Shown one piece after another: positions 1-64,000 of a stretch of DNA of 64,000 nucleotides (position 1 is the first letter of the stretch; each line of letters opens with the position of its first letter). Origin of the DNA: Chitinophagaceae bacterium (lineage in GTDB: Bacteria > Bacteroidota > Bacteroidia > Chitinophagales > Chitinophagaceae); assembly GCA_024508725.1 (NCBI GenBank), contig JANINS010000002.1:1-64000 (forward strand). The letters are read 5' to 3'. Position numbers and translations under genes: made by a program. The notes under the pieces are model-generated. The model worked only from the letters and a program-made list of their open reading frames with translations, made no database searches and had not been told where the DNA came from.

Positions 1-1
1 G

Positions 2-3000
2 ATCACTGTACAGGATGTAACCAAACCTGTGATCACCTGCCCTGCAAGTGTAACACAGTGCAACGATCTGCAAGGCAATAACCAAACTCTGGTTCTTGAG
101 TACAGCGATAATTGTGGAGTGAAGTCTGTAAGCTATGTTATCAGCGGGGCTACAATAAGGTCAGGTGCCGGTGCAGATGCAAGTGGCAGCTTTAATGTGG
201 GAACCAGCGTAATTACATGGACGGTGGCTGACTTCAGTGGTAACAGCAGTACATGCAGTACTACCATTGTTATTAATCCGTTACCTGTAGCGAGCATTGC
301 TTCAACTGATGCCAATACCTTCTGTAATGGTGTAACGCTTACAGGAAGTTCAACACTAAGCGGACCATTCACTTACCAGTGGATGTTTGGAGGAGCACAA
401 ATCGCTTCTTCACAGGTGATGAACCTTGGTAATGTATCTGCAAGTGGTGTATATTCTCTCTATACTACAGACGGCAATGGTTGTAAGAGTCCTGTTGCAG
501 CTACGTATAATTATAATAAAGAGAATACCATAGGTAATTACACCATCATAGGATTAAAAGATGTAAGATTAGGACAAACCAATAATGTACAAACAGGAAG
601 TGTAGGTGTTATTGCAGCAAACGGCGATGCAGATTTTGGAAGGAACAGTTCAGTAGCATCAGCCGGTGCATTTGTAAAAGCATCTGACATTAATGTACAA
701 AGCCCGGTAAATATTCCTGTACAGATCACATCGCCGGCTACAGTTACATTACCTGCGATGCAGTTTTACAGTGGTTCATGGCCAACCAATAATTACACAG
801 TTAATAATAATGTAACCACCACACTTAGCAGCAACTACAAAGACCTTTATATTAAGAAAGGCGCCAATGTAAGTTTAAGTGGTACAACATTCAGAACACT
901 CACTGTAGAAGAAGGAGCAACGGTGAACTTTACTTCAACTACTTTGAATTTTGAAACAATATATGTTGGAAAGGGTAATGGTAATGGTGCGCTTGCGAAG
1001 GTTAGTTTTGCTAACAATACATCTGTAAGGGTTACCAAGCAGGTTAAGGTAGAAGATGGCAGCATCATAAATGCAGAAGCAAATAAAGTAACCATGTACC
1101 TGGGTGATACGAATTGCGATGAAGAGAAGTTTGCTGTAAAAGGAAACGGTGCTAAGATCATTGCTAATGTGTATGTGCCAAACGGAAAGATCATGGTACA
1201 AAGCAACTGCGGCCATGGATATGGATGCTCTGGTAACCACAACGGACTAGGCAACATTATACATAGCCTTTTCGGAGGTGGAAACGGCAATAGCAATAGC
1301 AATAGTAACTGTGCTACTACTTATATGACAGGTTTGTTCATAGCCGAAGAAGTTGAAAGTGGTGATAACGTAACGTGGAATAACAATAACTGTGGTACTG
1401 CAGTAAATACAACAGATAATGTACCACCGGTAGTTACCTGTCCTGCAGCACAACAGTTCTGTCAAACAGTAACGGGCAACTATAGCATACCTGCGGTTAC
1501 AGCATCAGACAACTCAGGATTGGTTACTGTGAGTTATGTTACAAGCGGTGCTACTGTTAGAACCGGCAACGGTGCTGATGCAAGCGGAACATTTAAGCCA
1601 GGAGTTACAACAATCAAATGGACCGTTAGAGATGCGAATGGAAATGTAAGCACCTGCACAAGCAATGTAATAATAACTGCAGCACCTGTAGTAAGCATTA
1701 GTGATGCTTCATCCGATGCATTCTGCAGCCAGCTTACGCTAACAGCGGGCATTGGGTCAACCGGTGCAGCTTACCAATGGAGTTACAACGGATCTTTGAT
1801 AAGCACCGAATCATCGATCACACTTAATAGCAACAGTGCACAAGGCGTATATAGTGTTAAAGCAACAGATGCCAATGGTTGTAATAGTGCTGAAGAAACG
1901 TACAATTATCAGCATCAAAATCAACTTTACCGATATACAATCGTCGGTATCAAAAAGGTTAGATTAGCTGAAAATAATAATGTACAAACCGGAAGTGTGG
2001 GTGTAATGAGCTATGCAGGTAGTGCAGACTTTAAAAAGAACAGTTCTGTAGCAGGGCCCGGGGCATTCGTAAAAGCAGCAGATATTGATGTGCAAAATCC
2101 TGTAAATATTCCAAACAAAATATATGGACCAGCCATCGTTAACCTGCCACCAATGCAATACTATACCGGCAATTTTGGCAGCAGCGATTATACAGTTGCT
2201 CAGAATGCAACAGTAACACTCAACAGCAACTATCGTACATTAACGATTAATAAAGGGGCAACAGTAACACTCAATGGTACTGCGTTCCGTAAGATCACAA
2301 TAGCTGAGGGAGCTAAAGTTACTTTTAATGCTGCCGAGGTTAATATGGAAGAATTGATCGTTAGCAAAGGGCCATCAAACAGTTACACGATCGTACGATT
2401 TGCAAACAACACCAATGTAAGGGTTAGCAAACAAGTGAAAGTGGATGATAATTGCCAGATCAATCCGGAGAATATGAGAGTTACATTCTACCTTGGAGAC
2501 TCAAAATGTGATGAAGAAAAATTCATGGTAATGGGTAATCGTACAACTGTTACAGCTAATGTTTATGTACCAAATGGTGATATAAAAGTAACCGGTGGTA
2601 ACCAGAATCAATGTTACATGAATGGTATCTTCATTGCTGAAGAAGTTAAGAGTGAAGGTAAAAATGTAACCTGGAACGGCTTTAACTGTATTAGTGGATA
2701 TGTTGCAAGAGGTACAGCAACTGAAGAAGTTCCTGCTCCGGTTGTAACAAGAAACGAGATGGCTGCAAAAGCTTTCCCTAATCCAACTACAGGAGTATTC
2801 GAGTTGCAATTGCAGAACTATAGCAAAGGCAAGGTAGAGATACAGGTAGTTGATAATTATGGCAAACTGGTTTTACAACAATCTGTAACCGTTACTTCTG
2901 TAACAGAAAACATTCAGCTGGATGTTACCAAACATGCTGCAGGAGTATACCATGTGAGAGTACTTAGCGAAAGCGGTGTGAAAACACTGAGAGTTGTTGT

Positions 3001-3010
3001 AGCAAGATAA
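2..3010 (+). CDS. Secreted HYR-repeat surface protein with T9SS sorting domain (5'-truncated)
   Basis: The reading frame is open to the left window edge, so the N-terminus and signal peptide are missing. It contains two long tandem copies of the same arrangement (about nt 30-1400 and 1425-2710). Each has a HYR/hyalin-like segment (ITCPASV, VTCPAAQ), a PKD/Ig-like segment (YQWMFGG, YQWSYNG) and a beta-rich segment beginning YTIIGLKDVRL or YTIVGIKKVRL. The last 80 or so residues are a type A T9SS sorting domain (AFPNPTTGVFEL, then AAGVYHVRV), which predicts export across the outer membrane and surface attachment or release. An adhesin or matrix role is inference; no catalytic motif was seen. 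A strong terminator follows the stop. Confidence 0.85.
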   Translation: MTVQDVTKPVITCPASVTQCNDLQGNNQTLVLEYSDNCGVKSVSYVISGATIRSGAGADASGSFNVGTSVITWTVADFSGNSSTCSTTIVINPLPVASIASTDANTFCNGVTLTGSSTLSGPFTYQWMFGGAQIASSQVMNLGNVSASGVYSLYTTDGNGCKSPVAATYNYNKENTIGNYTIIGLKDVRLGQTNNVQTGSVGVIAANGDADFGRNSSVASAGAFVKASDINVQSPVNIPVQITSPATVTLPAMQFYSGSWPTNNYTVNNNVTTTLSSNYKDLYIKKGANVSLSGTTFRTLTVEEGATVNFTSTTLNFETIYVGKGNGNGALAKVSFANNTSVRVTKQVKVEDGSIINAEANKVTMYLGDTNCDEEKFAVKGNGAKIIANVYVPNGKIMVQSNCGHGYGCSGNHNGLGNIIHSLFGGGNGNSNSNSNCATTYMTGLFIAEEVESGDNVTWNNNNCGTAVNTTDNVPPVVTCPAAQQFCQTVTGNYSIPAVTASDNSGLVTVSYVTSGATVRTGNGADASGTFKPGVTTIKWTVRDANGNVSTCTSNVIITAAPVVSISDASSDAFCSQLTLTAGIGSTGAAYQWSYNGSLISTESSITLNSNSAQGVYSVKATDANGCNSAEETYNYQHQNQLYRYTIVGIKKVRLAENNNVQTGSVGVMSYAGSADFKKNSSVAGPGAFVKAADIDVQNPVNIPNKIYGPAIVNLPPMQYYTGNFGSSDYTVAQNATVTLNSNYRTLTINKGATVTLNGTAFRKITIAEGAKVTFNAAEVNMEELIVSKGPSNSYTIVRFANNTNVRVSKQVKVDDNCQINPENMRVTFYLGDSKCDEEKFMVMGNRTTVTANVYVPNGDIKVTGGNQNQCYMNGIFIAEEVKSEGKNVTWNGFNCISGYVARGTATEEVPAPVVTRNEMAAKAFPNPTTGVFELQLQNYSKGKVEIQVVDNYGKLVLQQSVTVTSVTENIQLDVTKHAAGVYHVRVLSESGVKTLRVVVAR

Positions 3011-3034
3011 TTGCAACTGTTATAGCTAAATATT

Positions 3035-3061
3035 AAAGAGCTGCCTTTCGGCAGCTCTTTT
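3035..3061 (+). terminator. Rho-independent terminator after the HYR protein
   Basis: A perfect 11-bp stem (aaagagctgcc with ggcagctcttt) closes a TTTC tetraloop and runs into a short T tract, 24 bases after the stop codon of the upstream gene. Confidence 0.85.
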
Positions 3062-3124
3062 GTTATATGTATATGAAGTGATAATGATTAACTATGAAAA
3101 CTGTAATGAACAACCCTAATAGCT

Positions 3125-3595
3125 TTAAGCTTCGATAGATGCGTTTTCCAGGATCAACTTCAACTGCTGCATGTATTTTTTCATATCACTTCGGGCTTTC
3201 ACGGAAATGATAAATTGGGGTAACGAAAATCCTAAAGCAAACTTTACGATCGCTGTATCGAATTCCAGCTCATATTCCAGCCTGGTGATGCCGGGCTTTA
3301 TTAATGCTACTTTACGTTGGCTCTTAAGATAGAAATCAGCACCGGGAACTGATTCATATATTGCATGGTTGTTCTTCACCCATTCGGTACAACGGAGTTG
3401 TCTAAGATTATCCGGTTGTTTTTTTGAGAGATTTGAATATTCGTAGACAAGTGTACCTACCTGTAGTGCTCCTTCAACAATTGTTTTGTTGATCTCTTTT
3501 CTCCACAGGTGATCGTTGGCCGGGTTGCAAAAAAAGGTAAATGCCTGGTCGATATTACATCGAACCTCCAGTTCTTTTTTAAGGGTGAGGAGCAT
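3125..3595 (-). CDS. SRPBCC (START-like) family protein
   Basis: 156 residues with the pattern of a single SRPBCC/polyketide-cyclase-like fold. It opens with a beta strand and a helix-entry segment (VRCNIDQAFTFFCNPANDHLW), continues with alternating strands, and ends in a long amphipathic helix (MKKYMQQLKLILENA). Such proteins bind a hydrophobic ligand in a deep cavity; the ligand cannot be read from the sequence. There is no signal peptide, so it should be cytoplasmic. It is a monocistronic minus-strand gene convergent with the HYR protein gene. The family call rests on overall pattern rather than on a diagnostic motif. Confidence 0.65.
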   Translation of the reverse strand: MLLTLKKELEVRCNIDQAFTFFCNPANDHLWRKEINKTIVEGALQVGTLVYEYSNLSKKQPDNLRQLRCTEWVKNNHAIYESVPGADFYLKSQRKVALIKPGITRLEYELEFDTAIVKFALGFSLPQFIISVKARSDMKKYMQQLKLILENASIEA

Positions 3596-3849
3596 AAGTT
3601 GTTGCCTGGTTTTGGTGCAAAGATGAGACGTTTATGAATAAGTGGAATCAGTGAGCAGCGAACAAATGTTTATGCCGCTGCTGTAACGGCTTTTTTGCAA
3701 TACCATGCTGTGCTGTTTTGGAACAGTCCATGCCGCTGTGATTTTAAACCTATCTTTACGGCCTTAAAGATCACGATTGTCTCTTAAATGAAGATGAGAA
3801 AATACGCTGGAATCACCGGTAAATAATTCACTAACATAAATTTTATACC

Positions 3850-3945
3850 ATGTCAAAAAAGAAAGCTGAGCCAAGGAAGAATAAACCTACCCAAAAGAAA
3901 AGTGCAGCACAGAAGAAAGCGAAAGCCCAGCGGAAAATGAAATAA
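3850..3945 (+). CDS. 31-residue lysine-rich basic peptide
   Basis: A small open frame (ATG to TAA) encodes a peptide starting MSKKKAEPRKNKP and ending KAQRKMK. About 40 percent of the residues are lysine and four are arginine or glutamate; none is hydrophobic enough for a membrane helix. A strong terminator begins 15 bases after the stop, which supports a real short transcript. No family was recognised. By composition it could bind nucleic acid or the ribosome, but that is inference. It lies alone in a 470-base gap between two minus-strand genes. Confidence 0.6.
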   Translation: MSKKKAEPRKNKPTQKKSAAQKKAKAQRKMK

Positions 3946-3960
3946 GATCAAAAAGCAAAG

Positions 3961-3991
3961 AGCCCGGTTCGAAAGACCGGGCTTCTTTTTT
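3961..3991 (+). terminator. Rho-independent terminator after the small basic peptide
   Basis: An 8-bp perfect stem (agcccggt with accgggct) with a 7-base loop is followed by TTC and a run of T. It ends the transcript of the short lysine-rich reading frame. Confidence 0.85.
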
Positions 3992-4064
3992 ATACAATCG
4001 ATCACATGCCGGATAAAAGATTGTTCAAGTGAACATGAGCCAATGTATAATGATAGAGTAACTG

Positions 4065-7000
4065 TTATTTTTTCTTATTCGCATCCACCTGTTTCAACAA
4101 CTCCTTCACCGCAGTATCCAGTTGTGCATCGTTAGTAGCACCCAAAGCATTACTCACCGGCACATCAACTGGTCTTGGCGCTAACTCCATATTCTTTCCT
4201 TCATGGTCGGTGATCTTGATGAAAGGCAGTCTTACGATCGTTCCATCAAACAATGTAACATTGGAAGTGAAGATGATCCATCCGGCAGTAGGCTCACCTA
4301 CTACCTTACCTAAGCCTAATGCACGGTAACCTTCAGTGAAATCTTCGGCATCGCTTAATGAGTGTTGATTGGTAACAAGAATCGTAGGTGCATCCAAAGC
4401 TCTTTGTCCCAGTTGCACTCTGCCCGGAGCAGTTTCCAATCCTCTTACCTGCATATTCAGGTATCCTTTGCGGCTCAGCACATCGATGGCATAAGCATTC
4501 ACGAATCCACCATTGTTATTCCGTACATCTACCACCACTCCGTCTTTGCTTTGGTTCTGTGCATCGATGTCAAGATGAAGCTGGTCGAGAGAGCCTTGTC
4601 CCATGTCGAACATGTGTACATATCCCAACCTGCCATTGCTGATCTTTGATACATAGTCACGGTTCTGCTGTACCCATTGTTTGTACAGCAATCCTTTCTC
4701 GGTGTTCGTACTCATCGGCTTGATGGCAATGATCTCTGTATTCCCTTCATTGCTTTCGCTAACCGGTTGCTTCGATTGTACTTTGGCATGATGCAGTCGA
4801 AGCATTACACGCCTGTTCACTTTGTTCTCGAGTAATGCATCAAGGTTAGTACCTGCATTTACCGGTATACCATCCACGGCAATGATATGATCACCCACGG
4901 ATATTTTACCTGTGAGGTCTGCAGGTCCCGATGCGATCACTTCAGTCACTGCTAAAACACCATGATCTTCAAACATCTTCCTATCGAAACGCAATCCCAG
5001 TTTACCTATGTTCAACACAGGATTGGTGTTCGATGCAACACCGGTATGGCTGGCATTAAGTTCACCTACCATCAGCGATAATATTCTTCTCATCTCATCA
5101 GGTGTTTGCGACCCTGCGATATATGGTGCATAGGTAGCTTTTACCGCATTCCAGTCGGCACCATGAAATTGATCATCATAAAAACCTTTGTATTCCATTT
5201 CCCAGGCCTGGTTGAATACTTCCATTTTACGTTCGTTGAAATCTATCGCCATCTCCGCAGTTACGGTAATGCTTTTCGGTTGTTTATTATCGATGTTGAT
5301 ACTGTTGATCCTTCCGTTCTCTATAAAATATACTTCTTTACCATCGTCGCTTAATTGAACGAAAGATTTAAATCCAGGAGTGGAAGTAAGCTGTTTCATT
5401 ACCGCTGCTTCTTTAGATAGTTCATCCAGCGAATAAGAATAGATATTTGTTTGCCCGGCATTATCGGCAACCACAATGAGTGTATTGCCATCTTTACTGA
5501 TGTCGATACCCTGTACATCCATACCCAATGGCAGTAATGAAAGCCTGTCACGGATACCTTCATAGATAATGCCTTTGTAAGGAGAAGTGGTAGCAGTTAA
5601 AGAATCTACGGCAGAATCTGTTTTTGGTTTAGGTGTAGAAGGATCGGAGAAGAGATCACGAAACTGGTCTTCACGAAAACGAGGCAAACGAGGCTGCAGA
5701 TCTACTCTTGCCACCTGTCCGTTTTCGGTACGTTGCTGTGTAACGAAGAGGATGGAGTTGCCATTGCTGCCCCAAACTACATCGCCACCAAAAGTATTAC
5801 CGAGAAACGAGATGGGCTTTGATTCACCACCTGTAGCAGGAACAATGTACACATTGCGTAAAGCTTTATCGCCAAATGCGGCATAAGCAATGTGTTTGCC
5901 ATCAGGCGACCAGTTATAATCTCCACCACTGTTGGTAGGAACAAAACTGAGTGATGCTTTCGCTAACGAGGTTTCTTTTTTGGTAGCGAGATCCAATACC
6001 ATCAGTTCTTTTCCATTGCGAACGAAAGCGAGTTTCTTTCCATCGGGAGAAAGCTTGAGTGCACCATCATCTGCCTTGGCAGAAGTGAGCTGCGTTTCTT
6101 TGGCAGTAATAAAATCATATTGATAAATATTCACCCTGTCGTTACGTTGCGAAACATAGATAACACTGTTGCTGTTCTTTGTCCATACAGGGTAGGCTTC
6201 CATGCTAACGGTATTGGTAACCCTTGTTGCATCGCCACCGTCTTTAGTACCTGCAACAAAAAGTTCACCCTGTGCAATAAAAGCAACCTTCTTTCCATCG
6301 GGAGCTACGGCAAGATCTGAGAAGCCGCTGTTGAGGCGTAACAGTTCTGTGGTATTCGATGCAGCAACACCTCTTAACGTAATGTTGAGAGGCTTTGCTT
6401 CAGTGGTAGCAAGATCCATTTTCCAGATGCCGAAGTCACGTTCAAACAGCATGTGTTTTCCATCTTTAGAAATAGAAGGAAACAATACCCTTCCGTTTTT
6501 AAAACCCGTTAGCTGTTTAGCTGTTCCGTTTACCGGATGCACCCAGATATTGTCTTCACCATTACGGTCAGATACATAATACAATGTTTTTCCATCGGCA
6601 CTCCACATGGGCCAGAGTTGTTTTGCACCACGTTGCGTAAGTTGGGTGTATTTCTTCGTTGGTTCATCAAGCAGCCAGATCTCTGATTCGTCGAGATGGC
6701 TTCTGCCGTTTCTCCACCATTGTGCAGCACCTACACCTCTTGCTGCAAGCGCCAGCGTTTTATTATCCGGAGCCGGTGCAGCAAAGAATTCTGCAGTGTA
6801 GCGGTTATCGCTTACCAGCATGGGTGTACCACCTGTTGCCTTTACTCTGTAAATGTCTCGCATGCCGGCAATATCTTTACCCGAAGAAGTGAAGTATATA
6901 TACTTGCCATCAGCTGACCAATTGTTGAGTTCATCATTCGCATCGTCGTAAGTAATACGAGTGAGTTTGCCGGTGGATATTTCCATCAGGTAGATATCGC

Positions 7001-7271
7001 CATTGCCCGATCTGGTTGAATTGAAGGCGAGCCATTTGCCATCGGGAGAATAGATTGGTCTTGTTTCCATGGCAGGATGCGATACAAGTAACCTGGCTTC
7101 ACCGCCGTTTGAACTGGTTGTCCAGATATCACCACCAGAAACAAAAACGATTTCGTTAGTAGTGGGCGAGAAGGCCGCATCATAGAAATAAGGTTTGGCG
7201 TTTTGTGCATGTGTGATGAAGCATGTTGCCACGCATACAACAAGCAGTAGGATGGTGTTGAGTGATTTCAT
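4065..7271 (-). CDS. Tricorn protease homologue (S41 family, TolB/WD40 propellers, PDZ)
   Basis: 1068 residues with a Sec signal peptide (cleavage after THAQ, about residue 23), so periplasmic. Residues about 30-660 are beta-propeller repeats with many FSPDGKWLAF and SADGKTLYY type motifs. A C1-like helical segment (ERKMEVFNQAWEME), a PDZ domain (VASGP-like IASGPADLTG, VGDHIIAVDG) and an S41 protease core follow. Catalytic candidates match the tricorn tetrad: Ser741-His742 in ASHTG, nucleophile Ser973 in SLSDAED, and a Glu near 1024-1029. Tricorn-type enzymes degrade oligopeptides into small products. It is a single gene, divergent from the beta-lactamase-like gene at 7323. Confidence 0.9.
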   Translation of the reverse strand: MKSLNTILLLVVCVATCFITHAQNAKPYFYDAAFSPTTNEIVFVSGGDIWTTSSNGGEARLLVSHPAMETRPIYSPDGKWLAFNSTRSGNGDIYLMEISTGKLTRITYDDANDELNNWSADGKYIYFTSSGKDIAGMRDIYRVKATGGTPMLVSDNRYTAEFFAAPAPDNKTLALAARGVGAAQWWRNGRSHLDESEIWLLDEPTKKYTQLTQRGAKQLWPMWSADGKTLYYVSDRNGEDNIWVHPVNGTAKQLTGFKNGRVLFPSISKDGKHMLFERDFGIWKMDLATTEAKPLNITLRGVAASNTTELLRLNSGFSDLAVAPDGKKVAFIAQGELFVAGTKDGGDATRVTNTVSMEAYPVWTKNSNSVIYVSQRNDRVNIYQYDFITAKETQLTSAKADDGALKLSPDGKKLAFVRNGKELMVLDLATKKETSLAKASLSFVPTNSGGDYNWSPDGKHIAYAAFGDKALRNVYIVPATGGESKPISFLGNTFGGDVVWGSNGNSILFVTQQRTENGQVARVDLQPRLPRFREDQFRDLFSDPSTPKPKTDSAVDSLTATTSPYKGIIYEGIRDRLSLLPLGMDVQGIDISKDGNTLIVVADNAGQTNIYSYSLDELSKEAAVMKQLTSTPGFKSFVQLSDDGKEVYFIENGRINSINIDNKQPKSITVTAEMAIDFNERKMEVFNQAWEMEYKGFYDDQFHGADWNAVKATYAPYIAGSQTPDEMRRILSLMVGELNASHTGVASNTNPVLNIGKLGLRFDRKMFEDHGVLAVTEVIASGPADLTGKISVGDHIIAVDGIPVNAGTNLDALLENKVNRRVMLRLHHAKVQSKQPVSESNEGNTEIIAIKPMSTNTEKGLLYKQWVQQNRDYVSKISNGRLGYVHMFDMGQGSLDQLHLDIDAQNQSKDGVVVDVRNNNGGFVNAYAIDVLSRKGYLNMQVRGLETAPGRVQLGQRALDAPTILVTNQHSLSDAEDFTEGYRALGLGKVVGEPTAGWIIFTSNVTLFDGTIVRLPFIKITDHEGKNMELAPRPVDVPVSNALGATNDAQLDTAVKELLKQVDANKKK

Positions 7272-7322
7272 AACTGAAATATAAGAATATGTTTAAATAC
7301 ATTTATCATACATAAGCTTTGT

Positions 7323-8630
7323 ATGATGTGCTCACACCCGCATTTTCGTTTGATCGTATTACTGGTTGCATGTTGCTTTTTTCAACTTGCAAGCAGCCAG
7401 CCTCGTACTGATGCAACGTTGGTGAACATGCTGCAAAAGAATGCTGATAGTATCTTCCGGATGGTACTGCACAATCCTGATAGTTTCAGGTTACAGATCA
7501 TCTATACAAGAATAGAGCGTGATAAGCACAATACGCCACACTTTACAAATTACTATTTCAATTACCAGCCCGAAATATATTTTAACCCGGCTTCTGTAGT
7601 TAAGCTTCCTTTGGCTGCATTAGCGCTGGAAAAGCTCAATCGTTTAAAGAATCATGGCATCAATAAGTACACAAGTGTAATGTTTGACAGCAGTAAGCAA
7701 TGGCAAACAGCTTTATATCACGACAGCACTTCGGCAACAGGTAAGATATCTGTTGCGCATCTCATTAAACGAGCTTTGCTGATAAGTGAGAACGATCCGT
7801 ATAATCGTATGTACCAGTTCGTAGGTCAGCAAGAGATCAATCGATCATTACACAAAAAAGGGTTTAACGAGATGCAAATACTTAGGCAGTTCATGGGACT
7901 TTCACCCTGGCAAAACCGCTACACCAATGCTGTGCGTTTCGTTGATGATAATGGTACGTTATTATATGATCAGCCTGCAGCGTTCAATCCCGATTCGATA
8001 CCAACGAGAAAGATTCTATTGGGTCGTGCCCATTATAACAGGAATGATAGCCTGGTCAATGCTCCTTTCGACTTTACCGGTCACAATGCAATGTCACTAT
8101 TGTCTTTGCAACAATTATTACAGGCTATCATGTTTCCTTCATCTGTATCGCGGAAGCAAAGATTTGATCTTTCACCGGATGATTACCGTTTCCTTTATCA
8201 GTACCTGTCACAATATCCTTCCGAAACATCTTATCCCAAATACGATACCGGCAGGTTCTACGACAGTTATGTAAAGTTCTTCTTCCGTGGAAGCAACAGG
8301 GCGATGCCAAAAAGTGTGAGAGTATTTAATAAAGTTGGCTGGAGCTATGGTTTTATGACTGATGTAAGTTATGTAGCTGATCTTGCAAACAACATCGAAT
8401 TTATGCTAACGACTACCATCTACGTTAACAGCGATGGCGTCATTAATGATGGACGTTATGATTACAATACGATCGGGTATCCCTTCTTTTATCAATTAGG
8501 GCAAACGATCTATCAACATGAATTAGCAAGACACAGAAAGTACACGCCAAATCTTTCTGCTTTCAGGATGCCTTACGAAAAAAGAGATCCTGCAGATAAA
8601 CGTCCCGCTTTAACCGAAGTTGATAATTGA
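7323..8630 (+). CDS. Class A beta-lactamase-like serine hydrolase
   Basis: 435 residues with an N-terminal signal peptide ending near residue 25 (LASSQ). A penicillin-recognising fold is indicated by Ser91-Val-Val-Lys94 (SxxK nucleophile motif), Ser155-Glu-Asn157 in the place of the SDN motif, and a KVG element (FNKVGWSYG) in the place of KTG. At 435 residues it is much longer than a typical class A enzyme of about 290. The E in SEN and the V in KVG argue for a divergent hydrolase or D,D-peptidase rather than a resistance enzyme; the substrate is unknown. A second in-frame ATG lies at 7326. The stop is one base from that of the convergent NlpC/P60 gene. Confidence 0.75.
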   Translation: MMCSHPHFRLIVLLVACCFFQLASSQPRTDATLVNMLQKNADSIFRMVLHNPDSFRLQIIYTRIERDKHNTPHFTNYYFNYQPEIYFNPASVVKLPLAALALEKLNRLKNHGINKYTSVMFDSSKQWQTALYHDSTSATGKISVAHLIKRALLISENDPYNRMYQFVGQQEINRSLHKKGFNEMQILRQFMGLSPWQNRYTNAVRFVDDNGTLLYDQPAAFNPDSIPTRKILLGRAHYNRNDSLVNAPFDFTGHNAMSLLSLQQLLQAIMFPSSVSRKQRFDLSPDDYRFLYQYLSQYPSETSYPKYDTGRFYDSYVKFFFRGSNRAMPKSVRVFNKVGWSYGFMTDVSYVADLANNIEFMLTTTIYVNSDGVINDGRYDYNTIGYPFFYQLGQTIYQHELARHRKYTPNLSAFRMPYEKRDPADKRPALTEVDN

Positions 8631-8631
8631 A

Positions 8632-9831
8632 TTAGTAAAGAAAATAAGTTCTCAGGTCGTACAATGCAGCAGCAGGTGAAATGCGTTTTACTTTTAAGAA
8701 ACGCCGGTGTTCATTTGCATCGTAGTTAGGTGATGAAGGATCCAGGCTGCCGATCTGTACCAGTCCTGAAGCATGGATGAATTCTTTATTACCAAGCCAC
8801 ATACCTACATGCACCACTCGTTCCGGTCTTTTATCTGTTGCTTTTGCACCAAAGAATAGGAGGTCACCCGGTTGCAGGTTTTGCCAGTTGTTGGTTGTGT
8901 CTATTTCTGTGCCCAGTGCAACCTGTTGCGATGCATCTCTTGGCAATACCAGTCCATTCATAAAATAAGCGGTCTTGGTAAAGCCACTGCAATCCACTCC
9001 TTTAAATGATGTGCCACCCCAGAGATAAGGAATGCCCAATAACTGCCTGGCTGATGCAACGATATTTTCTGTTGTAGGATTTCTGCTGAGTTGCCAGTCG
9101 ATATAATTCATGCAATCGCTGCTGTGAACATAAGCCGCTCTTCCATCAGGAAAAATGACCTGCAAAAAACCATTAGCAGTGCTGCGACCTTGCACCATAA
9201 TATTACCGTACACCATGTCAGATATGGGTTGTGTTGCATTGGTATCAGCATACGCAATACCATAAGCTGATGTGAACAATACATGTTGTGCAAGTGTCCA
9301 TTTCATACGATCGTCTTTATTCATCACATGTATCGCACCGGCATCTATCCATCCAATGTATTTATCCGGCGTTTGTACCAGGTACCAGCCTCTTTGTTTC
9401 TTTAATAAGTATAAAGGTGTACCCATTGTTGCCTGTGTGGAGAGTTCGGCTTTATGATCGGGCTGCACCCTGATGTTTGCCACCGATACATTCATCAATG
9501 CAGATTTTGTTTGCATATCCGCCGAAGGCAAAACAACAATGCTATCGATAAAAGCTATTCCCGATAGTTTTAATTGCCGTAGTAATTCAGCTTTTGCAGT
9601 AATGGAAGTTGTTTCACCTTTCAATACTGCTCCGTCCACTGTAACATTGAACACCGCTGTTCGTTTGTCGGGAGCATAAATAGAATCGATACTTGCAAGT
9701 ATGCCTGATACTGGATTGTTTAAACGGTTATTGAATTGTTTGGAAGCAGAACAACCTATAAATGCAATACCGAGTATGACTACAGATAACAGTTTCAACC
9801 GAGGAGTTTTTACTAAGGTAGTTAATATCAT
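8632..9831 (-). CDS. NlpC/P60 cysteine peptidase lipoprotein with SH3-like domains (YkfC-type)
   Basis: 399 residues from the ATG at 9831. An upstream in-frame ATG at 9903 would add 24 residues before the signal peptide; the shorter start places the lipobox (FIGC, Cys27) normally. Bacterial SH3-like segments cover about residues 110-240 (VANIRVQPDHKAEL, GWYLVQTPDKYIGWID). The C-terminal NlpC/P60 domain has Cys281 (GVDCSGF), His341 (HVGMWLG) and His353 (FIHASG) as the catalytic triad. Enzymes of this build cleave gamma-D-Glu to diamino acid bonds in wall peptides, usually during peptide recycling. It is divergent from susC at 9937. Confidence 0.88.
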   Translation of the reverse strand: MILTTLVKTPRLKLLSVVILGIAFIGCSASKQFNNRLNNPVSGILASIDSIYAPDKRTAVFNVTVDGAVLKGETTSITAKAELLRQLKLSGIAFIDSIVVLPSADMQTKSALMNVSVANIRVQPDHKAELSTQATMGTPLYLLKKQRGWYLVQTPDKYIGWIDAGAIHVMNKDDRMKWTLAQHVLFTSAYGIAYADTNATQPISDMVYGNIMVQGRSTANGFLQVIFPDGRAAYVHSSDCMNYIDWQLSRNPTTENIVASARQLLGIPYLWGGTSFKGVDCSGFTKTAYFMNGLVLPRDASQQVALGTEIDTTNNWQNLQPGDLLFFGAKATDKRPERVVHVGMWLGNKEFIHASGLVQIGSLDPSSPNYDANEHRRFLKVKRISPAAALYDLRTYFLY

Positions 9832-9936
9832 CGTTGCAACATTATCAAGCATAAAGCCGCAGGATGTTGCGATTTTAATTCTCATATCTGCGTTTTTGTT
9901 CATATATTGACTTTCTAACGACTAAAACTATTGCAC

Positions 9937-12900
9937 ATGAAACGATTGCTACTCTTGCTGGGTTGCTTCCTGCTATGCCCGGCACTGCTCTTCGCACAGA
10001 AAGGAAGGATCGTCACCGGTACGATCAGCTCAGCACAAAACACCGCACTCGAAAATGTTACCGTTTCAGAAAAAGGAACAACCAATGCCGTTGTTGCCGA
10101 TGTAAACGGGAAATTTTCTATCAAGCTCACTACCGACAAAAGCGTGTTGGTATTCTCTTTTGTTGGCTATGCTACCAAAGAAGTTGCTGTAGGTGATGCA
10201 ACAACCCTTAACGTAAAACTGGATAACGATAAAGGAGACTTGGAAGGAGTGGTTGTAACAGCTTTGGGCATCAGCCGTAAAGAAAGATCGCTGGGCTATG
10301 CAACACAGGCAGTGAAAGGTGAAAATCTCACAATGACCAAAGAACAGAATGTACTGGGATCACTTGCAGGAAAAATAGCCGGTGTACAGGTAGTTGGTGC
10401 TTCAGGTGCCAGCATGGGAGGAACGCAGAAGATCAAAATACGTGGTGTGAACTCCATCAACGGTTCTGGTGAACCTTTGATCGTAGTTGATGGAACACCG
10501 ATCTCCAATGCAAATTTCGCCGGAAGAAATGGTGGTGATTTTGGTAACCTGGGGCAGGACGTCAACCCGGAAGACATTGAAACCATCAACGTACTAAAAG
10601 GTCCTGCAGCTTCTGCTTTATACGGTATTCGTGGTCAGTACGGTGTGATCATGATCACTACAAAAAAAGGAAACAGGAGAGGAAAGAACTTAAATGTTCA
10701 ATTGAACAGTGCTTATTCTATTGAACGTGTGGGCAACTTTATTCCATTGCAGGATGTATATGGTGGTGGCTCCAGTCAAACCTGGAGAACCCTGGCCAAT
10801 GGCGATAAGTATGTTGATATGTCTGTTGATGAAAGCTGGGGACCTAAAATGGATGGTACACTCGCAAGATCTGTTTTTAGTTTCTATCCGCAGGATGCTG
10901 AATATGGAAAGCTCACACCTTTTGTTCCTCAGCCCGATAATGTAAAAGACTTTTTTGAAACAGGTTCTACGTTAAATAATGGTATCACCTTAACGGGTGG
11001 TAGTACCAATCATAATTTCCGAATCAGCTTTAACGATACCCGTATCAAAGGTGTAGAACCCAACACCTGGTTACGTAGAAACAATCTTGGATTAAGTGCT
11101 TCATTCGATCTTACCAGCAAACTGGTGTTTACATCTAACATAAATGTTGCGTATAACAAAGGGCAGCGTCCATCACAAGGTTATGATGGAGGTTCACGTT
11201 ACCTCGTTCAGTGGTTCCAGCGAAACATTGATATCAATCGTTTGAAAGACTACAAATATGCCGATGGAACTTTCAAACAATGGAACCTCAACAGGCCAAC
11301 TGCAGCAGGCGTAATGAACAGTTACAAAGCCTTGTATTGGAACAATCCATATTTCGAAGCTTACGAGAACCTGAACAATGACAATCGCAGTCGTTTCTTT
11401 GGTGATGTAGGGTTAACATACATGTTCACACGGTCATTTAAAGTAAGTGGTTTTGCAAGAGGTGATATGTTCACCCAGAACATAGAAGACAGGGAAGCTT
11501 TTGGTGGAAGATATGTGCCGGCTTATGCAACAGGCAAATACGAGAATCGTGAAATGAACTACGAACTGCTTGCAGAATATAACAAGACCTGGCAGGACGT
11601 TAGCCTGAATATTACAGGAGGTGGTAACCTCTATTCACGTCGTTATAATGAATTATACATGGCTACCAAAGGAGGTTTATCAAGCCCGGGATTTTATAAC
11701 ATCGCTGCTTCTATAGACAGGCCAACCGTTTCGAATTACCTGCTTACAAAACAGATCAAAAGTTTGTATGCAATGGCTTCATTCGGTTATAAGGATACAT
11801 ATTTCTTAGATGCAACGTTGAGAAATGATAATTCCTCAACATTACCTGTGAAAAACAACTCTTACTGGTATCCTTCTCTTTCAGGAAGCTTTGTATTTAG
11901 CGAAATGTTAGACTGGAAAGCGTTGTCTTTTGGTAAAGTGCGTTTGAGTTATGCGAAAGCTGGATCAGACCTTAGTCCATATCAAACTTCGCAGGTATTT
12001 GGAGTTGGCGGCGTGTATGGTACAACGAATACACTGTTTGTTCCTGACAGACTTAACAACCCTGATATCGAACCTTCATTTGCCAATTCATTTGAAGCTG
12101 GCCTCGATCTCAGATTTTTCAAAAACCGGTTAGGAATTGATTTCACATACTATGTTCAGAACAATAAGAACCAGATATTGAACCTGGATGTTTCAGGAAC
12201 AAGTGGTGTAACATCTACCGTGATCAATGCAGGTCATATCCAAAACAAAGGTTTTGAAATAAGCCTCACAGGAACACCAATACAAAGCAGGAACCTCGTC
12301 TGGAATATTGCATTGAATATTGCACGTAACCAGGGTATGGTTAAAGAATTATATCCCGGAACAAATGTGTATGCATTAGATGTGAACACGTATTCTGGTG
12401 TTTCAGCGTATCTCAATTCATACGTAGGAAAACCCTTCGGCAGCTTAATAGGTAAAGCCTACCAGAGAGATGCTGCAACAGGTATGATATTGTTGGGAGC
12501 GAACAACATGCCTTTATATACCAATGCCGATTATGACTTTGGCTCTGTTGTACCTGATTATACCGGTGGTTTAAGAAACAATTTCAAATACAAAAATTTC
12601 GATCTTGGTGTGATGATGGATTACCAGTTTGGCGGCAAGTTTTTCAGCTGGTCTAAAATGATGGCTGTAAAAACCGGCATGGCTGAAGAAACTGCAGCAA
12701 TGAACGACAGGGGTAAGAATGTAAGAGATGATCCTGCAAGTGGAGGTGGTGTAAAAGTTACCGGTGTATTAGCATCCACCAAACAAGTGGTAACAGCTTA
12801 TGTAGATGCCAGAACGTATTACAGAACAACCTTGGGAACACATGTATATGAAGAGTGGTTATACAATGCTTCATATATCAAACTAAGAGAAGTAAGGCTT

Positions 12901-13116
12901 GGCTACAGCTTTGGAAATAAGATCATGTCAAAACTTCCATTTAAATCTATGAACCTCGCTTTCATTGCACGTAATCCGGCAATGATCTGGCAGAAAGCAC
13001 CAAAAGGTTTAGATCCTTCAGAACTATCTGCAGGTAGTAATTCCATTAGTTGGTTAGAGACAGGCGGATTGAATACTGTTCGCTCATTTGGCGTTAACCT
13101 CAACATTAACTTCTAA
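9937..13116 (+). CDS. SusC/RagA-type TonB-dependent outer membrane transporter
   Basis: 1059 residues from the ATG at 9937; the frame extends two codons upstream to a TTG, but the signal peptide fits the ATG (cleavage after LFAQ). Order: carboxypeptidase-like regulatory domain (about 22-100, TGTISSAQNTALENV), plug domain (about 115-240, with the typical VLKGPAASALYGIRG segment), then a 22-strand barrel ending in the aromatic-terminal SFGVNLNINF. It would import a TonB-dependent nutrient ligand delivered by the SusD partner 9 bases downstream. No degradative enzyme is co-transcribed, so the substrate cannot be inferred. Confidence 0.93.
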   Translation: MKRLLLLLGCFLLCPALLFAQKGRIVTGTISSAQNTALENVTVSEKGTTNAVVADVNGKFSIKLTTDKSVLVFSFVGYATKEVAVGDATTLNVKLDNDKGDLEGVVVTALGISRKERSLGYATQAVKGENLTMTKEQNVLGSLAGKIAGVQVVGASGASMGGTQKIKIRGVNSINGSGEPLIVVDGTPISNANFAGRNGGDFGNLGQDVNPEDIETINVLKGPAASALYGIRGQYGVIMITTKKGNRRGKNLNVQLNSAYSIERVGNFIPLQDVYGGGSSQTWRTLANGDKYVDMSVDESWGPKMDGTLARSVFSFYPQDAEYGKLTPFVPQPDNVKDFFETGSTLNNGITLTGGSTNHNFRISFNDTRIKGVEPNTWLRRNNLGLSASFDLTSKLVFTSNINVAYNKGQRPSQGYDGGSRYLVQWFQRNIDINRLKDYKYADGTFKQWNLNRPTAAGVMNSYKALYWNNPYFEAYENLNNDNRSRFFGDVGLTYMFTRSFKVSGFARGDMFTQNIEDREAFGGRYVPAYATGKYENREMNYELLAEYNKTWQDVSLNITGGGNLYSRRYNELYMATKGGLSSPGFYNIAASIDRPTVSNYLLTKQIKSLYAMASFGYKDTYFLDATLRNDNSSTLPVKNNSYWYPSLSGSFVFSEMLDWKALSFGKVRLSYAKAGSDLSPYQTSQVFGVGGVYGTTNTLFVPDRLNNPDIEPSFANSFEAGLDLRFFKNRLGIDFTYYVQNNKNQILNLDVSGTSGVTSTVINAGHIQNKGFEISLTGTPIQSRNLVWNIALNIARNQGMVKELYPGTNVYALDVNTYSGVSAYLNSYVGKPFGSLIGKAYQRDAATGMILLGANNMPLYTNADYDFGSVVPDYTGGLRNNFKYKNFDLGVMMDYQFGGKFFSWSKMMAVKTGMAEETAAMNDRGKNVRDDPASGGGVKVTGVLASTKQVVTAYVDARTYYRTTLGTHVYEEWLYNASYIKLREVRLGYSFGNKIMSKLPFKSMNLAFIARNPAMIWQKAPKGLDPSELSAGSNSISWLETGGLNTVRSFGVNLNINF

Positions 13117-13125
13117 ACTGTAACA

Positions 13126-14526
13126 ATGAAACGTTTATCAATAATTACTATATCGATGTTGTTGCTGGTGAGCTGCACAAAGTTCCAGGACGACATCAAT
13201 GTAAATCCCAATCTTCCCAGCACAGCAAGTAATACTCAGTTGATCGCAAATGCAGAATTGTATCTTCCCGGGTTGAGCAGTTCACCACAAGGTGAATATT
13301 ATGCACAATATCTTGCAGAAACAGAATATCCAAATCTCTCTTTGTATAACCAGGTGAACTTTGGATTTTATGATCTGTATGCTGGTCCTTTAATGAATTT
13401 AGAAACTGTACTTACTTCCGGTAAGTATGATGGTAATGAAGGTCCGGTAGCCAACCAGATCGCTGTTGCTAAGATCCTTAAATCATATTTCTTCTGGCAT
13501 ATAACAGATCGATGGGGAGATGTACCGTATACAGATGCATTAAAAGGAAAAGGAAACTTCGCACCAAAATATGATAAGCAACAAGTGATCTACGACAGCC
13601 TTTTCAAAGCACTGGAAGATGCAAGTAATATGATCGTTACCGGTAACATATCGAATGATATTGTTTATGCAGGTGATATGACCAAATGGAAAAAGCTGGC
13701 CAATACCATTCGGATGCTGATGGCTTTACGGCTTTCTAAAATCGATCCTTCTAAAGGCAATACAGAGTTTAATAAAGCCATTGCAGCAGGAGTGATGACA
13801 TCAAATGCGGATAATCTTGTATTCAAACATTTACCCGATGCTTCCAATCAAAATTATTGGTATGGACAGGTGTTTGGATTGAACAGGTCATGGTGGGCTT
13901 TATCAAAAACACTGGTGGATAGAATGAAACCAACATCCGATCCTAGGCTTGCGACATATGGCGACAAATCAAAAAATACGAATGATTATGCAGGACTCAC
14001 TTTTGGAAATACTGCAGCCATCAATAAGGATAATTTTTCACTGATGGGAACATCTATCTGGAAGCAGGATGCTCAAATACATCTCGTAACGTATGCACAA
14101 TCTTTATTTGCCAAGGCTGAAGCAGCAAAATTAGGATGGATAACAGGTGGAGATGCAGCTGCGAAAACCAATTATGATCTTGCAATAGAACAATCCGTTC
14201 GTCAGTGGAATAATAATAACATTACAGGATTGGCTACAATGATGGCTCATCCAAATGTTGCATATGATCCTGCAACTGCTTTAAAACAAATTGCAGAGCA
14301 GCGTTACATTCATTTGTTTATGCATGGTTATGAAGCATGGGCCGAATGGAGGAGAACCGGTTTTCCAAATGATATGGTGAGTCCTGGTGGTAAAGCAGTG
14401 CCAAGAAGACAAGGTTATCCAACAGAAGAATCATTCAATAATACTACTAACTATAAACAGGCTGTGCAAACACAGTTTGGCGGACAGGATGATCTTTCAG
14501 GAAGGGTTTGGTGGGACAAGCCTTAA
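13126..14526 (+). CDS. SusD/RagB-family nutrient-binding lipoprotein (SusD-like 2 type)
   Basis: 466 residues with a lipoprotein signal (LLLVSC, Cys17). The sequence FFWHITDRWGDVPYTDAL and the C-terminal helix with HGYEAWAEWRRTGFP are typical of the SusD-like 2 subgroup, which is mostly made of TPR-like helices. It is a surface-exposed lid that binds ligand over its SusC barrel. It starts 9 bases after the SusC stop and is followed by a terminator, so the two form a closed two-gene operon. Several members of this subgroup occur away from glycosidases; a non-glycan ligand is possible. Confidence 0.9.
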   Translation: MKRLSIITISMLLLVSCTKFQDDINVNPNLPSTASNTQLIANAELYLPGLSSSPQGEYYAQYLAETEYPNLSLYNQVNFGFYDLYAGPLMNLETVLTSGKYDGNEGPVANQIAVAKILKSYFFWHITDRWGDVPYTDALKGKGNFAPKYDKQQVIYDSLFKALEDASNMIVTGNISNDIVYAGDMTKWKKLANTIRMLMALRLSKIDPSKGNTEFNKAIAAGVMTSNADNLVFKHLPDASNQNYWYGQVFGLNRSWWALSKTLVDRMKPTSDPRLATYGDKSKNTNDYAGLTFGNTAAINKDNFSLMGTSIWKQDAQIHLVTYAQSLFAKAEAAKLGWITGGDAAAKTNYDLAIEQSVRQWNNNNITGLATMMAHPNVAYDPATALKQIAEQRYIHLFMHGYEAWAEWRRTGFPNDMVSPGGKAVPRRQGYPTEESFNNTTNYKQAVQTQFGGQDDLSGRVWWDKP

Positions 14527-14552
14527 GCTTATTCATATGAAAGACCATAAAG

Positions 14553-14578
14553 GAGCTGCAGCAATGCGGCTCTTTTTT
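14553..14578 (+). terminator. Rho-independent terminator of the first susCD operon
   Basis: An 8-bp stem (gagctgca with tgcggctc, one G-T pair) around a GCAA tetraloop is followed by six T, 26 bases after the susD stop. Confidence 0.85.
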
Positions 14579-14638
14579 ATGAATGATATTATGTATCTCT
14601 TGTAAATCATCTTTAATCAAGAAATAAATCGGTAAATG

Positions 14639-14664
14639 AAAAAGGGCAGCCCGAAGCTGCCCTT
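14639..14664 (-). terminator. Rho-independent terminator of the minus-strand susCD-T9SS operon
   Basis: A 9-bp stem (aagggcagc with gctgccctt) with a 5-base loop gives a T run when read on the minus strand. It lies 22 bases after the stop of the T9SS protein gene that ends at 14686. Confidence 0.85.
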
Positions 14665-14685
14665 AATTATGATTGAATGTATAGA

Positions 14686-16665
14686 TTATTGGATCAACAC
14701 TGTTTGCTTCAATTGAGCTTCGGCACTTCTGATGATCAAAGTGTAAAGCCCAGGTTGAACATTTGATGGAAGTACAATCGATGAATTGAAATTGTTCTGC
14801 AATTGTCCAAGCGATCTGTTCATGATCTGCTGGCCGGCACTATTCACTAATATAAGTGTATATAAACCCTCGGTTGCAGGTGTAAAGCTTAAGTTGATCG
14901 TATTTCCTTTTACAGGATTAGGATATATTTCGAGTTGAGCAAGTTTGCCCGAAGAAACTTTAACTGCATTTGTGTAGATAACTTTTCCATCTGCATCAAT
15001 CGCTTTAATGCGATAGTAAGCAGGTCCGCTAACAGGCGTATTGTCGGTATAGCTATACGTTTTTTGATTGGAAGCGTTTACCTTTCCGATAGAAGTAAAT
15101 TCTCTTGCATTGAGCGATCTTTCAACAAGGTAGTTTGTGATTTTTTCCTCACCTGCAATTTCCCATTTCAGTTGTACAGCAGAAGAACGATCCAGGCCCG
15201 CAGTAAAAGAAATAAATCTTACCGGAAGCACACCCTGTCCGTTAAATACTGTTAATGCCTGTGAAGCACTTGCATAAGTAACAGCACCGGTAACTGCTTT
15301 GGAAAGAGTGATCGTATTATTTGTTGAAGATAAATTTACTACAACCGTATTTGCAGGAATTCCTGAACCGCTAACACTCATACCAATCTCAATACCTGTA
15401 AGATCAGAAATGTTTTTTACAAGGAAAGAATCAACGTTTAAATTACCTGTGATATTCACTGATGCGGGTGCTTTAGAAGAGGTAGTGGCAGATCCGCTGA
15501 TCGTGTAACCGGTTGCATTTAATCTACCGATGACTCTGTTGATACTATCAATCGTAATATTTTTTTGTAGTGTTAAAGTTGACGCATCACTTGTAATAAG
15601 ATCTGCTAAGATCACGGTGCCTGTTCCGCTAAGCGTTTGTGTACCTGATCCTGCAATTACTATCTTATTGCCTCTGTTAGGATCAGTATCAGGAACCTTA
15701 AAAGTTCCGTTCACAATGATGTTGCCATGAATAGGAGTAACTCCCGAAGTATTCGTTATGAAAGTTGCGCCACTTTCGATTTGAAGGTTGTCAATTCTTT
15801 GTAAACTTCCGTTTGAAGTAACGGTAGCATTATTCTCAACAATCACATCAGCATAAGATCTGCCGCCAAACATGTTTGCTGCAGGCGTTGCACGGAAATA
15901 AAATTTGCTACCTGGATTAAACTTCACAAGAAAACTTGTTGAGTTTGATCCAAATGGGCTCAGTCCTCCTTCGTAGTAATAGGATGATCCAGATTCGAAG
16001 ATAACACCCTCCGCTGCAGGAGTTGTTGAAGAACCAGTGGAGCCGAAAGGATAATATTGAGAGGCTGCAAGCACCTTTATGGAAGAACCTGATGCAAAAA
16101 CAAAAGCGCCTTTCATTCTTGAAATAAAGCGGTTCTGAGCAGTATTACCTGAAGTAGCCTCTTCAATAATAATATCACCATAGATCATTGCTGTTGCAGA
16201 TGTTGTAGCGGGAGGAGTATTATTATTGGCAGCATCGTTCGCAAGCACAATAGCTACATTACCTGTTGTTCCTTTTAAACGAAATATACAACCTGAAAAA
16301 ACTACGAAGTCATGTCCGCTAGGGTCATCTCCAATGGTTACTGTAGAAGTGCCGGAACTTGTTCTGGTAAGAGCTACATCAGCTCCATTCTGAAGTATCA
16401 GTCTACCCATACTTGTCGCAGTAACAGTTGCTACAACAGCTCCAGTAGTTGGTGTAGAACCTCCGATGTTTGTTCCATCAAAAATAAGAATGTCTGTTGC
16501 TTGTGAAGTGCTTCTTGAACTGCCGGAACCGTCAAGTTGTGTGTTCCAGTTTGAACTGCCGGTAAAACTGGCAGGACCAGCTCCTCCAACCCAATAATAC
16601 GTAGTTTGGGAAAAGCCAAGTTGAACAGCCACCAGGGCAATAAGTGTAAAGATCAATTTCTTCAT
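14686..16665 (-). CDS. Secreted T9SS cargo protein in the alginate susCD operon
   Basis: 659 residues with a Sec signal peptide (cleavage after LGFSQ). A repetitive beta-rich stretch (about 20-480) resembles the strand-turn patterns of autotransporter and filamentous surface proteins. A fibronectin-like piece follows (about 490-575; VRFISFTAGLDRSSAVQLKW), then a type A T9SS sorting domain (IYPNPVKGNTINL, GLYTLIIRS). No catalytic motif was seen. It sits 58 bases after susD in the position where SusE/SusF surface glycan-binding proteins are usually found. A glycan-binding role is inference from position. A hairpin separates it from susD. Confidence 0.8.
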   Translation of the reverse strand: MKKLIFTLIALVAVQLGFSQTTYYWVGGAGPASFTGSSNWNTQLDGSGSSRSTSQATDILIFDGTNIGGSTPTTGAVVATVTATSMGRLILQNGADVALTRTSSGTSTVTIGDDPSGHDFVVFSGCIFRLKGTTGNVAIVLANDAANNNTPPATTSATAMIYGDIIIEEATSGNTAQNRFISRMKGAFVFASGSSIKVLAASQYYPFGSTGSSTTPAAEGVIFESGSSYYYEGGLSPFGSNSTSFLVKFNPGSKFYFRATPAANMFGGRSYADVIVENNATVTSNGSLQRIDNLQIESGATFITNTSGVTPIHGNIIVNGTFKVPDTDPNRGNKIVIAGSGTQTLSGTGTVILADLITSDASTLTLQKNITIDSINRVIGRLNATGYTISGSATTSSKAPASVNITGNLNVDSFLVKNISDLTGIEIGMSVSGSGIPANTVVVNLSSTNNTITLSKAVTGAVTYASASQALTVFNGQGVLPVRFISFTAGLDRSSAVQLKWEIAGEEKITNYLVERSLNAREFTSIGKVNASNQKTYSYTDNTPVSGPAYYRIKAIDADGKVIYTNAVKVSSGKLAQLEIYPNPVKGNTINLSFTPATEGLYTLILVNSAGQQIMNRSLGQLQNNFNSSIVLPSNVQPGLYTLIIRSAEAQLKQTVLIQ

Positions 16666-16688
16666 ATGGTCTTTTTTTAAAAGTGAAT

Positions 16689-16714
16689 GAGCACCACTAC
16701 CATGAGTGGTGCTC
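16689..16714 (-). other. Intergenic hairpin between susD and the T9SS gene
   Basis: A perfect 10-bp inverted repeat (gagcaccact and agtggtgctc) with a 6-base loop lies in the 58-base spacer. No T run follows directly on either strand. It is more likely an RNA-stabilising or partial attenuation hairpin setting different levels of susCD and the downstream gene than a full terminator. Confidence 0.6.
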
Positions 16715-16723
16715 GTTAAATAT

Positions 16724-18319
16724 TTAATATCCGGGATTTTGTGTTATAACTATTTTGGTATTGGTGTCGATCTCTCTTTGAGGGATAGGTAACAATAATT
16801 TGTCTGTAGTGATGTATCCCTGTAATTCTGCAAGTGTTGGAGTAGGTGCAGCATAATCTCTGTAATGTACCTGGTACTCTTTTGCAAAATGTGCTCTGAT
16901 GGCATCTACAGCATTAATCGATGTCAATGTTGTTCCATATCTCACAAGATCGAACCACCTGTGATTCTCGTACGCTAATTCAATTCTTCTTTCATTCGAC
17001 AGTGTATCTTCAAACAGCTTCACACTGGTGATTCCAGCTGCATTGATCGAAGGTGCACCACTTCTTGTACGAACCTGGTTGATAAGATCAATACTTGTTG
17101 AAGAATTTCCCTGTGCTTCTGCAAGCATCAGCAACACATCAGCATAACGAAGAATCGGCCAGTCAGACTCACTATCCTGTGAAGTCATTGTTTGCGGATT
17201 AACCGTTGGATTCGGATTTGGGAAATACTTTCTTGGATATTGTTTGGTATTTGCACCTACTACATAACGTGCAGCATTGATGCCTTTGCGAACATCTCCT
17301 GTTTTCATTACTGAGTCCAGGTCTGCAGTAGGAGTGTTGTAACCTTGTCCATCGCCAGGAATAATTGCAGTACCACTGTTCAATGGCCCAAACCTGTTGG
17401 CAAACGGTGAACCCAAGCCCAAACCACCTGCTTTATATCGCACCGTAAAAAGAATTTCTGAATTCACCTCATTCGATGCTGCAAACACATTTGCATATGC
17501 ACTGCCTGCAGAACCAGGTGCTGTAACCAAAGCATAACCACTATTGTTTTTAACATCAGTAAGTACAGTGATCGCTTCTGCTTTTTTATTTAAGGTGAGG
17601 TAAACTTTTCCAAGCAAAGCTTTCGCCGTCCAACCGGTTACTCTTCCCAAATCAGCAGTTGGGATCTGGTTATACTTTAATGTATTCATCGATGCTGCTG
17701 CAAATTGAAGATCGGCTTGTACAAATTTGTAGATATCAGCAACAGAAGACCTGTTGATGTCTTTTGCTTCTTCCGGGGATATCGGTTTGTCTATCAGGAA
17801 AACACCGCCGAATAATCTTGCCAGGTTAAAGTAATGGTGAGCCCTGATGATCAAAGCTTCACCTGCTAATTGTTTACGATCAGCATCACTTATCGGAATA
17901 GCGATCGAAGAGAAACTGGTAGTACCTGTAGTTCTGTCGTAAACAACACCTAATTTCTGCAATACGATATTCGTATTCCTGATGTTGAAGTAAACAGCCT
18001 GCCAGTAATTGTATACCTGCGGATGTGTTGAATTGAGATAGAACATATCCAACTCATTCAGCTCACGGTTGGGAGCAGTTGAACTGTTGGGTACACCTTG
18101 TTTGGTATTGTCTGACCTGAGTTCGGTCAACATCCATTCAGAATTCATTGGAGCCTGCAGTCCATTGTAACATGCAGTAAGCCCCGACTTTACTTCGCTT
18201 ACATTGGAATAGAATGTCCCCGTGTTAATATATGATTCAGGATACAGATCGATTACCTTCTTACATCCTGAGAGTATTAATCCCGAAGCAAATGCGATAT
18301 ATATAAAAGCTTTTTTCAT
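16724..18319 (-). CDS. SusD/RagB-family glycan-binding lipoprotein
   Basis: 531 residues from the ATG at 18319, chosen because it begins directly with the lipoprotein signal (MKKAFIYIAF to SGC); an in-frame ATG at 18331 would add four residues. It has the classic SusD layout: an N-terminal helical region with FYSNVSEVKSGLTACYNGLQ-like start, TPR-like helices (GEALIIRAHHYFNLARLFG) and the C-terminal RagB part (NERRIELAYENHRWFDLVRYG). It should capture oligo-uronides at the cell surface for the SusC partner encoded 21 bases upstream. The alginate assignment comes from the neighbouring lyases. Confidence 0.92.
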   Translation of the reverse strand: MKKAFIYIAFASGLILSGCKKVIDLYPESYINTGTFYSNVSEVKSGLTACYNGLQAPMNSEWMLTELRSDNTKQGVPNSSTAPNRELNELDMFYLNSTHPQVYNYWQAVYFNIRNTNIVLQKLGVVYDRTTGTTSFSSIAIPISDADRKQLAGEALIIRAHHYFNLARLFGGVFLIDKPISPEEAKDINRSSVADIYKFVQADLQFAAASMNTLKYNQIPTADLGRVTGWTAKALLGKVYLTLNKKAEAITVLTDVKNNSGYALVTAPGSAGSAYANVFAASNEVNSEILFTVRYKAGGLGLGSPFANRFGPLNSGTAIIPGDGQGYNTPTADLDSVMKTGDVRKGINAARYVVGANTKQYPRKYFPNPNPTVNPQTMTSQDSESDWPILRYADVLLMLAEAQGNSSTSIDLINQVRTRSGAPSINAAGITSVKLFEDTLSNERRIELAYENHRWFDLVRYGTTLTSINAVDAIRAHFAKEYQVHYRDYAAPTPTLAELQGYITTDKLLLPIPQREIDTNTKIVITQNPGY

Positions 18320-18340
18320 TTTTGATTCCATTTAAAGGGA

Positions 18341-21300
18341 TTAGAAATTAACATCTAAGCCGATGAGCACTGTGGTTTGTAGTGGGAAACTTCCTCTCTG
18401 GTATCCGTCGATAAAAGGTGAAGCGTAGTTGCCGCTTGTTGATCTTGCTTCAGGATTGATACCTCTGTATCCATTTGCAAAATGCACATACAGGTTTTGA
18501 GCAGAGGCGTATAAACGAAGAGAAGAAAGCTTCAATGTCTTAGAAACTTTGTCGGGTAATCTGTATCCCAACACTACTTCACGCAATGCAAAGTAAGAAC
18601 CATCTTCAACATAGTAATCAGTAAGTAACTGATCAAATCCATTGGTGAAATATGGAGTTTTTCCATCTCCCGGATTTGCTGCACTTACCCAGCGGTTACC
18701 ATTGTTATACTTGCGGTTGTATTTTCTTGATTCATTATAAAATCCATCTCCATTAAATACATCTACATCCTGCACACCCTGGAACAGGATGCTAAGATCA
18801 AATGCTTTATAGCTAAAGCCGTTGTTCAAACCCCATGTGAATTTTGGAAAAGGATTGCCGATATCAGTACGATCGTTGATATCGATCTTGCCATCCTGGT
18901 TAATATCTACCAGCTTTAAACCTCCTGCCGTATAAAGTACAGCAGCATTCGATGTTCCCTGGTCTTTTGCTCTTGCTGCATCAGCATCGGCTTGCGATAA
19001 CCAAACACCATCTGTTTTATAACCCCAGAAGCGAATAGAAGAATAACCTACTTCGTTGATGTACACTTCATTTCTTTCGCCAGTATTTAAACGGAATTTC
19101 TCTCCACCAAAATCGATCAGTGTATTCTTGTTCGCTGCAAAATTTGCAGTAGTTGTCCATTTGAAATTTTTGTTCCTGATATTGGTACTGGTAACTTCCA
19201 CCTCGATACCCTTGTTCTGCACTTTACCTATATTAACCCAGCCTAAAGGAGAACCGGTAATGCCGGGTACTGCAGACAGTAATAAAAGTTTATCGGTTTT
19301 TGAATTATAATATTCAACGGATAATGAAATGGCATTTCTGAATAAAGAGATGTCTGTTCCATAGTTGAACTGGAAAGTACGTTCCCATGTTACATCTCTG
19401 TTGGCCGTGTTTTGTGCACTCAATCCAAAGCCAGGTGATGATGTTCCTGTACCTGAGCCAAATGAATATGGAGAAGTATTATACAACAGATCTAGCCATA
19501 TCCAGTTAGGAATTCTGTTGTTACCTGTTGCACCATAGCTGGCACGAAGTTTCCACGAGGTTAACCAATCGATATTCTTCATGAAATCTTCTTTGGTAAC
19601 GATCCAACCCAGAGATGCTGAAGGAAAATATCCCCACTTATGTCCAGGAGCAAACTTTGAACTTCCATCAGCTCTCAAACTTGCAGAAAACAGGTACCTA
19701 TCTTTATAAGCGTAAGTAACACGTGAAAGGTATGATATCATGCCTTCAGGCTCCGACAAAGTATAACTCGAATTAGCAGTGGCCTGTGCAATCAGCGAAG
19801 CGTTATTTAATGTTCTGATATTATCTGTAGGGAAACCTTGTCCTTCCAGCCTTGTATAATTGTCTCTTATTTTTTGAACAGTAAAACCTGCGAGAGCTGT
19901 AAGTGCATGGTTACCGAAGGTCTTATTATAGTTCAGTGTATTTTCAGATAAAAGATCGATATACATTCTGCTGGTAAATACTCCTTTGTTGATATCTCCC
20001 TGCCTGTTATTATTTGTTTCTGCAAAATCGCTTGTAGTAGTGTAAGCAACATAGGCACTCGCTAATGATTTAAAGTCGAGACCTTTCGCAAAGTTGATCG
20101 TTAGATCGGTGCTGGTTAACAAGCGATATTCATCCTGGAAAATATGCCTTGTTTCCATTACTGATTTAGGAGTGTTGTTACTGGAGCTGAAAGGATCTGT
20201 TGCAGCAGTAGCAGTGTAGTATGATCCATCTGGCATATATCCACTGTAAACACGTCCATTGAAGTGACCTACCTGAACCCAATCTCCCGGTCTTACATTA
20301 GACCACTGAGCTACCTGGTTTACAAATGCAGCAGTGCTGTCGTTATGTGTTGCAGGTAAGTATGATGGGAAACGAACGAAGTCAATATAACCTACTGCAG
20401 GTCTTTCCCTTTTAGCATAAGTAGGGTTTATATTCAGGCTGAATTTAACTTTCTTTCCAAGTTCAGTTTCTAATTTACCTCTTACACTGGCTTTTTGATA
20501 ATCACTGTGGTACATGATGCCTTCTTCTTTATTGTAGGCACCGGAAAGAAAATATCTTACAGATTTTGTTCCGCCGGAAACATTGGCCTGAACGTTCACC
20601 AGGTTAGCATAATCACGAAGACCTTCTTTTTGCCAGTCTGTTGGAATACCTTTCATGAGTGTATTCTCTAAAATATATTGAGCTCTTTCTTGTGCGGTAA
20701 CCCTGTTCTTTTGATTTGCAGGAACCGTAGGATCGTTTGCTCTTTGTGCAGCTTCATTAAATAATAGTGTAACATATTCAGACACGGTCATCATATCCTG
20801 TGTTTCGTATGCCTGGCGAATACCCGTAGATATTTTCAGTGCATATTTTGTTTTGTCTGATTTTCCACTCTTCGTTGTTACGATGATCACACCATTCGCA
20901 CCACGGCTACCATAGATGGCAGCAGAAGCGGCATCTTTTAAAACTTCGATTGATGCTACATCCGACATGTTTACAAAAGCAAGTCCATCGGGAACGATAT
21001 GACCATCCACTACTACCAGCGGATCTGCACTTGCATTGATCGAACTCAAACCTCTTACTCTTATCCTTGGAGCAGCACCGGCTTCTGAAGTAAGGTTCTG
21101 AATATTTACACCGGCAATTTTACCTTGCAATGCCTGGTCTAATCTTGTAAACGGCGTTTCATCAAGCCTGTCGTTGCTATACTTGGAAACAGCACCCGTT
21201 AGGTGAGATTTTTTTTGCGTACCATAACCGATCACTACCACATCATCCAGTGTGCTCCTGCTTTGATACATCACCACATCGATCACAGATTTGCTTCCGA

Positions 21301-21553
21301 TCGAAACAGTGATCGTTGAATAACCCACATAACTGAAGATGAGTGAAGAGGCATCTTTACCAACCGATAAAGTGTAGTTTCCCTCTACATCAGAAGTAGC
21401 AGATCTTTTTTTGTCTGAGATAACTGAAACTCCCACCATGGGAGCACCTGTAGAATCGGTGATTTTACCTTTGACCTGACGGTCCTGAGCGAATGCTGAA
21501 TTGATAACCATCAGCAAGAAAGTGCCAAGCAGCACTCTTCTCATAAGTTTCAT
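18341..21553 (-). CDS. SusC/RagA-type TonB-dependent transporter of the alginate locus
   Basis: 1070 residues, signal peptide with cleavage after SAFAQ. A carboxypeptidase-like domain (about 27-105, VKGKITDSTGAPMVGVSV), a SusC box (DDVVVIGYGTQKK), a plug (IEVLKDAASAAIYGSRGANG) and a C-terminal beta barrel are all present. It imports oligosaccharides energised by TonB. It is the first gene of a minus-strand operon and divergent from the GntR regulator. One of two matching palindromes lies about 50 bases upstream of its start and close to a probable -7 element, so repression by that regulator is likely. Confidence 0.94.
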   Translation of the reverse strand: MKLMRRVLLGTFLLMVINSAFAQDRQVKGKITDSTGAPMVGVSVISDKKRSATSDVEGNYTLSVGKDASSLIFSYVGYSTITVSIGSKSVIDVVMYQSRSTLDDVVVIGYGTQKKSHLTGAVSKYSNDRLDETPFTRLDQALQGKIAGVNIQNLTSEAGAAPRIRVRGLSSINASADPLVVVDGHIVPDGLAFVNMSDVASIEVLKDAASAAIYGSRGANGVIIVTTKSGKSDKTKYALKISTGIRQAYETQDMMTVSEYVTLLFNEAAQRANDPTVPANQKNRVTAQERAQYILENTLMKGIPTDWQKEGLRDYANLVNVQANVSGGTKSVRYFLSGAYNKEEGIMYHSDYQKASVRGKLETELGKKVKFSLNINPTYAKRERPAVGYIDFVRFPSYLPATHNDSTAAFVNQVAQWSNVRPGDWVQVGHFNGRVYSGYMPDGSYYTATAATDPFSSSNNTPKSVMETRHIFQDEYRLLTSTDLTINFAKGLDFKSLASAYVAYTTTSDFAETNNNRQGDINKGVFTSRMYIDLLSENTLNYNKTFGNHALTALAGFTVQKIRDNYTRLEGQGFPTDNIRTLNNASLIAQATANSSYTLSEPEGMISYLSRVTYAYKDRYLFSASLRADGSSKFAPGHKWGYFPSASLGWIVTKEDFMKNIDWLTSWKLRASYGATGNNRIPNWIWLDLLYNTSPYSFGSGTGTSSPGFGLSAQNTANRDVTWERTFQFNYGTDISLFRNAISLSVEYYNSKTDKLLLLSAVPGITGSPLGWVNIGKVQNKGIEVEVTSTNIRNKNFKWTTTANFAANKNTLIDFGGEKFRLNTGERNEVYINEVGYSSIRFWGYKTDGVWLSQADADAARAKDQGTSNAAVLYTAGGLKLVDINQDGKIDINDRTDIGNPFPKFTWGLNNGFSYKAFDLSILFQGVQDVDVFNGDGFYNESRKYNRKYNNGNRWVSAANPGDGKTPYFTNGFDQLLTDYYVEDGSYFALREVVLGYRLPDKVSKTLKLSSLRLYASAQNLYVHFANGYRGINPEARSTSGNYASPFIDGYQRGSFPLQTTVLIGLDVNF

Positions 21554-21587
21554 AATGGCAAGTTTTAAAAAGTCAATTTTGTCTCCC

Positions 21588-21595
21588 TAAAAGTA
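21588..21595 (-). promoter_or_regulatory. Probable -7 promoter element of the alginate susC operon
   Basis: Read on the minus strand the octamer is TACTTTTA, close to the Bacteroidota consensus TAnnTTTG, 35 bases upstream of the susC start. The palindromic operator lies 8 bases further upstream, between this element and where the -33 element should be. The -33 element is not clear, so this is tentative. Confidence 0.45.
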
Positions 21596-21603
21596 TTGAC
21601 ATT

Positions 21604-21615
21604 TTGGTTGACCAA
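21604..21615. promoter_or_regulatory. ExuR/UxuR-like operator 1 (susC side)
   Basis: TTGGTTGACCAA is an inverted repeat of TTGGT with a 2-base centre. This is the half-site and spacing known for the GntR/FadR-subfamily uronate regulators ExuR and UxuR (consensus TTGGTATACCAA). A second site with the reverse-complement sequence lies about 106 bases away next to the GntR gene. Its placement beside the susC promoter suggests repression in the absence of a uronate inducer. Confidence 0.75.
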
Positions 21616-21720
21616 TTGCATTTTTTAAAAAAAATATCTTTCACGACGTTTTTTTTGCTTCTTATACAATTGAAAATCAATTATTAATGAGTAGATTAGT
21701 TTTTTTCTTAGAAATTATTT

Positions 21721-21753
21721 TTTGGTCAACCAATTTTATGTTTGTTAACTTTA
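21721..21753 (+). promoter_or_regulatory. Probable promoter of the GntR regulator-lyase operon
   Basis: TTTG (21721-21724) and TAACTTTA (21746-21753) are separated by 21 bases, close to the Bacteroidota -33/-7 arrangement. An alternative perfect TAnnTTTG match (TATGTTTG, 21737-21744) has a spacer of only 12 bases to the same TTTG. Confidence 0.5.
21722..21733. promoter_or_regulatory. ExuR/UxuR-like operator 2 (regulator side)
   Basis: TTGGTCAACCAA is the exact reverse complement of operator 1. It overlaps the TTTG at 21721-21724 that fits as the -33 element of the regulator promoter, 54 bases before the regulator ATG. This predicts autoregulation and control of the lyase genes downstream. 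Confidence 0.75.
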
Positions 21754-21786
21754 GGTCACGATTACTGCCACTAAAGCAGCTGCTAT

Positions 21787-22497
21787 ATGGAAAAAGTCTT
21801 GCAAAATCTACGGGAGGTTGTAACCGAAAAGCCAATGGATGTGATCATCCGGCAGATCAAAGAGCTCCTGTCTACCGGCCAACTTCAGCCAGGTGATAAA
21901 CTACCACCCGAACGAAAACTTTCAGAAAAATTTGGAGTGGGCAGAACACATGTGAGAGATGCCATTCGCAAACTCGAGTTTTACGGAATTGTAAAAACCA
22001 AACCCCAAAGCGGAACATTCGTAGCCAGTATTGGAATCACTGCTCTGGAATCGCTGATATCAGATGTACTGCAGATCGATGTTTATTCTTTTCTTTCTCT
22101 GGTAGAAACCCGGGAAGTATTAGAACTGCAATCTGTTGCTCTGGCTTGTGACCGGCACACACCTGCTGATATCATAAAACTGGAAAATTCGCTCACAAAT
22201 TATTTATCAAAGGTTGAGCATGGCGTAAAAGCAGTTGAAGAAGATTTCATGTTTCATCTCACCATTGCAGAATTGAGCAAGAATAAAGTTTTGAAATCTT
22301 TACTGCTGATCATCATACCCGACATTCTTTCCAACTATTCCATTTTCAAAGTTTGTGACATTGCTACTGATAAAGCCATCGGTGAACACAAACTTTTGTT
22401 CCAATACATTAAGGAACGAAACTGTGAAGCTGCTACCGGGGTAATGAAAACTCACCTGAAAGGTGTAATGGATTTTGCAAAATCACTCTCACAATAA
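21787..22497 (+). CDS. FadR-subfamily GntR transcriptional regulator of the alginate locus
   Basis: 236 residues. The winged helix-turn-helix is at about 17-82 (ITKEL-like IIRQIKELLSTGQLQPGDKL, then PPERKLSEKFGVGRTHVRDA and the wing KTKPQSGTFV). An all-helical FCD effector domain covers about 95-230 (VETREVLELQSVALACDRH, FHLTIAELSKN, EHKLLFQYIKERN). FCD regulators of uronate pathways usually release DNA on binding a keto-deoxy sugar acid. The two TTGGT palindromes in the divergent spacer are its probable targets. It is the first gene of the plus-strand operon; the PL6 gene starts 21 bases after it. Confidence 0.9.
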   Translation: MEKVLQNLREVVTEKPMDVIIRQIKELLSTGQLQPGDKLPPERKLSEKFGVGRTHVRDAIRKLEFYGIVKTKPQSGTFVASIGITALESLISDVLQIDVYSFLSLVETREVLELQSVALACDRHTPADIIKLENSLTNYLSKVEHGVKAVEEDFMFHLTIAELSKNKVLKSLLLIIIPDILSNYSIFKVCDIATDKAIGEHKLLFQYIKERNCEAATGVMKTHLKGVMDFAKSLSQ

Positions 22498-22518
22498 AGA
22501 GATAATTGCTGTTGCGCT

Positions 22519-24837
22519 ATGCTGAAAAGAAGATTGTTTGCGTGTTTATTTTTCTCAATGCTTTTTACTCTTGCGAAAGCTCAGTTTAAAATAAATGATC
22601 TGCCGGAGATGGTTCGTAAAGCAAAACCCGGTGATACGATTCGTATTCCTGAAGGTGAATACAAAAACACCCAGCTTACACTTACCGCTAAAGGAGAGGC
22701 TGGGAAACCTGTTGTAGTAATTGCTGAAACACCAGGCGAAGTGCTGCTCACAGGTAATTCATATTTGAAATTATCGGGAGAGTATCTTGAAGTAAATGGG
22801 TTGAGATTTACGAATGGTTATGCCGCACAAACTCCTGTGATCGAATTCAGGAAGAACAATGAATCACTTGCAAATCATTGTCGTGTTACACAATGTTCGA
22901 TTGATAATTACAGCAGGCCTGAAAGATTCAATACAGATAGCTGGATCGTTTTCTGGGGAAAGAATAACAGGCTGGATCATTGCACCATCGGTGATAAACT
23001 TAATGGCGGAACAACATTGATCGTTAACCTGGATGATGAGAGAAGCCAGAATAATTTTCATTCGATCGATAGCAACTATTTTAACGGCCATTCAAGATTG
23101 GGTTCGAATGGAGGAGAAACGATAAGGGTAGGAGTATCACGTTATTCACTCACATCTTCTAAAACACAGATCCATCACAACCTCTTCGAAAAATGTAATG
23201 GAGAAGTAGAGATCATTTCTATTAAGTCAGGCGAGAATACAATCAGCCGTAATACTTTTTATGAGTGTGAAGGTGGATTGGTGTTAAGACATGGGAGTAA
23301 AAATGTTGTTGAAGGAAATATTTTCATTGGTAACAACAAGCCGTATACAGGTGGAGTAAGAGTGATCAATCCGGGTCATAAAGTATACAACAATCTTTTT
23401 CTTGATCTTGCCGGAGAAAGATTCAGAGCTGCATTCAGTGTGTTGAACGGAGTGCCAAACTCGGCGTTAAACAGGTATTACCAGGTAACAGATGCAGAAA
23501 TACATCACAATACTTTTGTTAACAATAAAAGCATTGTTTTTGGTGCCGGTAAAGATGCAGAGCGAACATTGGCTCCGGAAAATGTGGGCTTTCATCATAA
23601 CTATATCTATTCAGCTAAATCTCCTTTATTCGAAGATGCCAATAAGAATGGCGGTATCAAATTTTCAGCGAATGTATTTTCAGGAGCTGCTAAAGCGGAA
23701 GCCGGTTTTTCAAAGATCACTTCAGTGAAATTTTTTGAGAAAAGTTTCCGTTCGCAATCTTTCCGCATACCGATCGATAAAAATTCAGGTGCAGATATTT
23801 CTACTCTCGACTGGATCGATTCTGACAAAGCTGGTGCATCATGGTTTGTAATGCCTGGTAAAAGCGAAACACCTGGAACCACGTATAAAATTTCTCCAGA
23901 CCAGGTAAAAGATATTCAAAGCACCATTGCAAAGTTCAATAGTGAAGGTATGATCGAATTGCAACCCGGGCTTTATCGTATCGCTCAACCCATCATTATA
24001 GATAAAGACATCACTTTCGTTGTTGCTGAAGGAAAGAAAGCGGAATTTGTAAATGCTTCTGAAAAAAGTCTTCCTGCATTTTTTATCATTCAAAACGGAG
24101 GTCGTTTAAATGTAAATAATATAAAATTTAATAGTGCTTTTGAAAGTTATGGCGATGTTCAGTCGGGCATCAGTACAACAACAAAAGGCATGAATGATCA
24201 CTATTCTTTACGAGTGAATAATTGCGAGTTTTTCAACTTTGGCGAAGGTGGATTTAGTTGCATTAAAGGAACTAAAAGCACTTATGCAGATGAAGTGCTT
24301 GTGATGAACACCATCTTTAGAAATAATTCCGGAACAGCGATCGATTTTTCAGCTGAGAAAGATGATAAAGGCATTTATAATGTAGAAGTTTTGAAAGTGG
24401 AGAATTGCGTGTTTGCAAATTTGCTAAGTACTGCTATCAATGTTTACAGAGGTGGTAATGATGAAAGTACTACCGGCCCAACTGTAATGATCGATCAGTC
24501 CACATTCAGCGAAGTTGATAACAGGGAACAAGGTTGTGTGATCAAGCTGATAGGTGTTCAAACTGCTTCAATAACAAACTCAATATTCAATCAAAGTGGA
24601 GCTGGCGGAAGAGTGATATGGTTTGAAGAGATGAGCTGGGATGATCTTAAAGTAGACTATTGCAATTTTTATAAGTCTGGACGAGTTGGATCTTTTTACA
24701 ATAAGGTTTTAGGAAAACATGTGTACAACCTGCAACCAACATTCAAGGATGTTCGTAATTACAACTTCAATCTGAAAGCCGGGTCGTCACTCTCTAACAA
24801 AAGTTCAAAAGCAAAATATTTAGGAGCGAATCTGTGA
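22519..24837 (+). CDS. Two-domain PL6 alginate lyase (chondroitinase-B-like)
   Basis: 772 residues with a signal peptide (cleavage after AKAQ). The N-terminal parallel beta-helix (about 25-400) carries the PL6 catalytic pair Lys236 (EIISIKSGEN) and Arg257 (LVLRHG), 21 residues apart as in chondroitinase B (Lys250/Arg271). Residues about 460-770 form a second beta-helix (FNSEGMIELQPGLYRIAQP), the layout of exolytic two-domain PL6 subfamily 1 enzymes. There is no T9SS tail, so it is likely periplasmic. It cleaves uronate polymer by beta-elimination. The next gene overlaps its stop codon. Confidence 0.9.
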   Translation: MLKRRLFACLFFSMLFTLAKAQFKINDLPEMVRKAKPGDTIRIPEGEYKNTQLTLTAKGEAGKPVVVIAETPGEVLLTGNSYLKLSGEYLEVNGLRFTNGYAAQTPVIEFRKNNESLANHCRVTQCSIDNYSRPERFNTDSWIVFWGKNNRLDHCTIGDKLNGGTTLIVNLDDERSQNNFHSIDSNYFNGHSRLGSNGGETIRVGVSRYSLTSSKTQIHHNLFEKCNGEVEIISIKSGENTISRNTFYECEGGLVLRHGSKNVVEGNIFIGNNKPYTGGVRVINPGHKVYNNLFLDLAGERFRAAFSVLNGVPNSALNRYYQVTDAEIHHNTFVNNKSIVFGAGKDAERTLAPENVGFHHNYIYSAKSPLFEDANKNGGIKFSANVFSGAAKAEAGFSKITSVKFFEKSFRSQSFRIPIDKNSGADISTLDWIDSDKAGASWFVMPGKSETPGTTYKISPDQVKDIQSTIAKFNSEGMIELQPGLYRIAQPIIIDKDITFVVAEGKKAEFVNASEKSLPAFFIIQNGGRLNVNNIKFNSAFESYGDVQSGISTTTKGMNDHYSLRVNNCEFFNFGEGGFSCIKGTKSTYADEVLVMNTIFRNNSGTAIDFSAEKDDKGIYNVEVLKVENCVFANLLSTAINVYRGGNDESTTGPTVMIDQSTFSEVDNREQGCVIKLIGVQTASITNSIFNQSGAGGRVIWFEEMSWDDLKVDYCNFYKSGRVGSFYNKVLGKHVYNLQPTFKDVRNYNFNLKAGSSLSNKSSKAKYLGANL

Positions 24838-26966
24838 TGAAGAGAATGAAATATATAATAGCGTTTGCTTTATTGGTGATCAACACGGTATCGAAGGCTC
24901 AGCAACATCCTTCGATCATGTTAACAAAGAAAAATATTGAACAGGTACGTGCCGGTATCAATAAATACCCGTTACTGCAAACTTCTTACAATGAGTTAAA
25001 GAAACAAGCAGATAAAGCAATTGCTTCTCCAATCAACGTTCCCACACCTGCAGATGGAGGAGGAGGAATCACTCACGAACAACATAAAGAAAATTATAAG
25101 CAGGCAGTAGCTTGTGGTGTTGCTTACCAGGTAACGAAAGATAAAAGATATGCAGAGCATTTAAAGAACATGTTGCTGAAATATGCTGATGTGTATAATA
25201 CATGGCCTCGCCATCCAAAAAGAAAGCAGGAGCCAGGTGGTAAAATGTTCTGGCAAAACCTGAACGACTGCGTTTGGCTGGTGTATACTATACAAGGTTA
25301 TGATTGTATTTATGATTACGTAAATCCTGCAGACAGAAAGAAAATAGAAGAAAACCTGTTTGCTTCAGTTGTAAAAGAACTTACTGAAGTAAATGGTAAG
25401 ATATTCAACCTGATCCATAATCATGCAACATGGAGTACTGCAGCTGTTGGAATGACGGGTTATGTACTTGGAAGAAAAGATTGGGTAGAGATGGCTTTAA
25501 AAGGATCGGATAAAACCGGAAAGACTGGTTTCTTAAAACAGATAGACGACCTGTTCTCTCCGGATGGATATTATGCAGAAGGTCCGTATTATCTCAGGTA
25601 TGCAATTCACCCTTTTATACTATTTGCAAGAGCCATTCAGCAACATCAACCGGAATTAAAAATTTATGATTACAGGAATGGTCTGTTAAAGAAAGCTGTT
25701 CAAACTGCATTGCAATGCACTTATACGAATAAAGTTTTTTTTCCTGTTAACGATGCTCTAAAAGATAAGACCTACGAAAGTGAAGAGTTGGTATATGCTG
25801 TTGATATTGCCTATGGCGAAATGAATGCATCTGATGATTTTCTTGATATTGCTCAACAACAAGGCAAGGTGATCATTTCTGATGCAGGATTGAAAGTTGC
25901 TAAAGCAATTGCCGCAGGAAAAACAAAACCTTTTGTTTACAAACCAATGTGGATCAGTGATGGTGCTGATGGAAAAAGCGGAGGTCTTGGAATTTTAAGA
26001 AACGGGCCTAATAAAAATCAAACACTGGCAGTGTTGAAAGCAGGGACACAGGGAATGGGTCATGGCCATTTCGACAAATTGAACATATTGTTTTATGATA
26101 ATAATTCCGAAGTATTAAGTGATTATGGCGCTGCCCGATTTTTAAATGTAGAAACGAAAACCGGTGGAGGTTATACTAAAGAGAATGAAAGCTGGGCAAA
26201 GCAAACCGTTGCACATAATACAATGGTGGTCGATAAAAAAACACAGTTTGGAGCAGAATGGGAAGATGCAGAAAAGTTTCATCCGGAATTGTTGTATTTC
26301 GATGCCAACCAAAACTTCCAGGTGAGTTCTGCAAAAGAAGTGAATGCTTATGAAGGAGTAGAAATGATCAGGACAGTGGTTTTATTTAAACCTGAAAAAG
26401 CTGAGAGTCCTTTATTGATCGATGTGTTTAAAGTGAAGAGTGCAAAAGAACACCAATACGATCTTCCTTTCTGGTACCAGGGTCATATAACCAACACTCC
26501 TTTTACGATCAGGAGTAATAATACACAACTGAATACATTGGGTACAAAAGATGGTTACCAGCACCTGTGGTTAACTGCTACAGGAAAACTCAAAGGCAAT
26601 AATGGACAGATAACAGTATTGAATAATAAAAAATTCTACACCACAACTTTCCTTGCCGATTCTTCTACACAAGTACAGTTTGTATTACTGGGTGCTTCAG
26701 ATCCGCAGATGAATCTGCGTAATGAAAAAGCGTTCATTTTGTCTCAGCCAAAATCTGCCAACCATACGTTCGTAAATATTATTGAACCGCATGGTGCAAA
26801 TAATCCGATCGCAGAATTTACAACTGGTTTTATGCCGGTAGTTAAAGAACTGAAACTGGTTACGGATTCTGATGATATTTCAGTAGTAACGTTCAGTTAT
26901 AATAATAAGTTATATACGGTGACCATCAACTATAACAATACACAACAGTTCATCACTATAAAATAA
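24837..26966 (+). CDS. PL17 oligoalginate lyase
   Basis: 709 residues from the ATG at 24837, which shares its A with the TGA of the PL6 gene; a GTG three bases upstream is also in frame. Signal peptide with cleavage near VSKAQ. An (alpha/alpha) toroid N-domain is followed by a heparinase II/III-like beta-sandwich. Asn195-His196 (NLIHNHATWS) and Tyr251/252 (DGYYAEGPYYLRYA) match the catalytic residues known in PL17 (Asn201, His202, Tyr258 of Saccharophagus Alg17C). PL17 enzymes remove unsaturated monomer from oligoalginate, giving 4-deoxy-L-erythro-5-hexoseulose uronate (DEH). Probably periplasmic. Confidence 0.93.
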   Translation: MKRMKYIIAFALLVINTVSKAQQHPSIMLTKKNIEQVRAGINKYPLLQTSYNELKKQADKAIASPINVPTPADGGGGITHEQHKENYKQAVACGVAYQVTKDKRYAEHLKNMLLKYADVYNTWPRHPKRKQEPGGKMFWQNLNDCVWLVYTIQGYDCIYDYVNPADRKKIEENLFASVVKELTEVNGKIFNLIHNHATWSTAAVGMTGYVLGRKDWVEMALKGSDKTGKTGFLKQIDDLFSPDGYYAEGPYYLRYAIHPFILFARAIQQHQPELKIYDYRNGLLKKAVQTALQCTYTNKVFFPVNDALKDKTYESEELVYAVDIAYGEMNASDDFLDIAQQQGKVIISDAGLKVAKAIAAGKTKPFVYKPMWISDGADGKSGGLGILRNGPNKNQTLAVLKAGTQGMGHGHFDKLNILFYDNNSEVLSDYGAARFLNVETKTGGGYTKENESWAKQTVAHNTMVVDKKTQFGAEWEDAEKFHPELLYFDANQNFQVSSAKEVNAYEGVEMIRTVVLFKPEKAESPLLIDVFKVKSAKEHQYDLPFWYQGHITNTPFTIRSNNTQLNTLGTKDGYQHLWLTATGKLKGNNGQITVLNNKKFYTTTFLADSSTQVQFVLLGASDPQMNLRNEKAFILSQPKSANHTFVNIIEPHGANNPIAEFTTGFMPVVKELKLVTDSDDISVVTFSYNNKLYTVTINYNNTQQFITIK

Positions 26967-26972
26967 TCAGAA

Positions 26973-27311
26973 ATGCAAAGTAAAGAATTTCAGTTTGAGA
27001 ATGAAACAGCATGGGAAGATGTAGGAAATGGAATTACACGTCAGATATATGGTTATGACGATCAGATCATGCTGGTGAAAGCTAAGTTTGAGAAAGGTGG
27101 TGTTGGTCAACTGCATTCACATTATCACTCACAGGTAACATATGTAGATAGTGGTGTATTTGAAATGACGATCGGTGAAGAAAAAAAGATCATTCGTAAA
27201 GGTGATGGCTATTATGTTCCGCCTCATGTTGTACATGGTTGTGTTTGCATTGAAGAAGGAATGTTGATAGATGTTTTCTCTCCACACCGTGAAGACTTCC
27301 TCAAAAAATAA
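26973..27311 (+). CDS. kdgF: KdgF-like cupin (unsaturated uronate ring-opening)
   Basis: 112 residues forming one cupin barrel. Metal ligands by position are His48, His50, Gln54 and His88 (QLHSHYHSQVTY, PPHVVHG), which match the arrangement known in KdgF. KdgF converts 4,5-unsaturated monouronates, from pectin or alginate, into the linear ketonised form. There is no signal peptide, so it acts in the cytoplasm after import. It lies 6 bases after the PL17 gene and 9 bases before the next, consistent with one operon. Confidence 0.88.
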   Translation: MQSKEFQFENETAWEDVGNGITRQIYGYDDQIMLVKAKFEKGGVGQLHSHYHSQVTYVDSGVFEMTIGEEKKIIRKGDGYYVPPHVVHGCVCIEEGMLIDVFSPHREDFLKK

Positions 27312-27320
27312 ATCATAATA

Positions 27321-30300
27321 ATGAGAAATATTACCTGCTTATTGTTTTGTATGCTGATCGTTATTTCTGTACGATCACAAACTGCGATTCAAACTTCTTT
27401 TGAAACTGCTCAGGGATATAATGCAGGTAATATACATACGCAAAATTTATGGACCGTTACAACCGGAGCAGGAACAATTATCAATACCTCAGCAAAAACC
27501 GGTAGCCAGTCTTTAAAGCTGGCGGCAACTGCTACAGCATTAAGAGTGGATCATGTTCCATATAGCGGAACGGTGCCGGGCATTACAGGAGATGTGTATG
27601 CTGATATGTGGGTGAATCCTGTAACAGTAGCCACAAAGAATTTTGCGATTAATGGTTATGATCTGTATGGAGGAAGTTCAAAAAGAGTATTTGTAATTGA
27701 ACTCACTACTTCCGGACAAATTAGAGCTTTTAACGGATCATCAAGTTCATCGAGTGTTGTTGGTAGCTGGGTGTCAGGTCAATGGGTAAGAATCTCTGTT
27801 AAGGTTGATTTTTCTGCAGAGAAATATAAAGTTGCTGTTAATGGAACGGTATATGGAACTGATCTCAACTTCAGGGAAACCTATACACCAACAGGCAGTG
27901 GCACACGTGTAGCAACAACCAAAGAGTTTCATTCGCTTCGGTTCAATCATGTAACCGATAGCGATGTGGCAACTTCTGAAGTAACTGTTGATGATATTTA
28001 CATAGGAACAACGGCCATCTCAGATGTATCATTTGGAACTTCTTCTAACACAAGAACGATCACTGTTACACAACCTTCCATCGGAACGATCACATTAAAT
28101 CCTGCAACTGGTCCTTATACTTTAGGACAGTCAGTAACAGCCACATTGACTTTGCCCCAGGGATATACGAATAGTGGATGGACTGGTGACCTTTCGGGAA
28201 CGAGTCTGGTAAATACATTTACAGTAAGTGGCAACATGTCTTTTAGTGCAAATGTTACGATAGATCCTGTTAACCCACCTCCAACTTATACTATTACAGT
28301 AAATCAACCCGCTAATGGAGTAATTACATTAAGTCCTTCATCAGCTGGAAATGTGTATTATAAAGAAACTTCGGTTACAGCTACAATTACTTACGAAGCC
28401 TGCTACCAGTTTAATAACTGGACAGGCGATCTTTCAGGAACACAGTCATCGAAATCATTCGTTGTTCAGGGAAATATGACGATAGGAGCAGATGTTATTC
28501 CTAATGCAACACCTGCTGTTAAACGACTTGTTTCATCTGTCGCTGAATTTAAGAACGCTTTAGCCGTAATGAATCCGGGCGATACTGTTGAAGTGAACGA
28601 TGGTAGTTATAATCTAAGCAGTCTTACTGTTACAAGATCAGGATGTTCATCAAGGCCAATTGTGATCATGGCCAAGAACCAGGGACAAGTGGTATTAAAC
28701 GGTGCAACTGCTTTGGTGCTTCGTAACATGAACTATGTAACCATCAAAGGATTTGTTTTCCAGAGTGCCAATATCGGTACAGGAATAAAGATGGAAAACT
28801 GCACCAGGATGCGGATCACTCAAAACATTTTCAATTATACAGAGAATGCATCCTGTACCTGGGTGTACATTGGAGATACGTATGCAAGTACTGATCCATT
28901 AAGATCAGGATACAATAGAATAGATCATAACATCTTCGATGGCAAAACACAAGCTGGAAATTTTATACGCCTTGATGGAAATATCGATACGCAAACACAA
29001 CATGATACGATCGATCACAATCTTTTTAGAAATAATGGGCCACGTGCCACCAATGAGAAAGAAAGTATCAGGATAGGCGTTAGTACATTGGCAAGAAGCA
29101 GCGGTTTTACAATCGTTGAATATAACCTCTTCCAGGATTGTGATGGTGATCCGGAAGTTGTTTCAGTTAAATCAAACGACAATATTATTCGTTACAACAC
29201 TTTCCAACGTTCTTTAGGCACCTTGTGTATTCGTCAAAGCTTTAGAACAACAGTAGAAGGAAATTATTTCTTTGGTGAAGGAAAAACAGCCGTATTTAAT
29301 GGAGGAACGATCGGTTGTGGTGGAATAAGAGTTTATGGAAAAGATCATAAGATCATAAATAATTATTTCCACGGTTTAACGGGAGAAAAATGGGATGCAG
29401 CTATTACCATCACAAATGGTGATGTAACCAATTCAACAACCAGTACAACAGAACATAATCTTCCAGAGAATATCCTAGTTGCTTTCAATACGCTGGTGAA
29501 TAATAAATCAAACATCGAGATCGGGTTCGATAATAATGGCAACTATCCTAAACCTCCGGTTAATTGTGTGTTGGAGAATAATATTGTTGTAAACAATACA
29601 ACACCAATTGTAAAATCATACAGTGCGGCATCTTTAGCAGGTGTAAGTTTTTCAAACAATATCTTTTATCCAACAGGTACATCGTCAATTGGTATTTCTG
29701 CAACAAATGCACAGGTTATGAATGTTGATCCCAAACTTGTTCAATTACCATGTACCGACCAGGGTTCAGCATGTACTGCAACAAAGGCTTACGAAGTGAT
29801 GCGACTTCAAGGTTCCAGTCCTGCAATCAATACAGCAACAGGCACCTATAATTATGTTACGCAGGATTTTGAAAAGAAAACAAGAGTTGGCATTAAGGAT
29901 ATTGGTGCTCACGAATACACTGGCAACAGCACTGTTGCATTAAGTGCTTTGAATGAAAATCATGTAGGACCTTATGCCGCTGATCTTTCTTACAGTTATT
30001 ATTATACTGCCTTGCCGGTGAAACTGCTTGATTTCACCGCTAAGTATAAAGAGAACAGCGTGGTTTTAAATTGGCGTGTTACTGACGAAGTAGATTTTGC
30101 TGCATACGAAGTTGAGTGGAGCACCAATGCAAGAGATTATCAGCGTATTGCAATTGTTGCCGGCATTCATGCAACAAACTATCAAGCTGTTCACGACAAG
30201 CCCGCTGCCGGTCTGAATTTCTATCGCCTGAAGATGATCGATAAGAATGGAAAATTCGCTTATTCCGCAGTAAAGCAGATTGATGTTTCTTCGGTCTTTT

Positions 30301-30539
30301 CTTTCAGCGTTTATCCTAATCCTGCCAACAATTTTATTACGGTAAATTTTGATAAACCTGTCTTTCTTGCAGAGATCAGGCTCATCAATGCAACAGGATC
30401 TGTTGTTAAGAAAATTCAGAATATTACGGGAGCATCATTGCAAATACCTGTATTAGGTTTCTCTTCCGGATTATACACGATACAGATATTTCAATCGTCA
30501 GCAAATATTATCTCTCATAAAATTCAAATCATAAATTAA
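27321..30539 (+). CDS. Multidomain PL6 lyase with T9SS sorting domain
   Basis: 1072 residues with a signal peptide (cleavage after VRSQ). Residues about 25-240 resemble a concanavalin-like lectin or LamG sandwich. Two InlB-B-type repeats follow (GYTNSGWTGDLSG and CYQFNNWTGDLSG, about 245-400). The PL6 beta-helix (about 405-850) carries Lys and Arg 21 residues apart (VVSVKSNDN, LCIRQSF). A fibronectin-like segment and a type A T9SS domain (VYPNPANNFITV, GLYTIQIFQ) end the protein. It is probably a surface enzyme with carbohydrate-binding modules that starts polymer breakdown. The R-Q in place of R-H after the catalytic Arg differs from its two paralogues. Confidence 0.9.
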   Translation: MRNITCLLFCMLIVISVRSQTAIQTSFETAQGYNAGNIHTQNLWTVTTGAGTIINTSAKTGSQSLKLAATATALRVDHVPYSGTVPGITGDVYADMWVNPVTVATKNFAINGYDLYGGSSKRVFVIELTTSGQIRAFNGSSSSSSVVGSWVSGQWVRISVKVDFSAEKYKVAVNGTVYGTDLNFRETYTPTGSGTRVATTKEFHSLRFNHVTDSDVATSEVTVDDIYIGTTAISDVSFGTSSNTRTITVTQPSIGTITLNPATGPYTLGQSVTATLTLPQGYTNSGWTGDLSGTSLVNTFTVSGNMSFSANVTIDPVNPPPTYTITVNQPANGVITLSPSSAGNVYYKETSVTATITYEACYQFNNWTGDLSGTQSSKSFVVQGNMTIGADVIPNATPAVKRLVSSVAEFKNALAVMNPGDTVEVNDGSYNLSSLTVTRSGCSSRPIVIMAKNQGQVVLNGATALVLRNMNYVTIKGFVFQSANIGTGIKMENCTRMRITQNIFNYTENASCTWVYIGDTYASTDPLRSGYNRIDHNIFDGKTQAGNFIRLDGNIDTQTQHDTIDHNLFRNNGPRATNEKESIRIGVSTLARSSGFTIVEYNLFQDCDGDPEVVSVKSNDNIIRYNTFQRSLGTLCIRQSFRTTVEGNYFFGEGKTAVFNGGTIGCGGIRVYGKDHKIINNYFHGLTGEKWDAAITITNGDVTNSTTSTTEHNLPENILVAFNTLVNNKSNIEIGFDNNGNYPKPPVNCVLENNIVVNNTTPIVKSYSAASLAGVSFSNNIFYPTGTSSIGISATNAQVMNVDPKLVQLPCTDQGSACTATKAYEVMRLQGSSPAINTATGTYNYVTQDFEKKTRVGIKDIGAHEYTGNSTVALSALNENHVGPYAADLSYSYYYTALPVKLLDFTAKYKENSVVLNWRVTDEVDFAAYEVEWSTNARDYQRIAIVAGIHATNYQAVHDKPAAGLNFYRLKMIDKNGKFAYSAVKQIDVSSVFSFSVYPNPANNFITVNFDKPVFLAEIRLINATGSVVKKIQNITGASLQIPVLGFSSGLYTIQIFQSSANIISHKIQIIN

Positions 30540-30544
30540 TTACC

Positions 30545-31426
30545 ATGAAAAACCTGCTCTTATTGTTTGTCATCTTTCTGGGCCTGCAGGTCCAGGCTCA
30601 GGAAGATACTACGTACAAACCTGTAGAAACACCTGAAGGTTTTACCCGCCAGATCGATGTAGTGTATGCCAAGGTAAAAGATTGGGAAGGCAGAATGGAT
30701 ATCTACATGCCACCAAAAAAAGAGAAACCTACTCCTGTTGTGATCAACATTCATGGTGGTGGATGGAACAAAGGCGTTAAAGAATCTCAAACCGGATTCA
30801 ACACATTTTTCAAAATGAATTATGCTGTTGCGAATGTTGAGTATCGTCTTAGCGGACAGGCAACTGCTCCGGCTGCAGTAGAAGATGTTCGTTGTGCATT
30901 GATCTATCTTATCAGGAATGCAAAAGAATTGAACATCGATACAAGCAAGATCGTAGTCATGGGTGGCAGTGCAGGTGGACATCTTGCGTTAATGGCCGGA
31001 CTGCTTGGCAACGATCATCGTTTCGATGGTAATTGTAAACCCGAAGTAAATGTTCGTGTAGCAGCGATCGTAGATAAATATGGAATTGCCGATGTAAGCT
31101 GGTGGAACAAGGGTCCATACAAAACAAGTAGAAGTGCTGCGCAATGGCTCGGCGATAAAGCCAACGATGATAAATTCGCTCAATCTGTTTCTCCTATTTA
31201 TTATGTAAACAAAAATTCGCCTCCGGTTTTCATTGTTCATGGTGATGCAGATCCAATAGTTCCTTACGAACATTCTGTTGCATTAAAGGAGAAGCTTGAC
31301 AAGTTTGGTGTAAAAAATACCATGATAACAGTTCCTGGAGGTCAGCATGGAAAATTTCCGAAAGAAAAAAATTCAGAGATCAATAAAGCCATTGCAGACT
31401 GGTTAAAAGACCTTGGAATTATTTGA
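30545..31426 (+). CDS. Secreted alpha/beta hydrolase (BD-FAE-like esterase)
   Basis: 293 residues with a signal peptide (cleavage after VQAQ). Oxyanion motif HGGGW (70-74), nucleophile Ser142 in GGSAGG, Asp236 (HGDADPIVP) and His268 (GGQHGKF) complete the triad. This is the bifunctional feruloyl/acetyl-xylan esterase-like family, which removes acyl groups from polysaccharides. It starts 5 bases after the T9SS PL6 gene. In an alginate locus the plausible job is removal of O-acetyl groups found on bacterial alginate; this is inference. Confidence 0.85.
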   Translation: MKNLLLLFVIFLGLQVQAQEDTTYKPVETPEGFTRQIDVVYAKVKDWEGRMDIYMPPKKEKPTPVVINIHGGGWNKGVKESQTGFNTFFKMNYAVANVEYRLSGQATAPAAVEDVRCALIYLIRNAKELNIDTSKIVVMGGSAGGHLALMAGLLGNDHRFDGNCKPEVNVRVAAIVDKYGIADVSWWNKGPYKTSRSAAQWLGDKANDDKFAQSVSPIYYVNKNSPPVFIVHGDADPIVPYEHSVALKEKLDKFGVKNTMITVPGGQHGKFPKEKNSEINKAIADWLKDLGII

Positions 31427-31456
31427 TGAATAAAGACGTACGATATTGTTTAGGTA

Positions 31457-31530
31457 ACCGGCTACAGTTTTTCATAGCATCGAACGTTGCGTCGCACTCT
31501 TGTACTTTCAGTTCATTGGGCAGCACAAAC
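31457..31530. repeat. Intergenic repeat element copy A
   Basis: About 74 bases starting accggctac and ending cagcacaaac, with the core cgttgcgtcgcactcttgtac. The same element, with about a quarter of positions changed, recurs at 33869-33940. It lies in the 168-base spacer before the MFS gene. Confidence 0.6.
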
Positions 31531-31594
31531 GTTCAGCATTCATTTAGCCTGGCTAATTATAACATATCATCTCTCAAACCCTAATTGTTAGTCG

Positions 31595-33082
31595 ATGAAG
31601 ATCAAAGGACTTAGGTGGATTGTTTTATTTCTGGTGGTGCTCATCACTATTATCAATTATTTAGATAGAGGCACACTCACTTATATGTGGATGGCCAATA
31701 CTAAGCATCAGTACACCATAACCGAAGCCATTCAGCAGGAGCATCAGCTTCCTTTTGCAATGTTCAATAAAGCTGATAGTACCTATACTTTGTACGAGAA
31801 AGATCAATCGAAGTTCACTGTAAAAAGCAATGAGATCAAATTACTCAGCACTGATCAATTAGAGTACACCAAACGTGGTGGTATCGCTATTGAATTAGGT
31901 TTGGTAGATGGCAATGCATCTCCTGCAGAACTGGCAACACAGTCTAAAAAAATATTGTCGTACATCACGATGTTTTTTATGATTGCTTATGGAATCAGCC
32001 AGTTAGTATCAGGTAAAATCTATGATCGTATCGGTACAAGAAAAGGTTTTGTAATGTCGGTGATCATCTGGGGAATCGCTGATATGTGTACTTCGTTTGC
32101 ACGAGGCGTTGCTTCTCTCAGCTTTTTCCGTGTATTGTTGGGCTTGGGCGAAGCAGGTCCATGGCCTGGAGCGGTAAAATCAAATGCCGAATGGTTTCCT
32201 GCAAGGCAAAGAGCACTTGCACAAGGTTTGTTTGGTGCCGGTGGATCAATTGGATCTATACTGGCTCCCATCATCATATCAATGTTGTATATCTCTTATG
32301 GATGGAAAACAACATTTCTTATCGTAGGTTCATTAGGATTGGTGTGGATCATTCCATGGCTCATCATCAATAAAGCAACACCAAAAGAACATCCATGGAT
32401 CACTGATAAAGAAAAAGAACTCATTCTCGCTGGCCAGCATAAACAACAAGCAGGAACAACAGAAAGAGGATTAAGCTGGGGAGAACTGCTTTCCAATAAA
32501 AAAAGTTATGCGGTAATTCTCGGTCGTTTTTTCCTGGATCCTATCTGGTGGATGTTTGTTACCTGGCTCCCCATTTATTTAAGCGAAGTGTTTAAACTAG
32601 ACATTAAGCAAGTGGCATTCTCTGCATGGGTTCCCTATGTTGGTGCTGCGATAGGAGCCATCATTGGTGGATGGTTTTCAGGTTTCCTGATGAAGAAAGG
32701 AAGATCGGTGAATGCCGCAAGAAAAACAGCGATCGTGGTAGGAGCATTGATAACATTACCTGCAATGATACTGGCTGCTTATGCCACCACTCCTACAATG
32801 GCTGTTATCATCATGGCATTTATTCTTGGTGGATTCCAGTTTACCATCGTAAATATTCAAACACTTCCCGGAGATTTTCATTCGGGTAAAACAGTTGGCT
32901 CATTGGCAGGTTTGGGTGGAGCTTCAGCGGTACTAGGCGTGATCATAACAATGTTGCTGGTGCCTTATATCACCACAGGTGGTAATTGGGTATTATTTTT
33001 TGTAATGGGTGGTTTACTTATTCCGCTAAGTATTGCATCTGTATTCTTATTCTCCGGAAAAATCGAACACATCAAACAATAA
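31595..33082 (+). CDS. MFS transporter of the hexuronate (ACS) type
   Basis: 495 residues with about 12 membrane helices. The first helix carries the family signature INYLDRGTLTYM; RIGTRKGF and PWPGAVKSNAEWFPARQRALAQG are typical of the anion:cation symporter family that includes ExuT. In this place it would carry DEH or another unsaturated uronate across the inner membrane. Between helix 1 and helix 2 there is an extra hydrophilic segment of roughly 80-90 residues not found in ordinary ExuT-like proteins. It is followed after 24 bases by the SDR gene. A repeat element lies in its 168-base upstream spacer, which may hold its own promoter. Confidence 0.9.
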   Translation: MKIKGLRWIVLFLVVLITIINYLDRGTLTYMWMANTKHQYTITEAIQQEHQLPFAMFNKADSTYTLYEKDQSKFTVKSNEIKLLSTDQLEYTKRGGIAIELGLVDGNASPAELATQSKKILSYITMFFMIAYGISQLVSGKIYDRIGTRKGFVMSVIIWGIADMCTSFARGVASLSFFRVLLGLGEAGPWPGAVKSNAEWFPARQRALAQGLFGAGGSIGSILAPIIISMLYISYGWKTTFLIVGSLGLVWIIPWLIINKATPKEHPWITDKEKELILAGQHKQQAGTTERGLSWGELLSNKKSYAVILGRFFLDPIWWMFVTWLPIYLSEVFKLDIKQVAFSAWVPYVGAAIGAIIGGWFSGFLMKKGRSVNAARKTAIVVGALITLPAMILAAYATTPTMAVIIMAFILGGFQFTIVNIQTLPGDFHSGKTVGSLAGLGGASAVLGVIITMLLVPYITTGGNWVLFFVMGGLLIPLSIASVFLFSGKIEHIKQ

Positions 33083-33106
33083 TTAAAACTCTAAATACAA
33101 AACTAT

Positions 33107-33859
33107 ATGCGTTTAAAAGGAAAAGTTGCGATCGTTACAGGTGGTGGAAGAGATATCGGCAGATCTGTGTCTGTAAAACTTGCGAAAGAAGGTGCTAAGG
33201 TGGTAGTAAATTATAAAAATGGTGAGGAAGAAGCGAATGCAACATTGCAGTCGATCAAAGCAGTAGGTGGTGAGGCGATCATCGTAAAAGGTGATGTTAC
33301 GAATGCTGCTGATGTTACGAATATTGTAAACGAAGCAAAGAAAGCTTTTGGTGAGCAGGTGCATATCCTTGTGAATGTTGCCGGTGGATTGGTGGCAAGG
33401 AAAACATTGCAGGAAATGGATGAAGAATTCTTCGATTTCGTAATGAACCTGAATTTGAAATCTGTATTTCTCCTGGCAAAAGCGGTAACGCCGCTAATGC
33501 AAAACGGCGCTTCCATTATTAATTTCTCGTCTATCGCAGGTCGTGATGGTGGCGGACCAGGTGCAAGTGCTTATGCAACTTCCAAAGGTGCTGTGATGAC
33601 GTTTACCCGTTCTTTAGCAAAAGAACTCGGGCCCAAAGGTATTCGTGTAAATTCGGTTGCACCGGGAATGATCGCAACAAGTTTTCACGATACATTCAGC
33701 AAGCCCGAAGTAAGAGCGAATGTTGCCAATGCAACACCGCTAAAAAGAGAAGGTAAAGCTGATGAGGTGGCTGATCTTGTTGCTTACCTGGCTTCTGATG
33801 AATCAAGTTTTATCAATGGAGCCAACATTGATATTAACGGTGGTTTATTCTTTTCATAA
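33107..33859 (+). CDS. SDR oxidoreductase, probable DEH reductase
   Basis: 250 residues, classical short-chain dehydrogenase. The NAD(P)-binding motif TGGGRDIG is at 11-18, the structural motif is NVAGG at 90-94 (Val in place of the usual Asn), and the catalytic residues are Ser141 or Ser142, Tyr156 and Lys160 (YATSK). DEH reductases and KduD-type enzymes of uronate pathways belong to this group; they give 2-keto-3-deoxy-D-gluconate. The substrate is inferred from the operon: the lyases, KdgF and the MFS carrier precede it. No kinase or aldolase gene for the next two steps is present here. Confidence 0.85.
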   Translation: MRLKGKVAIVTGGGRDIGRSVSVKLAKEGAKVVVNYKNGEEEANATLQSIKAVGGEAIIVKGDVTNAADVTNIVNEAKKAFGEQVHILVNVAGGLVARKTLQEMDEEFFDFVMNLNLKSVFLLAKAVTPLMQNGASIINFSSIAGRDGGGPGASAYATSKGAVMTFTRSLAKELGPKGIRVNSVAPGMIATSFHDTFSKPEVRANVANATPLKREGKADEVADLVAYLASDESSFINGANIDINGGLFFS

Positions 33860-33868
33860 ATTATATTG

Positions 33869-33940
33869 ACCGGCTGCATGGCTATTGTCGGCTTCCGTTG
33901 TGTCACTCACTTGTACGTTCTGAAACATTGCTCAGCAAAC
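33869..33940. repeat. Intergenic repeat element copy B
   Basis: This copy starts accggctgc and contains cgttgtgtcactcacttgta, matching copy A at 31457-31530 over its length. It is followed at 33946-33965 by a partly inverted partner (gcagtacaagagtcacgctg), so this copy can form an imperfect hairpin. It lies before the third PL6 gene. Confidence 0.6.
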
Positions 33941-34032
33941 CATCTGCAGTACAAGAGTCACGCTGAAGACGTGATAAATGCGACGCAAGTAAAGCTGAAA
34001 GCAGTTATGCAGCTGGTCTCAACAAATTGATC

Positions 34033-35472
34033 ATGCGACTCACTTTGTTTTTTATTTGTTGTTTAGGTTTCTATGCTACACAGGCAAAAGATATTATTGC
34101 TACTTCTGTTGCTGAAGCCAACAAGCTTTGTTCAGAGGCTTTGGCCGGTGATAAAGTGATCATGAAAACCGGAATTTATAAAGATGCTGTGATCAACTTT
34201 CAAAATAATAATGGAACAAAGGATCATCCGGTAATATTTATTGCCGAAATGCCTGGAAAAGTTTCCTTTGAGGGTAATTCAACATTAACTATATCCGGCG
34301 CCAATATTATTGTTGAAGGTTTTCTCTGGCAGAATGGTGGTAAGGACCTGGGTACAAAGTCTGTTATCGAAATCAAGGCTTCATATTCTGTTTTACGTGA
34401 TTGTGCGATCATCGATTATAACAACACGGATTTTACTATCGATAACAAATGGGTGAGCCTGTATGGTGAATACAATACAGTAGATCGGTGTTTGCTTAAG
34501 AACAAACGCAATCTTGGTGCAACACTTACAGTGTGGTTAAAAAATGGCGTGGCTGCTCATCATACGATCAGTGATAATTATTTCCTGAACCGTATCAATG
34601 GACCAAATGCAGATAATGGTTTAGAGAGTATTCGTATCGGCGACAGTAAAACATCTTTCACGAATGCTCATTGCGTAGTTGCATTTAATCGTTTTGAAAA
34701 CTGTGATGGTGAGATAGAGATCATCTCTAACAAATCTTGTCACAATTCTTATTTCCACAATACTTTCTACAACAACGATGGCGGATTAACCTTGCGTCAT
34801 GGAAATGATTGTTGGGTTGATGGTAATGTGTTTGATGGAGGAGAGAAGATAAAAAGCTATGGTGTAAGGATCATAGGAGAAGGTCACCTCGTTACAAATA
34901 ACTACTTCTATAATTTAAAAGGATCTCAGCGAAAAGGTTCATCAGAGCAATTCAGGGCTCCGCTTACGATTGTTAATGGATTGGAGAATACTCCGCTTAA
35001 TGGGTATTTCCAGGTGAGAAGAGCTGTGGTGGCACAAAATGTATTTGCAAATAATGTAACACCAAATATTCGCTTGGGTGCAAGAAGTAAAAGAGAAGGA
35101 ATGACGATTCCACCTGATACCGTATCGATCATTAGCAATATTATGTTAGATGAAAATTGCACTGGCAGCGAAGTGTATGAAGAATTATCAGAAGCTTCGA
35201 ATGTGTCTGTAACAGGCAATATTGTTTTAGGGAAATGTTTGTCGGCTCCTAAGAATGGTTTTGAAAAATATCCTTCAGGTAAAAGAGATGCATTTGATCA
35301 TATAAAAGATCATAAAGGAAATGTGATCGAATCGGTAGAGATAAGGCAGGAGATAGATAAGAACATGAATGCCGGCGCTGATTGGGTTGATCCATCTATT
35401 CAATCAAAGATTGGCAAGCGTAGATATAGTTTTCTTTCGGCAAAAGAAGTTGGTCCATCATGGTTAAGATAA
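34033..35472 (+). CDS. Single-domain PL6 lyase
   Basis: 479 residues from the ATG at 34033; the frame opens two codons upstream at a TTG, but the signal peptide begins at the ATG (MRLTLFFICCLGF, cleavage after TQAK or nearby). One parallel beta-helix with the catalytic Lys (IISNKSCHN) and Arg (LTLRHG) 21 residues apart. There is no second helix and no T9SS tail, so it is probably a periplasmic enzyme of a different PL6 subfamily from the 22519 gene. It can be specific for a different block type (M, G or MG) of alginate. Its 3' end overlaps the next gene by 13 bases. Confidence 0.88.
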   Translation: MRLTLFFICCLGFYATQAKDIIATSVAEANKLCSEALAGDKVIMKTGIYKDAVINFQNNNGTKDHPVIFIAEMPGKVSFEGNSTLTISGANIIVEGFLWQNGGKDLGTKSVIEIKASYSVLRDCAIIDYNNTDFTIDNKWVSLYGEYNTVDRCLLKNKRNLGATLTVWLKNGVAAHHTISDNYFLNRINGPNADNGLESIRIGDSKTSFTNAHCVVAFNRFENCDGEIEIISNKSCHNSYFHNTFYNNDGGLTLRHGNDCWVDGNVFDGGEKIKSYGVRIIGEGHLVTNNYFYNLKGSQRKGSSEQFRAPLTIVNGLENTPLNGYFQVRRAVVAQNVFANNVTPNIRLGARSKREGMTIPPDTVSIISNIMLDENCTGSEVYEELSEASNVSVTGNIVLGKCLSAPKNGFEKYPSGKRDAFDHIKDHKGNVIESVEIRQEIDKNMNAGADWVDPSIQSKIGKRRYSFLSAKEVGPSWLR

Positions 35473-36944
35473 AAACCTGCATATTATATTTCCTGCTTGT
35501 GATGGGTTTACAAGGATTCGCACAAAACATTTATGTGAATTCTGCTTCGCAATTGCAGACTGCTTTAAATAATGCACAACCCGGAAATGTAATCATTATA
35601 CAAGATGGTTATTATGAACGCCCAGGTGGTTTTTATGCAAATGCGGGTATTGATGGTACGATTGCAAATCCAATTACGGTTATCGGTAGCAGAAATGTAG
35701 TACTCAGCACGAACAATCTTTCTTCGGGCTATGCTTTCTCATTAAAAGGAAACAAATATTGGATCATCAAAGGCTTTACTGTTACGAATAGCAAGAATGG
35801 AGTGGTGCTAGATAACTGTAAATACATAACAGTCGATAGTATCCAGGCAAAAAAGTTAGGTCAGGATGGTGTGCACCTCAGAACACACACGAGCTACTCT
35901 GTTGTAAAAAATTGCTATATCGACTCAACCGGTTTGAATGATTATCGTTACGGTGAAGGAATTTATATCGGCTCAGCTTATAGTAACTGGTGCACATATA
36001 CAAATTGCGATCCTGATACTTCGAACTATAACCAGATACTGAATAACAGTTTCGGAAATTTTATCACGGCTGAAAATATAGACATCAAAGAAGGAACAAA
36101 GGGTGGATTGATCAAAGGCAATCAGTTTAATGGAACGGGTTTGCAGGGAATGAATGGAGGTGATTCATGGATCGATGTGAAAGGCAACAATTATATTATC
36201 GAAGACAATATTGGTAATAATTCCATCCTTGATGGATTTCAAACGCATATTCAGCAACCTGGTGGATATGGTAACTATAATATTTTTAGAAACAACACAC
36301 TCAATGTGAACGGTCCGGGTTATGGCATTAAGGTACAAACGAGTAATGCTAATGGAACAGCATATAATAATTCAGTTTGCAACAATAACACGGTATATGG
36401 TAGTGCATCAGGTTTAACGAATGTTAGTGTTTTGAATTGTACTCCTGTGCTTCCTGTTCAGATCATTCAATGGACGGCCGAAAGAAAAGATCAATCAGTA
36501 GTTTTTACATGGCAGATTTCTGAGCTGAGCGATGTTGTGATCTTTGAGATAGAAGGTTCAGCCAACAGGGATTTCATACAGTTGGTTACAGAACAACCTT
36601 CAGGAAATATTTACAGCAGGAGAATAAATGCAGTAGATCCATCTTATAAATTCTTTCGATTATTAGTGAAATTAAGATCTGGAGAAAAAATATATTCTAA
36701 TATCATACAGATTTCAAATGAGGAATCTTTCAATATCTACATCCAGGATAGAATGATCATAGTCTCTTCCATACACCCAAATGCAATCCTGAAAATATTC
36801 AATGATGCAGGCCAACTCCTGGCAACTTACAAAGTCAATTCAGGAACAAATAAGTTTGATCTACCCACTGATATGAGGAATTGTGTTGCACAGGTTATTA
36901 GTGCTGCCGGAGTTTTTACAAAGAGATTACAGCCTGTTAGGTAG
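35460..36944 (+). CDS. Secreted right-handed parallel beta-helix protein with T9SS-like C-terminus
   Basis: 494 residues, signal peptide with cleavage after QGFAQ. Residues about 22-330 are a parallel beta-helix: repeats of the form NCYIDSTGLNDYRYGEG, ILNNSFGNFITAENIDIKEG and NIFRNNTLNVNGPGYGIKV are typical of PbH1 coils. A linker and a fibronectin-like/T9SS-like tail follow (ILKIFNDAGQLLATYKV). The PL6 Lys/Arg motif is absent. It is translationally coupled to the PL6 gene by a 13-base overlap. I do not assign it to a lyase family; a polyuronate lyase or binding protein is plausible from fold and context. Confidence 0.8.
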   Translation: MVKIKTCILYFLLVMGLQGFAQNIYVNSASQLQTALNNAQPGNVIIIQDGYYERPGGFYANAGIDGTIANPITVIGSRNVVLSTNNLSSGYAFSLKGNKYWIIKGFTVTNSKNGVVLDNCKYITVDSIQAKKLGQDGVHLRTHTSYSVVKNCYIDSTGLNDYRYGEGIYIGSAYSNWCTYTNCDPDTSNYNQILNNSFGNFITAENIDIKEGTKGGLIKGNQFNGTGLQGMNGGDSWIDVKGNNYIIEDNIGNNSILDGFQTHIQQPGGYGNYNIFRNNTLNVNGPGYGIKVQTSNANGTAYNNSVCNNNTVYGSASGLTNVSVLNCTPVLPVQIIQWTAERKDQSVVFTWQISELSDVVIFEIEGSANRDFIQLVTEQPSGNIYSRRINAVDPSYKFFRLLVKLRSGEKIYSNIIQISNEESFNIYIQDRMIIVSSIHPNAILKIFNDAGQLLATYKVNSGTNKFDLPTDMRNCVAQVISAAGVFTKRLQPVR

Positions 36945-37030
36945 CAATATTTAGTGTTCGGTATCAATAAATGAATTGTATTCGAATCAGTAGGCTCAGG
37001 TTCATCTCGACTGAAATGAAAAGTTGATCC

Positions 37031-37753
37031 TTAATTCTTTTTACCCGATTGAATTTCTTGTAATTCTTTCTCCAGTGAATCTGCAAGTTCCATGGAGGTA
37101 TTGGTGTTCATTTTGCGTAGTTCCTGAATAATATTCGATTGGGAGATGGGATCATTCTGTTTATCAGGAAAATCGGGTACTTCTTTTTTTATAGTTATCG
37201 AAGAACTGTTAAACAGGTCTATAACCCAGTCGTTGACACAGCAGTCGATTACAAGATGTATTCTGTCTGTATTGCTTTTATTATGCAGCCTGTGCATCAT
37301 TGCAAGATTCAGGTACCAGCATTCACCTTCACCCATACACATTCTTTCTTCTTCAAGGTAAAATTCAACTAACTCATTCGTGAAAATGGGAATATGCAAT
37401 CTTACTTCTCCTTGTTCATAATAAAGATCTTTATCACTGTGGGCATGAACTTCTGCACCGCTTTTAAGATTTAAAAGCCTTACAGTCAGTTTAGGGCATT
37501 GTAGCTGATCGAGAATTTCTTTGATGTACGGCACTTCATTCATCCAATGTGTATCTTCAAAATGATTGTTTGCATCAAGTGCGAGGATGTTGTTTGCATC
37601 ACCATTTACAGAACGAAGCGGTAGTGCAGACCAATCACCTTTATACTCAAGTGTATTATAATGCAATGACCATTTTTTTGAGAGCAGCAAATTTGTTTCC
37701 TGTTGCAACTTCTGCACGTCAAATAAAAATGGGAGTTGTAAGTATTTGATCAT
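37031..37753 (-). CDS. Aspartyl/asparaginyl beta-hydroxylase-fold dioxygenase
   Basis: 240 residues with a double-stranded beta-helix. The Fe(II) ligands are His105-x-Asp107 (HAHSDKD) and His154 (MMHRLHN), and Arg164 (NTDRIHLVID) fits as the 2-oxoglutarate anchor. The family hydroxylates Asp or Asn in proteins, or free or peptidyl proline. There is no signal peptide, so it is cytoplasmic. It is divergent, across 75 bases, from the sulfotransferase operon. The substrate is unknown; a shared pathway with that operon is inference from position. Confidence 0.82.
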   Translation of the reverse strand: MIKYLQLPFLFDVQKLQQETNLLLSKKWSLHYNTLEYKGDWSALPLRSVNGDANNILALDANNHFEDTHWMNEVPYIKEILDQLQCPKLTVRLLNLKSGAEVHAHSDKDLYYEQGEVRLHIPIFTNELVEFYLEEERMCMGEGECWYLNLAMMHRLHNKSNTDRIHLVIDCCVNDWVIDLFNSSSITIKKEVPDFPDKQNDPISQSNIIQELRKMNTNTSMELADSLEKELQEIQSGKKN

Positions 37754-37828
37754 TTTGGGAATTGTAGAACAAGTTTACTTATAGTTAAGTAAATAAGATG
37801 CAGTTAATACGTTTTTACTATCTTCCAT

Positions 37829-38827
37829 ATGCTTTTTATGAACCAACCCTCATTACTGTTTAACTACTTGCCAATAAAACTGCAGCAGGATAGCCTTGTA
37901 AGCTGGCTACATGCAGGTGCGATTTCTTTTACCGATCCTTTTTTTGACGAGACCATCGGTAAGATCAAACGATTACCTGAGAACAGAAGACGTTATATAA
38001 GCGTTAGCTCAACAGATGTGCTGGAACAAGGAGCTAGAGAATTAGATTCAATAAAACCATCGGCTATCATTTTTCATGTGTCCCGGTGTGGCTCTACTTT
38101 GCTATCCCAGTTACTTGGATTGGATGCAACAAATATTATGTTGGCAGAGATTCCTTTTTTTGATGACTTGCTAAGATCAAAGTATAAAGGGACTAATCAA
38201 GATTGTTCTAACGCTTTACCCTATGCCGTTCAGTTTTACGGGCAAAGAAGAACCGGAAACGAAAAGCATCTTTTTATTAAAACTGACAGTTGGCATCTTT
38301 TCTTTTATGAGCAATGGAGGAATTTATATCCTGACATTCCTTTTATATTGTTATATAGGAGGCCTGATGAAGTGATACATTCTCAAATGAGACGGAAAGG
38401 GTTGCATGCGGTGCCTGGTTTGATAGAGAAGGAAATTTTTGAACTGGAAACACTTCCGTCAATTGCAGATGGACACGAAAATTATATGGCTGCAGTATTG
38501 AAACAGTATTACATGCAGATGCTTTTTATTCTGGAAAAAGATCCGTTAGCTTATTCGTTTAACTACAATAAAGGAATTGGAAATGTTGCCTTAAAAATGA
38601 TGTCATTCATCGGCAGTGAACTAGATGAGCGGCAAGCAATATTATTCGAAGATCGTTTAAAATATGATGCTAAAGATCCTATGAAGTTATTCAGCCAGGA
38701 GGCTTTTTCATCAATTAAAAGCAATAAATATTTACAGGAAGCTTTTGAATTATATAAGAAACTGGAAGTATTTAAAACTGAGATAAAGACAATCAAGGGA
38801 CATCTACCTGCTAATGCTATAAAATGA
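37829..38827 (+). CDS. Sulfotransferase-family protein
   Basis: 332 residues; a second in-frame ATG is at 37838. The 5'-phosphosulfate loop is HVSRCGSTLLSQL (Ser85 to Thr90), and the 3'-phosphate site is LLYRRPDEVIHSQM (about 177-190). Both are PAPS-binding elements of P-loop sulfotransferases. Enzymes with this build transfer sulfate to a hydroxyl of a sugar, peptide or small molecule. It is cytoplasmic. The gene overlaps the next by four bases (ATGA). No PAPS synthesis gene is in the window. Confidence 0.8.
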   Translation: MLFMNQPSLLFNYLPIKLQQDSLVSWLHAGAISFTDPFFDETIGKIKRLPENRRRYISVSSTDVLEQGARELDSIKPSAIIFHVSRCGSTLLSQLLGLDATNIMLAEIPFFDDLLRSKYKGTNQDCSNALPYAVQFYGQRRTGNEKHLFIKTDSWHLFFYEQWRNLYPDIPFILLYRRPDEVIHSQMRRKGLHAVPGLIEKEIFELETLPSIADGHENYMAAVLKQYYMQMLFILEKDPLAYSFNYNKGIGNVALKMMSFIGSELDERQAILFEDRLKYDAKDPMKLFSQEAFSSIKSNKYLQEAFELYKKLEVFKTEIKTIKGHLPANAIK

Positions 38828-39909
38828 AAACATTGAATTTAGGATTACTATTGCCTACTTCGTCTATCATTCCTATGGGTAAGCAATTTGAAAAAGGATT
38901 GAAGGAAGTTTTGTCAATAAAAAGTCCTGATACCACTATTGAGATCAGCAAAGAATTCATCGGACAAGGCAGCGTAAGTCAAACACAAAACAGCATTAAT
39001 AAACTATTTAACTATGATGATGTAGATATCGTAACAGGTATTCTATCCAATAAGCTGGCAGAAAATTTCTCATCACTTTTTCAAAAACAACGCAAGCCTT
39101 TTATCATAAACAATCTCGGAGAAAATATTCCTGATCCTTACCAACTCAATGCGTTTACACTTACCAGCTCTTTCGGGTTCTGGCAGCATGCATGGACTTT
39201 AGGCTATTGGGGAGTTAGAACATTCGGCAAAAAAGGAATGTATGTAAGTTCAGTATATGATGCTGGTTACAGTTTTTCACATATGTTCTATGAAGGAATG
39301 AAAGCTGCGGATGCAGATTGTGAATGGAGTTTTTCAATAGCACCTGTGCATGTGCCTGGTGAATTATCAGACCTTAGTGTCATCTTTCCTTATCTGGAAC
39401 AGTACCAACCGGATTTTGTTTTTGCCACCTTCTGTGGTGCAGAGACAACGATCTTTATCAACGAGTTTATTGCACGTGGTTGGCATAAAAGAACTCGACT
39501 GCTGGGGCTTCCGTTTTTATTAGACCCGTTTATGCCGGTGAACGGTGATATTAATATTTATACAACATCACCATCGATCATACATCCATCTTTAAAAGCC
39601 AAGGATTGCTTCTATCACTTAGGTCAACAAACTGCGGATGTTATTTGTAGCGGGTTAAGTAAAGGAACAGATTTGCAGATTGACTTCAGTAGCGATGAAA
39701 GGTTGCAGAAATCCGGAGGTGCCTTTTTTCTTGAACATTCTGCAAATCCAGAAGGTAACTTAACGATATTTAAAAATGATATTGTTGCCGGATCAGCCAC
39801 GTTTACATCTGAATCAATAGGGGAAGTTCCAACTTTTCCTATCAAACAATTGGATGCAATGGAGAGAAGTACATTGATCGGCTGGAATAATCCCTATTTA
39901 TGTGTATGA
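38824..39909 (+). CDS. Periplasmic-binding-protein fold without a signal peptide
   Basis: 361 residues starting MKTLNLGLLLPTSSIIPMG, which is the first beta strand of a type I periplasmic-binding (leucine/urea ABC-type) fold. Features include FEKGLKEVL, VDIVTGILSNKLAENF and FVFATFCGAETTIFINEF. There is no hydrophobic leader and no ABC permease nearby, so it should act in the cytoplasm, for instance as a small-molecule sensor or carrier. It is sandwiched by 4-base ATGA overlaps between the sulfotransferase and formyltransferase genes. Function not known. Confidence 0.7.
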   Translation: MKTLNLGLLLPTSSIIPMGKQFEKGLKEVLSIKSPDTTIEISKEFIGQGSVSQTQNSINKLFNYDDVDIVTGILSNKLAENFSSLFQKQRKPFIINNLGENIPDPYQLNAFTLTSSFGFWQHAWTLGYWGVRTFGKKGMYVSSVYDAGYSFSHMFYEGMKAADADCEWSFSIAPVHVPGELSDLSVIFPYLEQYQPDFVFATFCGAETTIFINEFIARGWHKRTRLLGLPFLLDPFMPVNGDINIYTTSPSIIHPSLKAKDCFYHLGQQTADVICSGLSKGTDLQIDFSSDERLQKSGGAFFLEHSANPEGNLTIFKNDIVAGSATFTSESIGEVPTFPIKQLDAMERSTLIGWNNPYLCV

Positions 39910-40838
39910 TGAAGGTGCTATTATTATGCAGTTCAGATGTGATGGCTATTCCGTCTGCTTTGAAGCTTCGATCTGCAGGATTATTAGCTGGCATAGTTTT
40001 TCCGCAAAAACATGCAATAAGATTATCGCAATCTTTCAAACAAGCTGGTTTTGATGCTGATGTTTTTCATACTTGTAGTAAAGAAACTCTTGCAGAGGAT
40101 TTCATTAGCGCTGCAAATAAATCCAAAGCAGATGTTGTGATAGTGATTACATTCCCATGGAAAATTCCGGCCGATGTGTTTAGTGCTATGCCTAAGGGAT
40201 GTTATAATTTTCATCCAGGAGCGTTACCGAAGTATAGAGGGGCTGATCCTATCTTCTGGCAAATAAAAAACAGGGAGTCATACATCACTTTTTCAGTACA
40301 CCTTATGAATGACGACGTCGACAGCGGTCCGTTGATTTGCCAGGAACATTTACCGTTGTCTCCAGACGATACGTATGGGATGGTAGCGCAGAATATGTCT
40401 TGGCTGATTGCTGAAACCTTTCCTAAGTTCATTGACCTAATCAAAAATGGTAAAACGCTGGGGCAGATACAAGAGAGTATGGATATTTTTTACAAACAGA
40501 AACCCACTCATGAATGCCTTCGGATTAACTGGAACAAACAGACCTCAGGAGAAATACAAGCTCTTGTGAATGCATGTAATCCCCGATATAATGGTGCAAT
40601 AACTATGATAAAGAACAGGCAAATTAATATCGTGGAAGTTGCCCTTATTAATGTAAACAATGCTCCTGGTACAACCGTTCCAGGTGAGATCATTCATTCT
40701 GATGAGCTTTACGGGCCTATTATATCATGCATCGATAATAAATTTTTAAAGCTAAATGTTGTGTGTATGAATGAGGGTTTTTTATCAGGATCAAAACTCT
40801 TTAAAATGGGATTCACAGCCGGGATCTGCTTTGGGTAA
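39906..40838 (+). CDS. Stand-alone formyltransferase (Fmt/ArnA-like)
   Basis: 310 residues from the ATG at 39906, which overlaps the upstream stop as ATGA; an in-frame ATG lies two codons earlier at 39900. The N10-formyl-THF transferase core has Asn101, His103 (YNFHPGALPKYRG) and Asp139 (DDVDSGPL), the catalytic trio of methionyl-tRNA and UDP-Ara4N formyltransferases. The C-terminal domain (about 210-305) is Fmt-C-like. Its position in a sulfotransferase operon and its divergence argue against it being the housekeeping Fmt; an amino-sugar or peptide amine is a more likely acceptor. Confidence 0.85.
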   Translation: MMKVLLLCSSDVMAIPSALKLRSAGLLAGIVFPQKHAIRLSQSFKQAGFDADVFHTCSKETLAEDFISAANKSKADVVIVITFPWKIPADVFSAMPKGCYNFHPGALPKYRGADPIFWQIKNRESYITFSVHLMNDDVDSGPLICQEHLPLSPDDTYGMVAQNMSWLIAETFPKFIDLIKNGKTLGQIQESMDIFYKQKPTHECLRINWNKQTSGEIQALVNACNPRYNGAITMIKNRQINIVEVALINVNNAPGTTVPGEIIHSDELYGPIISCIDNKFLKLNVVCMNEGFLSGSKLFKMGFTAGICFG

Positions 40839-40992
40839 ATCTGATCAATAAATTAATTTATTATGTATTAGTTTCTTATTCATAATAATTTCCATATTTT
40901 TAATAGAGCTGCTTTTTTGTCTATTGAATCAATCTTCAATGAACTAATTGCAACCTGACAACACCATTTTTTCACTTAAAACCCCCAACAAA

Positions 40993-41598
40993 ATGGACGA
41001 GTATTTAGGGATCGTAAAGATCTTCGCAGGCAATTATGCCCCAAGAGGCTGGCAATTCTGTGCCGGTCAGATATTAAGTATTGCATCCAATACTGCTTTG
41101 TTCTCACTTTTAGGAACCGTTTATGGCGGTAACGGGACAAACACCTTTGGACTGCCCGACCTCAGAGGCAGGGTTCCTATTGGCACCACGAATACCGGAG
41201 GTTCTCCTTTAAGCACTTATAATTTAGGGCAGGTAGGTGGTGTAGAGAATGTTACGTTAACAGTAAACCAAATGCCAATGCACAATCATGCCGCTACGTT
41301 TACGCCTAGTGGTGGCGGTAGTGCAGTTAAAGCATCGAGCAGTGATGGTGCTGCACCAACACCTTCAGCCACAAATCCAACTTTGGCTACCGCAAAAGAC
41401 CCTGATGGTGGGGTAACCATTAACCTGTACAATTCAGCCACACCTGATATTACTCTTAATACCGGTGGCGGTGGAGCTTCCGGCGGAACAGTTACAGTTA
41501 ATGCTAATGGTGGAAGCCAGCCCTTTTCTATTATTCAACCATATCTTTCCATGAACTATATTATATGTGTTGAAGGATTATTTCCAAGTAGAAATTAA
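40993..41598 (+). CDS. Phage-tail-collar (MdpB-like) domain protein
   Basis: 201 residues from the ATG at 40993; the longer frame from a TTG at 40948 would add 15 residues with no support. It opens with MDEYLGIVKIFAGNYAPRGW and continues WQFCAGQILSI, TYGGNGTNTFGLPDLRGRVP, the tail-collar domain of microcystin-dependent-protein type. The C-terminal half is Gly/Thr/Asn-rich. No signal peptide. Single proteins like this are widespread in Bacteroidota away from phage genes and their function is not settled. It follows the formyltransferase gene by 154 bases and ends at a terminator. Confidence 0.85.
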   Translation: MDEYLGIVKIFAGNYAPRGWQFCAGQILSIASNTALFSLLGTVYGGNGTNTFGLPDLRGRVPIGTTNTGGSPLSTYNLGQVGGVENVTLTVNQMPMHNHAATFTPSGGGSAVKASSSDGAAPTPSATNPTLATAKDPDGGVTINLYNSATPDITLNTGGGGASGGTVTVNANGGSQPFSIIQPYLSMNYIICVEGLFPSRN

Positions 41599-41620
41599 TA
41601 CCTGATTACTATGATTTCAA

Positions 41621-41645
41621 AAGTCTCCTCCGGGAGACTTTTTTT
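41621..41645 (+). terminator. Rho-independent terminator after the tail-collar gene
   Basis: An 8-bp stem (aagtctcc with ggagactt) with a TCCG tetraloop is followed by seven T, 22 bases after the stop codon. Confidence 0.9.
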
Positions 41646-41700
41646 AATTATGATAATACGCTTATATATTTTCGATACTGTTTCAGGCTATATTTCCAAA

Positions 41701-41730
41701 GAAAATGCCCCTTTACCGAGGGGCATTTTC
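41701..41730 (-). terminator. Terminator of the collagen-like protein gene
   Basis: A perfect 12-bp stem (gaaaatgcccct with aggggcattttc) and 6-base loop lie 20 bases after the stop of the minus-strand collagen-like gene. The ends of the stem provide T tracts on both strands, so it may work in both directions. Confidence 0.8.
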
Positions 41731-41750
41731 TTTATTATTAATATGAATTC

Positions 41751-43589
41751 TTAATTGAGTTTAACGATGGAAAAACGTGTTGTGCCATCAGTACTGGTTG
41801 TAACAGCATTAGCGGCATTTGTGTTAATACCAGTTACTTTAATCGTTCCGCTGTTATTCAACTGAACTATCTGTGAGATAGTTGATCTTCCGTTAGCGCT
41901 TCCGGTGCTAGTTCCTATTCCTGGTGCCACCGCATAATTACTACCGTTTACGATAAGTGTTAATGCTACCGGGGCAACTGTAGTACTAGCAACACTTATG
42001 GTAACCAGGTAAGTACCTGCACCCGTTGCACTGGCAGTATAAGTTACACCATTGAAAGTACCGTATCCACTTGTTACAGATTGATTAGCACTAAAACTTA
42101 TATCGGCAGTTGTACTGATAGGGATTGATTGTGCAGATCCATTAGTAGCCATCAATACTGTTACAATTCCTGATGCACCTGTTGGACCCGTTGCACCAGT
42201 TGGGCCTGTGGCACCTGCTGGTCCGGTAGCACCTGTTGCTCCAGTTGGACCGGTAGCACCATTTGCTCCATTAGATCCGGTAGGACCGGTAGCACCTGTG
42301 GCACCGTTAGCTCCAACAGCACCTGTTGCTCCAGTTGGACCTGTAGCACCATTCGCTCCATTAGATCCGGTAGGACCAGTAGCACCTGTGGCACCGTTAG
42401 CTCCAACAGCACCTGTTGCTCCAGTTGGACCTTGAGCACCTGTTGCTCCGTTAGCTCCCACAGCACCAGTGGCTCCTGTCGGACCTTGAGCACCCGTTGC
42501 TCCAGTTGGACCGGTAACACCATTCGCTCCATTAGATCCGGTAGGACCTGTAGCACCAGTAGCTCCAACAGCACCTGTTGGACCTTGAGCACCTGTTGCA
42601 CCGTTAGCTCCAACAGCACCAGTAGCACCTGTTGGACCTTGAGCACCTGCTGCTCCGTTAGCACCCGTAGCACCTGTTGGACCTTGAGCACCCGTAGCAC
42701 CTGTGGCACCGTTAGCTCCAACAGCACCAGTAGCACCGGTTGGACCTTGAGCACCCGTAGCACCTGTTGCACCGTTAGCTCCAACAGCACCTGTGGCACC
42801 TGTTGGACCTTGAGCACCCGTAGCACCTGTTGCACCGTTAGCTCCAACAGCACCAGTGGCACCTGTTGGACCTTGAGCACCTGTGGCACCATTAGCTCCC
42901 ACAGCACCTGTAGCACCTGTTGGACCTTGAGCACCAGTAGCTCCATTAGCTCCAACAGCACCAGTGGCACCTGTTGGACCTTGAGCACCCGTAGCACCTG
43001 TTGGACCTTGAGCACCCGTTGCTCCGTTAGCTCCCACAGCACCAGTGGCACCTGTTGGACCTTGAACACCAGTTGCACCAGTAGTTCCTGTTGGACCTTG
43101 AGCACCAGTAGGACCTGTAGGTCCGGGTGCTCCATTACATATGTAAACAGTAATGGTAACGTTTATCTCGCCTGCATCTAATACATTATTATTATTGGCA
43201 TCAGTTCCGGCTTCAATCTTTGTACCGCCGTTAGGGCAATTCGCTACAGAAGCAGGAGAAGTTTTTATAAGAGAATTAGATCCATTGGCTCCTGCCGGAC
43301 CTAAGGCTCCAAGGAACTGCCAATTAGGAGAACCAGGTGTTCCTTTATTAAAGTAAAAACCATCGGTTCCGTCGGTCTGGTAAACCAGCAAACCGGTGGC
43401 AGGGCTTGTTATGGCTGATCTTTGAGCAGCGGTCATCCTGGGTACCAGCACACCTTTTGTTGTGCCTTTTACATCGAGTAAGGCACTGTTATCAGGTGCG
43501 GATCCATCAGTATTGATTCCCACATTTTGTGAGAATGTCATTCCTGACCAGAGCAGTCCAAAAATCAACAGCAGTTTTTTAATGCTCAT
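41751..43589 (-). CDS. Secreted collagen-like (Gly-X-Y) protein with C-terminal head domain
   Basis: 612 residues with a signal peptide (cleavage after MTFSQ). An N-terminal domain (about 22-150) includes the tail-protein-like segment [16 protein letters not shown] and a Ca-binding-like loop [10 protein letters not shown]. Residues 153-474 are about 107 uninterrupted Gly-X-Y triplets, mostly [12 protein letters not shown] and GAQ. The last 138 residues ([10 protein letters not shown] onward) are beta-rich, like the trimerising heads of BclA-type exosporium collagens. A surface trimeric filament is the likely form. Thr-rich GPT triplets are known O-glycosylation sites in such proteins. It follows the T9SS gene at 43618 by 28 bases. 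Confidence 0.9.
42168..43133 (-). repeat. Gly-X-Y coding repeat array
   Basis: The 9-base triplet code is organised in higher-order units of 54 bases (18 residues, [18 protein letters not shown]) and 63 bases (the same plus one GAT). The units are nearly identical in DNA. Such an array can change length by slippage or recombination without breaking frame. Confidence 0.9.
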
Positions 43590-43617
43590 GTGTTTTGGTT
43601 ATTAGTTGAAATCTGAA

Positions 43618-45003
43618 TTATCTTTTAATAATTGTTATGGTTTTAAAATCAAAGCCGGAAAGCTTTATCATATATGTACCCTGAGACAAGCCGCTTACAT
43701 CAAACGGAATATCATTCAAACCTGCCTGTACATTCAATCTTGCTGATGCCACTGTTTTTCCGGAAACATCCAATATCTGAAGTATGGTTGCTTTTACTGC
43801 ACCATTAGAAATAAATCGTAATTGCAATGGTCCATTAGAAGGATTAGGATATACACCGATAAAGCTGTTGGTAATCGTTCCTTTAGTAAAATAAATCACC
43901 TTAGTGTAGGTGTGCTTTCCATCAACATCCACTTGTTTAATTCTATAGTAAACTGCGTTTCCACTTCCAAATGCATTTGCATCGGTAGATTGATAGTTTC
44001 CACCTAATGCATTGCCTGATGATCGCACAGTGGCAAAAACAGAGAAATTCCTTCCGTCAACAGACTTTTCCACTTCAAAATGACTATTGTTCAATTCCAA
44101 ACTTGTAGACCAGTTAAGTATAATATTGTTTCCAGCTATCTGCCCGGTAAAAGAAACAAGGTTTACCGGCAGCGGATTGTTAACAGAACTTGCAAGCGTT
44201 AACCGGTTTAATTGGCCTATACCATTTTTTAAAACAAAATTCGCTGAGGCATCCAGAGCATCGGCTCCTAACAAATTCCACGTGCTACCATTATTAGCAG
44301 ATGACCACAACTTCAATTCGTTTTCATTGATCGAACCAAGTTCCTGATCACGGTAGTTGAACTTTACTGTTGCATTGAGAGAGGTATTATTAGCAGGAAT
44401 GATATCATAATAGCGGTAAATGCCGTATCCACTCGAACTTACCTGCTGCATATGTCCTCTCTTAATCGTTGTTAAGCCAAGGTTAGCCGCACTGGTAATT
44501 TCAATACCCATATTACCAACGTTAACCGCATTAGGAGCATTGAGGTTTACTGTTTTTAACACTGAACCACCCGATAGTCCGGTGATAAATGCAGACGCAC
44601 TTTCACCAGATATATTTCCTGTACTTCCAAGATCAAGATCAAAAGTTGAAAGATCGAGGCTACCCATTTGCAGTAAAACATTATTACTTACAGAAATATT
44701 CCTTGTAAGTTTTGCACTGCCAGAAGATTTATTGATAGAAAGATTATAAAAGTTTAACGAGGAAGTACCGCCCAGAGTAGTGATAAGCGATGAAGCTGTT
44801 CCGGAAAATGTTACTGTACCGGTACCAGAAGTAAAAACGCCTGAATTGTTTAATCCTCCATCATTGATAACAAGATTCGCATTTCCATTAATTACCAGGT
44901 TGGCACCTGTGGTTATAGTAACACCTTGTGCTGTACTTCTAGCAGAAAAATAAATAAGAACGAATAGTACCGCAATTGTTCTAGTGAGAAGAATATGCTG
45001 CAT
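43618..45003 (-). CDS. Secreted T9SS cargo protein upstream of the collagen-like gene
   Basis: 461 residues with an N-terminal signal sequence (cleavage after RSTAQ). A beta-rich N-terminal half (about 25-260; repeats such as NLVINGNANLVIN, GTGTVTFSGTASS) is followed by a fibronectin-like segment (LVSFTGQIAGNNIILNWSTS) and a type A T9SS sorting domain (VYPNPSNGPLQL, GTYMIKLSGF). No enzyme motif is seen. It is the first gene of a two-gene operon with the collagen-like protein and may anchor or display it; that role is inference. Confidence 0.82.
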   Translation of the reverse strand: MQHILLTRTIAVLFVLIYFSARSTAQGVTITTGANLVINGNANLVINDGGLNNSGVFTSGTGTVTFSGTASSLITTLGGTSSLNFYNLSINKSSGSAKLTRNISVSNNVLLQMGSLDLSTFDLDLGSTGNISGESASAFITGLSGGSVLKTVNLNAPNAVNVGNMGIEITSAANLGLTTIKRGHMQQVSSSGYGIYRYYDIIPANNTSLNATVKFNYRDQELGSINENELKLWSSANNGSTWNLLGADALDASANFVLKNGIGQLNRLTLASSVNNPLPVNLVSFTGQIAGNNIILNWSTSLELNNSHFEVEKSVDGRNFSVFATVRSSGNALGGNYQSTDANAFGSGNAVYYRIKQVDVDGKHTYTKVIYFTKGTITNSFIGVYPNPSNGPLQLRFISNGAVKATILQILDVSGKTVASARLNVQAGLNDIPFDVSGLSQGTYMIKLSGFDFKTITIIKR

Positions 45004-45220
45004 TACGTTAGTTTGGTTTGGGTATCAACTATCTATATACAATTATACGGATTAATAACTTAATTGGCAGCTTAAAAAATATAAGTCCGTCAAAAAAGCA
45101 AGTCTGGGTGCTATTGGCCATATACCAGAACTTCTTCAAACAAGCTGATTTAATAGCTAATCTTGGTAAAAAAAGCACAACGCTTTACTTTGGTGCATTA
45201 TTACACCCCAAAAAAGATGC

Positions 45221-47173
45221 ATGAGCTTTAAAACCAAAACGCTTTATCTACTATTCATCTGTATTTTGGCTTTCGTTGCTTATTCCAATCACTTTGATAA
45301 TGCCTTTCACTTCGACGACTTTCATACCATCAAGGACAATTCTTCAATACGGAGTTTAAAGAATATTCCTCTTTTTTTTAAAGACGCTACTACCACAAGC
45401 ACACTTCCGTTTAACCAGGCTTACCGCCCAGGCTTAACTACATTAAATACATTGGATTTCTACTTGTCAGGAGAAAAAGATCCAACACCTTTCATGTTCC
45501 ATGTTTCTATTTTTATTAGTTACCTCGTCTTAGGATTTCTATGCTTTTTGCTGTTCTCTCACTTACTTACAATAAGTCTTACCAGCAGGTTCAACGATAT
45601 TGTATCACTCTTGTTCACTGCCTTTTTTTTAGTGCATACTGCTAATGCCGAGACCATTAATTATATCATTGCCCGATCCGATTCCTTTTCTACCTTAATG
45701 ATCGTTCTCTCATTTATTATGTATTTGTATTTGCCACGAACGAGAAGGTGGCATCTATACTTTCTGCCATCACTCATTGGATTTTTTGTGAAAGAACCTT
45801 CGCTGATGTTTGTACCATTACTATTGGTATACAAGCTGCTATTTGAACAGCAGTTATCCGTGAACAAATTTATTTCCAGGAAAGCTTTTCGTTCATTGAA
45901 GCAGGTGCTTATACCACTGATATTATCCATTCTTGTTTTTGTGCTGTCAAGAATATTTACACCTGTTCATTGGCAAGGTGGTGGCACCAATTCACTCGAT
46001 TACCTGCTTACCCAGCCGTTTGTTATATTTCATTATGTAATGAATTTTATTCTGCCGCTAAACCTTGCTGTAGATACAGACTGGAAACCTATAGCCAACT
46101 ATCATACTGATGAAATGTTCGCCGGTATTCTTTTCCTGGCATTATTGTTAATCATTGCGGTGCGAACATCAGCACTTCAAAAAACGAGACCTGTTTCATT
46201 CGGAATATTGTGGTTCTTTCTTGCATTGGCACCCAGTTCAAGTATTATCCCTTTTGCAGAAGTATTGAATGATCATCGTACCTTCTTTCCTTACATCGGG
46301 CTCTTTATATCCTTAGCCTGTTTGCTTAGGAATTTGATTCAATTTTCGCCTAAACTCCAGGTAGGAGTGGGGAAATGGGCAATGATCTTTATCTCTCTTT
46401 TGGTGATCGTGTTACATACATATGGCACTTACAACAGAAATAAAGTCTGGGCAACAGAAGAATCTTTATGGAAAGATGCTACAGTTAAATCTCCTGCAAG
46501 CGGAAGAGTCTGGATGAATTATGGAAATACTTTAATGTCAGGAGGCGATTACACAGGTGCATTGCGGTGTTACGAAAAAACTATTTCACTCAATCCTTCC
46601 TATGCTTATGGCTACATCAATATCGGGATAGCGAAAAGCCAGTTAGGTGATCATACTAATGCAGAGATCAACTTTAAAAAAGCTTTGGAACTTGAGAAAC
46701 TTGTTCCTGATTGCTATGCTTTCTATGGTCAATTCCTGGTAGACCAGGGGAGATTTTCCGAGGCTGTAAATATTTTGCAGCAAGGATTAGCAATAAGTCC
46801 GCATCATGTGAAAATGCTTGCATTATCTGATCAGGCTAAAGCTATGGTTACTGCATCAGGCAGTACATCTAACGATAAGATCAAAGTATTGCTTGAAAGC
46901 ATTCAACAGTCAGCCACAGCTGAAAAATACCTTGATCTTAGCCTGGCATATTATAATAACTTACAGTACCAGGAGTGCATTGCTTCAGCAAATAGTGCCC
47001 TATTGATGAAGCCAGACTATGACCTGGCATATAATAATATTTGTGCCGCTTATAATAAGTTACTACAATGGGATAAAGCTATAGAAGCTGCAGAGAAGGG
47101 TCTTAAGATCAACCCCAATAATGAATTGCTGAAAGGTAATCTTGCCGTTGCCCTCTCTGCAAAAAATAAGTAA
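45221..47173 (+). CDS. TMTC-like GT-C membrane protein with TPR domain
   Basis: 650 residues. About 10 membrane helices occupy residues 1-400, with an acidic Asp32-Asp33 motif (FHFDDFHTI) in the first outer loop, the position of the catalytic acidic pair of GT-C glycosyltransferases, and NDHRTFFPYIG near 370. Four or more TPR units follow (about 430-645; AYGYINIGIAKSQLGDHTNAE, NPNNELLKGNLAVALS). This is the layout of eukaryotic TMTC protein O-mannosyltransferases, which use polyprenyl-phosphate mannose. It would glycosylate exported proteins at the outer face of the inner membrane; the acceptor is not known. One base separates it from the carbamoyltransferase gene. Confidence 0.8.
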   Translation: MSFKTKTLYLLFICILAFVAYSNHFDNAFHFDDFHTIKDNSSIRSLKNIPLFFKDATTTSTLPFNQAYRPGLTTLNTLDFYLSGEKDPTPFMFHVSIFISYLVLGFLCFLLFSHLLTISLTSRFNDIVSLLFTAFFLVHTANAETINYIIARSDSFSTLMIVLSFIMYLYLPRTRRWHLYFLPSLIGFFVKEPSLMFVPLLLVYKLLFEQQLSVNKFISRKAFRSLKQVLIPLILSILVFVLSRIFTPVHWQGGGTNSLDYLLTQPFVIFHYVMNFILPLNLAVDTDWKPIANYHTDEMFAGILFLALLLIIAVRTSALQKTRPVSFGILWFFLALAPSSSIIPFAEVLNDHRTFFPYIGLFISLACLLRNLIQFSPKLQVGVGKWAMIFISLLVIVLHTYGTYNRNKVWATEESLWKDATVKSPASGRVWMNYGNTLMSGGDYTGALRCYEKTISLNPSYAYGYINIGIAKSQLGDHTNAEINFKKALELEKLVPDCYAFYGQFLVDQGRFSEAVNILQQGLAISPHHVKMLALSDQAKAMVTASGSTSNDKIKVLLESIQQSATAEKYLDLSLAYYNNLQYQECIASANSALLMKPDYDLAYNNICAAYNKLLQWDKAIEAAEKGLKINPNNELLKGNLAVALSAKNK

Positions 47174-47174
47174 T

Positions 47175-48914
47175 ATGACAATACTTGGATTTAACAGTTT
47201 CGGGCATGATTCTGCTGCTGCGTTGATGATAGACGATGAGGTAGTATATGCAGTAGAAGAGGAGCGACTTAATCGAAAGAAACATGCAGGTGGTTTTCCA
47301 ACATCAGCAATTGCAAGTTGCCTGGAACATGGAAATATTTCTATTGATGATGTGGATCATGTTGCTTTTTTCTGGAAGCCATCTATTTCTTTTAGTAAGA
47401 TACCTGTTTACCTTCTGAAGTTCTGGGATAAAGTACCAACCTTATTACGGGAACAAAGGCATTTTGAAGTAGAAGAAAACCTGGGTATGTTGAATTATTT
47501 GTTCGACATGTACAAGCTGCCCAAAAAACTAAGACAGATCTATAATGCTAAACATTCAAAATTCAAGTTTCATTTTTTAGAACATCATTTGTGTCATGCT
47601 GCAAGTGCATTTTATCCATCGCCGTTTGAAGATGCTGCGATATTAACGATTGATGGTGCAGGAGAGTGGGCAACCACTTTGTTGGGCTATGGCAAAGGAA
47701 ACAACATCAAAAAGCTGCAAACGGTTAATACACCTTATTCGTTAGGTGCTTTTTACCAGGCAATATCTGTTCACCTCGGATTTAAATTGATTGAAGGTCC
47801 CGGAAAACTAATGGGCTTAGCATCTTATGGTGATCCTGATGCGAAACAGTATCACGAAATGAAAAGACTATTTCGCTTGAAGAATGACGGCACCTTTGAA
47901 TTTGACATGCGCTACTTCTCATACCATTACACCAGGAAGTCGGGTGTAAGCCCAAAGTTTACGGATCTCTTTGGACCATCTAAATATAGTGGTGCAGATT
48001 GGTCGCATCATGAATTAAATGTAGCAGCAGCGGCTCAGCGTATCGTGGAAGATGTAGTGATGCATATGGTAATACATCTTAAGAAACTCACAGGGAGTAA
48101 CAATTTATGCATGGCTGGCGGTGTTGCATTGAACAGTGTTACAAATGGTATTATTGCCAAGTCTGGTTTATTCAAAGATATCTTCATTCAACCGGCGGCA
48201 GGCGATTCCGGAACTGCTATTGGTGCAGCACTGTTACTGGACCATCAGGTGCTTAACAGGAAAAGGCATGTAATGAAAACTGCATTTCTTGGTCCTTGTT
48301 ATGATAACGAAGCTTGCATAAAAGCAATCGAGTCTGCAGGGCTGCCCTATAAGGTAGCGGGAAATGCTGCATACGATTTTACTGCACAACAGTTGATGAG
48401 TAATAAGATCATTGCATGGTTTCAGGGAAGAATGGAATTTGGTCCAAGGGCATTAGGCAACAGGAGTATTCTTGCAAACGCTATGAACCCGGAGATGAAA
48501 AACATATTGAACAGGAGGGTAAAATTCAGAGAAGGATTCAGACCATTTGCAGCCATCGTTACAGAGGAAGATTGCGGTAAATATTTTGACCATGATTACC
48601 CTAATCCTTACATGCTGCTGGTATATAATGTTCGGGATGAATATAAAACCAGGCTACCATCATTGACACACGTAGATGGTACGGTGAGAATTCAAACGGT
48701 GAATGAAAAAGAGAATCCGCCAATGCGAAAATTACTCAAAACCTTTGAGCAGTTAAGTGGTTATCCTGTGTTGATCAACACTTCATTTAATGTTAAGGGA
48801 GAACCCATCGTTTGCACACCTGAAAATGCTGTCAATTCATTCGTTAATGCAGATATTGATTACCTGATCATCAATGATATTATTGTAGCTAAAGACCTTG
48901 CTTCTTTAGGTTAA
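47175..48914 (+). CDS. NodU/TobZ-type carbamoyltransferase
   Basis: 579 residues from the ATG at 47175; the frame opens earlier at a TTG inside the previous gene. The N-terminal Kae1/HypF-like half starts MTILGFNSFGHDSAAALM, has EEERLNRKKHAG, and carries the metal/ATP motif HHLCHAASAF (His137, His138, His141). The C-terminal half has FQGRMEFGPRALGNRSILAN and VLINTSFNVKGEP. The enzyme transfers carbamoyl from carbamoyl phosphate, through carbamoyl-AMP, to a hydroxyl of a sugar or natural product. Operon position suggests a carbamoylated glycan. The 3' end overlaps the convergent epimerase gene by 9 bases. Confidence 0.92.
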   Translation: MTILGFNSFGHDSAAALMIDDEVVYAVEEERLNRKKHAGGFPTSAIASCLEHGNISIDDVDHVAFFWKPSISFSKIPVYLLKFWDKVPTLLREQRHFEVEENLGMLNYLFDMYKLPKKLRQIYNAKHSKFKFHFLEHHLCHAASAFYPSPFEDAAILTIDGAGEWATTLLGYGKGNNIKKLQTVNTPYSLGAFYQAISVHLGFKLIEGPGKLMGLASYGDPDAKQYHEMKRLFRLKNDGTFEFDMRYFSYHYTRKSGVSPKFTDLFGPSKYSGADWSHHELNVAAAAQRIVEDVVMHMVIHLKKLTGSNNLCMAGGVALNSVTNGIIAKSGLFKDIFIQPAAGDSGTAIGAALLLDHQVLNRKRHVMKTAFLGPCYDNEACIKAIESAGLPYKVAGNAAYDFTAQQLMSNKIIAWFQGRMEFGPRALGNRSILANAMNPEMKNILNRRVKFREGFRPFAAIVTEEDCGKYFDHDYPNPYMLLVYNVRDEYKTRLPSLTHVDGTVRIQTVNEKENPPMRKLLKTFEQLSGYPVLINTSFNVKGEPIVCTPENAVNSFVNADIDYLIINDIIVAKDLASLG

Positions 48915-49748
48915 TTTTTTAAGTGTGTCAACCGGTGAAAGCCAGGTGCTTCCCATTTGTTTGTATTCATTCGAGGTGTCTACATACTTTGACGCCATCA
49001 GGCCGATCAGGTTGTCATAGTTGAATGGCGGATTAGGGAATAATTGTAATGCAGTAACCAAACCTTTCATCAACAATAGTGGTACAGGAATAAAAGTCAC
49101 CGGCATTTTTAACTGCATTGCCATGTGCTCAAGCAGATCTTTATAAACTATTTTTTCAGGGTGAGCAAGTTCGTAAACCCCCACAGCATTATTCTCGATT
49201 AGCCAAATACTAGTGTTTACGAGATCGTTTATAAAGATGCTTTGTATCACCTGTTTTCCGTCTTTCAATAAAGGAATGAACCTGCTTCTTTGCAGCTGAT
49301 GTTTCATTCTTCCGAATAGTCCACCATTACCTAACACGAGCCCCGGTCTTATTATAAGGTCTTCTCGAAAAAAATGTTCGAGATCTTTTTTACACTTTCC
49401 ATAATAAGAAAGAGTAACAGGTTCTGATGCAGCAAAGCTTGACATAAGCACATACTTCGGCAAGTTCAGTTCTTTAATAAACTTTGTCGCCCTGATGTTT
49501 ACATCTTCCCCGTCGATTGTCTTTTTCCTGAACTCAAAAGCAAGATGAATCAAAACGTCAACATTCGTAAACATTTCGGATGAGGGAAAATGTTCAATAG
49601 AATAATTTACGTATTCAACACCTTTTATTTTTTCTTTCGGTTGATGATGAACAAGTGCCTTTACACTATATCCTTTTATGCTAAAAGCCTTCACCATTTC
49701 AGTGCCGATAAATCCATTTGCTCCCGTTATAGCAATGGTCTTACTCAT
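48906..49748 (-). CDS. NAD-dependent epimerase/dehydratase (extended SDR)
   Basis: 280 residues. The Rossmann motif GANGFIG is near the start (ITGANGFIGTEMV), and YYGKCKKDLE gives the catalytic Tyr-x-x-x-Lys. A substrate region and the typical IRPGLVLG strand follow. Such proteins act on nucleotide sugars or related carbonyl groups; this one is shorter than GalE-type epimerases (about 340), so an atypical SDR or NmrA-like role is possible. It is the last gene of the minus-strand operon from 52793 and overlaps the GMC gene by 8 bases. Confidence 0.8.
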   Translation of the reverse strand: MSKTIAITGANGFIGTEMVKAFSIKGYSVKALVHHQPKEKIKGVEYVNYSIEHFPSSEMFTNVDVLIHLAFEFRKKTIDGEDVNIRATKFIKELNLPKYVLMSSFAASEPVTLSYYGKCKKDLEHFFREDLIIRPGLVLGNGGLFGRMKHQLQRSRFIPLLKDGKQVIQSIFINDLVNTSIWLIENNAVGVYELAHPEKIVYKDLLEHMAMQLKMPVTFIPVPLLLMKGLVTALQLFPNPPFNYDNLIGLMASKYVDTSNEYKQMGSTWLSPVDTLKKLT

Positions 49749-51345
49749 TTCTTAATAATTTACTTGCCGTCATATGTGCATAGGCCATCAAAGAAAGTGT
49801 AAGCCCTTTGCCCGGTAGATAAGTAAAGCCACAACCATCTGCTACATAAACATTGCTGGTACCATATAGTTTTCCATTACGAGATATATGGAAAGGTTTT
49901 TCCGTATCACTGAATGGTAATGTTCCGGCATAATGTATACTGCCTCCTGTTATCGTTCGCATCTTTTTCAGCACCAGGCAACTTAATTTTCTGAAAGCGC
50001 TGGAATACACCTTTTCAGTGTGGCTTATCATCGCTTCTTCCTTATCGATGTATGTATAATTAGTGAACAGTGTGTCGCCGGTTACGGATGACGATTGCTT
50101 TAGTTGAATAGTATTGCCCTGCAAGTATGTTGCAGGATGAAAGATGCCTGCGATGAATAATGATGGGATCATCAATTGCAAGAACTTCCTGCCGTCAGCA
50201 TGATTCAAAGGCATTTGCTTCATTATTCTAAAGTTGAGTAATGAACGGTAGTTGTAAACAGATGCCATGGCTACGTTACTATGATCATTATCCGGATCAT
50301 AAAACATGGCTAACTGAGCCAGGCTGCTGAATTTACCTGTATGCTGTTTACCAACAAATGGCAGGTAAATCATGGGCATATAAGTATATGCATTACAGAT
50401 CACCGGCAATTGATCAAAACCGGCTAAAGATCGCATAACGATCCTCGATGTACCCAAAGTGCCTGAGCAGAGTATTAATTTCCTGGCGTGAAAATGTTTT
50501 ATTTCTTGAGAATGGATGCTCAGGCATTGAATGGAAACAACATTGTCCTCCTCTTTAAAAGACAGTATAAGCCACCCCTTTTTGTAATCAAGTATTCCTT
50601 GATTAATTAGTTTATGTATAGTAATATAAGGTCGATAAGCACTGTTGCCCTCATTAGTATAAAAATCAGTATCGTTATACCCGTAAGCTTTTCTGCCGTC
50701 GATATCTTTAGTCAAAAGTGCCAATGAAGGTCTGCCGATTGCTATTCCTTTTTGCGTGAATTGTTTTTGTTTCTTTTTATACTTATAGTATAAACTTTCT
50801 GCTGCTGGATTTAATCGGATAGGAGGTTGTATCGGAAATAGATTGTTATGACAATAAGCACTGGCATCATCGTCTACACTACCGGATATTCCTATCCTTT
50901 CTGCAACAGTTTTATAAGCATTGTTCATCTCATCAACCGGCAAATTGCATTTCCTCAACTCATTATCTGAAAAAGTATAGCTGCCCAATCCCCATCCATT
51001 ACCTAATCCACCAAATGCAAGTGATTCAACAGGAAAAAAATTGTTAGATTGAATTGAAAGAAATCTATCGGTTTGTGCATTCATAAATGCACGCTGCGGA
51101 GTTTGCTGTGGTATATTAGGATGTACAGGTTCTCTTAATGCTTCAAACGCATCGCCTAGAAAGAACTCTGACTGATGTTCATCATGCAATCTTTTCGATA
51201 TAAAATCGTCGTTGTGCTTTGTTGATATTTCGCCTTCAATGCCTGCATCGATCATCAGCACTGATCTTCCGTTTCCGCAAAGTGTTTCTGCAGCCATTGC
51301 ACCTGTGCAGCCCGAACCTATTATAATATAATCTGCTAACTCCAT
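49741..51345 (-). CDS. GMC-family FAD oxidoreductase
   Basis: 534 residues from the ATG at 51345; an ATG three codons upstream is possible. The dinucleotide motif GSGCTGAMAAE starts at about residue 10. FGGLGNGWGLGSYTF and the C-terminal VADGCGFTYLPGKGLTLSLM match the FAD-binding and GMC C-terminal regions of choline/glucose/long-chain-alcohol oxidoreductases. It oxidises an alcohol or sugar, substrate unknown. It has no leader and overlaps the small gene upstream by 10 bases, which suggests a paired product. Confidence 0.85.
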   Translation of the reverse strand: MELADYIIIGSGCTGAMAAETLCGNGRSVLMIDAGIEGEISTKHNDDFISKRLHDEHQSEFFLGDAFEALREPVHPNIPQQTPQRAFMNAQTDRFLSIQSNNFFPVESLAFGGLGNGWGLGSYTFSDNELRKCNLPVDEMNNAYKTVAERIGISGSVDDDASAYCHNNLFPIQPPIRLNPAAESLYYKYKKKQKQFTQKGIAIGRPSLALLTKDIDGRKAYGYNDTDFYTNEGNSAYRPYITIHKLINQGILDYKKGWLILSFKEEDNVVSIQCLSIHSQEIKHFHARKLILCSGTLGTSRIVMRSLAGFDQLPVICNAYTYMPMIYLPFVGKQHTGKFSSLAQLAMFYDPDNDHSNVAMASVYNYRSLLNFRIMKQMPLNHADGRKFLQLMIPSLFIAGIFHPATYLQGNTIQLKQSSSVTGDTLFTNYTYIDKEEAMISHTEKVYSSAFRKLSCLVLKKMRTITGGSIHYAGTLPFSDTEKPFHISRNGKLYGTSNVYVADGCGFTYLPGKGLTLSLMAYAHMTASKLLRNE

Positions 51346-51734
51346 CTTAAACATTTCAACAGGCAGGCTCCCGCTAATCCTTTCAGCATAGCAACGCCTC
51401 CTTTGTAAAAAAAACCTATTATAGCAAATGGCTGAACATCCTTTGTTAGAAACATATCTGCATACATTGTATCTGTTTCCATCAATGCAAACATTACCAA
51501 TAAGCGTTTGCGTATACCATGTTTGGTATTGATCAACGCCAATCCTCCATCTATAAAAGGCAACAAGAAAGAAAACCGAGTGATGCGTTTTAATAACGCA
51601 GTTTCTTTTGCATTAAGTTTCAACGGCAGTGTTTCAACAGCTTTATAATAGCGAAGTTGTAAGCTTGGTGAAATCTCTTTTGCCCCCAGATACCTGGCAA
51701 AAACGACAGCCTCGTGCTCTAATTCATTCTGCAT
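51336..51734 (-). CDS. Small protein paired with the GMC oxidoreductase, unknown function
   Basis: 132 residues from the ATG at 51734, which gives an 11-base overlap with the DUF2304 gene; the longer start at 51773 would overlap by 50. It is mostly helical (VVFARYLGAKEISPSLQLRYY, NAKETALLKRITRF) with a weakly hydrophobic C-terminal third that is rich in Gly, Ala and Leu. No family recognised. Overlap on both sides suggests translational coupling. A small subunit for the GMC enzyme is one possibility, as gluconate dehydrogenase has a small helical third subunit. Confidence 0.6.
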   Translation of the reverse strand: MQNELEHEAVVFARYLGAKEISPSLQLRYYKAVETLPLKLNAKETALLKRITRFSFLLPFIDGGLALINTKHGIRKRLLVMFALMETDTMYADMFLTKDVQPFAIIGFFYKGGVAMLKGLAGACLLKCLRWS

Positions 51735-52077
51735 TCTTTTCTGAGTCTTGTTTCTCTTGTTTAAGTAGAGCAATTTCCTGTACGAGTTTAGTAATACTTT
51801 TCTGAAGTTTTGAATTTACGACTGATAAGTGTAGCAGGTAGATAAGAATAAGAAAAATAAAACCGGTAAATACCAGGTTTGGTGGATCGTACACGCCGAA
51901 CTCTTTAGCCAGCACATCAAGCCCATCTCGCCAGAATGAAAAAATGATCAGGAGTATCGTGAAAACGATCCAAACAATTGCATATTCTTCCCTGAGCTTT
52001 CCTTTTATGATCAGCCGGGAAATAAATACAAGAAAAAGAAAGTTTACAATAATAACAATGATCTGTATGCGTGCCAT
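51724..52077 (-). CDS. DUF2304 membrane protein
   Basis: 117 residues with three hydrophobic helices (residues about 3-22, 33-50 and 68-86) and a cytoplasmic coiled-coil tail (SKLQKSITKLVQEIALLKQEK). The helix-1 to helix-2 join KGKLREEYAIVWI is the DUF2304 signature. In many bacteria this family lies beside DPM1-like glycosyltransferases, as here with a 2-base gap, and may help to anchor them or to handle the polyprenyl-phosphate donor. Function is not established. Confidence 0.85.
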   Translation of the reverse strand: MARIQIIVIIVNFLFLVFISRLIIKGKLREEYAIVWIVFTILLIIFSFWRDGLDVLAKEFGVYDPPNLVFTGFIFLILIYLLHLSVVNSKLQKSITKLVQEIALLKQEKQDSEKNAE

Positions 52078-52079
52078 GG

Positions 52080-52793
52080 TTACTGTTTTCTTATGAATGA
52101 ATAGAACATCGCTATAGTTACCTTAACAATGTAATATAATTGTGAGGAATAGCGAATGGATGATTGTCCGCCTTGCCTTTTTTTCATACATACCGCAACT
52201 TCTGATATTGTAAGACCAGCTTTTGAAAAACTTACCAATGACTCCGGTTCGGGATATTCGTCAGGATAATAACGAACTGCAGCTGTTATTGCCTTACGAT
52301 CAAACAAACGAAAACCCGAGGTGCAATCATGGATCATTTTTCCTGTAAACAATCTGTTTATCCATTTTAAATAATTAATCCCTCCTCTTCTGAGAATTGA
52401 TGATTGATAACCTTGCTTTGAAATGAACCTGGAGCCGATTACAATATTGGTTTTAACAGTGTGCCAATGTTGCAGCAGCTTATTGATCTCTGTGGGAGGA
52501 TGTTGTCCGTCGCCATCCATTTGAATGGCAAGATCAAACCTGTTATTATGTGCATAGCGATAACCCGTTTGCATGGCTCCACCGATACCAAGATTCATCG
52601 GAAGATCAAGTAGCACTACATCCTTGAATTGCTGCACAACTTTTTTTGTGTGATCTTTTGAACAATCGTTTACAACGGCGACAACAACTTTAAAATTTAG
52701 GGTAAACTCAACTGCAAATAACTCATTCAATAAACCGGCAATAGTAACTTCTTCATTATAGCAGGGTATGATGATAAGCAGTTTAGTTTGCAT
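52080..52793 (-). CDS. GT2 glycosyltransferase, DPM1-like (polyprenyl-phosphate glycosyl synthase)
   Basis: 237 residues. It begins LLIIIPCYNEEVTIAGLL, carries the nucleotide/metal motif MDGDGQHPP (about 92-100), and has the GSRF and TSGFRLFDRKA segments of the DPM1/DPG synthase group. There are no C-terminal membrane helices, so it is peripheral. Such enzymes transfer a hexose (often mannose or glucose) from a nucleotide sugar to undecaprenyl phosphate, giving the donor used by GT-C enzymes such as the TMTC-like protein at 45221. It is the first gene of the minus-strand operon. Confidence 0.85.
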   Translation of the reverse strand: MQTKLLIIIPCYNEEVTIAGLLNELFAVEFTLNFKVVVAVVNDCSKDHTKKVVQQFKDVVLLDLPMNLGIGGAMQTGYRYAHNNRFDLAIQMDGDGQHPPTEINKLLQHWHTVKTNIVIGSRFISKQGYQSSILRRGGINYLKWINRLFTGKMIHDCTSGFRLFDRKAITAAVRYYPDEYPEPESLVSFSKAGLTISEVAVCMKKRQGGQSSIRYSSQLYYIVKVTIAMFYSFIRKQ

Positions 52794-52914
52794 TGGGAGT
52801 ATAATACGAAGTACGGGTAATTACCGTTCTTGTGGAACTAAGGTAATGTTTTCAGCAACAAGGATTGACGTAATAGTTAGAAGTGTAAAAAGGATCTTTT
52901 CGAATTGCTGTAAA

Positions 52915-52949
52915 ACAAAACGGTTCACTACTAAGGTGAACCGTTTTGT
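52915..52949 (-). terminator. Strong terminator after the CxxCH lipoprotein gene
   Basis: A perfect 14-bp stem (acaaaacggttcac with gtgaaccgttttgt) with a 7-base loop lies 17 bases after the stop. It separates this gene from the glycosyltransferase operon in the same direction. Confidence 0.85.
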
Positions 52950-52966
52950 GATTATAAGACATTATT

Positions 52967-54433
52967 TTATTTCTTACGCCAATAAGGTATGGTGTCAGTG
53001 ATCAAACCTGTTTGTATCGACCAGGCAAAATCAAGTTTCACCTGCCCCTTAAAGAATTTAGAATCATTCAGGTTTACAAATTGATCTGTGTTATAACCTG
53101 TAGTAGATGTATCGCCACTTGGCGGTGTTGCCAATGCATGACAGCTCATGCAGTTTGTTTGCATACCAAATTTAAATTGCGGATTGTTTACGTTCGGCAG
53201 GTTAAAAGTTGTAGGCCCGAAACCTCCTTCTAAATATGGATTGTATCCAAACATACTTCCCGCATCTTTCGCACTGCTGTTATTAGGAGTTGTCATTACA
53301 TAGGCAGCATTCACTGCATAATGTCTTGCAGCACCTTTTACATGAGGTGGTATTAATGTAGCTGCTAAGGTAGAGCTAGGTGCTCCTGGTGTTTCAGGTG
53401 TAGGTGTCCAGTAATAGCTTTGCCATGTCCAGTTACTTGTTTCTTTAGTTGTAACATGCATCGCCACAAGTAATACCCTGTTTCCTTTCGTGGCCTGGAT
53501 TCCTTGAATGCCATCTTGTTGGTTCATGAATGCAGCCATGGTGGAATCGATGGTAAAGTTGATAAAGTCATTAAGATTGCATGTGGCTTTGGTAATTGAA
53601 TCCTTGTTCTTGCAACCCGTTGTTACAGGGATCAGTTTCTTACCAACTGCCTGTTTATTCTCAACATCAACGTACACACATAATGGGAATTGATTGGGTT
53701 GAAAAACATTCAATGAATCAGGAGGATTGGGTGGATTTAACCACACAGGCATTTGTAATATCCTTGCATTGGCCGGAAACTCCAGGTAAGTAGGTTTGAT
53801 GGAGATCGAGGTATTAGGAAATGAAGGGATATTGCCTATCTTATCGGGATTGTAATAGCTGTTGATTACCGATTGTTTAAATAATTTATTATTGATGGCA
53901 TGGCATGCCTGGTCAGGACTATACGAAACCGTTACCCAAAGACCATTTGCTTCTGCAGTATCTGTCTTGAGCTTAGGCGTTTTGTTTATTGAACTTGCCA
54001 GTATTCCAGCATGTTCAAATTGCCGTGGACGAGTAAGCATGGCACGTCCTCTTCTTTTTCCTTCACCGGTGCTGCAACCTTCATTGTTGAGTATATAATC
54101 CCTTACTTCATTCAAACCCATCCATGTTTCATATACTAACATTTTACCACCGGAACCATCATTCTGGTCTGTAGGTGCGGTAAGGCCAGCCCAGATTCCC
54201 CAGGCATGTTTGTAAATACTTGCTGAATCGTAACGGGTAGGGAATTTGGGATCATTGATCCAGCTGTTAATGGTATTAGAATCGGTGGGAAATGTAATAC
54301 CTGTTACATCCTGTTTGGGAAAGCTTTGCGGTATCACCACTATATCTCCTGCAACAATGGGTGATGCACAACGGATGAGCAGTACACCACCAGTAATGAG
54401 TACTGCTGTAAAGAATAAGATCGTTTTTTTCAT
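52967..54433 (-). CDS. Lipoprotein with a single c-type haem motif
   Basis: 488 residues. The N-terminus is a hydrophobic leader ending LLIRC (Cys22), a lipobox with an unusual Arg at -1. One haem-binding motif Cys428-Met-Ser-Cys-His432 lies near the C-terminus (TNCMSCHALATPP). The rest is long and Pro/Asn-rich with no recognised domain; GEGKRRGRAMLTRPRQ and WMGLNEVRDYILNNEG are the most distinctive stretches. A periplasmic or outer-membrane redox protein is likely. Single-gene unit: a terminator follows and a long spacer precedes it. Confidence 0.7.
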   Translation of the reverse strand: MKKTILFFTAVLITGGVLLIRCASPIVAGDIVVIPQSFPKQDVTGITFPTDSNTINSWINDPKFPTRYDSASIYKHAWGIWAGLTAPTDQNDGSGGKMLVYETWMGLNEVRDYILNNEGCSTGEGKRRGRAMLTRPRQFEHAGILASSINKTPKLKTDTAEANGLWVTVSYSPDQACHAINNKLFKQSVINSYYNPDKIGNIPSFPNTSISIKPTYLEFPANARILQMPVWLNPPNPPDSLNVFQPNQFPLCVYVDVENKQAVGKKLIPVTTGCKNKDSITKATCNLNDFINFTIDSTMAAFMNQQDGIQGIQATKGNRVLLVAMHVTTKETSNWTWQSYYWTPTPETPGAPSSTLAATLIPPHVKGAARHYAVNAAYVMTTPNNSSAKDAGSMFGYNPYLEGGFGPTTFNLPNVNNPQFKFGMQTNCMSCHALATPPSGDTSTTGYNTDQFVNLNDSKFFKGQVKLDFAWSIQTGLITDTIPYWRKK

Positions 54434-54480
54434 TTGTATAGTTTTGGTTTAAGAATGAAATGTGGGATGTAATGACGAGA

Positions 54481-54514
54481 GATACTGTTGATCTATGCCA
54501 ACAGCATCTTTTTT
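54481..54514 (+). terminator. Orphan terminator-like hairpin
   Basis: A 10-bp stem with one A-C mismatch (gatactgttg with caacagcatc), an 8-base loop and six T form a terminator on the plus strand. No plus-strand gene ends here. Confidence 0.5.
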
Positions 54515-54904
54515 GGTCATCAAATCACTTTATTGGATATTAAATATTAGGTGGTGATGTTCCTCTTACAATGGATAAATCCTTGCAGCTTTTCGGTTGA
54601 CACTCCAGATATGATCTTTATAACATCAATCCGGACGAGGAACTGGTATGTATATTAAAAATACTGTTCGGGGTAAATGCAGAGCTAATATACAATAGTT
54701 TATAAAAAAGGAAATGTTTTTTAATTCATCTTTTTGTATAAAGCAGCTACTTAATTTGTTTTGAATTACAAAGGCGATTACTACGTTTTATCCTTGATTA
54801 TGCTTTCAAATTGCTGATGACGATTTTGTTTGATGAACAACAGATGAAACAAAACATGTAAGACGCTATAAAAATCCTGGTAGGAAGAAATCAATGAAAG
54901 AGGA

Positions 54905-54947
54905 AAAAATTAAAATGCTCATATCAAACTTAACTGACATGAGCATT
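54905..54947 (-). terminator. Terminator of tRNA-Ser
   Basis: A 9-bp stem (aatgctcat with atgagcatt) with a 16-base loop lies 10 bases after the tRNA 3' end on the minus strand and is followed by TTAATTTTTTCC. Confidence 0.7.
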
Positions 54948-54957
54948 GAGGTCTAAG

Positions 54958-55042
54958 CGGAGAGAGAGGGATTCGAACCCCCGGACCTGTTACAGTCAAC
55001 GGTTTTCAAGACCGCCGCATTCGACCGCTCTGCCATCTCTCC
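54958..55042 (-). tRNA. tRNA-Ser (anticodon TGA)
   Basis: 85 bases on the minus strand. The acceptor stem GGAGAGA pairs with TCTCTCC, and G is the discriminator base, as in serine tRNAs. The anticodon loop is CTTGAAA (anticodon TGA), a long variable arm (TTGACTGTAACAGGTC) marks it as class II, and the T-loop is GGTTCGAATCC. CCA is not encoded. It reads UCA and, by wobble, UCG codons. Confidence 0.97.
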
Positions 55043-55118
55043 GGGTGCAAAATAATAGGTTGAGCGTTTAACCACCAAAAAATAATAGCCTACAATCAAA
55101 AAAAGATGAGGAAGCGTT

Positions 55119-56078
55119 TTAATGCTCACAAAATGAAATGAAAACTTGTTCACCTTTTTCCCATTGTTTCATCGTCGTGATCACTTTTATTTCATGACCT
55201 TCTGCAACAGCAATGATCAGGAAACAGGAACCCAGGAAATTTTTTTTTGTTATGGTGGCCGCTACTCCTTCACCATTTGTATTAAGCGTCAACTCTTGAG
55301 GTCTGATAATTTTTGTAGCAGTTTCAGAAGTGGGGCTAAGGCCTAATGATCTTAATTCAGTAGGAGTAAGGATGTTGTAATGCCCGGTAAGACTTGCGAC
55401 ATATTCGTTTTTAGGATCATAATATATTTCATCCGGTGTCCCGGTTTGTATCAACCTTCCTTCTTTCAATACAAGTAATTGTTCAGCCCATGGCAATATA
55501 TCTAATGGATCATGGCTAACCATGATGATTGCTGTTTTTAGTTGCGTGTTTACCTGCTCTAGAATATTTTTTAACACCTCTTTGTGCAGCATATCGGCAT
55601 TGGAGAAAGGCTCATCCAACAATAATAATCCTGGTTTCCTGATAAGTGCTGCTGCCAATGATATGCGTTGACGTTCTCCACCCGATAGCTGGTTACTTCT
55701 TCTCTTAAGCAAGTGATCGATATCACAAATACGAAAGATTATTTCAGCTTCTTCCTTTTCAATCTTCGATGCCATTTCCAGAAGCTCATACACATGATAA
55801 TTATTTCTTAATTCAAAATGCTGCGACAGATAAGCGATCCACGAATGGCCTGGAAGCAACTGCTCATCAGGACCTAAAACTTTTTCTCCATTAAAGTATA
55901 TCGATCCTTGTGTGGGTTGTAATAATCCCGCAATCAATTTTAGTAAACTGCTCTTACCCGATCCTGTAGCTCCCATGATCGCTACTTTGCTTCCCGGCTC
56001 TAATGCAAAACTTATCGGGTGAACAACTACAGATGTTCCTTCTGCTCTACTTACCTCCACTACTTCTAATAATGCCAT
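55119..56078 (-). CDS. ABC transporter ATP-binding protein (CysA/PotA-like)
   Basis: 319 residues. Walker A is GATGSGKSS (about 35-43), the Q-loop is AYLSQHFELRNN, the signature is LSGGERQR, Walker B is LLLLDEP with the following H-loop VSHD. The last 80 residues look like a TOBE-type regulatory domain (IIRPQELTLN, TKKNFLGSCFLI). Importers of sulfate, molybdate, iron or polyamine use such subunits; no permease or binding protein is encoded next to it, so the substrate is open. It lies just upstream of tRNA-Ser on the same strand. Confidence 0.88.
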   Translation of the reverse strand: MALLEVVEVSRAEGTSVVVHPISFALEPGSKVAIMGATGSGKSSLLKLIAGLLQPTQGSIYFNGEKVLGPDEQLLPGHSWIAYLSQHFELRNNYHVYELLEMASKIEKEEAEIIFRICDIDHLLKRRSNQLSGGERQRISLAAALIRKPGLLLLDEPFSNADMLHKEVLKNILEQVNTQLKTAIIMVSHDPLDILPWAEQLLVLKEGRLIQTGTPDEIYYDPKNEYVASLTGHYNILTPTELRSLGLSPTSETATKIIRPQELTLNTNGEGVAATITKKNFLGSCFLIIAVAEGHEIKVITTMKQWEKGEQVFISFCEH

Positions 56079-56188
56079 AGAACGAAAATAGTTGAATATA
56101 CATCTGCTCCATAACGGAATGTATATACAGAATCATCAACTAAACTGATAAATCCATATTTTCCCTGTCTCATCATTGCCAAATATTT

Positions 56189-59100
56189 ATGAGGTCTAAG
56201 GTTAATCTGCAAATCGTTACAGGATTTACTGCTGCATTGGTGCTTGTTATGGCTGTAGGTATTTCTTCATACCTTTCTTTCAAACGACAAAAAGACCAGG
56301 CAGGCTGGGTCACTTTTACTTATAAAGTTCAATCAGCAGCCAATGAACTATCAGGTTTGATGGTTGACATGGAAACCGGAAGAAGGGGCTATCGAGCTAC
56401 CAAGCATGAGTCTTTTCTCCAGCCATATAAGAATGCTTTAGTTAAACTACCTGCAGCTCAACACCAGTTACGATCACTCGTAATTGACCCTGAAAATAAA
56501 AGGAACCTTGACCTGATTGATCAAAAAGTCAATGAAGCTCTTACATTCTGGCGATCGTTAGATGATGGTATCGTTCAGTCAAGCGATGCATTGCAAAACA
56601 CCACCATCGAAAAAGAAAAAATGGATGGCTTTCGTGCAGCAATGAAAAAATTCTTTGCACGGCAGGACGAATTGCTGGCAGAACGTAACAAGAAAAGTGA
56701 TCAAAGTACAGAATGGGCCGAATGGGTATTGATCATCGGAACGATAGTGACTTTATTCATCGTCGTAGTGCTACTAAGGTTTATCCTGGCTGAGTTTAGA
56801 ACAAGGAAAAAAGCAGAAGCCCTGGTAAAAGAGAACTACGACAAAGTTGTTCAACTAAACATCGAAAGTGATTCCAAGAACTGGATATTGAATGGTGCAT
56901 CAAACATGAATGATAGCCTCCAGGGAGCGAAAGACCTGAAGAATCTTTGCAGCTCAATACTGGAAGCTATACTTAACTACACCGGTCATCTGGCTGCAGC
57001 AATGTATATTTTTGATCACAAAAATTCAACGCTTGAACTACAGGCAACCTTAGGGATTAATGATCCTGCCCTCAGAAAAATGAAACCAGGTGAAAGTCTC
57101 GTCGGAAAAGCTGCCACCAATAAAGATATCTCTGTCGTCGAAAATATTCCATCTGGTTATATACAAATTGCGGCAGCAGGTGTGAATGCCAACTCTGCCA
57201 ATGCAGTATTTGTTCCGCTATGGATGCAGGATGAACTGAAAGGTGTAGTGGAGATTTTATCATGGCAGAAGTTTTCAGAAAATGAACTTGCGTTGTTTCG
57301 GTTAATGAGTAACAATATTGCCATAAGCATCAACTCTGCCCAGGCAGAAGCTGAAACAAAGCTGCTGCTTGAAGAGGTGCAGGAACAGAAAGAAATACTC
57401 GAAGCTCAGCAGGAAGAACTAAGACAAACAAATGAAGAACTTACTAAACAATCTGAAGAATTACAGGCTAGTGAAGAAGAATTAAAAGTGCAGGAAGAAG
57501 AGTTAAGACAGATCAATGCAGAACTCGAAGAAAAACATGAAGCAGTAGAAAGTGCGTTAAAAGCTTTGGATGCTAAAGCGAAAGAACTGGAGCTAACCAG
57601 TAAGTTCAAATCAGAGTTCCTTGCAAATATGTCGCATGAATTGCGTACACCTTTGAATAGCATTCTCATACTGGCGAAACTTTTAAATGATAATACCTCA
57701 CATAACCTCACTCAAAAGCAAGCGGAATATGCAGGGATTATTTATAAATCAGGAAACGACCTGCTTGAACTGATCAATGACATACTCGATCTTTCTAAGA
57801 TAGAAGCCGGTAAAGTGGAGATAAACTTCGATGAAGTACAGCTGAAAAGTATAGAAGAAGATATGCGTTTCACTTTCAAAGCAATGGCACAGCAAAAGAA
57901 GGTACATTTTTCTACTCATATCGATCCGGAACTACCCTTTGTATTACTTACTGACAAACAAAGACTGGAACAGGTAATAAAAAATCTTTTATCAAACGCA
58001 TTTAAGTTTACACCTGAGAATGGTAATGTGTCACTGAACTTTACGTTGAAAGATAAAAGCAGCAATCTTATTGCGATCTCGGTAAAAGATTCTGGTATTG
58101 GAATTCCACCAGAGAAACAACAACTCATATTTCAGGCATTTCAGCAAGCTGATGGATCTACCAGCAGAAGATATGGCGGTACAGGACTTGGTTTATCCAT
58201 AAGTCGTGAATTGATGCACTTACTAGGCGGAAAGATTGAATTAATAAGTGAAACCGGTAAAGGAAGTGAATTCACATTGATGCTACCGTTGAACACAAGA
58301 TCAGTACAGAACAGGCAGGTTAAACAGGATCATCAACCTGCTTCTATTATTCAATCTGTAAGCCCTCAGTCATTTGTTGCAGATGATAGAGATAACATTC
58401 AGTCAGGCGACAGATCAATGCTCATCATCGAAGATGATCAGAACTTTGCTTCCATACTTCGTGATTTTTCTCATTCGAAAGGATATAAAACGATTGTTGC
58501 GCTTGCAGGAGATGAAGGATTGAATTGTGCAAGCCGCTATCTTCCTTCAGCCATCATTCTTGATATGGGCTTGCCAGGAATGGATGGTGCTACTGTGTTG
58601 GAGCATCTTAAAGCAAGAAAAGAAACGGCACATATCCCTGTCCATATTATTTCAGGTGCGAAAGATATTGCCGCATTGGATGACAAGGCAGTGGCCTGGC
58701 TGGAGAAACCTGTATCAGAATCCGATCTGAATAAAGCTTTCGAAAAGATACAGGAGATACTGCAGGCTCAATTGCGAAAAGTATTGGTGTGCAGCACTGA
58801 TCAATCTTTGATCAAGGCAATGCAGCAACTGGTAAAACAAAGAAACCGTGAAGTAGAACTGGAACATGCAGCAACAATGGAAGAAGCTCAGCAAAAATGC
58901 ACTACGGTTAACTGTGATTGCATTGTAGTTGATATGGGTAAAGATGTTGAGCACGAATTGAAGAATATCAAGGCACTAAAAAAAGCGGCTGCTGCATCTG
59001 CAGTACCATTGATCATTTGTGTTGATAAGGATATTTCAACATCTCTTGAAATGGAGCTAAAAAAGCTATCTGATGTCGTGATCAGAACATCATCTTCGTC

Positions 59101-59575
59101 TAATGAAAGATTGATGGAAGAACTGGAATTGTTTTTATATAAAGTAGAAGATAATACTGGTTTGCCTCAGTTGAAAACAGCAGAATCATCGGGAACCGAA
59201 CTTGCAGGAAAAAAAGTTTTATTAGTAGATGATGATATGCGGAATGTATTCTCTCTTAATGCAGCGCTGGAAATGCAGCAGGTAAATGTGGTTACGGCGA
59301 GTGACGGTAATGAAGCGATTGCTGTTTTGAAGGAGCACAAAGATGTTAACCTGGTGTTGATGGACATTATGATGCCGGATATGGATGGTTACGAAGCGAT
59401 CAAACATATCAGGAAAAAAATGGGACTGGTTAAATTGCCGATAATCGCTTTAACCGCTAAAGCAATGAGTGAAGACAAAGAAAAGATATTGGAGGCAGGA
59501 GCTTCCGATTATATTACTAAACCGGTCAACCTGCCAAAACTATTTTCATTAATGCGGGTATGGGTAGCTCAATAA
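56189..59575 (+). CDS. CHASE3-GAF hybrid sensor histidine kinase with three receiver domains
   Basis: 1128 residues. Helix 1 (about 10-30), CHASE3 periplasmic sensor (about 35-170; METGRRGYRATKHESFL), helix 2 (about 180-200), GAF (about 240-390), coiled coil rich in Glu and Gln (about 395-470), HisKA with His483 (ANMSHELRTPL), HATPase (about 590-710), REC1 with Asp792 (ILDMGLPGMDG), a degenerate REC2 (Asp915, acidic pocket and Lys lost) and REC3 with Asp1059 (LMDIMMPDMDG). It is a phosphorelay sensor. The next gene, CheR, starts one base after its stop. Confidence 0.92.
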   Translation: MRSKVNLQIVTGFTAALVLVMAVGISSYLSFKRQKDQAGWVTFTYKVQSAANELSGLMVDMETGRRGYRATKHESFLQPYKNALVKLPAAQHQLRSLVIDPENKRNLDLIDQKVNEALTFWRSLDDGIVQSSDALQNTTIEKEKMDGFRAAMKKFFARQDELLAERNKKSDQSTEWAEWVLIIGTIVTLFIVVVLLRFILAEFRTRKKAEALVKENYDKVVQLNIESDSKNWILNGASNMNDSLQGAKDLKNLCSSILEAILNYTGHLAAAMYIFDHKNSTLELQATLGINDPALRKMKPGESLVGKAATNKDISVVENIPSGYIQIAAAGVNANSANAVFVPLWMQDELKGVVEILSWQKFSENELALFRLMSNNIAISINSAQAEAETKLLLEEVQEQKEILEAQQEELRQTNEELTKQSEELQASEEELKVQEEELRQINAELEEKHEAVESALKALDAKAKELELTSKFKSEFLANMSHELRTPLNSILILAKLLNDNTSHNLTQKQAEYAGIIYKSGNDLLELINDILDLSKIEAGKVEINFDEVQLKSIEEDMRFTFKAMAQQKKVHFSTHIDPELPFVLLTDKQRLEQVIKNLLSNAFKFTPENGNVSLNFTLKDKSSNLIAISVKDSGIGIPPEKQQLIFQAFQQADGSTSRRYGGTGLGLSISRELMHLLGGKIELISETGKGSEFTLMLPLNTRSVQNRQVKQDHQPASIIQSVSPQSFVADDRDNIQSGDRSMLIIEDDQNFASILRDFSHSKGYKTIVALAGDEGLNCASRYLPSAIILDMGLPGMDGATVLEHLKARKETAHIPVHIISGAKDIAALDDKAVAWLEKPVSESDLNKAFEKIQEILQAQLRKVLVCSTDQSLIKAMQQLVKQRNREVELEHAATMEEAQQKCTTVNCDCIVVDMGKDVEHELKNIKALKKAAAASAVPLIICVDKDISTSLEMELKKLSDVVIRTSSSSNERLMEELELFLYKVEDNTGLPQLKTAESSGTELAGKKVLLVDDDMRNVFSLNAALEMQQVNVVTASDGNEAIAVLKEHKDVNLVLMDIMMPDMDGYEAIKHIRKKMGLVKLPIIALTAKAMSEDKEKILEAGASDYITKPVNLPKLFSLMRVWVAQ

Positions 59576-59576
59576 T

Positions 59577-60407
59577 ATGCCACATCGAAAATCTGAAATA
59601 ACAGAACAGGAACTGAATGACCTGCTTTCATTGATAAAGCAGGTATATGGTTATGATTTTACCGGGTATTCCAAAGCATCATTATTGCGACGATTTCAGA
59701 AAGTGATGGACGATGCAAAAATGAAAACGGCATATGATCTTCGCTTTTACCTCACCAACGATAGAAAACATTTCGACTGGTTCTTGCAAACCGTTACCGT
59801 GAATGTTACAGAGATGTTCAGGGATCCTGGTTTTTATAAAGCAGTACGTGAGAAAGTGATTCAACGTTTGGCTACATATCCCATCATTAAAATATGGCAT
59901 GCCGGATGTTCTACTGGGGAAGAAGTTTTTTCGATGGCGATCTTATTGCATGAAGCTGGCTTACTCGAACGTACAAAGATTTATGCTACTGATATCAATC
60001 CTGCAAATCTGGAAAAAGCAAAAAAGGGAATAATGCCTTTGCAGCAGATGAAAGATTATACTTTCAATTACCAGCAAAGCGGCGGCAACCGGGATTTTGC
60101 CGACTATTATACAGCGAGATATAATGGTGCACTGATACGAAAAGAATTGCGTGATAATATTGTATTTGCACAGCACAATCTTGTAACAGATGGCATGTTC
60201 AACGAGTTTCAATTGATATGTTGCCGTAATGTGCTGATTTATTTTGAGAAAGAATTACAAAACCGGGTGATATCATTATTCGAAGAGAGTTTATCTTCTC
60301 TGGGATACCTGGCACTCGGCATAAAAGAATCATTGTTATTTACTGAAGTGCGGAATAAGTTTGAGCCGGTGGATCTGAAGAATAAAATATTCAGAAAGAA
60401 ACAATGA
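59577..60407 (+). CDS. CheR-type protein-glutamate methyltransferase
   Basis: 276 residues. An N-terminal helical domain (about 10-80, LLRRFQKVMDD) precedes the methyltransferase domain. The SAM motif is HAGCSTGEEVFS (about 108-119), IYATDIN gives the acidic SAM contact, and FQLICCRNVLIYF is typical of CheR. It methylates glutamates of a chemoreceptor-like partner, but no such receptor is encoded here; the CHASE3 sensor upstream could be the target. Four-base overlap with the CheB gene downstream. Confidence 0.92.
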   Translation: MPHRKSEITEQELNDLLSLIKQVYGYDFTGYSKASLLRRFQKVMDDAKMKTAYDLRFYLTNDRKHFDWFLQTVTVNVTEMFRDPGFYKAVREKVIQRLATYPIIKIWHAGCSTGEEVFSMAILLHEAGLLERTKIYATDINPANLEKAKKGIMPLQQMKDYTFNYQQSGGNRDFADYYTARYNGALIRKELRDNIVFAQHNLVTDGMFNEFQLICCRNVLIYFEKELQNRVISLFEESLSSLGYLALGIKESLLFTEVRNKFEPVDLKNKIFRKKQ

Positions 60408-60991
60408 TGCCTGTAACGAAACATGATATCATTGTAATAGGTGGCTCTGCAGGAAGTATTCCTGTTGTTTCAGCTATTCTTGATGGACTATCACCTTCAC
60501 TTAATGTGCCTGTTATTATTGTACTTCACAGGCAACGAAATGTAAACAGCGAAATGACGAGGATATTCCAATCCAAAAGCAGGAAGATAAAAGTAACAGA
60601 GCCGGAAGATAAAGAACCGGTATTGCCGGGTCATATTTATTTAGCTCCACAGAATTATCATTTACTGGTTGAACAGGAAAAATGCTTCAGCCTTGATTAT
60701 TCAGAGCAGGTGCATTTTAGTCGGCCATCTATTGATGTTACATTCGAAAGTATTGCCAATGTATATGGAAGTAAAACATTAGGCATTTTGCTTAGCGGGG
60801 CTAATAAAGATGGCACTAATGGAGTGGAATATATCCTTCAACATAAAGGTAAAGTTTTGGTGCAGGATCCGGCTACAGCAGAATACCCGGCAATGGTCCG
60901 CTTTGCAATAGAAAAATGCAGCGAGGTAATTGTTTACAGCCCGGATGAATTAGTTCAATATATTGCGAACGTTTCAACAAATAATGCATGA
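60404..60991 (+). CDS. CheB-type methylesterase (no receiver domain)
   Basis: 195 residues. It has only the esterase domain: Ser15 (GGSAGS), His42 (IVLHRQRN) and Asp136 (GANKDGTNG) form the triad. The receiver that normally regulates CheB is missing, so control must be by another protein, possibly one of the flanking receiver-containing kinases. It demethylates or deamidates Glu and Gln residues modified by CheR. It overlaps the genes on both sides by four bases (ATGA). Confidence 0.92.
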   Translation: MMPVTKHDIIVIGGSAGSIPVVSAILDGLSPSLNVPVIIVLHRQRNVNSEMTRIFQSKSRKIKVTEPEDKEPVLPGHIYLAPQNYHLLVEQEKCFSLDYSEQVHFSRPSIDVTFESIANVYGSKTLGILLSGANKDGTNGVEYILQHKGKVLVQDPATAEYPAMVRFAIEKCSEVIVYSPDELVQYIANVSTNNA

Positions 60992-62103
60992 TTTTGGATC
61001 AGCTATTTACAATCTTATTGGTAGATGACAGGCAGGAGAATCTTATTTCACTGGAAGAAATGCTAGCAAGTGAAAACAGGCGGTTTTTAAAAGCAACTTC
61101 TGGTAACGACGCCTTAAAGCAAGTGCTTAAATATGATGTAGGCCTGATACTGCTCGATGTTCAGATGCCTGAAATGGATGGATTTGAAGTAGCAAGGTTG
61201 TTAAAGCTCAATCCAAAAACAAAAGATATCTCGATCATATTCGTTACTGCAATCTCTAAAGAAGAACAGTATGTGATGAAAGGGTTTAGTGAAGGAGCAG
61301 TTGATTACCTGCATAAGCCACTTGACATTAATCTTACCAGAGCGAAAGTCAAGGTATTTGAGCAATTGTATTGGTATCAGCAAAAATTAAAGAAAACAGC
61401 AGATGATCTACAGAAAGTAAACAAGCAACTTGAACGTTTTACTTATGTAGTTTCTCATGACCTGAAAACGCCATTGGCTTCGCTCATCATGTTGCTGGAT
61501 ATGTGTGCAAAGAATGAATCGTTGCAAGACAATAGCGAAGTAGTAATGCAGCTTGATATTGCTGCACAGGTGAGCCTCCAGCTTTCTGATATGATCAACT
61601 CGATACTTGAATATTCAAGGCATAACCTGAACCAGCAAAAGGAAGAAGAGGTAAATACAGAAGAGTTGGTGCAACAGATCGGCTTTACGTTAGGCCAGCA
61701 ACGGAATTTAAATCTTACGATCAAAGATGAGATGCCAACACTTAAAACCAATAAGGCAAAACTTCAGCAGGTTTTTCAAAATCTTATTGGCAACGCCATC
61801 AAGTATAATGACAAAGATGCTATTGTTATTGAAGTTGGCGTAAAAGAAGAAACCGATTTTTATGTTTTTTATGTGGCAGATAATGGCCCCGGTTTACGAT
61901 CAGAAGATACACGACGGATCTTTAAATTGTTTGAAGTAGGCAATAATAGAACAGGAGTGGACGGTAGTACCGGTGTAGGATTGAATTTACTTAAAATGCT
62001 GATCGAAGAACAGGGTGGAAAGATCTGGGTAGAATCACAGGAAAGCAAAGGCAGTATCTTCTTTTTTGAATGGAGAAAAAGCGAACTTATTGCTGAAAGG
62101 TGA
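60988..62103 (+). CDS. Receiver-histidine kinase (REC-HisKA-HATPase)
   Basis: 371 residues. An N-terminal REC domain has Asp13-Asp14 and the phospho-acceptor Asp57 (LLDVQMPEMDG). A coiled-coil linker (about 120-150) follows, then HisKA with His157 (YVVSHDLKTPLAS) and HATPase (NLIGNAIKYN, GVGLNLLKMLIEEQGG). No membrane segment, so it is cytoplasmic and likely receives phosphate from the hybrid kinase at 56189. It is the last gene of the four-gene operon and shares an ATGA overlap with CheB. Confidence 0.92.
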   Translation: MILDQLFTILLVDDRQENLISLEEMLASENRRFLKATSGNDALKQVLKYDVGLILLDVQMPEMDGFEVARLLKLNPKTKDISIIFVTAISKEEQYVMKGFSEGAVDYLHKPLDINLTRAKVKVFEQLYWYQQKLKKTADDLQKVNKQLERFTYVVSHDLKTPLASLIMLLDMCAKNESLQDNSEVVMQLDIAAQVSLQLSDMINSILEYSRHNLNQQKEEEVNTEELVQQIGFTLGQQRNLNLTIKDEMPTLKTNKAKLQQVFQNLIGNAIKYNDKDAIVIEVGVKEETDFYVFYVADNGPGLRSEDTRRIFKLFEVGNNRTGVDGSTGVGLNLLKMLIEEQGGKIWVESQESKGSIFFFEWRKSELIAER

Positions 62104-62151
62104 GAATCACATTTTCGTAAATTCCACTGCGTAACGATAAACATCTTCAAT

Positions 62152-62190
62152 AAAGAAGCGCTGCCATTGCAACGCTTCTTTTCTATTTTT
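62152..62190. terminator. Bidirectional terminator between converging transcripts
   Basis: A 9-bp stem (aaagaagcg with cgcttcttt) with a 12-base loop and T tracts on both sides lies between the stops of the plus-strand kinase and the minus-strand DUF5916 gene. Confidence 0.7.
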
Positions 62191-64000
62191 TGTTCTTTCT
62201 TAGCTTCTTCTCCAGCTCTAAATAGTCCAGAAAATAAATGATACGGATAGAGAAATTATTGTTCTGGGGTGATTCGAGTGTTCTTCCAAAATTCCTGAAG
62301 TAACTGTCTCCACTTTTTGTACCATAAGGAATGGCTTCAAACAAATTAGTATTGTTCTTATACATCAGGTTAATAAAACTTCCCGGTGCAAACTGCCAGT
62401 TGAATTGTGCTTCGAAAATGAAATCATTGTAATTGGGTGCTGAAGCATTTGTGAATGTGGTGTTTTGCTTCAGGTCTCCATTCTGTTGCAGTGTAAATAA
62501 TTCTTTCAGGTTAACACGGCTCCAGTAATGACGAACACGTGTAGTAAAAACCATCATGGGGCTGAAACTATATTTCAGGTTAAGTGAGTTCTCTATCGTT
62601 GCAATATCTCTTTTCGAAAAAATGATATCGTTTGTTGCAGCATCGATCGTTGCAAAGCCCACATTATTGGTTTGAGGCTCTAATGATATGTTGTGCGATA
62701 GCGACATCTTCTGGCTAAAACGGAAGTTGTGCTGGAAATACAACATGTATCGCTTTGATTTGAACATGTCTCTATCTACATACAAAAACTCGATGTACCC
62801 GCTATACTTTTTTGCACCATTACTTTCCAGCCAGAAGTTAGCATACCAGTCACCCCAGCCATTAAACACTCTGCCGGGAATTCTCGGTTCATAATAATTT
62901 TTTGTTTTTGGTTCGAAGCCTATTCCAAAACCAGGATACCAAAGATTCTTTAATTGTCCATTTACATTCATGTTGATGTTTGCATTCTGGTATCGAAGCG
63001 GTTTAAACATCTGTGAATAGAACAGATTAAAATTTAGATTGATCCTGTTATACCATGTAGTTGGTTTCAGCCAATTGTATCCGGCCCATATCGAATGATT
63101 GAAGTAGTTATTGTTGGTAAAAAAGCCCAGGTCGTTACTGTTGAATTTATCATCTGCCAACTCCTGGTTATAATTAAAACGAAAACGGCCACTTGCTTTA
63201 CCAAAATATGCACTGTGACTGTAACCGGTTAATGAACTTCCATCAGGCATGTAATTAGTGAGATTACTTACAGCAACTTTTCCACCCAGGTTCCAGGTAT
63301 TCTTCTTATCATAAAGATCAAAAAGACCCGCAGTAACGGTTGCATCATAATCATGACCACTACGCCATACACTCGTATTTACGAAACTGATACTTGAGTT
63401 GTGTTTCAATGTTTGATCGAGTACAATAATGTTGTAATTGGTTAACGGGCTTGTTTCGATCGTTCTTTCATTGCCTTTATCATCTGCTATCGTTGCAAAC
63501 TGCGAATTTGCTACTGCATTAAAAAAGCCAATACCAAGGCCACCTTTTAATCTTCCCGAAACTTTTGTTGCATTGATCAATTTTGTTTCTGTTGGATTCT
63601 TTACCACCGTTTCATTTGTTGCCAATTGGCTGTAAGGAAGACCAAAATGTAAAGGTGATCCACCTACACGACGGGAGTAGAAAAAATTTCCTTTGTTAAA
63701 CAGCTCCAATCCTTCTGTGAAAAAAGGCCTGTTCTCGTTATACCGAACTTCGAAAGGCGAAAGATTCAATACACGATTATCACTTTGTACCTGGCCAAAA
63801 TCCGGTATCAACGTCATGTCAAGCGTTATTGCCTGGTTGATTCCATATTTAAGATCCATACCACCATTAACCGAAGATGTCCAGTTACTCAAGCCGGGCT
63901 GGTTAGCAGGATAATGATTGATGTAATAAGACAAGTAAGGTGAAAACTGCAAACGCAATGGTGGTTTTATGTTCTCTAATCCGGTCCAATATCCTTCCTG
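62183..64000 (-). CDS. DUF5916-family outer membrane protein (N-terminally truncated by the window)
   Basis: 606 codons up to the right edge; the frame stays open there, so the N-terminal carbohydrate-binding-like part is outside. The sequence starting EGYWTGLENIKPPLRLQFSP and continuing YGINQAITLDMTLIPDFGQVQSD is the DUF5916 signature; the remainder alternates strands and turns as in an outer-membrane beta barrel, with a basic end (LEKKLRKNKK). The function is not established; it is commonly found as a single gene in Bacteroidota. It converges on the signalling operon. Confidence 0.88.
   Translation of the reverse strand, partial: QEGYWTGLENIKPPLRLQFSPYLSYYINHYPANQPGLSNWTSSVNGGMDLKYGINQAITLDMTLIPDFGQVQSDNRVLNLSPFEVRYNENRPFFTEGLELFNKGNFFYSRRVGGSPLHFGLPYSQLATNETVVKNPTETKLINATKVSGRLKGGLGIGFFNAVANSQFATIADDKGNERTIETSPLTNYNIIVLDQTLKHNSSISFVNTSVWRSGHDYDATVTAGLFDLYDKKNTWNLGGKVAVSNLTNYMPDGSSLTGYSHSAYFGKASGRFRFNYNQELADDKFNSNDLGFFTNNNYFNHSIWAGYNWLKPTTWYNRINLNFNLFYSQMFKPLRYQNANINMNVNGQLKNLWYPGFGIGFEPKTKNYYEPRIPGRVFNGWGDWYANFWLESNGAKKYSGYIEFLYVDRDMFKSKRYMLYFQHNFRFSQKMSLSHNISLEPQTNNVGFATIDAATNDIIFSKRDIATIENSLNLKYSFSPMMVFTTRVRHYWSRVNLKELFTLQQNGDLKQNTTFTNASAPNYNDFIFEAQFNWQFAPGSFINLMYKNNTNLFEAIPYGTKSGDSYFRNFGRTLESPQNNNFSIRIIYFLDYLELEKKLRKNKK

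Follow-up and report, generated by a model that had tools for sequence, protein, structure and literature searches.

Collagen-like proteins are widespread among bacteria, and hydroxyproline is the collagen stabiliser of animals; to our knowledge, enzymes modifying bacterial collagen-like proteins are known in few cases. A locus of a Chitinophagaceae bacterium (GCA_024508725.1) carries a collagen-like gene close to genes for a predicted membrane glycosyltransferase and a putative lipid-phosphate-sugar synthase, which raises the question of whether the collagen is the substrate of a glycosylation system encoded beside it. The window, that is the whole stretch analysed, corresponds to positions 1-64,000 of contig JANINS010000002.1 (64,000 nucleotides), and all coordinates are window positions. 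The features concerned are the following.

37031..37753 (-): member of the Asp/Asn beta-hydroxylase family (PF05118), found repeatedly next to the collagen gene
37829..38827 (+): sulfotransferase-like protein, under the Pfam cut-off, recurrent neighbour
38824..39909 (+): protein resembling substrate-binding proteins (PF13458), also a repeated neighbour
39900..40838 (+): formyltransferase (PF00551/PF02911), likewise a repeated neighbour
40948..41598 (+): protein with a phage tail collar domain (PF07484), of which relatives have 1-3 copies next to the collagen gene
41751..43589 (-): secreted collagen-like protein of 612 aa, proposed acceptor (ORF and Pfam)
42162..43133 (-): Gly-X-Y tract of this protein, residues 153-476 (coordinates derived from its reading frame)
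43618..45003 (-): T9SS type A sorted protein, 461 aa, between the collagen gene and the transferase
45221..47173 (+): TMTC-like transferase; predicted GT-C domain, ca. residues 1-420; TPR tail from ca. residue 425
47175..48914 (+): carbamoyltransferase (PF02543 and PF16861); start at ATG, the ORF opening at TTG 47142
48906..49748 (-): SDR-type NAD(P)-dependent epimerase/reductase (Pfam, over cut-off)
49741..51354 (-): GMC-type FAD oxidoreductase (weak), nearest to cellobiose dehydrogenase and pyranose oxidases
51336..51773 (-): helical protein, 132-145 aa, likely start ATG 51734
51724..52077 (-): DUF2304 membrane protein (97.9 bits, Pfam cut-off 25.5), putative GacJ-like partner of the GT2
52080..52793 (-): GT2 of polyprenyl-phosphate-sugar synthase type, 237 aa (Pfam, over cut-off)

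The T9SS-sorted gene (43618-45003), the small-protein gene (51336-51773) and the island at 37031-41598 come in addition to the genes listed by the first-pass annotation. Promoter and terminator scans gave site numbers about equal to those of shuffled sequence.

The collagen-like protein

The product of 41751..43589 is composed of a signal peptide (recognised by eye from the sequence), an N-terminal domain, a DUF7151 domain, the Gly-X-Y tract and a C-terminal part of ca. 136 aa for which no Pfam match was found. The tract had been estimated at about 107 triplets and was counted on the ORF as 108 in one unbroken run, with a Pfam Collagen match at E 5.5e-49 and Thr at 57% of the Y positions. With this long uninterrupted tract and a putative secretion signal, the protein qualifies as a bacterial collagen-like protein. 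We know of no TMTC-like transferase for BclA of Bacillus or BclA1 of Clostridioides difficile. Like the proposed acceptor, these two are bacterial Gly-X-Y proteins and are reported to be glycosylated, although both are from Gram-positives; bacterial collagen-like proteins in general are described as mostly not glycosylated (accessible text of PMC8968730).

A TMTC-like transferase

The membrane protein 45221..47173 has the two parts that the first-pass annotation had assigned to it, the TPR tail being recovered by Pfam and the GT-C fold by structure prediction. Its C-terminal part is a TPR array (TPR_1, E 1.9e-22, with stretches between residues 429 and 634), as in TMTC proteins. The N-terminal part is predicted to adopt a GT-C fold: in a model of pLDDT 81.9, residues 1-440 align with yeast Stt3 (8agb; Z 19.9, rmsd 4.7, 336 aligned) and residues 1-424 with yeast Pmt4 (9e61; Z 18.5, rmsd 4.2, 336 aligned), these matches being from a second aligner in which TPR proteins aligned to the tail reach almost the same scores. 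Foldseek with the full model gave TPR-containing proteins among the best 50 matches; no TMTC chain occurs among the structural matches listed, and a GT-C domain profile had no match up to E 1 against PDB sequences.

The human TMTC1-4 proteins, which O-mannosylate cadherins, likewise have a GT-C domain followed by TPRs and are served by a separate GT2, DPM1, that makes their lipid-phosphate sugar. Comparison with motifs M1-M7 (Eisenhaber et al. 2021) recovered the DD (M1, D32 D33), RxD (M3, R152/D154) and DW (M5, D287 W288) motifs, together with the Arg of M7 (Arg353, with His instead of Glu). The window transferase differs from human TMTC in that M2, M4 and M6 are partial (YRP only; K191 E192 without T/Q-xx-T; differing spacing), in that its proposed substrate is collagen rather than cadherin, and in having no TMTC_DUF1736 (PF08409) match, a domain matched in 4 of its 9 relatives (best E 4.2e-4). 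No PF08409 match was found anywhere in the window's own genome, nor in 14 control genomes. The label "TMTC-like" is appropriate as a description of a possible TMTC member.

The GT2/DUF2304 pair

A DPM1-like GT2 accompanied by DUF2304 had also been proposed, and both domains score over the Pfam cut-offs. The GT2 matches polyprenyl/dolichyl-phosphate sugar synthases (5ekp, E 9e-13, and 5mlz, E 1e-8, among solved structures), with NCBIfam matches all under cut-off, and no C-terminal membrane domain was seen in it. It adjoins the DUF2304 gene in the window and in 8/8 relatives of the window's family. DUF2304 is described as characteristic of GacJ-like proteins, GacJ itself being a stimulator of the GacI synthase (accessible text of PMC8327497). 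By gene layout the two genes form a GacI/GacJ-type pair, putatively a lipid-phosphate-sugar synthase.

The nearest studied arrangement, GacI/GacJ/GacL of group A Streptococcus, similarly combines a GT2, a DUF2304 protein and a separate polytopic membrane transferase (PMC8327497, in part). There the acceptor is a polysaccharide, rhamnan, whereas here it is probably a protein and the transferase bears TPRs. This precedent would favour decoration of a surface polysaccharide, in which the pair and the GT-C protein attach a side-chain sugar to some glycan, and collagen is tied to them only indirectly, by lifestyle or lineage; a glycan would suit the carbamoyltransferase, GMC and SDR genes, and glycan genes may lie near other transferase copies. 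The TPR tail, the predicted Pmt4/Stt3-type fold and the TMTC_DUF1736 signal nevertheless point to protein substrates, and such decoration would leave both the repeated collagen linkage and the Thr bias at Y positions (see below) unexplained; it appears very improbable.

Accessory genes

The carbamoyltransferase and epimerase genes announced by the first-pass annotation are in place, with domains over the Pfam cut-offs. The former has the Carbam_trans N and C domains (E 8e-70 and 1e-70) of O-carbamoyltransferases (NodU/TobZ) and its closest solved structure is 7xb6 (E 1e-92), followed by the novobiocin/GdmN and TobZ types. A gene also occurs where a GMC oxidoreductase had been placed, but its assignment is weaker, GMC_oxred_C scoring 23.8 bits, just under its cut-off of 24.6; a 13-member profile reached cellobiose dehydrogenase at 3e-10, the best stretch covering only residues 4-36, the FAD motif.

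Across 79 transferase loci retrieved with two peptide patterns taken from the GT-C domain, a retrieval that biases motif counts among them, carbamoyltransferase occurs at 16, SDR at 13 and GMC at 12, many such loci ending at contig ends. Because of this patchy presence the three genes, considered as candidates for the core and earlier presented as parts of the module, fall outside the conserved core: they are accessory and often absent.

The small helical protein has neither a Pfam match nor a usable solved-fold match, and with no such match its candidature as a sugar-dehydrogenase small subunit is unconfirmed. Its gene adjoins the GMC gene at most loci that have it, and L187 has it without a GMC match.

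Co-occurrence with collagen across Bacteroidota

Co-occurrence beyond chance, on which the first-pass annotation had staked its proposal, was tested by comparing Bacteroidota genomes with a close TMTC-like GT-C/TPR transferase ("carriers") to others, collagen and DUF2304 being counted when matched over the Pfam cut-off. The 44 carrier genomes tested come from 45 of the 79 loci; left out were 34 loci, mostly with short flanks, and L083. Collagen was found in 44/44, against a phylum background of 60/395. The excess recurs within the window's family (9/9 carriers vs 39/138 non-carriers, p 2.4e-5) and within a second family (9/9 vs 91/192, p 0.0015), although p values here and below overstate independence because the genomes are related. 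DUF2304 was matched in 42 of the 44 carriers, the other two having no match, and in the window's family in 9/9 carriers vs 5/138 non-carriers (p 3e-11); it tracks the transferase also in genomes where the genes are unlinked.

In the window's family collagen lies at most 3.2 kb from the transferase in 6/9 genomes, with 0.12 expected within ca. 10 kb (p 2e-10). Overall, 16/97 transferase copies are collagen-linked, or 11/50 where the flank is at least 8 kb on both sides, the other 39 full-flank loci not lying beside a collagen gene. On the transferase tree (quick method, no bootstrap, starred branches) linkage must have been gained or lost at least 8 times, and 31/500 shuffles of the linkage label were equally clustered. 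DUF2304 loci away from the transferase are beside collagen in 0/20 cases in the 44 carrier genomes and in 2/3 in the window's family (L128 and L130, not L129).

That for most transferase copies no collagen gene lies within 10 kb would agree with general O-glycosylation of surface proteins, in which many exported Ser/Thr-rich proteins are modified, collagens are only some of them, and the chief acceptors may be the T9SS partner or the collar proteins; genes for both do recur in the same island. A comparable case is Pgf of Streptococcus mutans (PgfS, PgfM1, PgfE, PgfM2), which likewise combines a GT-A glycosyltransferase, a PMT-family membrane protein and an epimerase, and acts on a surface adhesin whose gene is adjacent. 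In the accessible text of PMC5856776 it has two targets, Cnm and WapA, that are not described as collagen-like, and unlike here no TPR or DUF2304 partner is described. A general system need not track collagen, yet no collagen-free carrier occurs in the three sets tested, and the Y-Thr bias of carriers is missing from unlinked Pro-rich collagens in two carrier genomes (see below). We regard this account as rather unlikely.

The same genes might instead co-travel in related Bacteroidota through shared ancestry or habitat without acting on each other, the genomes being phylogenetically clustered. This is extremely unlikely given that the association is repeated in two families, that linkage in the window's family far exceeds expectation and that the Thr bias holds within genera as well, even though Thr-rich collagens exist without the transferase (Y=Thr up to 1.0; 0.55 in G065). 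Generic GT-C/TPR proteins were likewise rejected as the source of the tie: among the matches listed, 19 genomes of the window's family have distant relatives only, and collagen was found in just 8 of them (9 with the borderline G020), so the tie belongs to the close transferase subfamily.

Threonine at the Y positions

Taking the best-listed collagen per genome, the median fraction of Y=Thr was 0.51 in 43 carriers and 0.19 in 56 non-carriers (p 4e-8), with X=Pro reversed (0.14 vs 0.39). These carriers comprise 34 of the 44 genomes above, G241 and 8/9 genomes of the window's family; G061, G532 (locus already in the set) and 9 carriers without a collagen among the matches listed were left out. 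Non-carriers were a selection among the matches listed, L196 and L198 (second loci of one genome) being dropped. The difference holds in the subset from the window's family (p 0.012) and in a second-family test on the same two genera (p 0.002; 7/9 carriers, without G750 and G753, vs 16 non-carriers among the matches listed). Ranges overlap in genus g117 (0.38-0.73 in carriers vs 0.11-0.53), and 14/43 carrier collagens are below 0.35. Y=Thr is also commonplace in bacterial collagens, at 31.6% in all bacteria and 48.3% in Gram-positives (PMC8968730, in part). Within single carrier genomes, the linked collagen of G114 has 0.55 and its unlinked, Pro-rich one 0.14, while in G096 the collagen beside the GT2/DUF2304 pair has 0.67 and a Pro-rich one elsewhere 0.10.

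Proposed mechanism

It is probable, judging from sequence comparisons, that the gene set constitutes a dedicated collagen O-glycosylation system with Thr at Y as the main acceptor. The earlier proposal holds in part: its core, a lipid-phosphate-sugar synthase and a TMTC-like transferase acting on collagen, finds good support in co-occurrence, linkage in the window's family and the Y-Thr signature, while its accessory genes drop out of the core. The direct basis of the reading is gene content, the predicted GT-C fold, co-occurrence, linkage and Thr bias; we infer the carrier lipid and the topology, the nature of the sugar, attachment at Thr, helix stabilisation and the sequence of steps. The GT2, anchored by the DUF2304 protein on the cytoplasmic side of the membrane, would load polyprenyl phosphate with a sugar taken from a nucleotide sugar. 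In part of the lineages the products of the GMC, small-protein and SDR genes and the carbamoyltransferase would then modify the lipid-linked sugar, which would be flipped to the periplasmic face. There the GT-C transferase, its TPR tail presumably periplasmic and holding the substrate, would place the sugar on hydroxyl side chains, mainly Thr at Y of Gly-X-Thr, of a still unfolded collagen chain delivered via Sec. After trimerising, the chain would reach the surface together with the T9SS-sorted protein that is its partner.

Glycosyl-Thr at Y perhaps stabilises the triple helix in place of Pro/hydroxyproline. In the vent worm Riftia pachyptila, cuticle collagen carries galactosylated Thr that is said to raise thermal stability (PMC10141479, in part), although collagen and enzymes are animal and only the physical principle would be common. 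That Pro-poor, Thr-rich fibres are stabilised in this way by a dedicated GT2/DUF2304/TMTC-like pathway, with a sugar edited by GMC/SDR and carbamoylated in part of the lineages, is put forward tentatively, our confidence being somewhat short of even. In the literature covered (titles and abstract openings, few subscription journals) nothing was found that connects bacterial collagen with DUF2304 or with TMTC-like proteins.

A dedicated transferase never seen without collagen in the tested sets would offer a concrete enzyme, a candidate acceptor rule (Gly-X-Thr) and a list of lineages. If the proposal is true, how bacterial collagen stays folded without hydroxyproline becomes testable, a route to glycosylated recombinant collagen would open, and TMTC-type enzymes would gain a bacterial relative for study.

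The neighbouring fibre island

The hydroxylase, sulfotransferase-like, substrate-binding-like, formyltransferase and collar genes (37031-41598) are again found beside collagen in other genomes, and the hydroxylase, formyltransferase and collar genes around collagen represent a recurring fibre island. The T9SS-sorted partner directly adjoins the collagen gene repeatedly, at L039, L046, L048, L088, L128, L135 and L136.

Transferase locus and gene environment

The genome is 3.88 Mb in size, and the window covers the opening 64 kb of its contig 2. The gene set noticed beside a collagen-like gene by the first-pass annotation was confirmed, and the Gly-X-Y tract runs uninterrupted over 108 triplets. 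Left of 45.1 kb, the collagen-like protein and its T9SS-sorted neighbour are encoded on the minus strand; to the right, the plus strand carries a TMTC-like transferase and a carbamoyltransferase, beyond which lies a convergent minus-strand set composed of GT2, DUF2304, small protein, GMC and SDR genes.

34027-35472: chondroitinase-B-like protein (PF14592, E 2.6e-74), close to the fibre island
37031-41598: cassette left of the collagen gene with hydroxylase-family (PF05118), sulfotransferase-like, substrate-binding-like (SBP-like, without obvious signal peptide), formyltransferase and phage-tail-collar proteins; recurs whole or in part beside collagen in two families
41751-43589, minus strand: collagen-like gene
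45221-47173, plus strand: TMTC-like GT-C membrane protein with TPR tail (transferase)
51336-51773, minus strand: small protein (132-145 aa)

These genes likely encode an O-glycosylation pathway dedicated to collagen. The core of the earlier reading, a lipid-sugar synthase and a TMTC-like transferase acting on collagen, is probably right given co-occurrence, linkage and a Thr signature; its sugar chemistry is a proposal.

Pfam matches in the transferase are confined to TPRs. Its AlphaFold model, built with ten homologues (pLDDT 81.9, pTM 0.72), resembles the yeast oligosaccharyltransferase catalytic GT-C subunit Stt3 (8agb) over residues 1-440 (Z 19.9, rmsd 4.7, 336 aligned) and the protein O-mannosyltransferase Pmt4 (9e61) over residues 1-424 (Z 18.5, rmsd 4.2, 336 aligned). 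In Stt3, the domain that follows the GT-C part is lumenal; the TPR tail starts near the end of the Stt3-aligned stretch, so that on this alignment it is likely to lie in the periplasm. The GT-C domains of four out of nine relatives match TMTC_DUF1736 (best E 4.2e-4), and each of the three further Pfam families listed for the nine matches a single relative, with E no better than 0.17. Of the seven TMTC motifs set out in PMC7801869, the transferase has M1, M3 and M5 as well as the M7 Arg; M2 and M4 are matched in part, and M6 is doubtful. Two tandem copies occur in genome G082 (L041, 14212-18788), the second reaching past the contig end. The Bacteroidota-type transferase was also found on two contigs that binning had assigned to Troglogloeales and Legionellales (L089, L108); these assignments are probably errors.

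Association with collagen

In the window's family, where the transferase was counted as present at E < 1e-100, it occurs in 9 of 147 genomes and collagen over the cut-off in 48, including all 9 carriers (genomes with a close transferase relative). In a second family the transferase is found in 9 and collagen in 100 of 201 genomes, again with all 9 carriers included. A named genome collection searched with the GT-C model gave 79 loci, of which 45 were taken further, 44 of them in genomes searched; these carrier genomes, which may overlap both family sets, have collagen over the cut-off in 44/44 cases and DUF2304 in 42/44. In the phylum background, collagen occurs in 60 of 395 genomes and strong transferase matches are limited to the window genome and G241, each with collagen. 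The relation is one-sided: in the sets searched, collagen without transferase is frequent and transferase without collagen never occurs. The first-pass annotation named a lack of co-occurrence beyond chance as refuting its reading; the distribution of transferase, Gly-X-Y and DUF2304 genes in these sets does not refute it.

A collagen ORF lies within 6.3 kb of the transferase at 16 of 97 loci in the DNA examined, and is linked at 11 of the 50 loci having at least 8 kb of flank on both sides. Linkage reaches 6/9 in the window's family, where the number of collagen genes predicts 0.12 within about 10 kb, and 3/9 in the second family. Linked copies are scattered over the transferase tree, whose starred branches force at least eight changes, indicating repeated gain or loss of linkage. 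Twenty separate DUF2304 loci, chosen because the transferase had no DUF2304 nearby and including one with a partial transferase match (L191), have no collagen beside them (0/20 versus 11/50 transferase loci, p 0.017). At the separate DUF2304 loci of the window's family, collagen adjoins in G096 (L128) and G055 (L130), not in G015 (L129).

Thr signature of the collagens

The best-listed collagen of each genome was compared between 43 carriers and 56 non-carriers. The median fraction of Y positions occupied by Thr was 0.51 in carriers versus 0.19 in non-carriers (p 4e-8), a difference that persists with tracts of at least 20, 30 or 50 triplets, and Pro at X was 0.14 versus 0.39 (p 3e-7). For Y-Thr, the values were 0.53 (8 carriers) versus 0.22 (26 non-carriers; p 0.012) within the window's family and 0.52 (7) versus 0.25 (16; p 0.002) within two second-family genera; by genus, carriers and non-carriers are fully separated in g274 and overlap in g117. 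With a mean of 31.6% Thr at Y given for bacterial collagens in PMC8968730, carriers are high and the sampled non-carriers low. G114 and G096 each have a further collagen gene that is unlinked, and its product is rich in Pro and poor in Thr.

In Riftia cuticle collagen, glycosylated Thr is reported at the helix-stabilising position (PMC10141479); the parallel suggests that the sugar may steady the triple helix of carrier collagens. That Y-Thr glycosylation would stabilise the fibres is put forward more tentatively than the pathway itself.

A second T9SS partner and collagen pair, Thr-rich (Y-Thr 0.61), occurs on contig 4 of the window genome (L048, 7880-10897), where tblastn over 20 kb gave no transferase, GT2 or DUF2304 match. 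In G046, which has no close transferase, the L200 collagen reaches 0.94, with X mostly aromatic, Cys or Val; contamination or a different modification route is possible.

Probable donor sugar genes

The GT2 is closest to GtrB-type, dolichol-phosphate-mannose and ArnC synthases and also near the PpgS, PgfS and AglJ models, with a score under the cut-off for each of these models. DUF2304 is given as typical for GacJ-like proteins, and GacJ boosts the GlcNAc-P-undecaprenol synthase GacI (PMC8327497). The GT2/DUF2304 pair is present in 9/9 family carriers, adjoining the transferase or elsewhere, versus DUF2304 over the cut-off in 5/138 family genomes without transferase; at the four of these five loci examined, the adjoining GT2 is only 27-31% identical.

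At the 79 transferase loci, many with short flanks, carbamoyltransferase was found 16 times, SDR 13, GMC 12 and the small protein 7; near the 20 separate DUF2304 loci, GMC was found 10 times, SDR 7 and the small protein 6. The order GT2, DUF2304, small protein, GMC, SDR is shared by the window and e.g. L041, L051, L052, L054, L064, L083 and L176-L178. It is not universal, SDR being elsewhere in L185 and L191. The five products probably work jointly on the donor sugar. DprE1/DprE2 epimerise a lipid-linked sugar by oxidation then reduction; by speculative analogy, GMC oxidation followed by SDR reduction would epimerise the sugar here, although the folds differ.

Surface-fibre island

An island comprising hydroxylase, sulfotransferase, SBP, formyltransferase, one to three collar genes, collagen, T9SS partner and GT2/DUF2304 pair recurs whole or in part, which places the glycosylation genes of these genomes inside or near a surface-fibre island with other modification enzymes.

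Table. Genomes and loci with the island, whole or in part
G114: L039
G010: L046
G055: L130 with L044
G096: L128, transferase elsewhere
Filimonas zeae: L088
Pedobacter psychrotolerans: L105
G015: L135
G735, G715, G741: L297, L299, L300

Finally, a small protein (172-195 aa) that looks secreted is encoded next to collagen genes in L193 (12739-13302), L194 (6559-7146), L253 (4900-5439) and L042 (12040-12558), also in genomes without the transferase; it may serve as a partner in secretion or anchoring.
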